This document shows positions 1 to 43,673 of a stretch of DNA of 43,673 nt, one piece after another; position 1 is the stretch's first letter; each line of letters starts with the position of its first letter. Both the position numbers and the translations under genes were made by a program. Origin of the DNA: Draconibacterium orientale (GTDB taxonomy: Bacteria > Bacteroidota > Bacteroidia > Bacteroidales > JAADGE01); assembly GCA_022729995.1 (NCBI GenBank), contig DZBS01000006.1, positions 10,232 through 53,904 of the forward strand. Reading direction: 5' to 3'. The notes below the pieces were generated by a model. It saw only the letters and a list, made by a program, of their open reading frames with translations, ran no database searches and was not told the DNA's origin.

Positions 1-2
1 AT

Positions 3-92
3 CTTGCCGACAGTATAAAAATCGGTTTGATAGTTTTTATCGGAACAGAAAAAGCCAATGAAATAGCAGAAAAAATTAGAAAATTGACTTAG
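3..92 (+). CDS. C-terminal fragment of an unidentified protein (truncated by window start)
   Basis: Open frame from position 3: LADSIKIGLIVFIGTEKANEIAEKIRKLT*; no start in window. Confidence 0.5.
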   Translation, partial: LADSIKIGLIVFIGTEKANEIAEKIRKLT

Positions 93-155
93 TATAAATT
101 TAAAAAACTAAAAAAATATATTTTGAAAAATAATTTTATAAATATTGAAAACATA

Positions 156-186
156 TTTGTTTAGTAACTAATATTTTGTATTTTTG
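156..186 (+). promoter_or_regulatory. Bacteroidota-type promoter upstream of rpsF
   Basis: TTTG (156-159), 19-nt spacer, TATTTTTG (179-186), matching the TTTG/TAnnTTTG consensus. Confidence 0.6.
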
Positions 187-229
187 CCCGCTCAAATTTA
201 TTAATAATTAATTCAAAAATTTAATAATT

Positions 230-589
230 ATGATTAACAGTTATGAAACCGTTTTCATTATAACTCCCGTTTTATCTGAAGATCAGGTAAAGGAAGCGGT
301 AAAAAAATTCAGAACCGTTTTAACCGACGGAGGCGCTGAAATTGTAAATGAAGAAGATTGGGGCTTAAAAAAATTAGCTTACCCGATTAAACACAAAACC
401 ACAGGTTTTTATAGTCTTATTGAATTTAAATGCGACAGCCAATTAATCAAAAAACTTGAAATTGAATACAAAAGAGATGAAAAAATTATTCGTTTCTTAA
501 CATTTCATTTAGACAAATTCGCTGTAGCTTATGCTGAAAGAAGAAGAAATAAAAAAAATCAAAAAGTAGAAACAAAGGAGGAAAAGTAA
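230..589 (+). CDS. rpsF: 30S ribosomal protein S6
   Basis: [24 protein letters not shown]..., followed by S18 and L9 in canonical order. Confidence 0.97.
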
Positions 590-590
590 A

Positions 591-854
591 ATGGCAGATA
601 AAGACATCAGATATTTAACCCCGGTTGCGGTTGATACAGCAAAATCAAAATATTGCAGATTCAAAAAACACAATATTAGATACGTAGATTATAAAGATCC
701 GGAATTCTTAAAACAATTCCTAAATGAACAAGGTAAAATTTTACCACGTCGTTTAACCGGAACATCTTTAAAATACCAACGTAAAGTGGCAAAAGCGGTA
801 AAAAGAGCAAGACATTTAGCTTTCTTACCTTATGTTACAGATTTAATGAAATAG
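591..854 (+). CDS. rpsR: 30S ribosomal protein S18
   Basis: [54 protein letters not shown] is typical S18. Confidence 0.98.
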
Positions 855-884
855 TTTTGTATAATTTCAAAAAACAAATTTAAA

Positions 885-1331
885 ATGGAAATTATTTTAA
901 TTCAAGATATAGATAAGTTAGGATACAAAGACGATGTTGTGAAAGTGAAAAACGGATATGCAACAAACTTTCTTATTCCTAACGGATTTGCCGTTCACGC
1001 AACTGACTCGGCAAAAAAAGTTCATGCCGAAAACATGAAACAAAGAGCACACAAAGAAGATAAAATTAAACAATCTGCAATGGATATTGCAACAAAACTT
1101 GAATCGATGAAACTTGTTTTGGGAGCAAAAACCAGTTCGACAGGTAAAATTTTTGGTTCTGTTAATACTATTCAATTAGCTGAAGCTCTTAGCAAACAAG
1201 GTTTAGAAATCGACAGAAAGAAAATTTCTATTAAAGAAGATTCTGTTAAAGAAATTGGTTCTTACACAGCAATTTTTAAACTTCACAGAGAAGTTAGAGT
1301 TGAACTTCCGTTTGAAGTAGTTTCTGAATAA
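885..1331 (+). CDS. rplI: 50S ribosomal protein L9
   Basis: MEIILIQDIDKLGYKDDVVKVKNGYATNFLIPNGFAV is typical L9 N-terminus. Confidence 0.98.
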   Translation: MEIILIQDIDKLGYKDDVVKVKNGYATNFLIPNGFAVHATDSAKKVHAENMKQRAHKEDKIKQSAMDIATKLESMKLVLGAKTSSTGKIFGSVNTIQLAEALSKQGLEIDRKKISIKEDSVKEIGSYTAIFKLHREVRVELPFEVVSE

Positions 1332-1357
1332 TTCCTTCAAAAACATATTTAATAATT

Positions 1358-1389
1358 AAGCATTTTGGTTTATTCCAAAATGCTTTTTT
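1358..1389. terminator. Intrinsic terminator after rplI
   Basis: AAGCATTTTGG / CCAAAATGCTT hairpin with short loop followed by a T run; sits between convergent genes. Confidence 0.8.
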
Positions 1390-2251
1390 TATTTTCAATT
1401 TTCCTGTCTCTAATATCTATTTTGTTATAAATATGGCTCAACAGAATCACAAAAATCAAAGCCGTTATTCCCATTAATGCATTATAAAAATGCGGCAGCG
1501 AAAGTGCAAATCTTATTAAAATTGTTGCTATTGCATAAGCTGTATTTCTAAAAACTACCGAATATTTATGATTATATCTTAATGAAATTATTACAATTAA
1601 AATGTCGGTGAAAATTAATACACTATAGAACATTGTAAAAAACTGAAAATAATTTGATCCTTTCCAATACAGAAAAACGTCGTAAATTCCGATAATTATA
1701 AAAGTAAAAATCATAAAAACGGCTAAACCTTTTTTGGCAGATTCAAAATTTGTTTTTTCGCTCGGGTCGCAAGTAATTTCAACATATTTTTGTGTTTTTG
1801 AAAATATATAAACGCCTGCAAAAATTATTAATGCTCCAAAAATATCCGACATTATAAACATCATAGGTTCTGTCGTGTGTTCAATATTTATTGGCAAATC
1901 TATGTAACTAAATTCTTTAAAAGCCTGACGCAGAAGAATTAACGAAAATATTTCAAATTGCTTTGCCATCGAGTCGCTTATGGAGTATGCAAGCATAAAA
2001 ACCATTTCAATTATTTCTATGGCAAGAAGAATTTTGAAAACTATTTCAACAGTTAAAAAATATGAATCCGGAATGTATGAAGAAAAATTAATTCCGAAAG
2101 CACCATTTTTTTTCAGAAATATAAATAAAATGCTTCCCAAAAAAATAAATACAAGCGAAGTGCTAATTAGTCTAAAACTTTTTGTGCTTTCTATTTTTTT
2201 GAATAACGAATCAAAAAGTTTTTCCGAAATTTTGTAAAATAGTTTCTTCAT
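1370..2251 (-). CDS. Multi-pass integral membrane protein of unknown function
   Basis: 293 aa with several hydrophobic segments; family not recognised. Confidence 0.75.
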   Translation of the reverse strand: MKKLFYKISEKLFDSLFKKIESTKSFRLISTSLVFIFLGSILFIFLKKNGAFGINFSSYIPDSYFLTVEIVFKILLAIEIIEMVFMLAYSISDSMAKQFEIFSLILLRQAFKEFSYIDLPINIEHTTEPMMFIMSDIFGALIIFAGVYIFSKTQKYVEITCDPSEKTNFESAKKGLAVFMIFTFIIIGIYDVFLYWKGSNYFQFFTMFYSVLIFTDILIVIISLRYNHKYSVVFRNTAYAIATILIRFALSLPHFYNALMGITALIFVILLSHIYNKIDIRDRKIENKKSILE

Positions 2252-2361
2252 AACAGATATATTTTTATAATCTTTTGATTAGTTTATTGCAAGATATGAA
2301 AAATTGAAATTAAACAATTTAATTTTCGAATTTTTAAAAGCAACTATTTTTTTTCGGATTC

Positions 2362-2778
2362 TTAAATAAGAATAATTTTGAATTCGCATTCGGCAATAAT
2401 TTTATCTTCTAACATTATTTCTGCACTAATAATGGAGAAATCGTCAAATTCAAAGTCTGTTTTTGTTTGGGTAAAAATTGTATCTCCAATTTTTGGAAAA
2501 CTGTAAATTTTAAGATTTTTTATTGCACCTATAAATCCGGTTCTCACTTTTTCATTTTTCTGTTTTGCAATAATTCCTGAACCTGCTGCTGCGGTTTGAG
2601 CCATATTTTCTATTAAACCGGGTTCCTGAAAATATTCGTTTTCGCAAAAAATATTTGTTTCTTTTATTAGAAATGAAGTTTTTGTTGTTCCCGCATTTGA
2701 TTCCAAAATGGAACTAATCATAATAATTGGTTCACGCTGAGGAATGTAATTTAATATTTCTTGTTCTGTTGCAATCAT
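2362..2778 (-). CDS. Hotdog-fold 3-hydroxyacyl-ACP dehydratase-like protein (flexirubin dar locus)
   Basis: ILNYIPQREPIIMISSILE...EPGLIENMAQTAAAGSG resembles FabZ/FabA-like hotdog; abuts the KASIII gene. Confidence 0.8.
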   Translation of the reverse strand: MIATEQEILNYIPQREPIIMISSILESNAGTTKTSFLIKETNIFCENEYFQEPGLIENMAQTAAAGSGIIAKQKNEKVRTGFIGAIKNLKIYSFPKIGDTIFTQTKTDFEFDDFSIISAEIMLEDKIIAECEFKIILI

Positions 2779-3915
2779 TTAAACAACTGTTAATGAAACA
2801 AATGTGTAAGAAAAACGTGCACTTTCCGGAACCATTATCAATATTTTTTGTCCTTTCTTTAATTTATTTCCGTTAAAAAGTTCTTCGAGCATTAGAAAAG
2901 CCGAGGCTGAACCAACATTTCCGACAAAAGGCAGGTTTACAAACCATTTTTCTTCCGGAATTTCAAGATTCATATTTTTTAAGCCATCAAATATTTTATC
3001 TTTAAAAAACATCGATGAAAGGTGAGGCAAAAACCAATCTACTTTACTAACATCGTAATTTCTTTTTTTAATTATTTCATAAAGAAATTTAACTCCAAAA
3101 TTTATAATATTATCGCCAAGCATTCTGGTATCTTGGCTAAGTGTCATTATAGATTTTTCGATAAGTTCTTTTTCGGTGAAATCGCGCCAAGGAATTATTT
3201 CACCGTTTTCGGTAATTTCCATTCCAGCATACATACATGTATCTATTTCGCCTGCAAAAGATGTAATATCAATCCAATCTATTTCCAGTGAAATTGATTT
3301 TTCGTTGGGTTTATTTTGAACTAAAGCAGCTGCAGCTCCGTCGGAAAGCATCCATCTCAAAAACTCTTTTTGGAATGCAAGCATTGGTTTTTTCTCCAAT
3401 GTTTCTATTAATTTTGTTTCTTCTTCAAAGTTTTTTGCTTGAAGCCATGTCGATATTTTTTCGCTTCCTGTTGTAATTGCGTTTGTAGAATTCCCTGAAA
3501 GTATTGATAAATAAGCATGTTTAAGAGCCAACATTCCCGAATTGCATGAACCGGAAGTTGACATATATTCAAGATTATGTAATTTCAGCAATCCGTGAAC
3601 CATTGATGCGTGCGAAGGCAAAAGTTGGTCGGGAGAAGTTGTTCCGCATGCCAAAAGTTCCAATTCTGAAAGTTTGAAGTTTTCGTTTTCCAATTTCTTT
3701 ATACTTTCGGCTGTAAGTTGTGCATTTGTGTGTGTCGATTTGCCGTTTTTATCAATTGCATAATATCTTTTTTCTATTCTGTTGTTTCTAAGAATAATTG
3801 GTTTTGCTTTTGATTTTGTATCGTTAATATAGCCCAAATATTCTTCCATTTCTGAGTTTTCGATTGCTTTCCCGGGTAAAAATTTTTGGATATTGGTAAT
3901 GTAAACTTTTGCCAT
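2779..3915 (-). CDS. darB: KASIII-family ketosynthase, DarB-like (dialkylresorcinol biosynthesis)
   Basis: Catalytic Cys context TSGSCNSGMLALKHA, His in LPHLSS, Asn in NVGSAS; adjacent to DarA-like gene. Confidence 0.8.
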   Translation of the reverse strand: MAKVYITNIQKFLPGKAIENSEMEEYLGYINDTKSKAKPIILRNNRIEKRYYAIDKNGKSTHTNAQLTAESIKKLENENFKLSELELLACGTTSPDQLLPSHASMVHGLLKLHNLEYMSTSGSCNSGMLALKHAYLSILSGNSTNAITTGSEKISTWLQAKNFEEETKLIETLEKKPMLAFQKEFLRWMLSDGAAAALVQNKPNEKSISLEIDWIDITSFAGEIDTCMYAGMEITENGEIIPWRDFTEKELIEKSIMTLSQDTRMLGDNIINFGVKFLYEIIKKRNYDVSKVDWFLPHLSSMFFKDKIFDGLKNMNLEIPEEKWFVNLPFVGNVGSASAFLMLEELFNGNKLKKGQKILIMVPESARFSYTFVSLTVV

Positions 3916-4015
3916 TTCTTTAATTGTTCAAATTTTCAAGTCTGTTTTATTTAGTGGTGCAAAAATATAAAAATGAATGAATTAATTTTTATGTTTTTGA
4001 ATATCATTATTGAAA

Positions 4016-4921
4016 TTATGACGAGTAATATTTTATTTCCGATTTTGCCGATTTATTGAATATTATTTTCTTTATTTTGAAAAACAATGACGCAAAAGGA
4101 GATACTCCAAAAATGACAAAATATAAGTAGTTTTTAAATATATTCAGTCTTCTTTTTCTTTGTTTTGGTGTTAAATTTCCTTCTTTTAAAATTTTTGTGT
4201 ACCAAATATTAAAAATTCTGCCTCCGTTTAATTCGGTTTTCATAATTGCATAATCAATTTCTATTGCTCCGTTTTCAACCAACGATTTTTGCAGATTCAT
4301 CAGATTATTATTTATTAATTTTTCATAAATAATTTTTCCGAATTTACCTGTATTTTCAATATCCGATTTGCTAACTCCGGCTGCAGGCCAAATTCCTTTT
4401 GCTTCTTTTTGTCCGTTTATTAACCAGCGAACAATTGTAATTACGCTCACCAAATTATTGTTTTTATCAGACAAAACAATGTTTCCGACAATTTTTCCTC
4501 CAATTTCATTTATAAGATTTTTAGTTTTTGAATGAGCATTAACCCACATATTTCTAACTCCGTAGACAGTAACAATCGGTTTATCTTTTAATAATTTTCC
4601 GGCTTCTTCGCTTTTCAAAAATGAAGTAATAGGAATCGACGGTGATAAATACCAAACTTGTCCGGCTAAAACAATTAAATCGAAATCATTATTGATATTA
4701 AAATCCGAATTATTTATTTGGCAAGGTTTAAGTCCGACACTTTCGGGGAAAACATCAAAAAATTCGTTTGCAGTCCAAGGGAAAGGATATTCGGGAATTG
4801 CTTTAATTTCTTTGTACGTGATTTCAATTTCGGAAGGAATTTCTTTTTCATTGAAAATTGATTTACAAATGTCCAATATTTGTCCGCTTTGACTGTAATA
4901 TATAACTAATATTTTTTTCAT
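4016..4921 (-). CDS. darA: DarA-like dialkylresorcinol biosynthesis protein (flavodoxin-like N-terminus)
   Basis: MKKILVIYYSQSGQILDICKSI... about 300 aa, as in proteins annotated DarA next to DarB in Bacteroidota. Confidence 0.8.
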   Translation of the reverse strand: MKKILVIYYSQSGQILDICKSIFNEKEIPSEIEITYKEIKAIPEYPFPWTANEFFDVFPESVGLKPCQINNSDFNINNDFDLIVLAGQVWYLSPSIPITSFLKSEEAGKLLKDKPIVTVYGVRNMWVNAHSKTKNLINEIGGKIVGNIVLSDKNNNLVSVITIVRWLINGQKEAKGIWPAAGVSKSDIENTGKFGKIIYEKLINNNLMNLQKSLVENGAIEIDYAIMKTELNGGRIFNIWYTKILKEGNLTPKQRKRRLNIFKNYLYFVIFGVSPFASLFFKIKKIIFNKSAKSEIKYYSS

Positions 4922-4968
4922 TTTGATTGTTTTTCAAATACTTATATTGATATTTTTATTATTTTCTA

Positions 4969-6243
4969 TTACAATCTTTTAAATCGTTCATAATAAATTG
5001 TTAAAAAATTTAATGTTAAAGAAAATAATATTAATGAAGCAATTTGAGGTAAAACTTCAATAATTCCGTAATCTTTCAAAAAAATTTTATAAAAACCTTC
5101 TAAACCCCAATTCATCGGCGAAATTATACTTATATCCTGCATAATTTTCGGCATTGTGTAAACAGGAAACCAAACTCCGGCAATTGCTGCCATAATTATA
5201 ACTCCGACAGAACCAAAAACACCGGCTTGTTCGTGCGTTGTTGCAACAGTTCCAACAGCTGCACCAAAACCTGTAGCTGCAAATCCTGATGCTAAAGCAA
5301 CCATAATTAAAGCAAAAATATGATTTCCGAGTTTTAATTGTGGCAAACCGAAAAGCGGTAAAATATAAATCCCGATTAGCAACATCAAAATAAATTGAAT
5401 CATTGTAACTCCCATGTAAATAATTGTTTTACTCGTGATAACGTGAAAATACGAGCCGGGCATAGTTCTAAGACGAAAAAAGCTGCCGTCGTTTCTTTCG
5501 TTAATCATGTTTCCCGAAATCGGTATAACAATGAAAAACATAGCAAAAAGTGTCCAAGCCGGAACATTATGTTGAGTTGAATTAGGAATAATTCTGCTTT
5601 CTTTTTCGTAAGCAAAAATTTCTTTAAAACTTATTGATTCTGTGGCTTTTATTTCAGTTTTATTTTCTGTTCCGGTCATTTCTGCAATTTGCTCGGCCAA
5701 AAGTTTGAAAAGTATTTGTGTTTCGGTTTTTCCGGTGTATTCTCTAATCGACGATAATATTGCCTGTTTGAAAGTTTGCTTTAATGTGGGTTCTGTAAGT
5801 ATTTGAATTTCTATAGTATTAGAATTTTCTAATTTGTGAATATCCGGTGTTTCGCCGCTAAAAAACTTGGCAATCATCGGTTTTACTTTATTTCTGACAG
5901 AATCTGTTGCGCCGGCCGGAATTATTACCGCAATTTTATATTTTCCGTCCGACACTTTTTTTAGTGCATAATTGTAATTATAGTTTTTTATATCTTTTTT
6001 TTCGGTAATTTGAAATATTTCGGCACTTTGAAGTCCTTCTTTTATTGTTTTTCCAAGAATATCATTATCGTTATCAATAAAAAGAATTTCTATTTGCGAT
6101 TCTTTTAACGATTGAAGCGTTGTGTCTTGTGCAAGCGAAATAACTATTATTAGTGCAACAGGCATTATAAAAAGTATTGCCAAACCGGGAATATCTCTAA
6201 TCAGAATTAAATATTCTTTTATAATAGAAGCTTTTAGTTTCAT
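4969..6243 (-). CDS. ABC-2 type transporter permease
   Basis: N-terminal TM, large extracytoplasmic domain, C-terminal five-to-six TM bundle; next to ABC ATPase. Confidence 0.9.
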   Translation of the reverse strand: MKLKASIIKEYLILIRDIPGLAILFIMPVALIIVISLAQDTTLQSLKESQIEILFIDNDNDILGKTIKEGLQSAEIFQITEKKDIKNYNYNYALKKVSDGKYKIAVIIPAGATDSVRNKVKPMIAKFFSGETPDIHKLENSNTIEIQILTEPTLKQTFKQAILSSIREYTGKTETQILFKLLAEQIAEMTGTENKTEIKATESISFKEIFAYEKESRIIPNSTQHNVPAWTLFAMFFIVIPISGNMINERNDGSFFRLRTMPGSYFHVITSKTIIYMGVTMIQFILMLLIGIYILPLFGLPQLKLGNHIFALIMVALASGFAATGFGAAVGTVATTHEQAGVFGSVGVIIMAAIAGVWFPVYTMPKIMQDISIISPMNWGLEGFYKIFLKDYGIIEVLPQIASLILFSLTLNFLTIYYERFKRL

Positions 6244-6345
6244 CTGTTTATTTCTAATTGTTTTTAAAGGTCAGATAGGAACATCCTGAATAATCATTCG
6301 TTTGTGTGTTGAGAAATATACATTGATGTTTCACTTTCTTATTTT

Positions 6346-7065
6346 TTATTTCGTTAGTTTAAAAAACACTTGTTCAAGGTTTTTGCAATTGTTTTGTTCT
6401 ATTAGTTTATACGGATTTCCTTGTGCAATAATTTTACCCGATTCGAGAATTGCTATTTCGGAGCAAAATTTTTCTGCTTCGTCTAAATAATGCGATGTAT
6501 AAATTATTGTTGTTCCGGTTTTATTAATTTTTTTGAGAAGCTCCATTATTTCAAATCTCGAATGTGCGTCGATTCCCACAGCAGGCTCGTCTAAGAGAAG
6601 TATTTCCGGATTATGCAGAATTCCTGCAATAATATTAATTCTGCGTTTTAGTCCGCCGGAATAGTGTTTAACTTTCTTATTTGCATGTTCTGTTAAACCA
6701 AATTCTTCGATTCTTTGTTCGATAATAGGTTTTAGCTTTTTTTCTTCAATTCCGTACATTCTTCCGAAAAACATAAGATTTTCGATTCCGGTAAGGGTAG
6801 GATAAAGCGCAATATCTTGAGGAACAACACCTGTTATTGCTTTAAATTTATTCATGTTTTTGCTTTGCAATTGATTATCGAAAAATATTTTTCCCGATGT
6901 TGGAGGAAAAAGTCCGCAAAGCATTGAAAATATTGTTGTTTTTCCGGCACCGTTTGGTCCTAAAAGCCCAAAAACTTCGGCTTTATTTATTTGTAGACTG
7001 ATATTGTTAACAGCAATATTTTCGGATTCGTGATATTTTTTTGTTAAATTTTCTATTCTAATCAT
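6346..7065 (-). CDS. ABC transporter ATP-binding protein
   Basis: Walker A GPNGAGKTT, signature YSGGLKRR, Walker B ILLLDEPAVGID. Confidence 0.96.
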   Translation of the reverse strand: MIRIENLTKKYHESENIAVNNISLQINKAEVFGLLGPNGAGKTTIFSMLCGLFPPTSGKIFFDNQLQSKNMNKFKAITGVVPQDIALYPTLTGIENLMFFGRMYGIEEKKLKPIIEQRIEEFGLTEHANKKVKHYSGGLKRRINIIAGILHNPEILLLDEPAVGIDAHSRFEIMELLKKINKTGTTIIYTSHYLDEAEKFCSEIAILESGKIIAQGNPYKLIEQNNCKNLEQVFFKLTK

Positions 7066-7075
7066 TTCAAAAAAT

Positions 7076-8101
7076 CTAAAGTTCTTTTACTACTGAATTT
7101 AACCGAGTAAAAATATTCTTTTCCATTTCAAATATTTCCAATAATATTTCTGATGCTTTTAAATAAGGTTCCTCCATTTCGCTTCGTTTTTTTGAAACTC
7201 TTCCTGCCAGAATTGCAAATTCTCTCCATTTGTCGCCGGTTTCGGTCATTAATTTAGAAAGTTCGGCAAGTTTTGAGTTGTTAAAAATAATTGAAATTTC
7301 TTGTAAAAATGCAGCGTAAAGAAATCTGAATCCTGCTCCGCCGGTTCCAATTTCTTCTTGCATACGAACAGCTTGAGCCATATATAAAGCAGCTTTTTTA
7401 GTTCCCAAATTTTTTTCCCAATTCTTAACTTTTTTAGAAAAATATTTAATTCCTTTTACTCCAAAAAGCGGAATAGGAATTGTGAGCATATCGCTGCAAG
7501 TGTGTTTTATTCCTTTAATTACGGCTTTTTTTACATCATGTTCGGCAGTTTTTTCAGAAATATAATACATTTTTCCGCCCGGAGAATAAGTTCCTTTTGC
7601 GTAACGAACTTTTTTTAATCGTTCATAATTAAGCTTTTCAGGATTTATCATTACGGGGTCGCTAATCAGATATTCATTGTTTTCTTTTCCGTATACAACA
7701 ATATTGTGTGCATTAAAATGAAAACGATAGGCAGGCGGAAAATAATCGAGATGAAAAACACCCACAACCATTCCAACCGGAATTCCTTTTTCAAGAAGAT
7801 TGTCGAGTTCCGACATACCTTTGTCTTTATTCTTAAATTTTTTAGCAGTTACTTTGAATCCAAGTCTTTTTGCTGTTCTTTTGAAAATTGTTCCGGGAAG
7901 CGGTCTGAATGAAATTACCGGAATTCCGTTGAGTTTTATAAAAGGTAAATATGAAAAAAATATTCCTGAGCCAATTCCAAAAATCATTGCTTCTGAAAGT
8001 TTTATTCCTTGAAATTTTATAAGATTTGATGTTACTCCGTTTTCGCAATGAGCAGCCATGCTGTGCTCAAAATTTATCTTATTGTTAATTGTATCAGCCA
8101 T
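7076..8101 (-). CDS. BtrH N-terminal domain / DUF4872-like acyltransferase
   Basis: Papain-like pattern: Cys in AAHCENGVTSNLI, His in FNAHNIVVYG, Asp in YLISDPV; typical neighbour of flexirubin ABC and dar genes. Confidence 0.75.
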   Translation of the reverse strand: MADTINNKINFEHSMAAHCENGVTSNLIKFQGIKLSEAMIFGIGSGIFFSYLPFIKLNGIPVISFRPLPGTIFKRTAKRLGFKVTAKKFKNKDKGMSELDNLLEKGIPVGMVVGVFHLDYFPPAYRFHFNAHNIVVYGKENNEYLISDPVMINPEKLNYERLKKVRYAKGTYSPGGKMYYISEKTAEHDVKKAVIKGIKHTCSDMLTIPIPLFGVKGIKYFSKKVKNWEKNLGTKKAALYMAQAVRMQEEIGTGGAGFRFLYAAFLQEISIIFNNSKLAELSKLMTETGDKWREFAILAGRVSKKRSEMEEPYLKASEILLEIFEMEKNIFTRLNSVVKEL

Positions 8102-8105
8102 TTAA

Positions 8106-8561
8106 TTAATTCTTTGTATGTTTTTCGATACTGCTTTCTACAGTTTTAGGATTTATAAGATCTTCTATGCTGATTTCAAATATTTCGGCATAAATTTGTA
8201 ATTTACCGTTACTTAATTTTTTAAAAAATTTTGGTTTGCAATGATTTTTAACTCTAAAAACAAAAGTTTCGGCATATTGCGAAAGTAGTTTATAATCCAT
8301 AATATTTTTTATCATGTAGAAATAAATTGGACTTTTTTCGCCCGAAATTACTTTTTGAAGAGCAATTTTTGCATTTTCGTCTACTTCGTTCCACGCTTCT
8401 CGTAATATATCATTTTTTATATCCCAACCTTTGCTGAAAATTTGAGTGTAGTTTCCGTTTTCGTCTGTAGCATATTGGATTTCTTCAGTTCCTTTAAGCA
8501 TATTTTCGTTATCTTGAGGCACTTCTTGTTTCTTCATTCTGCAAATTTTTATGGAAGGCAA
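8106..8561 (-). CDS. Small protein of flexirubin dar locus, possible C-terminal HTH-like region
   Basis: FRVKNHCKPKFFKKLSNGKLQIYAEIFEISIEDLIN resembles the xre-type helix-turn-helix pattern; 4 nt from the BtrH gene. Confidence 0.6.
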   Translation of the reverse strand: MPSIKICRMKKQEVPQDNENMLKGTEEIQYATDENGNYTQIFSKGWDIKNDILREAWNEVDENAKIALQKVISGEKSPIYFYMIKNIMDYKLLSQYAETFVFRVKNHCKPKFFKKLSNGKLQIYAEIFEISIEDLINPKTVESSIEKHTKN

Positions 8562-8634
8562 ATATATAAAATGTTTTTACTTTTTTTTATATCAATTATA
8601 AAAAGGATTATTTAAAAAATTTACAAAAAAAAAA

Positions 8635-8765
8635 GAGGCAGTCTAAAAAGTAAATTTTGCTGTCATTTCGACCAAAGGGTAAAATCTTAATGCGTTCGTA
8701 TTATGGACAATAGATTTTTCACTTCGTTCGAAATGACAACTTTTTTCGACTTTTTAGACTGCCTC
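8635..8765. repeat. MITE-like palindromic element, 131 bp with perfect 17-bp terminal inverted repeats
   Basis: GAGGCAGTCTAAAAAGT (8635-8651) and ACTTTTTAGACTGCCTC (8749-8765); inner inverted repeat TGTCATTTCGA (8661-8671) / TCGAAATGACA (8728-8738). Confidence 0.75.
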
Positions 8766-8794
8766 GTCTGCTTAATATTTCCGGTTTAACAAGT

Positions 8795-9796
8795 TTACCA
8801 ACGAATAAGAGCCGAAGCCCAAGTAAATCCGCTTCCAAATGCAGTTAAAGCAAATAATTGTCCTTCTTTAATTCGACCTTGTTCCCAAAGTTCGCTCATT
8901 AAAATTGGAATTGTAGCAGCTGTTGTGTTGCCAAATCTTTCAATATTATTATAAATTTTTTCGTCGGGAAGTTTTAGTAATCTTTGAACCATTTGAGAAA
9001 TTCTGTAGTTTGCTTGATGCGGTAAAAGCATATCAATATCGGCAACCGTTAAATTATTGTGGTTTAAAGCTTCAATAACAACTTCGGGCATTCTTGTAAC
9101 TGCATTTTTGAATACAAGTTGTCCGTCCATTTGCGGATGAATTTCTTCGTAATTTTCTTCAATTCCCGGATAAAATGTTGTTGCTCTTCCTGAACCGGGA
9201 GATTTAATTCTTAGAACTTCTGCAAAATTACCGTCGGAATGCAAGTGAGTTGAAAGAATTCCTTTTCCTTCTTCGTTGTGAGCTTCTAAAACAACAGCTC
9301 CTGCACCGTCGCCAAATAAAACGCCCATTCCTCTTCCGCGAGTTGTAAGGTCTAAGGCAATGCTTTGAGTTTCCGAAGCCATTAAAAGAATTTTTTTATA
9401 CATTCCGCTTTTAATAAATTGGTCGGCAACAGATAATGCGTATATAAATCCCGAGCATTGTGCTCTTATGTCGATTGCGGGAATTGTTCCCATATTTAAC
9501 ATTGCTTGAGCTAAAACACCGCTTCCGGGAAAATAATAATCGGAACTTAATGTTGCAAAAACAATTGCATCAATTTCTTCGGGTTTAACGCCGGCTCTTT
9601 CCATTGCAATATTTGCAGCTTTTACGGCCATTTTTGCTGTAGAACCTTCTTCAACAGGGTGAAATCTTCTTTCTTTTATTCCTGTTCTTTCTTGAATCCA
9701 CTCGTCGGTGGTATCCATTATTTTTTCAAGGTCTTTGTTTGTTACAATTTTTTCCGGCACATAATGTCCGACGCCTGTAATTTTTGAATGAAACAT
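8795..9796 (-). CDS. fabH: 3-oxoacyl-ACP synthase III (FabH)
   Basis: ITGVGHYVPEKIVTNKDLEKIMDTTDEWIQERTGIKERR, DIRAQCSGFIYAL, LPHQANYRI, GNTTAATIP. Confidence 0.96.
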   Translation of the reverse strand: MFHSKITGVGHYVPEKIVTNKDLEKIMDTTDEWIQERTGIKERRFHPVEEGSTAKMAVKAANIAMERAGVKPEEIDAIVFATLSSDYYFPGSGVLAQAMLNMGTIPAIDIRAQCSGFIYALSVADQFIKSGMYKKILLMASETQSIALDLTTRGRGMGVLFGDGAGAVVLEAHNEEGKGILSTHLHSDGNFAEVLRIKSPGSGRATTFYPGIEENYEEIHPQMDGQLVFKNAVTRMPEVVIEALNHNNLTVADIDMLLPHQANYRISQMVQRLLKLPDEKIYNNIERFGNTTAATIPILMSELWEQGRIKEGQLFALTAFGSGFTWASALIRW

Positions 9797-9996
9797 AATT
9801 TATTAGAATTTATTTTTTGTTCGATAATTTTTAGAACGCCAAATATGCAAAAAAAATGTATTACAGGAAAAAAAAATTTTGGAATATATAAAACGGTCCA
9901 AAATTTCAGTTTGTCAAAAACATGATAAAAGCGTTTTATTATTTGATTTTTTTTATCTATTTATGCCGATTATTAATTTTAAAAAGAAAAATAATT

Positions 9997-10500
9997 ATGA
10001 AAAAAACAATTATTGTATTATTTATTGCTTTGGGATTGTTCTCATGCAAAGAAAACAAACAAAAAACGGAAGATAATAACGAAAGTTCCGTTTTAACATT
10101 GGCTGAATTTGATAAAAAAGCCGGAGAATTAGCCGGAAAAGAAGTTGAAGTAATAGGAATTGTTGACCATGTGTGTAAGCACAGCGGGAAAAAAATATTT
10201 TTGGTTAGCGACAGCAGCAATCTTCATATTGAATCGGAAACAAGATTTGACGATAAATTAACCGGAGAAGAAATTATTTTTAAAGGAATTGTTGAAGAAA
10301 TGGTAATTGACGAAGCATATTGTCAGAAATTGGAAACAGATGATATTAAAGCTCACGGCGAAGGTGAAGATAAAGAAAAAGTTAATGAAAAAAGGAAAGC
10401 TCAAGCCCAAGAATACAGAGATGAAATGAAACAAAAGGGAGTTAATGAACTGAGATTTTATTCTGTTATTTATATATCTCACAGAAAACCAAAAATTTAG
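9997..10500 (+). CDS. Putative lipoprotein with OB-fold-like domain
   Basis: In-frame internal start at 9997 gives MKKTIIVLFIALGLFSCKEN lipobox; LAGKEVEVIGIVDHVCKHSGKKIFLV resembles an OB-fold. The ORF-track start at 9922 is probably too early. Confidence 0.65.
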   Translation: MKKTIIVLFIALGLFSCKENKQKTEDNNESSVLTLAEFDKKAGELAGKEVEVIGIVDHVCKHSGKKIFLVSDSSNLHIESETRFDDKLTGEEIIFKGIVEEMVIDEAYCQKLETDDIKAHGEGEDKEKVNEKRKAQAQEYRDEMKQKGVNELRFYSVIYISHRKPKI

Positions 10501-10511
10501 AAATATTTATA

Positions 10512-11066
10512 ATGAAAGGACTAAGAAAATGGAGTAGAATTTTGCATAGAGATATTGGTTTTTTCTTTATCGGAACAAGCATAATTTACGGTTTATCCGG
10601 AATTGCATTAAACCATTTAAAAGATTGGAATCCGAGTTATTTTGTTGAGAATAAAACTTTTACTACAGATTTAGATTTAAAAAAATCTGCAAATTTGAAA
10701 GAAAATATTCTTAAATTACTTGATAAAATTGATAATAGAGAAAATTATAAACAACATTATTTTCCGAGCGAAAATAAATTAAAAATATTTTTAACCGGAA
10801 ATTCTTCGGTAATTGTTGATATTTATTCCGGAGAAGTTAATATTGAATATTTAAAACGACGACCAATTTTTTACGAATCGAATTATTTGCATTATAATCC
10901 AAATGTTTGGTGGACATGGTTTTCCGATGCTTTTGCTTTTTCGCTGATTTTATTTGCGGTAACTTCTTTTTTTATGGTTAAAGGAAAAAAAGGACCAATT
11001 GGAAGAGGCGGAATTTATATTATTGCCGGAATTGTTATTCCAATTTTATTTATGATTTTTACTTAA
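10512..11066 (+). CDS. PepSY-associated TM helix family protein
   Basis: LRKWSRILHRDIGFFFIGTSIIYGLSGIALNH is typical of PepSY-associated TM proteins. Confidence 0.75.
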   Translation: MKGLRKWSRILHRDIGFFFIGTSIIYGLSGIALNHLKDWNPSYFVENKTFTTDLDLKKSANLKENILKLLDKIDNRENYKQHYFPSENKLKIFLTGNSSVIVDIYSGEVNIEYLKRRPIFYESNYLHYNPNVWWTWFSDAFAFSLILFAVTSFFMVKGKKGPIGRGGIYIIAGIVIPILFMIFT

Positions 11067-11074
11067 ATTCGTTT

Positions 11075-11122
11075 ACAGTTCTCAGCCTTCAATAAATTTT
11101 ACAAAGCTGAGAACTGTTTCTT
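11075..11122. terminator. Bidirectional hairpin terminator between convergent genes
   Basis: ACAGTTCTCAGC (11075-11086) / GCTGAGAACTGT (11106-11117). Confidence 0.7.
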
Positions 11123-11128
11123 TTAATT

Positions 11129-11680
11129 TTAAAAATCAATTTTTTTAAGAACTTCAATTTCATAAACAAGAATTGAGCGAGACGGGATTTTTTTCATGTC
11201 GCCTATTAAGCCCATTGCCAAATACGGCGGAATTATAAATCGAGCTTTTTCGCCAATTCTCATTAATAAAAGACCTTCTTCAAGTCCGCTGATTTCACCG
11301 CTTTTTCCAATTTTCATTGTCTTGCTTCCGGTAGAATCCGATGAATAACAAAGAGTTCCGTCGAGAAGTTCTATTTTATAATTTATCAATACTATGTTTG
11401 ACGGTTCAAGTAATTCTTTATTTGTTTTTTGATAAATTTCGTAATACAAACCGGTTTTTGATATTTGCATTTCCCAATTTTTTCTTTTGGCAAAACTTTC
11501 AATTCTTTCTTTATCTTTTTGAATAAGAAAAGTGTTGGCTCTAACTAATGTATCTTTATATCCTTTAATGTCTTTTTCCGACGGTTGATACGTGAGTTTA
11601 TTTTTGTTGTTTTTGCATGAAAAAAATACGAAAATGAAACTTAGTATGATTATAAAATATATATTTTTTGAAATAATCAT
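11129..11680 (-). CDS. FKBP-type peptidyl-prolyl isomerase lipoprotein (GldI-like)
   Basis: Lipobox VFFSC; FKBP-like VLINYKIELLDGTLCYSS...GLEEGLLLMRIGEKARFIIPPYLAMG. Confidence 0.8.
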   Translation of the reverse strand: MIISKNIYFIIILSFIFVFFSCKNNKNKLTYQPSEKDIKGYKDTLVRANTFLIQKDKERIESFAKRKNWEMQISKTGLYYEIYQKTNKELLEPSNIVLINYKIELLDGTLCYSSDSTGSKTMKIGKSGEISGLEEGLLLMRIGEKARFIIPPYLAMGLIGDMKKIPSRSILVYEIEVLKKIDF

Positions 11681-11682
11681 TA

Positions 11683-12303
11683 TTAAAGTGTTTTGATAAA
11701 TGTATTACCTTCGGTATTTTGAAAACCCATTCTTTTTAAATATTTAGTATGAATTTTATTATTGCTGTATGTTTTTATTTCTTTATATCCTTTTAGTAAA
11801 AAATAATTTCGAAGCTTAATAAAAACATGTTTGCCGCTTTTAAAATCTCTGTATTCCGGAGTAACAAAGTCGAGCCCGATTTTTAGAGTTCCGTCGCCTT
11901 CTTTGTGAGCTAAAAAAATACCGGCAACTTGCATATCTCGTAGAATAAAGAAACTCACTGTATTAATTTCCGGTTTGTATTTAAATCCGGGAAAAAATGT
12001 TTGAATGTCTTTTTTGTAAAAATCAAGAAATGCCAATAAATATTTGTTGTCGGGGCGAATAACCAATACTTGAAAATAATCTTCTTTGTTAAAAATTTTT
12101 AATATGAAATAAATATCAACTCCTGCAATGAAAGTATTTAGAATTCCGACAGGAATTGCACCAATCAAAAATCCGTATATTGCAAATGTGAGTGCGCCAA
12201 TTAAATTTATAATTCTAAATTTTAATATTGAACTCACCGTCATTGAAATTGCAATAATAATTGATGCCGAATAACCAATAATTTGAAGAATTTCTTGTAA
12301 CAT
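11683..12303 (-). CDS. YgjV-like inner membrane protein with C-terminal acetyltransferase-like domain
   Basis: N-terminal three-TM region; C-terminal GLDFVTPEYRDFKSGKHVF...TKYLKRMGFQ resembles GNAT motifs. Confidence 0.6.
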   Translation of the reverse strand: MLQEILQIIGYSASIIIAISMTVSSILKFRIINLIGALTFAIYGFLIGAIPVGILNTFIAGVDIYFILKIFNKEDYFQVLVIRPDNKYLLAFLDFYKKDIQTFFPGFKYKPEINTVSFFILRDMQVAGIFLAHKEGDGTLKIGLDFVTPEYRDFKSGKHVFIKLRNYFLLKGYKEIKTYSNNKIHTKYLKRMGFQNTEGNTFIKTL

Positions 12304-12344
12304 AATTTGTTAGTTTTTAATGTTATATTTAAAGATAAATAAGT

Positions 12345-13352
12345 TTATTTATTAGTAAAAATATCTGTAATATATTTTTCTGCTTCCGATATTTTTATGT
12401 AAAGTTTTCCGCCTGCGGCATTTATGTGTCCGCCGCCGTTAAAATATTTGCGAGCTAAAACATTAACGTCGAAATATGATTTTGAGCGTAAAGAAATTTT
12501 AAGATAGTCATTTTTTTCCAAAACAAAAATTGATGTTTCAATACTTTTTATAGAAAGCGGCATATTTACAAAACCTTCGTGGTCGCCGGCTTTATAATTA
12601 AATTTATTTAGCTCGTCTTTTGTAACGATTATAACTGCAAGATTATTTTCTTTGAATATTTTCATTTTTTCATAGAGCAAATATCCCGAAAATCGCATTC
12701 TTTCTTCGCTGTAGCTGTTATAAAAATTATTATAAATTTCTTTTTTATCAATATTAAAAGCCAATAACTCCGAAGCAATTTCGAAAGTTCTTGTTTGTTC
12801 GGAGTTTACGCTAAAATTTATTGTATCTGTCATTATTCCGATATATAAACATTTAGCAATATCACGGTTTATAAACTTTGAATATCCGGCTTGTGTTATA
12901 AATTCGTAAACAAGCTCCGAAGCCGAACTCACGCTTGTGTCAGAAATTATAAATTTAGCAAAATCATCGGGTTGCGGATGATGATCAATCATTATTTTTA
13001 CTGCTTTTGAGTTTAGTAAAGCATTTTCCATTTTTTCAACTCTTTTTGCCGAATTAAAATCGGTACAAAAAATTACGTCGGAATTTTTAAGAATATTCTC
13101 GGCAATTTCTGTTTGCTTGTTATAAATAATAATATCCGAAGAAAAAGGAATAAATTCCAAGTTATCGGACAATCGCGAGGGTATAACAATAGAAACATTA
13201 TGACCTGCATTTTTTAATATTGCATATAAAGCTGTTGAACTGCTTATTGCATCGCCGTCGGGCGCATGATGCGAAATTACCGTAATTTTATCGGCATTGG
13301 ATAAAGTGCTTTTTATTGAATCCAACAGTATTAAATCTATTTTATCTTTCAA
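12345..13352 (-). CDS. DHH-family phosphoesterase (NrnA-like oligoribonuclease/pAp phosphatase)
   Basis: VISHHAPDGDAISS, TDFNSAKR, MIDHHPQPD, GGGHINAAGG. Confidence 0.93.
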   Translation of the reverse strand: MKDKIDLILLDSIKSTLSNADKITVISHHAPDGDAISSSTALYAILKNAGHNVSIVIPSRLSDNLEFIPFSSDIIIYNKQTEIAENILKNSDVIFCTDFNSAKRVEKMENALLNSKAVKIMIDHHPQPDDFAKFIISDTSVSSASELVYEFITQAGYSKFINRDIAKCLYIGIMTDTINFSVNSEQTRTFEIASELLAFNIDKKEIYNNFYNSYSEERMRFSGYLLYEKMKIFKENNLAVIIVTKDELNKFNYKAGDHEGFVNMPLSIKSIETSIFVLEKNDYLKISLRSKSYFDVNVLARKYFNGGGHINAAGGKLYIKISEAEKYITDIFTNK

Positions 13353-13458
13353 TTTTTTTTGTTTTATAAAAATTTTTCAAAGAAAATTAAAAAATTGCTA
13401 TTAAACTATAATTAATTAAGAATATATTTTATTTTTGAATTAAATTAAAAATATAAAT

Positions 13459-13902
13459 ATGTCGAATTTCACATTTACAATCTTAAAACCAACCGCCGTT
13501 GATAAAGGTTTTACCGGCGCAATTTTGCATGCCGTAAACGAAGGCGGATTTAGAATTAGAGCAATGAAAATGCTTAGAATGAGCAAAGCTGAAGCACAAG
13601 CTTTTTATGCAGTTCATAAAGACAGACCTTTTTACGAAGCTTTAACAGATTTTATGAGTTCGGGACCAATTGTTGCCGCAATTCTGGAGAAAAAAAACAA
13701 TGCTGTTGAAGATTACAGAAAACTTATAGGTTCTACAAATCCGGCTGAAGCTGCCGAAGGAACAATAAGAAAAAAATTCGGCACAAATCTTCAAGAAAAT
13801 GCGGTTCACGGATCCGACAGTGATGAAAATGCAGCTATTGAAAGCTCATTCTTTTTTTCTACAAAAGACCGTTTTTTGGACGATAGAGAAGTTGAAATGT
13901 AA
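13459..13902 (+). CDS. ndk: Nucleoside-diphosphate kinase
   Basis: TILKPTAVDKGFTGAIL and NAVHGSDSDENA active-site motif. Confidence 0.97.
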   Translation: MSNFTFTILKPTAVDKGFTGAILHAVNEGGFRIRAMKMLRMSKAEAQAFYAVHKDRPFYEALTDFMSSGPIVAAILEKKNNAVEDYRKLIGSTNPAEAAEGTIRKKFGTNLQENAVHGSDSDENAAIESSFFFSTKDRFLDDREVEM

Positions 13903-13920
13903 CTAAAATAACATTTAAAA

Positions 13921-13972
13921 AAAATCATTTCTGTTTAAGGAATTTACTTTTTCTTAAATAGGAATGATTTTT
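13921..13972. terminator. Intrinsic terminator after ndk
   Basis: AAAATCATT...TTTAAG / CTTAAA...AATGATTTTTT imperfect long hairpin between convergent genes. Confidence 0.6.
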
Positions 13973-13976
13973 TCTT

Positions 13977-14267
13977 TTATAGAAGAACAATAGAATTTAT
14001 AATTGTTTCTTTTGCTTCGAGATTAATTTTATCGGTAATTTCCGTTTTAATCATCATAAGTTCTTGTTTTGCAGCAGGCGAACTCATTTTAATATATAAA
14101 ATTTTATTTTTTATATAGATATTTTCTGTATATCTGTTAAAAGTTCGTCCTACAATTTCTTCCCAATTATTTCTAATTTGGATTTCCTTCATTTTTTTTT
14201 CGGCGCCAATTGCTTTCAAATATTGTTTGAAAACTTCGCCCAAAGGTTCTGTATTACTTTTTCTCAA
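13977..14267 (-). CDS. DUF721 (DciA-like) protein
   Basis: Short protein with NWEEIVGRTFNRYTENIYIKNKILYIKMSSPAAKQEL, directly downstream of recF. Confidence 0.85.
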   Translation of the reverse strand: MRKSNTEPLGEVFKQYLKAIGAEKKMKEIQIRNNWEEIVGRTFNRYTENIYIKNKILYIKMSSPAAKQELMMIKTEITDKINLEAKETIINSIVLL

Positions 14268-14278
14268 TTTGTTGATTT

Positions 14279-15388
14279 TTAGTTTATATGTTCTGAAATT
14301 TCGGCATTATTTACATCAAAAAATTTATAATCCGATTTATTTTCTTCAATAATTTTCTTTAATCTTTCGGGATTTGTATCTGTAATAAATATTTGCCCGA
14401 AATCGTCGTTTAGCGTTGTCATAATTATTTTTTCAACTCTTTCGCTGTCGAATTTATCGAAAATATCATCGAGCAATAATATTGGTTTTATTGAACTAAT
14501 TTCTTTTATAAATTTGAATTGAGCAAATTTTAGAGCAATAAGAAATGTTTTTTGCTGACCTTGCGAACCGGTTTTTTTTAATGATGAATGATTTATTTTA
14601 AAAGTCAAATCGTCGCGATGAATTCCCGATGAAGTGTATTGTAAAACACGGTCTTTTGCCAATGAATCGTATAGTAATTCCTTAAAACCGGTTTTGCCGA
14701 GTTGCGATTTATATTTTAATGAAACTGTTTCTTTGTTTTGCGATATAAATTCGTGGTTTTGCATAAATATCGGAAGTAAATTTTTAATAAATTCATTTCT
14801 TTTTGTAAAAATATATTCTCCGTATGCAATTAATTGTTCGTTATATATTTCGAGCGAATCAATATCGAAATAATTATGTTTTGCAAAATCTCTCAGTAAT
14901 TTATTTCTTTGTAAAAGTGTTTTATTATATCTGATAAGCGAATTCAAATATTTAATATCATATTGCGAAATAACCGAATCTATATATTTTCTGCGTTCTT
15001 CGCTTGCTCCGATAATAAGTTTGTTATCGTCGGGCGAAATTATTACGGTAGGGATTAAACCAATGTGTTCGGAATATTTTGTGTAAATTTTATCGTTTCT
15101 CTTAAAAGTCTTTTTTTTATTTTTTTTATATCCGCAGTAAATATTTTCGTTTCTGTCGTTTAAAATAAAATCGCCTTGAATAACAAAAAAATCGTTTTCG
15201 TATTTAATATTTTGCAAATCGCTTGTGTTAAAATAGCTTTTTGTGAACGATAAATAATATACAGCATCAAGCAAATTTGTTTTGCCCGAGCCGTTTAAAC
15301 CCGTAAAACAATTTAGTTTATTTGAGAATGAAATATCGGCTTCTGAGTAATTTTTAAAATTAATAAGCTTTAAATTTTTAAGATACAT
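14279..15388 (-). CDS. recF: DNA replication and repair protein RecF
   Basis: MYLKNLKLINFKNYSEADISF, GLNGSGKTNLLDAVYYLSF, SGIHRDDL, LLLDDIFDKFD. Confidence 0.96.
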   Translation of the reverse strand: MYLKNLKLINFKNYSEADISFSNKLNCFTGLNGSGKTNLLDAVYYLSFTKSYFNTSDLQNIKYENDFFVIQGDFILNDRNENIYCGYKKNKKKTFKRNDKIYTKYSEHIGLIPTVIISPDDNKLIIGASEERRKYIDSVISQYDIKYLNSLIRYNKTLLQRNKLLRDFAKHNYFDIDSLEIYNEQLIAYGEYIFTKRNEFIKNLLPIFMQNHEFISQNKETVSLKYKSQLGKTGFKELLYDSLAKDRVLQYTSSGIHRDDLTFKINHSSLKKTGSQGQQKTFLIALKFAQFKFIKEISSIKPILLLDDIFDKFDSERVEKIIMTTLNDDFGQIFITDTNPERLKKIIEENKSDYKFFDVNNAEISEHIN

Positions 15389-15536
15389 CAGATATGAAAT
15401 TTTAATTTTGTGTAAATTTATAATTAAAATGAAAAAAAGGAGCTTATTTTTTCTGTTTATTTTTGAAATTAAATTACATTTGCCGAAATTAAAATTTTTT
15501 AGAAGAAATATTGAAATTAATTAATTTTATATAAAA

Positions 15537-16223
15537 ATGAGTAAGAATAAAACTAAACAAGGCGACGATAATTTTCAGGCAATTGAAAGCTCTCTTACAA
15601 AAACCGAGCATTTTATAGAAAACAATCAAAAAGCTTTAACAATAGGCTTAATTGTGATATTGGCAATTGTAGGTGCAATAGTAGGATTTAATAAATTTTA
15701 TCTTGAACCTCAAGAAAAAGACGCACAAGAACAAATTTTTGTGGCTCAACAGTATTTTGACGTTGATTCATTTAATTTGGCATTAAACGGCGACGGACAA
15801 TATCCCGGATTTCTTGAAATAATTGATAATTACGGAATGACAAAAGCTGCAAATATTGCAAATTGTTATGCAGGAGTTGCCTACAATAAATTAGGCGATT
15901 TTGATAATGCAATAAAATATCTTAAAGATTTTGATACAGAAGACCCAATTTTACAGCCCTTAGCTTTAGGAAATATTGGTGATGCTTATATTGAAAAAGG
16001 TGATTTTGAAAAAGCTGTTGAAGCATATAAAAAAGCCGGTTTTAATTACGAGAACGATATTACTTCACCTTTTTATTTAATGAAATTAGGCAAAATCTAC
16101 GAATCGCAAAAGAAATATAAAGAAGCTGTTGAAGCATATAAATTAATTAAAGAAAAATATGCTGAAACTGAAGAAGGAAAAATTGTAGAAAAATATATTG
16201 TGAGAGCTGAATCTAAATTGTAG
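15537..16223 (+). CDS. TPR protein with N-terminal TM helix (YfgM-like)
   Basis: Single TM (ALTIGLIVILAIVGAIVGF) followed by TPR repeats (YNKLGDFDNAIKYLKDF, YIEKGDFEKAVEAYKKA). Confidence 0.85.
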   Translation: MSKNKTKQGDDNFQAIESSLTKTEHFIENNQKALTIGLIVILAIVGAIVGFNKFYLEPQEKDAQEQIFVAQQYFDVDSFNLALNGDGQYPGFLEIIDNYGMTKAANIANCYAGVAYNKLGDFDNAIKYLKDFDTEDPILQPLALGNIGDAYIEKGDFEKAVEAYKKAGFNYENDITSPFYLMKLGKIYESQKKYKEAVEAYKLIKEKYAETEEGKIVEKYIVRAESKL

Positions 16224-16244
16224 AATTCAGATTTTTTTGAATAA

Positions 16245-16303
16245 AAAAAGTCATTAACATTTTCGGGAATTTCAAATACACACCGATTTGTTAATGACTT
16301 TTT
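16245..16303. terminator. Bidirectional terminator, 15-bp perfect stem
   Basis: AAAAAGTCATTAACA (16245-16259) / TGTTAATGACTTTTT (16289-16303). Confidence 0.75.
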
Positions 16304-16318
16304 ATAATTTATTAATCT

Positions 16319-16945
16319 TTATTTGATTAATTGTAATCCTCCGAGAGCAGATTCGTCGTTTGGCGATAAAAGTAAAACTTTATTGAAAAGAACTTCGGCT
16401 TCTCTTTTCTTTCCCAAATTTAAATTTGTCCAAGCATACATTAGCAATCCGTCGTAGCTAAAAGGATATAAATCAACAACTTTTTTGAAATATCCGAGAG
16501 CTTTTGTATAATTTTTTTGACCGTAAAAAATTAATCCCATTCTATAATTTGCAATTGTGCTGTTTGGCGAGTTTGCAAGAATTTTTTCATATAAAGTAAT
16601 TACTTCTTCCCATTTTCCTTGAGCAGCTTTTGGGTAAATTAATCCAAATTTTGCTTCTTCCGAATACGGCATAATGTTAAGAGCTTTTTGATAATGTGCT
16701 GCAGATTCTTCAAATAATCCGGCATTATATTCGAGCCAGCCGAGTCTTAAATTAATTTCATAAGAATTATCTGCATAAACAGTTTTTATCAAATCGGCAG
16801 CTTTTTTAAATTCGCCTTTTTTTTCGAGTGCATAACTGTCGGCAAATGCTTTTTGTAATGCTTCGTTTGTTTGTGCGTAAATTTGTGTAAGCGTTAAAAA
16901 TAACAGTAAAATAATTGTGCTTAGTTTTTTTGTTAAAAGTACCAT
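16319..16945 (-). CDS. Secreted TPR protein (PqqD/ATP-grasp cluster)
   Basis: Signal peptide plus TPR repeats; start overlaps the end of the upstream gene by 13 nt. Confidence 0.8.
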   Translation of the reverse strand: MVLLTKKLSTIILLLFLTLTQIYAQTNEALQKAFADSYALEKKGEFKKAADLIKTVYADNSYEINLRLGWLEYNAGLFEESAAHYQKALNIMPYSEEAKFGLIYPKAAQGKWEEVITLYEKILANSPNSTIANYRMGLIFYGQKNYTKALGYFKKVVDLYPFSYDGLLMYAWTNLNLGKKREAEVLFNKVLLLSPNDESALGGLQLIK

Positions 16946-18249
16946 TTTATACCTCCTGTAATTGATTGGTTAATATAGTTTTGTGTATTTGAAATTCCGT
17001 AAATTTTATATTCGTTTTCTTTAATGTTATATGTATATTTAAAGAAAATATTAAATTTTTCTTTTGCTAAACTGATATTCAGTAAAGCATCGTATCTTCT
17101 AATAATCGGGTCTAAATCATTATTTGCAACCAATGAGTTATATTCGGTGAAATTATATAATCGTCCGAATGTTACCGAAGGTTCAAAATAAAAATGTTTA
17201 AGGAAATTTACAGAAACGCTTTCTTTTACAATTGCGTTAAGCGATAAATTTCCGTTTTCGAACTGATTATGGTAAATTAATGTTGAATTTATTCTTAATT
17301 TTTCGTTTCCGAAAGGCGAAATTGACAAACTTGCTTGAGGTTGCAGCTGAAACAAATTATTCAAATTTGATACCGAAACTCCTATTGAAGGACGGAAAAA
17401 AGGATATGTTTTTGATAATGAAATATCGCCTACATAAGTTCTTTCGGTGTAGTAATAATAGTATGAATTTGAAACCCTTCTTCTTCCAACCATTGTGTAT
17501 GTTGAATCTTCAGCAAAAAATGTTGATGAAATTACATGAAACGAAGTTTTAAGATTTAGTTGTTTTCCAATTAATGAACTTACTTGAAGGTAATATTCTC
17601 TTTGTTTTAATGTTTCTTCATACAAAGTAGGAATATTTTCTTGCGGAAGATCTTGTATATTGTTATGAATTACCATACTTGTAAAACCGTGAAAAACCTT
17701 TACACTTTTCCCAAAAACATGTTCGAGGCTTAAATTGTAATATGATTGTCTTAGAACAGCAACTTGCTCAATGGCATCGCTTCCGTCGGGTTCAATTACA
17801 AAATCTTCGTTAATCTCTTGTTTTGTATCGAAATAAATTGCATGAATGAAAGGTTTAGATTTTATATCAAGTTTTTTGATTAATTTATCCGAAAAAAAAG
17901 GAATTATTTTTCTTATATCATCATAATATCCTGCAAAAAGATATGAATAATACAAATATTCGTTTATTACATCGTCTCTCAAATTTTCTTTGTGAGCTTT
18001 TTCAAAATATTTTACTGCCTGAGAGTATTTTCCCAATTCGTAATATGCAATTCCCATTCTTACATGCAAATAATAAAAATCTATATTATTTTTTAACGAC
18101 AGTTTACCGGTTTCAATCAATTCTGTCCACTGTTTTTTCTCGTATTGCTCGTAAGTTTTTGCATCAATTGTAGGGTAATTTATTATTTCTTGAGCATTAA
18201 TTATTCCTGTGTATGCAAAAATAATCAGTATTAAAATAATTTTCTTCAT
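16933..18249 (-). CDS. N-terminal TPR plus C-terminal outer-membrane beta-barrel protein (YaiO-like architecture)
   Basis: Signal peptide, TPR (LHVRMGIAYYELGKYSQAVKYFEKAHKENL), alternating amphipathic strands and C-terminal GGIKWYF. Confidence 0.65.
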   Translation of the reverse strand: MKKIILILIIFAYTGIINAQEIINYPTIDAKTYEQYEKKQWTELIETGKLSLKNNIDFYYLHVRMGIAYYELGKYSQAVKYFEKAHKENLRDDVINEYLYYSYLFAGYYDDIRKIIPFFSDKLIKKLDIKSKPFIHAIYFDTKQEINEDFVIEPDGSDAIEQVAVLRQSYYNLSLEHVFGKSVKVFHGFTSMVIHNNIQDLPQENIPTLYEETLKQREYYLQVSSLIGKQLNLKTSFHVISSTFFAEDSTYTMVGRRRVSNSYYYYYTERTYVGDISLSKTYPFFRPSIGVSVSNLNNLFQLQPQASLSISPFGNEKLRINSTLIYHNQFENGNLSLNAIVKESVSVNFLKHFYFEPSVTFGRLYNFTEYNSLVANNDLDPIIRRYDALLNISLAKEKFNIFFKYTYNIKENEYKIYGISNTQNYINQSITGGIKWYF

Positions 18250-18272
18250 TTTTAAGGTTTTTAAAAATTAAT

Positions 18273-20480
18273 TTAGATTTTTGTATTTATTGTAATTTTA
18301 TTGGATTTATTGTCAATAATTTGAATAATACCCGATTTTAATATTTTAATCTCGAAATTTAACAATTTGTTTTCATTTCCAAAAATACTGTTTTTCACAG
18401 TTGTTTTTAGTATAACGTATTCCGGACTTAAATCTGCATCTTCTTCGATATAAAATATTTTAAATTCCGATTTTAAAAATAAATATACAGGAGAAATAAA
18501 ATCTTGAAAAAACATTAATATTTTATTGAAAAATAAATTAGGTCTGATAAATGAATTGAATGAAACATCTTTATAAAATGCCGATTTTACATTATAAAAT
18601 GCTATAAAGAAATTGAATAATAATGATTTTTTGTTTCCGTAAAAATTATTAAACCAAAATCCGGTTTCATCGGAATAAAAATATGCTGTTGATTTTGTTT
18701 CCGTACATTGTATAAATGTTTGGTTGTAGTAATCTTTTTCAACTTCCCAAACTGTTTCTGTCGATTTCCCCGCAATTTCGGATATAACACTAATTTTTTG
18801 TCCGGGAATAAGATGAATTGCTTCTTTAATTAGTTCGTGAGGAACTGCTTGCGATATTTTATCGTTTAATTTTGGAATTCCAAATATTTTGTATTCTGTT
18901 GTTTCGTTTTCGCTAATATAATTTGTAAGCGGATATTCTATTGTTTTTGAGCCTACAAAAGGTGATGCTTGAATTTGAAAATGCAAATGCGGGTATGGCG
19001 AATGTCCGGAGTTTCCAACTTCTGCAATTACTTGTCCTTTTTGAACATATTCGCCTGCTTTTACTCTAAACGAACCGGATTTTAAATGGCTTAGTTGCGA
19101 ATAAAGATATTCGGCGTGCATTATTACAATTGAGTTTCCCCAATTTTGAACTGTATTTATATCGCCAATTTTGTTATCTTTTATTCCGTCGTTGATATTC
19201 ATTACATAACCCGAAGCAGGAGCAATTATATTTTTGCCGTAACATAAATAATCTTCTACTTTTTCTCCGGAACTTTTAAATTGTGAATTTTCTTTATCAA
19301 CAATTATAAAATCCCAAGCTTCTTTCCAAAATCCTTTATGTGTATATTCTCCTTCGTGGGCTTGGCTGATTGTCCATTTTCCCCAAAACGGCAAATTTAA
19401 TGGAAAAAAGTTTTTGTCTTTTATTATTTGGACATAAGTTTTGTTAAGATATAAAGTTTTTTCGGGCGTGTTTTGTTTTGTAAATGTGTCTGTTAAATGT
19501 TTGTTTCCGGTAATTCTTTGTCTTAGAGCATATATAAAAAGTATTACAACAATATTAAACGGCAGCGAATAAATTGGAATTCCCCAAGGAAGAAATAGGT
19601 TTTGCAGACTTATTGTTATTATAACCGTAATCGGTAATAATATTAATGTCCAAAGATATGTTTTTGCTGAAGGAATTACAAAATATCCGCCAATTGCAAT
19701 TGAAGTTAATATGTAATTAAAACCGATAAATGTATATTCGAGTTGAGCAAAATCCGAACCTGTAATTTCATAGAAATAAAATGCCGCAAAAAATCCGGTG
19801 ATTGAAAGTGTAAATGCTATTCTGGAATAAATTAATAATCCGATTGCAATTAAAATTCCGGCAAGTAAATTATTCTGAAAAAATATTGCACCCAATGAAA
19901 GCAGATAAATTTTTAGGATTTCAAAATCTTTGATTGAATTAAACCAATCATATATTTTAACAAAAGTGCTTCCTCCCGCCGAATATAATTCGTTGTAGGT
20001 ATATATTCCGCGATGACTTAAACCTAAAGCATCAAAATGGCTTGATGCTAAAATCACAATCCAAATTCCAAAAAGAAAAGGTATGCTCAAAAAAGGCAGT
20101 GAATATTTAGATAATATTCCTTCAATATTTATTGTGATAATTAGAGTTAAAAGAGCCGCAAAAATTATCAGAATTAAAAGCACAATTCCGGGTTCAAAGT
20201 TTAATCCGGTTCCTATTCCAACCAAAAGTGCGTTGTATCCGTATAATCCTTTTTTAATTTTTTCTTTATTGAAGCCCATAGAAAAGGCCGTGAGATTACA
20301 TACTGTAACAGCAATTATTCCCGAGATTCCTGCCCAAAAATCTATAAAGCTTACTAATAAGAGAAGAATAGAAAAAAATTTATTTTCCGAAAAAAAAATT
20401 TGAGAATAGCTTCTTAATGTTGCATTGAGTGAAGCATTGATTTTTACTTTATATTTATCTAAATTCATTATAAGTTTCAT
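18273..20480 (-). CDS. Urea-transporter-like membrane domain fused to an M23 metallopeptidase-like domain
   Basis: N-terminus resembles UT family (FFSENKFFSILLLLVSFIDFWAGISGIIAV...GLYGYNALLVGIGTG); C-terminal half has M23 motifs (IIAPASGYVMNIN, YSQLSHL, SPYPHLHFQI). Confidence 0.8.
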   Translation of the reverse strand: MKLIMNLDKYKVKINASLNATLRSYSQIFFSENKFFSILLLLVSFIDFWAGISGIIAVTVCNLTAFSMGFNKEKIKKGLYGYNALLVGIGTGLNFEPGIVLLILIIFAALLTLIITINIEGILSKYSLPFLSIPFLFGIWIVILASSHFDALGLSHRGIYTYNELYSAGGSTFVKIYDWFNSIKDFEILKIYLLSLGAIFFQNNLLAGILIAIGLLIYSRIAFTLSITGFFAAFYFYEITGSDFAQLEYTFIGFNYILTSIAIGGYFVIPSAKTYLWTLILLPITVIITISLQNLFLPWGIPIYSLPFNIVVILFIYALRQRITGNKHLTDTFTKQNTPEKTLYLNKTYVQIIKDKNFFPLNLPFWGKWTISQAHEGEYTHKGFWKEAWDFIIVDKENSQFKSSGEKVEDYLCYGKNIIAPASGYVMNINDGIKDNKIGDINTVQNWGNSIVIMHAEYLYSQLSHLKSGSFRVKAGEYVQKGQVIAEVGNSGHSPYPHLHFQIQASPFVGSKTIEYPLTNYISENETTEYKIFGIPKLNDKISQAVPHELIKEAIHLIPGQKISVISEIAGKSTETVWEVEKDYYNQTFIQCTETKSTAYFYSDETGFWFNNFYGNKKSLLFNFFIAFYNVKSAFYKDVSFNSFIRPNLFFNKILMFFQDFISPVYLFLKSEFKIFYIEEDADLSPEYVILKTTVKNSIFGNENKLLNFEIKILKSGIIQIIDNKSNKITINTKI

Positions 20481-20489
20481 TAAAAATCA

Positions 20490-20521
20490 AGCAGGAAGAA
20501 CAAATTAATGTTCAACCTGCT
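20490..20521 (-). terminator. Hairpin between decarboxylase and UT-M23 gene (weak terminator or attenuator)
   Basis: AGCAGG.. GAAC / GTTC ..CCTGCT imperfect stem in the minus-strand intergenic gap; weak T tract. Confidence 0.45.
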
Positions 20522-20541
20522 ATCAAACCAAAAAAAAAGAA

Positions 20542-21888
20542 CTATGTTAAATGCGTTGGAGTTTTCTCCATTGCAGTGAGAGTCTGTCCGGTTTCATTTT
20601 CTCTTATAATGTGAGATTCGCCTTTTGTGTCTATTAAAATTATTTTTGGTCGCATTGTAATAAATTGCATCCATTGTGTCATATTATATGCTCCAACTCT
20701 TTTAATTACAACATTATCATTTTTTTGTATTAAAGGAAATTTTATTGCACTTCTTACAACATCAATGTTCATACAAAGCGGACCAAATATTGTTGTGTCT
20801 TCGGAATGTGAGCCTGTTTGTTTTGTAGGATATATTTCATGGTCGTACCAAAATGATGTAAAAAGCATATTTACTCCAATATCTATAATTGTCGAGCGTC
20901 TGCCGTCGGCCAATCTTTTATTTGCCAAAACTGTTGCAATTACATCTCCTGCATCGTCAATAAGTGCTCTTCCTGTTTCCAAAATTAATGTAGGTAAATT
21001 TTGAGTGTCGAGATTTGAATTTATTAATGCGTTTGTTATAGAATCTGCATAATCATCAAACGAAGGGCAAGTATCTTTTCCGGGTAAATATGCACCTTTC
21101 AGGGTATTATCCGATGCAAATCCTCCGCCCATATCTATATATTTTATTTTATGATTGAATTTTTTATCAACATTTATTGCCAAATCTGCAAGTTTTGATG
21201 CAGCAACACCGTAAGCTTCCGGAGCCATTATGTATGTTCCGATGTGTGTGTGTAATCCAACCAATTCGAGTTTTCCGCTAAGCATTATTCTGTTAAGTGC
21301 ATTCCATGCTTCGCCGTTTTCGTAATTGAATCCGAAACGATCCCATTTTGGATAAATCCCTGTGTCCATGTTTACGCGAATTGCAACTTTTGGTTTTTCG
21401 CTAACAGTTTCGGTTAATTTTATAATATCAAAAAGTTCGTCGAAATGGTCGATATGAATATATGAACCGTTTTTTATTGCTTTTGTTAAATCTGCTATGC
21501 TTTTGTCGGGTCCGTTGAAAATAATATTTTTTCCGTCAACTCCGTTTTCAATGGCTTTATCGTATTCAAATCCTGAAACTACTTCAGCCCAAGAACCTTC
21601 TGAATGAAATACTTTACAAACTGCATTTAAATAGTTGGTTTTATACGACCATGCAAATTGAACTTTTGGATATCTTGTTGTGAATGCTTGTTTGGCAGTA
21701 TTATATTTATCTCTTATTTTCTTTTCGGATATTACGAATAGCGGAGAGCCGTATTTGTTTGTTAAATCCGAAATTTTATTTCCTTCCAATTCTTGAATAA
21801 TGGGAATTTTATGTCCCATTCCAAACTTGTCTGTAACTCCGGCGTTTATTTTATTAATTACCGGGCGTTCGTATTTTAATTTTTCCAT
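20542..21888 (-). CDS. PLP-dependent group IV decarboxylase (LysA-like, divergent)
   Basis: PLP Lys in FAWSYKTNYL, HTHIGT, DMGGGF, ETGRAL; catalytic-Cys motif GPLCMNIDVV in place of the CESGD-type DAP decarboxylase motif. Confidence 0.85.
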   Translation of the reverse strand: MEKLKYERPVINKINAGVTDKFGMGHKIPIIQELEGNKISDLTNKYGSPLFVISEKKIRDKYNTAKQAFTTRYPKVQFAWSYKTNYLNAVCKVFHSEGSWAEVVSGFEYDKAIENGVDGKNIIFNGPDKSIADLTKAIKNGSYIHIDHFDELFDIIKLTETVSEKPKVAIRVNMDTGIYPKWDRFGFNYENGEAWNALNRIMLSGKLELVGLHTHIGTYIMAPEAYGVAASKLADLAINVDKKFNHKIKYIDMGGGFASDNTLKGAYLPGKDTCPSFDDYADSITNALINSNLDTQNLPTLILETGRALIDDAGDVIATVLANKRLADGRRSTIIDIGVNMLFTSFWYDHEIYPTKQTGSHSEDTTIFGPLCMNIDVVRSAIKFPLIQKNDNVVIKRVGAYNMTQWMQFITMRPKIILIDTKGESHIIRENETGQTLTAMEKTPTHLT

Positions 21889-22128
21889 TTTAATTTAACA
21901 ATTTAGTTTCTTTTTTTTTTTGAAATTTTCTATGTTTAGAATCTTACAAAAAATTGAATTATATTTCAAACGATTAAATTTCCGGAGAAATTCCTATTTC
22001 GTTTTTAGTTTTAACTTAACAGTTTATCAAGACATTAAGTTAATCAGTTAATCAAAAATCAAGTCTTTCGGTTATAAGTTTATCAGTCTTTAATTAAAAT
22101 ACTAATTTCTGATTAACTGATTTATTTT

Positions 22129-23172
22129 CTATAGTTCACCTGTTATCGACAGTCGTTCAAATTGCGAAATATCTCCAATCATATCCATTGAATATCGAAT
22201 AAACATTTTTCCGATATCATAGCTTGTAAATGGTTTTACTTTTTCGCCAAGTGCCAATTTTACAAGTGCTTCGGGTAAATTTTGTCCTGCACCAACAGCT
22301 AAATAAACCCAAGCCGGAATTCGCGGATTTATTTCAATTATATAATATTTATTGTCTTGTGTTTTTATTATTTCAAGTTCCATGCCGCCTTTCCATTTTG
22401 TTTTGGCAATAAGGTCTTTCGTAATTTCCATTAATTTTTTATCGTCGAGCGTTATTCCTCCCCAAGCTTTTCCTTTATCGGTAATATATTGTTTTCTCAT
22501 TGGAACTGCACCCACAATGTTACCTTCGCCGTCGCCGAGTGCAATAACATTTACTTCTGTTCCTCTGATAAATTCTTGAATTATAATGGGAACGCCCCAT
22601 TTTGCCGATATTTTATTGTAAAAACCTATTACTTGATCTTCATTATATGCCGCATAAGCATCATAAAACTTACCTTTTACAAGTATAGGATATTCAAATT
22701 TGTCGGATAATTTTTTAATTTCGTTTAAACTTGAAATTGTTTTGCTGAACGGAACGTCGAAACCATATTTTTCGCCATATTCGGGCAAAACGGCTTTATG
22801 TCTTTCTTCAAATTGAGGAATTGTCGGCAAAAATGTTGAAATTCCCATTTCTTTTAAAACTTTTTCGGCTTTCATAAAAGTGAATAATTCAGCGTCGAAG
22901 TTTGGTATTAATACGTCTATTTTTTCAATATTGTGAATATATTCGATTCTTTCCATTAATGCATCTGAACCTGTTGATGGATATGGAATTTGATATACTT
23001 TATCACAAATTCCGTCCATGTAAATTCCCGGTTCTAAGTTTTCATAAGCTAAACCTATAATTCTAACATCAAAATCTTTTGCTTCTCGCAAGCCTCTAAT
23101 AACAGGAACGCCCGGTCCGGGATTGTCTGTGTTGTTTAAACCTGTTACTGCTATATTATATTTTTGCTTCAT
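22129..23172 (-). CDS. ATP-grasp ligase (CarB-like)
   Basis: YPILVKGKFYDAYAAY, PIIIQEFIRGTEVNVIALGDGEG, GMELEIIKTQDNKYYIIEINPRIPAWVYL. Confidence 0.88.
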   Translation of the reverse strand: MKQKYNIAVTGLNNTDNPGPGVPVIRGLREAKDFDVRIIGLAYENLEPGIYMDGICDKVYQIPYPSTGSDALMERIEYIHNIEKIDVLIPNFDAELFTFMKAEKVLKEMGISTFLPTIPQFEERHKAVLPEYGEKYGFDVPFSKTISSLNEIKKLSDKFEYPILVKGKFYDAYAAYNEDQVIGFYNKISAKWGVPIIIQEFIRGTEVNVIALGDGEGNIVGAVPMRKQYITDKGKAWGGITLDDKKLMEITKDLIAKTKWKGGMELEIIKTQDNKYYIIEINPRIPAWVYLAVGAGQNLPEALVKLALGEKVKPFTSYDIGKMFIRYSMDMIGDISQFERLSITGEL

Positions 23173-23417
23173 TATTCTGCTGTTAAAACATTAAAAGTTT
23201 TTAGCATTTCCATAAAATCGTAAAAGTTGTGTTCTAAAGTAAAATTATCAATTTCGTATTTTTCAATCATGATTTCTTTAATTTCTTCTTCCGATTTTCC
23301 GGATTTTAAAAATGCTAAAATTTCTTTTCCGGTTTGGTTTAATGAAAATGAATCGCCTGTTGAAGGGTCAAACATAAATCCGCTTTCACTTATTGCTATG
23401 CTTTCTTTAATTTTCAT
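23172..23417 (-). CDS. PqqD-family protein
   Basis: 81 aa: GFMFDPSTGDSFSLNQTGKEILAFLKSGKSEEEIKEIMIEKYEID fits the PqqD pattern; overlaps the ATP-grasp gene by 1 nt. Confidence 0.85.
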   Translation of the reverse strand: MKIKESIAISESGFMFDPSTGDSFSLNQTGKEILAFLKSGKSEEEIKEIMIEKYEIDNFTLEHNFYDFMEMLKTFNVLTAE

Positions 23418-23434
23418 TTTTCAATTTTTAATAT

Positions 23435-23457
23435 TGATACAAATATAAACTGTATCA
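23435..23457 (-). promoter_or_regulatory. Operator-like palindrome overlapping a candidate -7 box upstream of the PqqD-like gene
   Basis: TGATACA-N9-TGTATCA; minus strand reads TATATTTG (23447-23440), matching TAnnTTTG. Confidence 0.45.
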
Positions 23458-23618
23458 TCAAACCTTGTGTTACGTTATTTTACAAAAATGTTATAAAATT
23501 CAACAAATTTTAATTTAGAAATTTTTATATTACACAATATGTTGATATTAAATTAATTGTAAGAGTAAATATTTTTGAAATATTTTAATTTTTATTTGAT
23601 TTTTGGAAAAGTTTTTAT

Positions 23619-24209
23619 TTATTTTAAATCTTCCAAAAAATTTTTAGAACTTCTGTCGCTAATTTTATATTCTGAAACAGACATTCCCGTTTCTTTTTTA
23701 AATTGATTTGAAAGATATTGAACGCTGCTGTAATCCATCATATAAGCTATTTCGCTCAATGTAAACTCGTTATTGTCTATCAAATGTTTTACTCTTTCAA
23801 TTTTATTTAATATGATATATTTTTCAAGTGTTAACGGTTCGTTTTCGGAGAATATCTTTGAAAGGGTTCTGTAGTTTATTCCGAGTTTCTCTACAAGATA
23901 TTCGGATTTTCTAAGAATTGAATCAACATTATTCATTTCGTGAATAAGTTCTTTTATTGCAATTTTAATTTTTTCGACAAGTATTTTTTCGCTGTCTTCA
24001 ATAATTTCAAAGCCGTATTTTTCGAGCAATGTAATTATTTCTTGAAATTTGATTTTTTCTTTATCGAATTCTATATTTATGTTACCCGGAAATATTTGAT
24101 TTATAATTATTTCATTTTGAGATAATATTATTTTTATAAGCTCAACACTGCTTTTGCAAAGCATGTTTTTAATGTATATTTGTTTACTTATATTTCTAAT
24201 ATTTTCCAT
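23619..24209 (-). CDS. AraC-family regulator with degenerate HMA-like N-terminus
   Basis: C-terminal FTLSEIAYMMDYSSVQYLSNQFKKETGMSVSEYK; N-terminal IYIKNMLCKSS resembles an HMA motif with one Cys lost. Confidence 0.85.
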   Translation of the reverse strand: MENIRNISKQIYIKNMLCKSSVELIKIILSQNEIIINQIFPGNINIEFDKEKIKFQEIITLLEKYGFEIIEDSEKILVEKIKIAIKELIHEMNNVDSILRKSEYLVEKLGINYRTLSKIFSENEPLTLEKYIILNKIERVKHLIDNNEFTLSEIAYMMDYSSVQYLSNQFKKETGMSVSEYKISDRSSKNFLEDLK

Positions 24210-24220
24210 TTTGTAAAATT

Positions 24221-24251
24221 AAAAAAAAGGGCATAAAATATGTCCCTTTCA
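24221..24251 (-). terminator. Intrinsic terminator downstream of the Spy-like gene
   Basis: Minus strand: AAAGGGACATATTTTATGCCCTTTTTTTT. Confidence 0.7.
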
Positions 24252-24280
24252 CATTAATAATTTTATTGAAAATTGATTTA

Positions 24281-24778
24281 TTACATTTTTCTGCAATTCA
24301 TTCCGTTTCCTTTTCCGTAACCTGCGTCGTTTCCTCTGCATTGTCCGTTTCCGTGTCCTTTATTTGGTCGTGAATCGAAATAAATTTTTTGCTCGTCGGT
24401 TAATAATTTTCTAATTTCTTGTTTGTGAGCTGCAGATTTTTTTTGCATTGTTGTTCTTATCACGCCCATTTCGTCAATTGTTGCATTTATTGCGTTAATA
24501 TCTGCATTTTCTGCTGTTTGAAGTGTTTGTAATCTTGCTCTTTTTTCATTCATTTGATTTCTCAAAGGAAGCATTTCTTTCAAATGTGCAGTTCTTAATT
24601 TTTCAATTTTTGTTTGTTGTTCTGCTGTAAGGTTTGGAATATTTTGGAAATATCCTTTTCCTTGTCCTTGTCCTTGTCCCGGACCTGTTCCGTTCATTTG
24701 TTGTGCCGATAATGATGTTACCGAAATTAATGCGGCAAAAAGTGCCAAAGCCGAAATTTTAAATTTTGTTGATTTCAT
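24281..24778 (-). CDS. Spy/CpxP-like periplasmic protein with Gly/Gln-rich and Cys/His-containing tails
   Basis: Signal peptide, LTAEQQTKI and LTDEQKIYF LTxxQ motifs. Confidence 0.75.
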   Translation of the reverse strand: MKSTKFKISALALFAALISVTSLSAQQMNGTGPGQGQGQGKGYFQNIPNLTAEQQTKIEKLRTAHLKEMLPLRNQMNEKRARLQTLQTAENADINAINATIDEMGVIRTTMQKKSAAHKQEIRKLLTDEQKIYFDSRPNKGHGNGQCRGNDAGYGKGNGMNCRKM

Positions 24779-24802
24779 TTTTTCTAAATTTAATAATAAT
24801 TG

Positions 24803-25360
24803 TTATCTGTTTGTATTTATGTGTTTTCTGTTATTTGAATTGTTTCCTCTGTTCATTCTGCAGTTTACTTCTATTTCTGTGTTTTGCATGGATAAAAACA
24901 TTTCTTTCAATTTTCCTTGTTGTGTTTTATCGCAGTTTTCATACATTTCTCGCATATAGTTTGAAGAATAAATTTTCAATTTTGCGTGCATTTTTCCTAA
25001 TTCATTAGATTTATCAATAATAAATTTCTGATTTGGTTTCTCTGCAAAAGTTTCGTTAAATATTTCCGAACGTAATACAATCATACTGTCTTGAAGTTTT
25101 CTCGCATTTTCCATATACGAAAATCTAATTTCTCCAATTTCATCTTGTTGTTCGGGCGATAAATTTAGTTCTTCGTTAAAAAAACGCATCATTCCCATCG
25201 GTTGATTGTTATTTCTTATTGTGTTTCTTCTTATTTCTCTGTTATTAAGAGTAAAATAATTGTAAGCAAAAGTTCCTATTATTGTTACATTAAGTAATAA
25301 AGAAAGAAGAAGTAAATAATTTATTAGTTTCAAATTTTTCATAATTTTTTTGTTATTCAT
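24803..25360 (-). CDS. Membrane-anchored Spy/CpxP-like protein
   Basis: N-terminal TM; LNLSPEQQDEIGEIRFSYMENARKLQDSM helical pattern. Confidence 0.7.
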   Translation of the reverse strand: MNNKKIMKNLKLINYLLLLSLLLNVTIIGTFAYNYFTLNNREIRRNTIRNNNQPMGMMRFFNEELNLSPEQQDEIGEIRFSYMENARKLQDSMIVLRSEIFNETFAEKPNQKFIIDKSNELGKMHAKLKIYSSNYMREMYENCDKTQQGKLKEMFLSMQNTEIEVNCRMNRGNNSNNRKHINTNR

Positions 25361-25787
25361 TTATTAAGTTAAATTCCAAAGATTCTTGTTCCAAATCGTT
25401 AATATAAAACACTTCGCTTTCTGAACCCGAAATTTGTGTTGATGTTTTATTTGTTCCCATATTTCCGAATAAAATTCCTACACTTATTATTAATATTATA
25501 CTTGCAGCAACAGCAAAAGGCATTAGAAAATTTAATGTTTTTTGTCGGTTTGATATTTTGAAAGATTCAATATTTCTAATATTTTGCATAACAGATTCCG
25601 TAAAATTTACATCAATTTCCATTATTCGTTCCGAACTTAATATGGATAAATCGATTTTAAGTTTTTGATATAAAATATTACAATTATTGCATCTGTCTAA
25701 ATGATTTTCAATTTCTGATGATTCACTTTTTGAAAGTTCTCCGTCAATATAAAATATCAATTTATTTTGTGTATCGTTGCAGTTCAT
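25353..25787 (-). CDS. Anti-sigma factor with zinc-finger-like N-terminus
   Basis: IENHLDRCNNCNILY zf-HC2-like motif; single TM; downstream of ECF sigma gene. Confidence 0.85.
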   Translation of the reverse strand: MNCNDTQNKLIFYIDGELSKSESSEIENHLDRCNNCNILYQKLKIDLSILSSERIMEIDVNFTESVMQNIRNIESFKISNRQKTLNFLMPFAVAASIILIISVGILFGNMGTNKTSTQISGSESEVFYINDLEQESLEFNLINE

Positions 25788-25840
25788 TTTTCTAAATTTT
25801 ATTATTTGACACTGTTTTTTTTAAAACTTGCGGTTTATTT

Positions 25841-26392
25841 TTAATTTTTTTTATAATAACCCGATAATTCTTTTTGTAAATTTGTTTTTGCCCTATGTAT
25901 CAGCGATTCTACCGATGAAATTGTTAAATTCATTGTTTCGGCAATTTCTTTGTAAGAAATTTCTTCAAACTTACTAAGAACAAATGCAGTTCGTTGATTT
26001 TCGGCTAAATTGTCTATTGATTTATGAATTAATTCCATTTTTTGGCTCATTTCAAATTCTTTTTCTATTGCAGAATTTTCATCGTCGCTAATTTTTAATT
26101 CATTGTCGGAAATATCCTCGGTTAATTTTTTTTTAATTTCTCTCAAATAATTAAGAGATTTATTTACCGATATTCTGTAAATCCAAGTTGAGAATTTTGA
26201 ATCGCCTCTAAATTTCGAGAGCGATTTCCAAGCTTCAATAAAAACTTCTTGGGCTACATCTTTTGCCGAATCTATATCGTGTAAAAATCCGTTACAAATA
26301 TTAATTACTTCTTTTTGGTATGAAATCACCAATTCCGAAAATAATTCTTTTTCGCCTTCGAGTATTCTTTTTATCAATTTTGATTCATCCAT
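25841..26392 (-). CDS. ECF-type RNA polymerase sigma factor
   Basis: Sigma-70 region 2 (AKDVAQEVFIEAWKSLSKFRGDSKFSTWIYRI) and region 4 (LSKFEEISYKEIAETMNLTISSVESLIHRAKTNLQ). Start moved to internal Met; ORF track extends to 26461. Confidence 0.93.
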   Translation of the reverse strand: MDESKLIKRILEGEKELFSELVISYQKEVINICNGFLHDIDSAKDVAQEVFIEAWKSLSKFRGDSKFSTWIYRISVNKSLNYLREIKKKLTEDISDNELKISDDENSAIEKEFEMSQKMELIHKSIDNLAENQRTAFVLSKFEEISYKEIAETMNLTISSVESLIHRAKTNLQKELSGYYKKN

Positions 26393-26575
26393 CAATTTAA
26401 ATATTTTACACTTTGACTCAAAAAAATTGAAAACTTGCGAAATTTTTTGAATTATTTTCAAAAAAAAATTAAAATTCCAATAAATATCGAACTTTTATCA
26501 AAAGATTTTTTTTTTAAATCAGTAGAAACGAATAATTTTTTATTTTTTTTGAAATTTTATTTTTAAAAAGACAAA

Positions 26576-27070
26576 ATGTCAACAACAAATCTATCAGTTT
26601 ACGATATCAATTCTGTTCCGAATGCAGAAAAAATGACTTTCGCAATTGTTGTTTCTGAATGGAATACGGAAATTACCGAAGCATTGTATGAAGGTGCATA
26701 CAATACACTTTTAAAACACGGTGCTAAATCTTCAAATATTTATAAAGAATATGTTCCCGGAACATTTGAATTAACATTCGGTGCAGCCGCAATTGTCTCA
26801 GAAACAAATGTTGATGCAGTAATTGTTCTCGGTTGCGTAATTCAAGGCGAAACAAGGCATTTCGATTTTATTTGTCAAGGTGTTGCACAAGGAATTTCCG
26901 ACTTGAACAGAACTTATGATACGCCCGTAATTTTTGGTGTTTTAACAACAGATAATTTTCAACAAGCAAAAGAAAGAGCCGGCGGAAAACTCGGAAACAA
27001 AGGCGATGAAGCTGCTGTTACAGCTATTAAAATGGTTGCTTTTAAAAAAAGAATTAAAAGAATAAAATAA
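26576..27070 (+). CDS. ribH: 6,7-dimethyl-8-ribityllumazine synthase
   Basis: VVSEWNTEITEALYEGA, VPGTFELTFGA, VLGCVIQGETRHFDFIC, VIFGVLTTDN. Confidence 0.97.
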   Translation: MSTTNLSVYDINSVPNAEKMTFAIVVSEWNTEITEALYEGAYNTLLKHGAKSSNIYKEYVPGTFELTFGAAAIVSETNVDAVIVLGCVIQGETRHFDFICQGVAQGISDLNRTYDTPVIFGVLTTDNFQQAKERAGGKLGNKGDEAAVTAIKMVAFKKRIKRIK

Positions 27071-27098
27071 ATTTATTCCTTATAAGATACAATAATTT

Positions 27099-27128
27099 AT
27101 TGATTTACGCAAAATTTTCATAATTTTG
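27099..27128 (+). promoter_or_regulatory. Candidate promoter of the aryl-polyene operon
   Basis: ATTG (27099-27102), 18-nt spacer, TAATTTTG (27121-27128), just upstream of the TAL gene. Confidence 0.6.
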
Positions 27129-27154
27129 CAGTCTTATTAAATTTAGGAAAGAGA

Positions 27155-28696
27155 ATGATTAAAATAGGAGTTAAAAGGCTTGAAAAAGCTGATTTCGAGA
27201 AAATAGTCTTTCAAAAAGAAAAAATCGAAATAGATGAAATTGCAAGAGAAAAAGTTAAAACGAATTTTGAATTTTTAGAACAATTCTCAAAAAACAAAAT
27301 AATATACGGAATTAATACCGGTTTCGGGCCTATGGCTCAATATCGTGTAGACGATAATCAACAAATTGAATTACAATATAATTTAATTAGAAGTCATTCT
27401 TCGGGTTCAGGAAAATTGCTTTCGAAAAAATGCACTAAAGCTGCAATGCTTGCTCGTTTGAATACTCTTTTACAAGCATATTCCGGCGTTAATAATTCCG
27501 TTACCGATTTATTGGCTCAGTTTATTAACAATGATATTTATCCGAAAATATTTCGTCACGGCGGAGTGGGAGCAAGCGGCGATTTAGTTCAGCTTTCGCA
27601 TTTAGCTCTTGCACTTATAGGCGAAGGAGAAGTAAATTATAAAGGTGAGTTTAGAAATACTGCCGTCGTTTTAAAAGAACTAAATTTGAAACCTATTGAT
27701 GTGAAAATTCGTGAAGGTTTAGGACTTATAAACGGAACTTCTGTTATGACAGGAATTAGCATTCTTAATACTTTATACACACACAAACTCTTAAGTTGGT
27801 CAATTATTTCTTCGGTTTTAATTAACGAAATTGTAAAATCTTACGACGACCATTATTCAAAAGAATTAAACTCTGTTAAACATCATAAAGGACAACAAGT
27901 TATTGCTGAATCAATGCAAAATATTTTGTATTCTTCTAAATTGATAAAAAAACGACACGATGTTCTTTACAACGGAAAAGAAAATAATACAAAAGTTTTT
28001 GAAGATAAAGTTCAAGAATATTATTCTTTAAGATGTGTTCCGCAAATTCTCGGACCAATTTTAGATACTTTAATTTATTCCGAAAATATTTTGGAAGACG
28101 AAGTAAATTCTGTTAACGATAATCCGATTATCGATCATAAAAATAATAATGTTTTTCACGGAGGAAATTTTCACGGCGATTATGTTTCTTTGGAAGCCGA
28201 TAAACTTAAAATTGCCGTTACAAAACTTTCAATGCTTGCCGAAAGACAAATTAATTTTTTAATGAACGACAAATTAAATAAAATACTTCCGCCGTTTGTA
28301 AATCTTGGAACTTTAGGACTAAATCTGGGAATGCAAGGCGTTCAATTCACTGCTGTTTCAACAGTTGCCGAAAATCAAACACTTTCAAACCCGATGTATG
28401 TTCACAGTATTCCGAATAATAACGACAATCAGGATATTGTAAGCATGGGAACAAATGCAGCTCTTTTAACACAAAAAGTGATTTTTAATTCTTTTGAAGT
28501 TTTAGCTATTGAATTGCTTTCATTGGTTCAAGCTGTTGATTATTTGGGATATCAAGATAATTTATCAGATTTATCTAAAAAAATATATTCCGAAATTAGA
28601 GCTATAGTTCCGCGTTTTGAAAAAGATTCATCTAAATATAATGAATTGGAAAATATTAAAAATTACTTAATGGATTCAAACATTAATCTTATTTAA
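27155..28696 (+). CDS. Tyrosine ammonia-lyase (flexirubin starter-unit enzyme)
   Basis: MIO motif ASG (27572-27580) in HGGVGASGDLVQLSHLAL; LQYNLIRSHSSGSG, KVQEYYSLRCVPQILGP and HSIPNNNDNQDIVSMGTN match my recollection of Flavobacterium johnsoniae TAL. Confidence 0.88.
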   Translation: MIKIGVKRLEKADFEKIVFQKEKIEIDEIAREKVKTNFEFLEQFSKNKIIYGINTGFGPMAQYRVDDNQQIELQYNLIRSHSSGSGKLLSKKCTKAAMLARLNTLLQAYSGVNNSVTDLLAQFINNDIYPKIFRHGGVGASGDLVQLSHLALALIGEGEVNYKGEFRNTAVVLKELNLKPIDVKIREGLGLINGTSVMTGISILNTLYTHKLLSWSIISSVLINEIVKSYDDHYSKELNSVKHHKGQQVIAESMQNILYSSKLIKKRHDVLYNGKENNTKVFEDKVQEYYSLRCVPQILGPILDTLIYSENILEDEVNSVNDNPIIDHKNNNVFHGGNFHGDYVSLEADKLKIAVTKLSMLAERQINFLMNDKLNKILPPFVNLGTLGLNLGMQGVQFTAVSTVAENQTLSNPMYVHSIPNNNDNQDIVSMGTNAALLTQKVIFNSFEVLAIELLSLVQAVDYLGYQDNLSDLSKKIYSEIRAIVPRFEKDSSKYNELENIKNYLMDSNINLI

Positions 28697-28712
28697 AAAT
28701 TTTATCGGAATA

Positions 28713-29438
28713 ATGAAAAACGCCATTGTTACAGGTGCATCACGAGGTATTGGAAAAGCCGTTGCAATTCAACTTGCAAAGGAAAATTTTCATGTCATTA
28801 TAAATTATGTTTCAAACGAAATTGAAGCACAAAAAACTCTCGATGAAATTATTGGTTTCGACGGAAGTGCCGAACTTTTGAAATTTGATGTGTCCGATAA
28901 AACCCAAACCGAAAAAGCAATTGAAAATTGGACCAAAAATAATCCGGATAAATATATCAGCGTTTTAGTTAACAATGCAGGAATCCGAAAAGACGGACTT
29001 ATTTTATGGATGTCGGACGAAGATTGGTTTGATGTTATTAATACAAATCTTAACAGTTTTTTCTATTTAACAAGAATTATTGTTAAAGAAATGCTTGTAA
29101 ATAAATTCGGCAGAATAATTAATATTGTTTCGCTTTCGGGATTAAAAGGAATGCCCGGACAAACCAATTATTCGGCTGCAAAAGCCGGAATTATCGGAGC
29201 AACAAAATCGCTTGCTCAAGAAACAGCAAGAAAAGGAGTTACCGTAAATGCAGTTGCTCCCGGATTTATTAAAACCGATATGACAGCCGAACTCGACGAA
29301 AAAGAATTAAAAAAAATTATTCCGGCTCAACGATTCGGAAAACCCGAAGAAGTTGCACATTTAGTTTCATTTTTAGCCTCAGAAAATTCGGCATATATTA
29401 CAGGAGAAACTATTTCTATTAACGGAGGTATTTATTAA
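28713..29438 (+). CDS. 3-oxoacyl-ACP reductase (FabG-like)
   Basis: TGASRGIGKAVA, NNAG, YSAAK, APGFIKTDM SDR motifs. Confidence 0.93.
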   Translation: MKNAIVTGASRGIGKAVAIQLAKENFHVIINYVSNEIEAQKTLDEIIGFDGSAELLKFDVSDKTQTEKAIENWTKNNPDKYISVLVNNAGIRKDGLILWMSDEDWFDVINTNLNSFFYLTRIIVKEMLVNKFGRIINIVSLSGLKGMPGQTNYSAAKAGIIGATKSLAQETARKGVTVNAVAPGFIKTDMTAELDEKELKKIIPAQRFGKPEEVAHLVSFLASENSAYITGETISINGGIY

Positions 29439-29460
29439 AAAAAATAAAGGAAAATAAAAT

Positions 29461-30675
29461 ATGAATAGAGTTGTTATTACCGGAATGGGAATATATTCGG
29501 TTTTAGGAACAAACTTAAATACAGTAGCCGATTCGCTTTTTAAAGGCAAATCCGGAATTGGTATTGATGAAAACCGTGCAAATTTTGGGTTTAGATCAAA
29601 ACTTACCGGAATTATTGAGAAACCGGATATTAAAAATCTTCTTTCGCGAAGAATGCGAATTGGAATGCCCGAACAAGCCGAATATGCTTATTTGGCTACA
29701 ATTGAAGCTTTTAAAAATGCTAAAGTTGACCAAGATTATTTAGATAAAAATATTGTTGGGATTTTATACGGAAACGACAGTTCGGCTTCGGCCGTTATTG
29801 AAGGCTGGGAAATTATGAAAGAGAAAAAAGATACTTCTCTAATTGGCTCAGGCTCAATTTTTAAGTCGATGAATTCTACAGTAACAATGAATTTATCGGT
29901 AATTTTTAAACTGAAAGGAATAAATTTTACAATTAGCGGAGCTTGCGCAAGCGGTTCTCATGCTATAGGAATTGCATATTTGCTCATTCAACAAGGTTTG
30001 CAAGATATGATTGTTGTTGGCGGAGCTCAAGAAATTAATGCAGAATCAATGGGAAGTTTCGACGGACTTTCAGCTTTTTCTGTAAGAGAAAACGAACCTC
30101 AAAAAGCATCAAGACCATTCGACCGAGACCGTGACGGATTAATTCCCGGCGGAGGCGCTGCAACATTAATTCTTGAAAGTTATGAAAATGCTGTAAAACG
30201 CGGAGCAAATATTCTTGCAGAAGTTGTTGGTTACGGATTTTCTTCAAACGGCGAGCACATTTCAAACCCAAATGTTGAAGGACCGACTCGTTCATTAGAA
30301 TTAGCGCTTAAAAATGCAAATTTAAAATCTTCGGATATTGATTATGTCAATGCTCATGCAACTTCTACTCTTGTTGGAGATGATAATGAAGCTCAATCAC
30401 TTTTTAATGTTTTTGGAAGTAAAACTCCCGTGAGTTCTACAAAATCTATGACCGGACACGAAATGTGGATGGGCGGCGCAAGCGAAATTATTTATTCAAT
30501 TTTAATGGCTCAAAATAATTTTGTAGCACCAAATATCAATTTTGAAAATCCCGATGAATTTTCTTCAAAAATTAATATTATTCCAATAACCAAAGAGATG
30601 AAAATGAAAACTTTTCTTTCAAATTCCTTTGGTTTTGGCGGAACAAATTCATCGTTAATTGTGAAAATGCTTTAA
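29461..30675 (+). CDS. Beta-ketoacyl-ACP synthase (FabF-like)
   Basis: ISGACASGSHAIG active-site Cys, NAHATST, KSMTGHEMWMGGA, NSFGFGGTNSSL. Confidence 0.93.
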   Translation: MNRVVITGMGIYSVLGTNLNTVADSLFKGKSGIGIDENRANFGFRSKLTGIIEKPDIKNLLSRRMRIGMPEQAEYAYLATIEAFKNAKVDQDYLDKNIVGILYGNDSSASAVIEGWEIMKEKKDTSLIGSGSIFKSMNSTVTMNLSVIFKLKGINFTISGACASGSHAIGIAYLLIQQGLQDMIVVGGAQEINAESMGSFDGLSAFSVRENEPQKASRPFDRDRDGLIPGGGAATLILESYENAVKRGANILAEVVGYGFSSNGEHISNPNVEGPTRSLELALKNANLKSSDIDYVNAHATSTLVGDDNEAQSLFNVFGSKTPVSSTKSMTGHEMWMGGASEIIYSILMAQNNFVAPNINFENPDEFSSKINIIPITKEMKMKTFLSNSFGFGGTNSSLIVKML

Positions 30676-30691
30676 AAAAATTAAATATATA

Positions 30692-30940
30692 ATGGAAAAA
30701 CAAGTAATAATTGAAAAAATAAATAAATTCTTAATTGAAGAAATTGAAATTGAAGAATCGGATATTTCTCCCGAAGCTTCTCTTTCAAAAGATTTAGGAA
30801 TAGACAGCCTCGATTTTGTCGATATTGTGGTGATTGTTGAAAAAACTTTCGGCTTCAAAATTAAAGGTGAAGATATGAAAGACATTAAAACTCTTGAAAT
30901 GTTTTATGATTATGTTGAGCAAAAAGTAAATCAAAATTAG
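30692..30940 (+). CDS. Acyl carrier protein
   Basis: DLGIDSLDFVDIVV phosphopantetheine Ser motif. Confidence 0.93.
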   Translation: MEKQVIIEKINKFLIEEIEIEESDISPEASLSKDLGIDSLDFVDIVVIVEKTFGFKIKGEDMKDIKTLEMFYDYVEQKVNQN

Positions 30941-30948
30941 AGTTTACA

Positions 30949-31842
30949 ATGCAACAAAACTGGGAAGGAAGAACAAGAGGCGGACTGTCGGGATATAAAA
31001 TTTTTATATTTATTCTTAAAAAAGCCGGTATTAAATCGGCATATTTACTTTTAAGATTTATAGCTCTTTGGTTTGCAATTTTTTCTTTTAAAGGTGCTAA
31101 AGCTCAATACGTTTTATTCAGAAAAAGATTAAATTATTCTGCTTTAAAATCAATATTTTCAGTTTACAAAAATCATTATATTTTCGGACAAGTGTTATTA
31201 GATAAAATCGCTATTCTTTCCGGAATGCGAGATAAATTTACTTACGAACATACAAATGAAGATGTAATTAAGAATATGCTAATTAACAAAACCGGCGGTA
31301 TTCTTATAAATGCTCACATTGGAAGTTGGGAAATGGCAGGTCAACTTTTGGAAATGCACGGCGATAAAATTTATGTTGTGATGCTTGATGCCGAACATGA
31401 AAAAATTAAAAATTATGTTTCGGAAGTTACGGGCGGAAATAAAATTGAAATTATTCCCATTAAAAATGACGGTTCGCACATTATAAAAATTGATGAGGTT
31501 TTGAAAGATAAAGGAATTATTGCAATGCACGGCGACAGATTTATGGACAGTGCAAATTTTGAAGAATTTGATTTCTTGGGGAAAAAAGCAAAATTTCCTA
31601 CAGGTCCGTTTCATTTAGCTGCAAAATATTCTGTTCCGTTCACTTTTGCAACTGCTTTCAAAGAAAAAAAACTGCACTATCATTTTTTTGCAGCCAAAGC
31701 TCAGTATGTAAAATATCCCGGGAATATTGCCGAAAGAAAAATTGAAATTAAAAAAAGTATGCAAAATTATGTTTCTCAACTCGAAGAAACTATAAAAAAA
31801 TATCCGATACAATGGTTTAATTATTACAACTTTTGGAATTAA
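30949..31842 (+). CDS. LpxL/HtrB-like lysophospholipid acyltransferase
   Basis: GILINAHIGSWEMAGQLL and MHGDRFMDSANFEEFDFLGKKAKFPTGPFHLA motifs. Confidence 0.88.
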   Translation: MQQNWEGRTRGGLSGYKIFIFILKKAGIKSAYLLLRFIALWFAIFSFKGAKAQYVLFRKRLNYSALKSIFSVYKNHYIFGQVLLDKIAILSGMRDKFTYEHTNEDVIKNMLINKTGGILINAHIGSWEMAGQLLEMHGDKIYVVMLDAEHEKIKNYVSEVTGGNKIEIIPIKNDGSHIIKIDEVLKDKGIIAMHGDRFMDSANFEEFDFLGKKAKFPTGPFHLAAKYSVPFTFATAFKEKKLHYHFFAAKAQYVKYPGNIAERKIEIKKSMQNYVSQLEETIKKYPIQWFNYYNFWN

Positions 31843-31862
31843 TAATATTGAAAACAAAAACT

Positions 31863-32933
31863 ATGTCGAGAACTTACGGAAAAGATGAAAAATCTGCTTT
31901 ACAAGCAAAAACCGATGCTCAAAAAATTGCATTTGCGCCAATTATGTTTCAAGCAGCAAAAGCTTTGAGAGATTTAGGAATTTTAAATTTTATAAAACAA
32001 AAAAGAAAAGGAGTTACCGTTTCCGAAATTTCTTCAAATTTAAATATTTCGGAATATGGTATTACAGTGCTTTTGGAAGCCGGAATTAGTTTAGAAATGG
32101 TGAGAGTTGAAAATGACAAATGGTTTATTACAAAAACCGGTTTTTTCGTTCTTTCAGATGAGCTTACACGCGCCAACATGGATTTTACGCACGACGTAAA
32201 CTATAAAGCATTTTTTCATTTGCAAGAAGCTATTACCGAAGGAAAACCAACAGGATTAAATAAAGAATTCGGCAGTTGGAAAACTGTTTACGAAGCTTTG
32301 GCTGAAATGCCTGAGAAATTTCGTAAAAGTTGGTTCGATTTTGATCATTATTATTCAAGCGATTCTTTTCCGCATGTGATGCCCGTTATTTTTAAAAATA
32401 ATCCGAAGAAAATTATGGATGTTGGCGGAAATACAGGAAAATTTGCCATTAAATGCGCCGAATATTCGCCCGAAATTAATGTTACAATTCTTGATTTACC
32501 CGGACAACTTGCCGACGCACAAAAAAATATAGACCAAAATAATTTTACCGACAGAATAAAAGGTCATCCGATTAATCTTTTGGATTTTTCGCAACAATAT
32601 CCTAAAAATCACGATATTATTTGGATGAGTCAATTTTTGGATTGCTTTTCGGAAAGCGAAATTTTGAATTTACTTACAAATGCAAAAAATGCAATGGACA
32701 GTAATTCAGAACTTTTCATTATGGAAACTTTCTGGGATTTACAACGTTTTGAAGCTTCAACATATAGTTTGCATGCTACATCGCTTTATTTCACTTGTGT
32801 TGCAAACGGAAATAGCCGAATGTATCATTCCGACGATATGCGCCAATTAGTCGAAAAAGCAGGATTAAAAGTTGTTGAAGTATTTGAAAATATTGGTGTT
32901 AGTCACACAATTTTTAGATGTAAAAAAGCTTAA
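31863..32933 (+). CDS. SAM-dependent O-methyltransferase-like protein
   Basis: N-terminal winged-helix dimerisation region; KIMDVGGNTGKFAIKCAEYSPEINVTILDLPGQ. ORF track start at 31833 overlaps the upstream CDS; ATG at 31863 preferred. Confidence 0.88.
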   Translation: MSRTYGKDEKSALQAKTDAQKIAFAPIMFQAAKALRDLGILNFIKQKRKGVTVSEISSNLNISEYGITVLLEAGISLEMVRVENDKWFITKTGFFVLSDELTRANMDFTHDVNYKAFFHLQEAITEGKPTGLNKEFGSWKTVYEALAEMPEKFRKSWFDFDHYYSSDSFPHVMPVIFKNNPKKIMDVGGNTGKFAIKCAEYSPEINVTILDLPGQLADAQKNIDQNNFTDRIKGHPINLLDFSQQYPKNHDIIWMSQFLDCFSESEILNLLTNAKNAMDSNSELFIMETFWDLQRFEASTYSLHATSLYFTCVANGNSRMYHSDDMRQLVEKAGLKVVEVFENIGVSHTIFRCKKA

Positions 32934-32939
32934 TTTATA

Positions 32940-33383
32940 ATGAAGAAAATTCCGTTTAAAAATATTACAAATTTGTCGGTTGAAAAGGAAATTGAAATTC
33001 GTTTCAGCGAAGTAGATTCTATGGGAATTGCTTGGCACGGAAGCTATGTGAAATATTTTGAAGACGGAAGAGAAACTTTCGGAAAAAAATACGGAATTTC
33101 TTATCTCGATGTTTATTCTAAAAATTATATGACTCCGCTTGTAAAATTGGATATCGATTACAAAAAGTTCATTAAATACGGCGATTCGGCAATTATTAAA
33201 ACAACTTTAGTTGATTCCGATGCAGCAAAAATTATTTTTATTTATGAAGTGAAAAGAAAATCCGACAATGAAATTATTGCGGAAGGTTATTCTATTCAGG
33301 TTTTTATGAATAGAAATATGGAACTTGAACTTTTAGCACCAAAGTTTTTTGTTGATTGGAAAATAAAATATTTGAACTTATAA
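32940..33383 (+). CDS. 4HBT-type acyl thioesterase
   Basis: EIEIRFSEVDSMGIAWHGSYVKYFEDGRETFGKKYGISYLD. Confidence 0.9.
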   Translation: MKKIPFKNITNLSVEKEIEIRFSEVDSMGIAWHGSYVKYFEDGRETFGKKYGISYLDVYSKNYMTPLVKLDIDYKKFIKYGDSAIIKTTLVDSDAAKIIFIYEVKRKSDNEIIAEGYSIQVFMNRNMELELLAPKFFVDWKIKYLNL

Positions 33384-33397
33384 TCTATTAATATTAA

Positions 33398-35191
33398 ATG
33401 GTTTATATTTCATCACATAATATAATTTCTTCTTTAGGATTTTCAACTAATCAAAACATTGAAAATTTCAGAAATTCTGTTTCCGGAGTTTTATTCCATA
33501 ATGACAAAAAATATTCAAAAGAAGATGTATTTTTTTCGCTTATAAATCACGACGAATTAAATAAAAAATTTGAAGAAATATCTGATAATAAAGATTATAC
33601 ACTTTACGAAAAGCTTTTAATATTATCGGTTTCAGATGCTTTAAGAAATTCAAAAATTAATCCTTCGCCAAAAGATACTTTAATTTTAATTTCAACAACA
33701 AAAGGAAATATCGACCTTTTAAATAATGAAAATCCTGAAAATCCGAAATTAAAATTATACGACACAGCAAAAGTTTTAAAAGATTTTTTTAAAACAGAAA
33801 ATTTACCGCAAGTTATTTCAAATGCTTGTATTTCAGGAACTTTAGCTTTGGCTGTTGCTAAAAGATTTATAGATTCAGGTTTATATAAAAATATTATTGT
33901 TACCGGAGCCGATATAATTTCGGAGTTCACTCTCTCGGGATTTTTGTCTTTCAAAGCAATAGGAACTTCTGTTTGCAAACCTTTTGACAAAAACCGCGAC
34001 GGAATAAATTTGGGTGAAGGAGCAGGCACAATAATTCTTACTTCGGAAAAACAATTTGCTGCCGAGCCTCATATTTTCCTATCCGGAGCTTCGTGCACAA
34101 ACGATGCAAATCACATTTCCGGACCGTCAAGAACAGGCAACGAATTGGCTTTGGCAATTTCAAATTCATTGATTGAAGCAAATATTGACTCTTCAAAAGT
34201 TCAATATATTTCTGCACACGGAACGGCAACTTCTTATAACGACGAAATGGAAGCAAAAGCTTTTTCAACAGCCGGAATTTTAGATGCAAATATTACAAGT
34301 GTAAAAGCTTATATTGGTCATACACTTGGTGCAGCCGGAATTATTGAAACTGTTTTGGGAATTTCTGCTATCGAAAATCAAGAAATTTATCCTACAATAG
34401 GTTTCGAAGAAATTGGAGTTCCTGCCAAAATAAATGTGAATAATATATTTAGAAAAACGAAAATTGAAAATGTAGTTAAAACAGCTTCCGGATTTGGCGG
34501 TTGCAATGCTGCTTTGGTTTTGTCGTCAAATGTGCCTGAACATAAAAAACAAATCGAAAATATAAATCTTGATATAACGGAAAGCGTTGTAATTAAAGAA
34601 GATTTTTATATCAATTCAAACAAAAAAACAGTTATTAATTCTGATGCTTTTTCTTTCGGTAAATTCACAAAAGCCATTTATACACAGCAAAATATGAATT
34701 ATCCAAAATTTTATAAAATGGATAATTTAAGCAAATTGGCATTTATTGCTTCTGAATTATTATTGAAAAATAAAAATATTATAGAAAAATATAAACCCGA
34801 AGAAATTTCTATTATTATTTCAAACAGAAGTTCTTCGCTGAATACCGATTTTAAATATCAAGAGTCAATTTCCGATAGAGAAAATTATTTTCCGAGTCCG
34901 TCGGTTTTTGTATATACGCTCGCAAACGTTATGATTGGCGAAGTTTGTATAAGGCACAATATTAAAGGTGAAAATACTGTTTTTATTCATGAAAATTTCG
35001 ATGTTGATTTTCTAAAAAATTATATAGAAATTTTATTCAAAACAAATAAAACAAAACTTGCAATTACAGGAAGAATTGAATATGACTTTCCTTCAGAAAA
35101 ACATGAAGCGGTTTTATATTTAATTGAAAATAAAGAAAATGCAACATTAAATTTTAATAAAATAAATATAAACAAAATATATAATACTTAA
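33398..35191 (+). CDS. Beta-ketoacyl synthase with about 210-aa C-terminal degenerate KS-like extension
   Basis: SNACISGTLALA, SAHGTATSYNDEMEAKAF, YIGHTLGAAG, GFGGCNAAL; extension PSPSVFVYTLANVMIGEVCIRHNIKGENTVF resembles a KS N-terminal half. Confidence 0.85.
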   Translation: MVYISSHNIISSLGFSTNQNIENFRNSVSGVLFHNDKKYSKEDVFFSLINHDELNKKFEEISDNKDYTLYEKLLILSVSDALRNSKINPSPKDTLILISTTKGNIDLLNNENPENPKLKLYDTAKVLKDFFKTENLPQVISNACISGTLALAVAKRFIDSGLYKNIIVTGADIISEFTLSGFLSFKAIGTSVCKPFDKNRDGINLGEGAGTIILTSEKQFAAEPHIFLSGASCTNDANHISGPSRTGNELALAISNSLIEANIDSSKVQYISAHGTATSYNDEMEAKAFSTAGILDANITSVKAYIGHTLGAAGIIETVLGISAIENQEIYPTIGFEEIGVPAKINVNNIFRKTKIENVVKTASGFGGCNAALVLSSNVPEHKKQIENINLDITESVVIKEDFYINSNKKTVINSDAFSFGKFTKAIYTQQNMNYPKFYKMDNLSKLAFIASELLLKNKNIIEKYKPEEISIIISNRSSSLNTDFKYQESISDRENYFPSPSVFVYTLANVMIGEVCIRHNIKGENTVFIHENFDVDFLKNYIEILFKTNKTKLAITGRIEYDFPSEKHEAVLYLIENKENATLNFNKININKIYNT

Positions 35192-35193
35192 AA

Positions 35194-35448
35194 ATGGAAA
35201 ATTTAATTTTAAAATTGAAACAACAAATTATTGAAGCTCTAAATTTGGAAGATATGGAGCCTGAAGAAATTGACACAAACGCTCCTTTATTTGGCGACGG
35301 ACTTGGTCTCGATTCTATTGATGCTTTGGAACTTATTGTTTTGTTGGAAAAAAATTACGGAATAAAAATTGAAAATCCGAAAGACGGACAAAAAATATTT
35401 GCTTCGGTTCAAACAATGGCTCAATTTATTGAAGATTATAAAAACTAA
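35194..35448 (+). CDS. Acyl carrier protein
   Basis: DGLGLDSIDALELIVLLEKNYGI. Confidence 0.93.
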   Translation: MENLILKLKQQIIEALNLEDMEPEEIDTNAPLFGDGLGLDSIDALELIVLLEKNYGIKIENPKDGQKIFASVQTMAQFIEDYKN

Positions 35449-35464
35449 TTTCCGAGAAATAAAT

Positions 35465-36658
35465 ATGCGAGTTTTTATAACCGGAATTGGTGCAGTTTCC
35501 TCAATCGGAATAAATGTTTCAGAGAATTTTGAATCTTTGAAAGCAAAGAAATCCGGCGTGGAAAAAATGCGTTTTGTCGAAACTATTCATTCCGATGAAA
35601 TTCCGGCTGCCGAAATAAAACTTTCCGACAAGCAAATATTTGAAATTTTAGCATTGGAAAAATCCGGTTTTTATACGCGAACCGCCTTAATTGCAATGCT
35701 TGCAGCGAAAGAAGCTTTTGAAAATTCGGGAATTAAAATTTCTTCTGATTTTAAAACAGGACTTATTTCGAGCACAACAGTTGCAGGAATGGGAAAAAGC
35801 GAAATTTTTTATGATAAATATATAAATACCGATTTTTCAAACGGATTTATTAAAACTCATGAAGCTTCCGACAGCACCGAAAAAATTGCCGATTTTCTTA
35901 ACATAAAAGATTATATTTCAACAATAAGCACGGCTTGTTCGTCGTCGGCAAACGCAATAATGCAAGGAGCAAGAATGATAAAACACGGAATTCTCGACAG
36001 AGCAATTGTCGGAGGTGCAGATTCATTGTCGAAATTCACAATTAACGGTTTCAACACATTAATGATTTTAGACAGAAATCAATGCACGCCATTTGATGCC
36101 GACAGAAAAGGCTTGAATTTGGGAGAAGGAGCTGCTTTTCTTGTTCTTGAATCGGAAGAAAGTGTTTTGAAAAACGGAAGTAAAATTTTAGCAGAAATTA
36201 AAGGATATTCTAATACAAACGACGCATATCATCAAACTGCTTCATCGCCCGACGGTTACGGACCATATTTGGCTATGAAATTTGCAATGGAAATGGCAAA
36301 TCTAAATCCACAAGATATTGATTATGTGAATGTTCACGGAACCGGAACTCCAAATAACGATTTGTCTGAAGGACTTGCATTAAAAAGATTTTTTGGCGAA
36401 AAAATTCCAAAATTCAGTTCTACAAAAGCATATACAGGTCATACTTTGGCTGCTTCGGGAGCTTTGGAAGCGGTATATTCAGTTTTGGCAATTCAGAATA
36501 ATGTTATTTTTCCGAATTTATTTTTTAAAAATGCAATTCCGGAATTAAATTATTCTCCCGAAACAAATTTTATAGAAAATTTTCAGGTAAATAATGTGTT
36601 GTCAAATTCTTTCGGTTTTGGAGGAAACGATTCTTCATTAATTTTTTCTAAAGTATAA
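35465..36658 (+). CDS. Beta-ketoacyl synthase
   Basis: ISTACSSSANAI, NVHGTGTPNNDLSEG, KAYTGHTLAASGALE, NSFGFGGNDSSL. ATG at 35465 preferred over 35369, which overlaps the ACP. Confidence 0.93.
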   Translation: MRVFITGIGAVSSIGINVSENFESLKAKKSGVEKMRFVETIHSDEIPAAEIKLSDKQIFEILALEKSGFYTRTALIAMLAAKEAFENSGIKISSDFKTGLISSTTVAGMGKSEIFYDKYINTDFSNGFIKTHEASDSTEKIADFLNIKDYISTISTACSSSANAIMQGARMIKHGILDRAIVGGADSLSKFTINGFNTLMILDRNQCTPFDADRKGLNLGEGAAFLVLESEESVLKNGSKILAEIKGYSNTNDAYHQTASSPDGYGPYLAMKFAMEMANLNPQDIDYVNVHGTGTPNNDLSEGLALKRFFGEKIPKFSSTKAYTGHTLAASGALEAVYSVLAIQNNVIFPNLFFKNAIPELNYSPETNFIENFQVNNVLSNSFGFGGNDSSLIFSKV

Positions 36659-36661
36659 GTT

Positions 36662-37723
36662 ATGAATGTTTTTATAAACGGAGCATCGTGCATAAGTCCA
36701 CAAAATTCAATAAATTACGATGAGTTTTGTAATGAAATTGTTGTGCATGAAACTTTATTTTTAGAATCGATAAATCCTGAATATAAAGAATTTATTAAAC
36801 CGATAGACTCTCGCCGAATGAGCAAAACCGTGAAGAACGGAATTATTGCTTCAAATTATGCTTTGCGAGAAGCCGAAACTGAAATGCCCGATGCAATAAT
36901 TGTCGGAACAGGATTGGGAGTTGTTAGCGACACAGAAAAGTTTCTTGAAAAAATGATTGAAAATAATGAGCAATTTCTTACGCCGACTTCATTTATTCAA
37001 TCTACTCACAACACGGTTGCCGGACAAATTGCTTTAGGTTTGAAATGTCATAACTATAATTTTACTTATGTTCACGGCGGTTTTTCATTTGAAAGTGCAG
37101 TAATTGATGCAGTTATGCACATTAATGAAGGGAAGAAAAATATTTTGGTTGGTGCAGCCGATGAAATGACGCAGAATTATTATAAGATTATTAAGAAAAC
37201 CGGAAATTGGAAAACTGAGATTATTAAAAATACCGATTTATTCAAATATCAAACAACCGGAGCACTTTGTGGCGAAGGTGTCAGTTTTTTTGTTCTTTCT
37301 TCACAAAAAAATCAAAATACATTTTGCATTTTATCCGGAACTCAAACAATTTATAAACCTAAAAATTCAGATGAAATTCAAATTAGAATTAATGAATTTT
37401 TATCTCACCGGAATTTACAAGTTTCTGATATTGATATGGTTATTCTTGGTGTTTCGGGTGATTACGAGCAAGATAAAATCTATTATGAAGTGCAAAATTC
37501 TTTGTTTATGAGTAAATATGTTACTTATTATAAACATTTGAGCGGTGATTTTCATACTTCAACAAGTTTTGCAATGTGGTTTGCCGCCAATGCAATTAAG
37601 CATAATAAAACACCCGATTTTGTTTCGCTTTTAAATTTGAAGCCTTCAAAAATTAAAAACGTTCTTATTTACAATCACTATTTTGAGAATAATCATTCAC
37701 TTTTTTTGTTAACAGAAGCATAA
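36662..37723 (+). CDS. Ketosynthase-like protein lacking catalytic Cys (chain-length-factor-like)
   Basis: KS-like fold signals (FINGASCISPQNS, VGTGLGVVSDTEKFLE, STHNTVAGQIAL) but YVHGGFSFESA at the nucleophile region and no HGT motif. Confidence 0.8.
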   Translation: MNVFINGASCISPQNSINYDEFCNEIVVHETLFLESINPEYKEFIKPIDSRRMSKTVKNGIIASNYALREAETEMPDAIIVGTGLGVVSDTEKFLEKMIENNEQFLTPTSFIQSTHNTVAGQIALGLKCHNYNFTYVHGGFSFESAVIDAVMHINEGKKNILVGAADEMTQNYYKIIKKTGNWKTEIIKNTDLFKYQTTGALCGEGVSFFVLSSQKNQNTFCILSGTQTIYKPKNSDEIQIRINEFLSHRNLQVSDIDMVILGVSGDYEQDKIYYEVQNSLFMSKYVTYYKHLSGDFHTSTSFAMWFAANAIKHNKTPDFVSLLNLKPSKIKNVLIYNHYFENNHSLFLLTEA

Positions 37724-37727
37724 TATT

Positions 37728-38498
37728 TTGCTAAAAAACTTTAAAATATTCAGTTTTAAATTTATTAGTTTTATATCAATTTTATTAATTTTGATATTAT
37801 TAATTCTTCATTTTCAAAAAGATACAAACTTACTTTTTTTAATACCGATTTTCTTGTTTTGGAGTTTGTCGATTTTTTGGGGTTCGTATAATATCAATTC
37901 AAATTTTTATTTTAATTCGATTTCAAAAATTCCTGAAAATTCAAATAACTTTGCAATAACTTTCGACGACGGACCGAATGAAATTATTACGCCAAAAATT
38001 CTTGAATTGCTTGAAAAATATGACCAAAAAGCAAGTTTTTTTGTAATTGGAAATAGTGCAGAACAAAATATCGAATTATTGAAAACTATTAATTCTAAAG
38101 GACATACAATCGGAAATCACAGTTTTTCGCATTCAAATTTTTTCCCGACATTTTCTACAAAAAAAGTTATGGAAGAAATTGCCAAAACCAACAAAATTAT
38201 TGAAAGCGTTACTTTAAGCGAAAACATATTTTTCCGTCCGCCGTTTGGAGTTACAAATCCGAATATTGCAAAAGCGTTGAAAAACTTGAAAATGCAAAGT
38301 ATTGCGTGGAATATTCGTTCGCTCGACACGGTAAAATCTGAAAAAGAGGTTTTTGAAAGAATTAAAAATGTGAAAACCGGCGATATAATTCTTTTTCACG
38401 ATAATAAAGAAAACACTCCCGTAATTTTAGAAAAATTTTTACGTTTGTGTAATGAAAAACAATTGAAATCCGTTTCTTTAAATAAAATTTTAAATTGA
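37728..38498 (+). CDS. NodB-like polysaccharide deacetylase (TTG start)
   Basis: AITFDDGPNEIITPKIL, GNHSFSHSNF, FFRPPFGVTN, ILFHDN. Confidence 0.88.
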   Translation: MLKNFKIFSFKFISFISILLILILLILHFQKDTNLLFLIPIFLFWSLSIFWGSYNINSNFYFNSISKIPENSNNFAITFDDGPNEIITPKILELLEKYDQKASFFVIGNSAEQNIELLKTINSKGHTIGNHSFSHSNFFPTFSTKKVMEEIAKTNKIIESVTLSENIFFRPPFGVTNPNIAKALKNLKMQSIAWNIRSLDTVKSEKEVFERIKNVKTGDIILFHDNKENTPVILEKFLRLCNEKQLKSVSLNKILN

Positions 38499-38586
38499 AA
38501 TGAAATATCCATGTAAATATATTGACACACAAGAGAATGATTATTTGGATGTTCCTATGTAACCTTAAAAATTTAAAATAAAACAC

Positions 38587-39222
38587 ATGAAAAAAATATT
38601 AATATATACTTTCTTATTTTTAGTTTTTTATAATGCCAAATCACAACCTTCGGGTTTTACGGCTGTGAAAGATATAAATTCGGTATCCGAAAAAATTAAA
38701 AAAAGTTCGTTGGAAACAAAAACTCTCGACAGCGATTTTAAACAATATAAGCATTTGAGTATCTTAACAAAAGATATTGAAAGTGTTGGTCATTTTAGTT
38801 TTAAAGCCGAAAATAAAGTTCGCTGGCAATACACTGTTCCGTATAACTATTTGATTGTGATGAGCAACGGAAAAATGTGGATTAAAACCGACAAGAAAGT
38901 TCAAACTTACGACACAAATTCAAATAAAGTTTTCAAAGAAATTAACGATTTGATGGTGGGAATGCTACAAGGAAAAATCCTTAGCGACCCAAATTTTAAA
39001 ACAAAATATTACGAAAATTCAACTACAGTTTTAGCAATTTTAATTCCGCAAAAACCCGATTTAAAAGAGTTTTTAAAAGAAATTCATATATATTTTAGTA
39101 AAACAGATTATAGTGTTTCAAAATTAAAAATGCTTGAAAATTCCGACGATTACACTTTGATAAATTTCTTAAATCAAAAGAAAAATATTGAAATTTCTGA
39201 TTCAAAATTCTCTGTAAAATGA
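38587..39222 (+). CDS. LolA-like outer-membrane lipoprotein carrier
   Basis: Signal peptide; DFKQYKHLSILTKDIESVGHFSFKAENKVRWQYTVPYNYLIVMSNGKMWI. Confidence 0.88.
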   Translation: MKKILIYTFLFLVFYNAKSQPSGFTAVKDINSVSEKIKKSSLETKTLDSDFKQYKHLSILTKDIESVGHFSFKAENKVRWQYTVPYNYLIVMSNGKMWIKTDKKVQTYDTNSNKVFKEINDLMVGMLQGKILSDPNFKTKYYENSTTVLAILIPQKPDLKEFLKEIHIYFSKTDYSVSKLKMLENSDDYTLINFLNQKKNIEISDSKFSVK

Positions 39223-39836
39223 AGTATTTCAAATATTTTGCTCTTATAGTTTTTACAATTACTTTATTTTTTTCGTGTTCAACAAAAGGATTGATTAAAT
39301 CTGATTTCGATATAAAAAATATTCAAAATTCGGAATTTCAAAACTCAGATTCTACAATTCTGTTTAAAACGGAAATAAACATTTTTAAAAACGAATTTAG
39401 CGGAATTACTGTTATAAAACCAACCGAAAACCAAAGCCATAGAATTGTTTTTTTGAACGAAGTAGGAATGAAGTTTTTTGATTTGGAAATTTCAAATGAT
39501 ACATTTATTGTTCATCAAATGTTTGAGCCGTTAAACAAAAAATCGTTTATAAATATGCTTGTTAGCGATTTTAAAACAATGCTTTTTTATGAAATTGATA
39601 TTGATAATTCGCAAATTTATCAATCCCAAAAAACTAAATATTTTGTTTTAAAATCAGAAAATAAAAGAACGTTTTATTATTTGAATAATGATTTTTATTA
39701 TCATTCAATTATAAAAAAATCTTTTTTAAGAACTGTTCAAAAGTTTAATTTCATATATAACCCTCAAAATATGTTTAAAGAAATTTATATTGAGCATAAA
39801 AATATTAACTTTGAAATGAATTTTGAAAGAATTTAA
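39219..39836 (+). CDS. Lipoprotein of aryl polyene locus (unknown function)
   Basis: Lipobox LFFSC; start overlaps LolA stop (ATGA-type coupling). Confidence 0.7.
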   Translation: MKYFKYFALIVFTITLFFSCSTKGLIKSDFDIKNIQNSEFQNSDSTILFKTEINIFKNEFSGITVIKPTENQSHRIVFLNEVGMKFFDLEISNDTFIVHQMFEPLNKKSFINMLVSDFKTMLFYEIDIDNSQIYQSQKTKYFVLKSENKRTFYYLNNDFYYHSIIKKSFLRTVQKFNFIYNPQNMFKEIYIEHKNINFEMNFERI

Positions 39837-39845
39837 GAACACATT

Positions 39846-40217
39846 ATGTTTGAAAATAAAATATTTACAGTTTTAAAATCAAATATTTCCGAATCGGGAG
39901 AAATTTCAGGTCGTATAAAATTAAATCCTTATCACGAAGTTTTTAAAGGACATTTTCCTAATAATCCGGTTCTTCCGGGAGTTGTGAGTATACAAATTGT
40001 GTTAGAATTTTTTTCAAAAGTATTAAATACAAATCATACAATAATTGAGGCTCAAAATATAAAATTTCTCAAAATAATTGACCCACAAATCCATAGAGAA
40101 TTAAACATAATAATTAAATATTCTCCTTTAAATTCAGAAACGTATAAGATTACGGCAGAAATCGTAAACGAAGATTCTTCTTTTTTCAAATTCTCGGGAA
40201 AATATCTGAAAAAATAA
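39846..40217 (+). CDS. Hotdog-fold 3-hydroxyacyl-ACP dehydratase-like protein
   Basis: NPYHEVFKGHFPNNPVLPGVVSIQIVLEFFSK FabZ/FabA-like motif. Confidence 0.88.
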   Translation: MFENKIFTVLKSNISESGEISGRIKLNPYHEVFKGHFPNNPVLPGVVSIQIVLEFFSKVLNTNHTIIEAQNIKFLKIIDPQIHRELNIIIKYSPLNSETYKITAEIVNEDSSFFKFSGKYLKK

Positions 40218-40251
40218 ATTTTTGTATTCTAAAATCCTGTTAATCAAAACT

Positions 40252-40286
40252 AAAAGTCAACATAAATTTTATATTGACTTTTTTTT
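40252..40286 (+). terminator. Intrinsic terminator at end of aryl-polyene operon
   Basis: AAAAGTCAA / TTGACTTTTTTTT hairpin with T run. Confidence 0.75.
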
Positions 40287-40378
40287 GTAACTAAATAGAA
40301 TACATGTTCGTCATAGTTACAAATTTTATTTAATCAGTTCACAAAATAATCATGGTAATAACAAAATTTACAAATACA

Positions 40379-42736
40379 ATGAAAAAAATTTTACTAATTT
40401 CAATTGCTTTTATTTTAACAGCCGTTTCTTATGCACAAAACTTTCAAATAACCGGTCAAATAAAAGATAACACCACAAAAGCACCTGTGGTTTTTTGTTA
40501 TGTAAATGTTTTAACTCCCAAAGACAGCATTTTAACAACTTGCTTTACCGACGATGCCGGATTTTTCAAAGCTTCGCTTGCACCCGGAGCATATAAATTA
40601 GCTTTCGTTCAAATTGGTTATGTTTCAGACACTACAGAAGTTTTTGCAGTTTCCGGCGATAAATTTTTAGATGTTTATAAATTACAAGTCGACGAAAATG
40701 TTATTGAAGCCGTTAATGTTACCGGAACTTCAAATAAAACATATTTAGACAAAGAAGTTCAATTAGTTACTTCCGATATGAAAAACGGAGTTGCTAATAC
40801 TTACGATGTTATGGATAAAATGAAAGGTTTGAGTTATGACAGATATAATGACAAGATTAAGGTTGATAATGACGAAAATGTTGTAATAATTGTTAACGGA
40901 ATAGAAAAAGACGAAAATTACATAAAAAGTTTGAGTCCGGACAGATTACAAAAAATTGAAATCATAAGAGCTCCTTCCGGAAAATACGCTTTAATGGGTT
41001 ATACAGCCGTAATAAATATAATTTTGAAAGACGATTATAAAGGCTACGATGTTAGTGTTGAAAATATGTCGATGTTCAATTTTTCTAAAGCTTCAACAAG
41101 TGTTTTTCCTGTAGATTTCGGTCGTTTTACAGTGAGTTACACAAATAACAGACTTAATATTTATGGCGGTTATACAAATGTTTTCAATAATTTTAAACTG
41201 TTAAACGAAAGAAGACAATATTTTTCGGATAGTTCGGAAACATATTTCCTTTCGCCCGAAAATAAACCTTCTAACTTGAATGTGAGAGCTTTAAACAGTA
41301 ATTTTAATGTTGGTGCCGATTTTTATATTAGCCCCAAACATATATTAAGCTACGAATCAAAATTTGATTATTCGCCTGAAAGTTTTAATATAACAGACAT
41401 GAAATATGATGTTTCTGTTTATGATGATATTTTAACCGATAATTTTATTTCGTCGACTTACCAAACAGAGAACCGAAAAACATTTGAAAATTCACTTTTT
41501 TATGTGGCAAATTTTAACGAAAGAAATAATTTGAAAGTTTCTTATGCATTCTCGGTTTATGAAAATTCACAAATATCAGAAATTTCACAAGATGCGTTTA
41601 TGTATACTCAAATCTCTGAAAATTCAAGAAATTATTCAGCATTTAACGCCGATTACTCACATTCGGTTTCGCCCAAAGTTGATTATAATATTGGTTACGG
41701 AAACACTTTTAAAGATGTGAATAATTTTTATACTGTTGAATCTTCAACAACTTCAAATACATTTGCTTACACCGATTTTAGAAATCAATTATACGGATAT
41801 TTATCATACAAACCTACTCAAAAATTAGGTTTCAAAATTGGTGCAGCAGCCGAAAACAGTTCTATAAAATATGAAGACCAAAACCCGATGTATTTTATTT
41901 ATCTTCCGCATTTGGATATTAACTACAAACCGATTAAAGTTCTTGATATTACTGCAAAATTCAGATCAAATTCTACATATCCAACAATAGACCAAGCAAA
42001 TCCGTTTGAAATTGCACAAGATTGGCAAAGTGTTTCTATTGGAAATCCAAATTTGAAACCTTCAAAAAATAATACTGTTTCATTAAGGCTCAGCGCAATG
42101 GGAAGCCTTGTTTCTGTTGAACCGTATTATACTTTTGCCGATAATACTATTATTCAAATTATTGATAAACGAACAGACGGAATGTTTGAAATGACTTATG
42201 AAAACGCCGGAAATTACACCAAAAAAGGTATAAAAGCTAATTTTACAATTCCGTTCGGTAAACAAATTTTCTGGCAAAATTCGGCAGATTTTTTCGGCGA
42301 ATCAATCAGCTATAATTCAGAAACTCATAATTTGAACGATTGGACAATGCGAAGTCAACTTATTTACAGAAACGAAAAAGCAAAAACCGTTGCAGGATTT
42401 ATGTATCAAAAAGAATTAAGAAAAGTTATGACTTGGACAGGTTATCAATCTAATAATAACGATTTTTGGGCTGTTTTGGTTCAACAACCATTTCTTGAAG
42501 AAAAACTTTCTGTTATGTTGATTTACGGAATTCCTACAAATTTTGGAGTTACTTATGACCAAGGAAGTTACATTAAAACTGCGCTTGTTGAAGAATTTAA
42601 TTACGTAGACCTTACATTACTTAAAAACTTAATAATGTTCAGAATAACTTACAGATTTTCAAAAGGTAAGAGTTCTCAAAAAATTGAAAAAAATATTAAT
42701 ATTGAAGAAGCAGGAGATTCTAAAAGCATTATTTAG
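40379..42736 (+). CDS. TonB-dependent-receptor-like outer membrane beta-barrel with N-terminal CarboxypepD_reg-like domain
   Basis: Signal peptide MKKILLISIAFILTAVSYAQ; FQITGQIKDNTTKAPVVFCYVNVL; plug-like KIEIIRAPSGKYALMGYTAVINIILKDD; long barrel. Confidence 0.87.
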   Translation: MKKILLISIAFILTAVSYAQNFQITGQIKDNTTKAPVVFCYVNVLTPKDSILTTCFTDDAGFFKASLAPGAYKLAFVQIGYVSDTTEVFAVSGDKFLDVYKLQVDENVIEAVNVTGTSNKTYLDKEVQLVTSDMKNGVANTYDVMDKMKGLSYDRYNDKIKVDNDENVVIIVNGIEKDENYIKSLSPDRLQKIEIIRAPSGKYALMGYTAVINIILKDDYKGYDVSVENMSMFNFSKASTSVFPVDFGRFTVSYTNNRLNIYGGYTNVFNNFKLLNERRQYFSDSSETYFLSPENKPSNLNVRALNSNFNVGADFYISPKHILSYESKFDYSPESFNITDMKYDVSVYDDILTDNFISSTYQTENRKTFENSLFYVANFNERNNLKVSYAFSVYENSQISEISQDAFMYTQISENSRNYSAFNADYSHSVSPKVDYNIGYGNTFKDVNNFYTVESSTTSNTFAYTDFRNQLYGYLSYKPTQKLGFKIGAAAENSSIKYEDQNPMYFIYLPHLDINYKPIKVLDITAKFRSNSTYPTIDQANPFEIAQDWQSVSIGNPNLKPSKNNTVSLRLSAMGSLVSVEPYYTFADNTIIQIIDKRTDGMFEMTYENAGNYTKKGIKANFTIPFGKQIFWQNSADFFGESISYNSETHNLNDWTMRSQLIYRNEKAKTVAGFMYQKELRKVMTWTGYQSNNNDFWAVLVQQPFLEEKLSVMLIYGIPTNFGVTYDQGSYIKTALVEEFNYVDLTLLKNLIMFRITYRFSKGKSSQKIEKNINIEEAGDSKSII

Positions 42737-42760
42737 GTTTTAATAAATTCTTAATTCATT

Positions 42761-42801
42761 AATCTTCAGTCAAATAAAATATTTTGACTGAAGATTTTTT
42801 T
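42761..42801. terminator. Bidirectional terminator
   Basis: AATCTTCAGTCAAA / TTTTGACTGAAGATT followed by T run. Confidence 0.8.
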
Positions 42802-42822
42802 ATTAATTATTTTTTATATTTC

Positions 42823-43299
42823 CTATTTTTTAAACTGACCCCTTTTGCTGTTGATTGATTGAAAATTACTTATAAGTCCGGCCATAAATGCCATGAATAA
42901 AACCGTAAACACAAATTTCATTGTATTATAACCGCTTGGACTGTATTCTTCCAAAAAATCTTTCGACATCACAGTTGAAGTATCATCTTTTAGATATTTT
43001 ATTTTAATGTAGCTTAATGGTTTTACTCCAAACATATTGCTCGGAATTTCTACAACAGCGTATTTTTTTTCTAATTTATCTGTATAAAAAACAATTTTTG
43101 CGTTAATATTTCTATAATCATAAGAAAAATTTGTGCTTAAAACTTGCGCAACAGTTTCAATTCCTTCTTTCTTAACTTTATTTTCAAGTTGCTCTGTAAA
43201 AAGAAAATAAATAAGAAAACTTGAGAAAAAAGATATAATTAATATCTGCTTGGCAAGCGAAATTCCTTTATGAATTTTTGGCGAGTTATCGGTATTCAT
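42823..43299 (-). CDS. Small membrane protein, DUF3592-like appearance
   Basis: Two TM segments flanking an extracytoplasmic beta-rich region. Confidence 0.5.
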   Translation of the reverse strand: MNTDNSPKIHKGISLAKQILIISFFSSFLIYFLFTEQLENKVKKEGIETVAQVLSTNFSYDYRNINAKIVFYTDKLEKKYAVVEIPSNMFGVKPLSYIKIKYLKDDTSTVMSKDFLEEYSPSGYNTMKFVFTVLFMAFMAGLISNFQSINSKRGQFKK

Positions 43300-43414
43300 T
43301 TTTTGTTGATTTCTTTTAGCAAATAAGTAAATTTCTGAGTTTGGAAATATATATTTTTCGGCTAAAAATAATTAATAAGAAATTCCTTTCTGCCAAATTA
43401 TATTACTTATTTGT

Positions 43415-43673
43415 TTAAGATAATTTAATTGTATTTTTCTTTAAATCATCACCAAGAGAAGTCATATTCAGTGTTGGAAGTGTAATTGTCGGAAATCCCG
43501 ATAAATTTGTTAATGTTGATATATACGCTCTTATATACGGAAAAAGTATTGCAGGTGCGTTAATAAAGAAAAAATTGTCAAGATTTTTTATGTCGTCAGT
43601 GCTTTCAAATCCGAAATTTGCAATAGCATCACCTTCTATTGGGTCAACGTCAGTAGATCGGTTAGAATACTGT
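43415..43673 (-). CDS. secB: SecB-like protein-export chaperone, C-terminal part (truncated by window end)
   Basis: Reverse-strand translation NAPAILFPYIRAYISTLTNLSGFPTITLPTLNM resembles the SecB core. Confidence 0.75.
   Translation of the reverse strand, partial: QYSNRSTDVDPIEGDAIANFGFESTDDIKNLDNFFFINAPAILFPYIRAYISTLTNLSGFPTITLPTLNMTSLGDDLKKNTIKLS

Follow-up and report, generated by a model that had tools for sequence, protein, structure and literature searches.

The closest described relatives of the locus reported here fall into several groups. In the lasso-peptide and LPP systems, the RiPP recognition element (RRE; TbiB1, TfuB1/FusB1, PbaB1 or LppB) is a discrete PqqD-fold protein that pairs with the leader of a short precursor peptide. 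Discrete lasso-peptide RREs bind the motif [Y/W]xxPx[L/V/I/F/A] (PMC13381572, PMC12710340), and in LppB, D70 hydrogen-bonds the leader tyrosine, N33 holds the proline kink and F74 divides the pocket (PMC13381572). In the BtrJ/BtrK (butirosin) and MfnA/MfnD (methanofuran) systems, a PLP decarboxylase stands beside an ATP-grasp amide ligase. MfnA has a different PLP fold. The nearest characterised decarboxylases are FslC/FigC and their relatives SbnH, AcsE and BtrK; the FslC/FigC-type enzymes work with NIS synthetases or carrier proteins, and the FigC clade acts on amino acids that are already conjugated. The remaining relatives are the urea transporters UT-B and dvUT.

In a window of 43,673 nucleotides from Draconibacterium orientale, which is the whole stretch of DNA analysed, we characterised an operon that shares features with each of these systems. 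As judged from its sequence, it works like an RRE-leader pair, and it is not a LysA system, not an FslC system and, by the criterion of a precursor peptide, not a RiPP cluster. What appears to be new is that the probable ligand of the PqqD protein is a tag fused to an enzyme, not a free peptide.

Layout and conservation of the operon

Six co-oriented open reading frames lie on the minus strand at positions 16319-23417 of the window, in agreement with the original prediction in their coordinates and in the two overlaps, which are 1 nt between the genes for the PqqD-family RRE (23172..23417, minus strand, 81 aa) and the ATP-grasp ligase translationally coupled to it (22129..23172, minus strand, 347 aa), and 13 nt between those for a probable outer-membrane protein (OMP; 16933..18249, minus strand, 438 aa) and a secreted TPR protein (16319..16945, minus strand, 208 aa). 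Across loci, the median gap was 3 nt for PqqD/ATP-grasp and -13 nt each for UT-M23/OMP and OMP/TPR, and the spacing between the ATP-grasp and decarboxylase genes, 240 nt in the window, had a median of 30 nt at the other loci. Pfam backed the PqqD (PF05402), ATP-grasp, Orn/DAP/Arg decarboxylase, UT plus Peptidase_M23, and TPR assignments, so that the gene names first given were borne out by domain searches with one reservation: the OMP matched no barrel family in Pfam, and the predicted outer-membrane barrel is therefore likely only, the weakest of the gene calls. Rfam and tRNA scans of the window gave no matches.

A decarboxylase scan of GTDB species genomes yielded at least 570 confirmed relatives, from which 80 loci were retained. 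The order PqqD, ATP-grasp, decarboxylase, UT-M23, OMP, TPR on a single strand was found in most of the 80 with adequate contig reach, and isolates among the loci include Prolixibacter, Thermaurantimonas, Lunatibacter, Mariniradius, Rhodonellum, Yeosuana, Ancylomarina, Aquiflexum and Cognataquiflexum. The operon core was present in 104/244 good genomes of the order of the window and 35/390 of the phylum by ATP-grasp-based counts, and in 52/246 of the class by a decarboxylase-based count. A phylum-wide search added 16 remote loci with ATP-grasps 40-68% identical; PqqD, ATP-grasp, decarboxylase and UT-M23 occurred together in all 16, the TPR gene in 14, and the gene order was stable down to about 40% identity. 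The operon is thus conserved far beyond chance. Neighbourhood analysis had been set beforehand as the test that could refute the proposal of a gene set shared past close relatives; with co-occurrence this widespread and the order retained in remote loci, it did not. Literature searches likewise found no description of the six-gene set, as had been suggested, which is weak evidence from searches that covered mainly freely accessible papers. The six genes form a genuine, conserved set for which the searched literature offers no description.

Clustering of neighbouring ORFs revealed no further constant gene beyond the six, apart from a helix-turn-helix regulator in a subset of loci. This AraC-type protein with a degenerate heavy-metal-associated N-terminal domain (23619..24209, minus strand in the window; HTH_18 match and alignment) lies next to the six genes in 27 of 76 loci, and is a candidate operon regulator in a subset of lineages. 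An apparent ATP-grasp-decarboxylase fusion in one 837-aa frame was rejected, the frame being a masked scaffold gap. A phage origin was also rejected, with generic ATP-grasp and M23 matches alone in PHROGs, and the matches listed for plasmid records contained only remote ATP-grasps (<30% identity).

The leader-like tag and its probable PqqD partner

The third gene encodes an alanine-racemase-fold PLP decarboxylase (20542..21888, minus strand, 448 aa), the fold of which begins at about residue 34. The preceding segment, MEKLKYERPVINKINAGVTDKFG, contains the leader-like tag YERPVINKINAGVTDKFG (residues 6-23; 21820..21873, minus strand), our inferred PqqD ligand. The consensus of the tag is [Y/F]ExPxIx5Gx3K[F/Y]G, after which comes a linker of about 10 residues with several freely varying positions. 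The core pattern [Y/F]xxPx[I/L/V]x9K was found with fixed spacing in 213/213 decarboxylases; its proline and lysine are invariant, and the glutamate and the final glycine occur in 209/213, whereas the residue after that glycine is not conserved. The first half of the tag fits the RRE recognition motif of lasso and LPP leaders, and the second half (Gx3KFG) is conserved outside it.

When a profile of the tag was run against 18 genomes, the sole significant match in 18/18 was the operon decarboxylase, and the tag was found on no other protein and on no short precursor peptide, the search being one for tag-bearing proteins. One of the 18 genomes has two tagged copies near contig ends. NCBIfam leader models did not match the bare tag. 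A RiPP cluster, defined by a precursor with leader and core, was therefore not found, consistent with the earlier view that the locus falls outside the classical PQQ and RiPP clusters. That view also held that no obvious precursor was present; none was found, but a leader-like PqqD substrate had been overlooked, fused to the decarboxylase N-terminus and co-evolving with PqqD.

The PqqD protein scored 35.6 bits against PF05402 (curated cut-off, 23.4), and among solved structures the lasso RRE TbiB1 is closest to it, with a gap-free alignment and an Asp at the equivalent of residue 64. N27, N64 and F68 are the equivalents of N33, D70 and F74 of LppB, with identical spacing (64-27 = 37 = 70-33; 68-64 = 4 = 74-70). 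N27 is conserved in 166/166 loci and F68 in 160/166, and residue 64 is polar where the decarboxylase tag has Tyr. A family match, the peptide-binding residues and a nearby partner with a leader motif are thus all present in the sequence, and it is strongly supported at this level that PqqD is a true peptide-binding RRE with the N-terminal tag of the decarboxylase as its ligand. The operon shares with the lasso/LPP pairs a discrete PqqD-fold protein, a [Y/F/W]xxPx[I/L/V] ligand, and the Asn, Phe and tyrosine-reading positions with their spacing. In contrast, its probable ligand forms the N-terminal part of an enzyme of 450 aa and is not a short precursor peptide, it has a co-evolved Phe-reading branch, and it has no cyclase, no leader peptidase of known type and no core peptide.

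Covariation was evaluated over 166 distinct loci. With a Tyr tag, PqqD residue 64 was D (73), N (31) or H (1), that is, D/N in 104/105; with a Phe tag, it was Y (42), S (12), A (4) or F, H or V (1 each), that is, Y/S/A in 58/61. The corrected mutual information between the tag and residue 64 was 0.90 bits (z = 13.2 among tag-PqqD pairs), as against 0.22 bits in the PqqD column ranking next and at most 0.35 bits in any ATP-grasp column. On the ATP-grasp tree, nine of the ten class switches at residue 64 coincided with the nine tag switches, whereas random placement gave at most four coincidences in 20,000 trials; some of the switch branches are weakly supported, and several are single loci or well-supported clades. 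The covariation and the coincident switches together provide strong evidence, from sequence, that the tag and PqqD are in direct contact of the type seen in solved RRE-leader pairs.

The couplings of PqqD with the ATP-grasp and with the body of the decarboxylase were at background level. These results fit a PqqD that merely regulates or stabilises the decarboxylase, as a chaperone or inhibitor, without bridging to the ATP-grasp, since tag-PqqD contact is supported and PqqD-ATP-grasp contact is not supported by couplings. We consider such a role quite unlikely, because nearly all loci couple the gene for PqqD to that for the ATP-grasp and not to that for the decarboxylase, and because the conservation of Gx3KFG past the RRE motif suggests a second binding partner for the tag.

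The decarboxylase and the ATP-grasp ligase

The closest PDB match of the decarboxylase was the N-citrylornithine decarboxylase 7kh2 (203.8 bits; next match, 128.1). K83 (the PLP lysine), C372, H215 and Y401 are invariant. The enzyme scored 207.6 bits against the lysA model TIGR01048 (cut-off, 297.9) and 243.1 bits against the FslC model NF041039 (cut-off, 500), and thus falls short of both. Its distant relationship to LysA and ODC would allow a conventional decarboxylase operon, for lysine, diaminopimelate or polyamines, in which PqqD is a bystander. This reading is hardly credible in view of the lysA score and of the specificity residues: T344 invariantly replaces the DAPDC arginine or ODC aspartate, and M373 the acidic residue beside the catalytic Cys. 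Furthermore, the co-evolution of PqqD with the tag excludes a bystander role. The polyamine-like product that had been suggested is disfavoured as well, the acidic specificity residue and the DAPDC arginine both being replaced.

The pocket instead resembles that of FigC, with which the enzyme shares T344 and Y348 of the specificity helix and M373 after the catalytic Cys. However, I375 and Q405 stand at the positions of FigC H357 and R387, the predicted citrate contacts. Because the FigC-like T344, Y348 and M373 occur without H357 and R387, and because the FigC clade acts on conjugates, the substrate is likely to be conjugated and other than citrate; it is probably also rather neutral. Unlike the FslC/FigC-type enzymes with their NIS synthetases or carrier proteins, the operon enzyme has an N-terminal tag.

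The AlphaFold model of the ATP-grasp (pLDDT 91.6) had as its nearest folds 2pn1, biotin carboxylase, RizA and PylC, and thus matched carbamoyl-phosphate-synthase-like folds as well as those of the amino-acid ligase RizA and of PylC. E267, E280 and N282 are invariant, and the metal and ATP residues are retained, so that both the fold and the Mg-ATP residues of a PylC/MfnD-type amide ligase were found. The protein, which is the one operon product that could belong to a RiPP-modifying enzyme class, scored far below every NCBIfam equivalog cut-off, including that of the graspetide enzyme MvdD. Its modelled structure belongs to the fold group of amide ligases that contains PylC and RizA. A PLP decarboxylase with an ATP-grasp ligase fits the small amide or amine pathway originally envisaged and recalls BtrJ/BtrK and MfnA/MfnD, although those systems have no RRE, tag or UT-M23/OMP/TPR module.

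PylC acylates the side-chain amine of lysine, and its place in the same fold group raises the possibility that the tag is a covalent carrier. PqqD would present the tag, the ATP-grasp would ligate an amino acid to K21, the same tagged enzyme would decarboxylate it, and M23 would possibly release the product, by a logic like that of pearlins or LysW. The tag lysine, invariant in 213/213, is held more tightly than RRE binding alone requires, and an intact peptidase is encoded within the operon. On the other hand, no decarboxylase is known to act on a tag of its own, the linker of about 10 residues is short, and the invariant lysine could merely contact the ATP-grasp or PqqD. We therefore regard a covalent carrier as a tentative and rather unlikely explanation.

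The probable envelope module and a proposed model of the pathway

The 735-aa UT-M23 protein (18273..20480, minus strand) consists of a UT domain (residues 1-320), an M23 metallopeptidase (about 365-535) and a C-terminal beta-rich domain. The UT domain scored 226 bits in Pfam, and Foldseek matched the AlphaFold model (pLDDT 88.4) to UT-B/dvUT and to LytM domains, with a target-normalised TM-score of about 0.8 to UT-B and dvUT for the UT domain, as expected for this fold. The Phe slots, the Leu ladder and one pore-mouth Gln (Q27) are common to the operon protein and dvUT/UT-B, which differ in having no fused M23 and beta-rich domains. Among the canonical urea-coordinating residues, Q27 alone is retained: dvUT E187 is replaced by Ala198 (43/44), T130 by Ser132 (44/44) and T294 by Ser/Ala305. 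These three residues serve urea coordination in dvUT; with the glutamate lost and both threonines changed, urea specificity is not to be assumed.

The zinc and catalytic residues of M23 (H381, D390, H465, H498 and H500) are intact in 44/44. From the positive-inside pattern of loop charges and the known fold of UT proteins, the C-terminus, and with it M23, is predicted to lie on the cytoplasmic side, a location that is unusual for M23. Should M23 indeed be cytoplasmic, its substrate would be too, and might be the decarboxylase tag; should this placement be wrong, its site of action would be the periplasm, next to the TPR and outer-membrane proteins. With M23 in the cytoplasm, the tag might be a cleavable leader, cut near ...KFG by UT-M23 upon presentation by PqqD, which would activate or release the decarboxylase. 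The invariant zinc ligands, the topology and the glycine cleavage known for some M23 enzymes (with lysostaphin-like matches here) speak for this, but the residue past the final G is variable, the leader peptidases of RRE systems belong to other families and M23 enzymes usually work outside the cytoplasm. Such cleavage is, in our assessment, very doubtful.

The OMP has a signal peptide, one clear TPR (TPR_1), a predicted C-terminal barrel and a C-terminal aromatic residue (...KWYF); its position is conserved in 54 loci at 20-45% identity, and the TPR protein, assigned by TPR matches, is the final operon gene in 60 loci. UT-M23, OMP and TPR thus accompany the enzymes as a conserved set, as anticipated, and probably form an envelope module.

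Our preferred model, which we hold at about even chances, is a two-enzyme cytoplasmic complex docked by PqqD, together with the envelope module. PqqD would grip the N-terminal tag of the decarboxylase and, being translationally coupled to the ATP-grasp, would hold the decarboxylase beside the ligase. The ligase would conjugate an amino acid, and the conjugate would be decarboxylated, by analogy with FslA/FslC and BtrJ/BtrK; alternatively, decarboxylation might come first, as in MfnA/MfnD. The ligase-first order is favoured by the FslC-like pocket. The product would be a small neutral amide or amine, and the UT-M23 fusion and the outer-membrane and TPR proteins might move or process it, or its precursor, through the envelope. 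The background-level couplings of PqqD with the ATP-grasp give no direct support to docking onto the ligase, a urea transporter of the channel type would not be expected to go with a conjugate that exceeds urea in size, and a cytoplasmic M23 is at odds with a simple role in envelope processing.

Taken together, we consider it probable that the operon, as a widespread and undescribed pathway of Bacteroidota that includes an envelope module, uses an RRE outside RiPP biosynthesis as a docking adaptor for an enzyme tag, either to assemble a decarboxylase-ligase complex or to employ the tag lysine as a covalent carrier. About four in ten of the genomes sampled from one Bacteroidota order would possess this pathway. 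The combinations of a Tyr tag with Asp/Asn and of a Phe tag with Tyr/Ser, which have co-evolved, offer a natural set for docking studies and engineering. RREs serve in mining for peptide natural products; since the RRE partner here is probably an enzyme, orphan PqqD proteins may in some cases point to enzyme complexes, not RiPPs.

Tag lysine and gene order

Lysine 21 of the decarboxylase tag, the leader-like N-terminal segment of that enzyme (K21, window 21826-21828), is Lys in all 213 loci compared, an invariance exceeding what the RiPP recognition element (RRE) motif itself requires. Possible roles of K21 are covalent attachment or a second binding site. The distance from the PqqD gene to the ATP-grasp gene reaches about 1.9 kb in L139, one remote locus, the only break of such width that we noticed between the two genes. 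An apparent ATP-grasp-decarboxylase fusion of 835 a.a. in another related locus (L264, 388-2895) was rejected as artefactual, the product of a scaffold gap masked with N.

The UT-M23 fusion

In the protein encoded at window 18273-20480, the filter positions of the urea transporter (UT) domain are altered family-wide (132, T to S; 198, E/Q to A; 305, T to S/A). Since these filter residues are replaced across the family, the sequence suggests that the UT domain has a substrate other than urea. Judged by the positive-inside rule, the M23 domain (residues 365-535) seems to lie on the cytoplasmic side, an orientation unusual among M23 peptidases.

Genes flanking the operon

Plus-strand genes at window 27155-35191, encoding an aromatic amino acid lyase, ketoreductase, ketosynthases, acyltransferase, O-methyltransferase and thioesterase, resemble a pigment cluster of the aryl-polyene or flexirubin type. 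Four related loci likewise have an aromatic amino acid lyase gene among the operon's neighbours. Directly upstream of the operon and the adjacent regulator gene, minus-strand genes for an ECF sigma factor, a zf-HC2 anti-sigma factor, a small protein of no assigned family and a periplasmic protein of the LTXXQ/metal-resistance type (window 24281-26461) form an envelope or metal stress module. The regulator (window 23619-24209, minus strand) is of the AraC type, with a degenerate heavy-metal-associated domain that reads NMLCKSS in the window copy, whereas many relatives have CxCC. In 27 of the 76 loci this regulator gene directly precedes the operon; it may tie the operon's pathway to metals.
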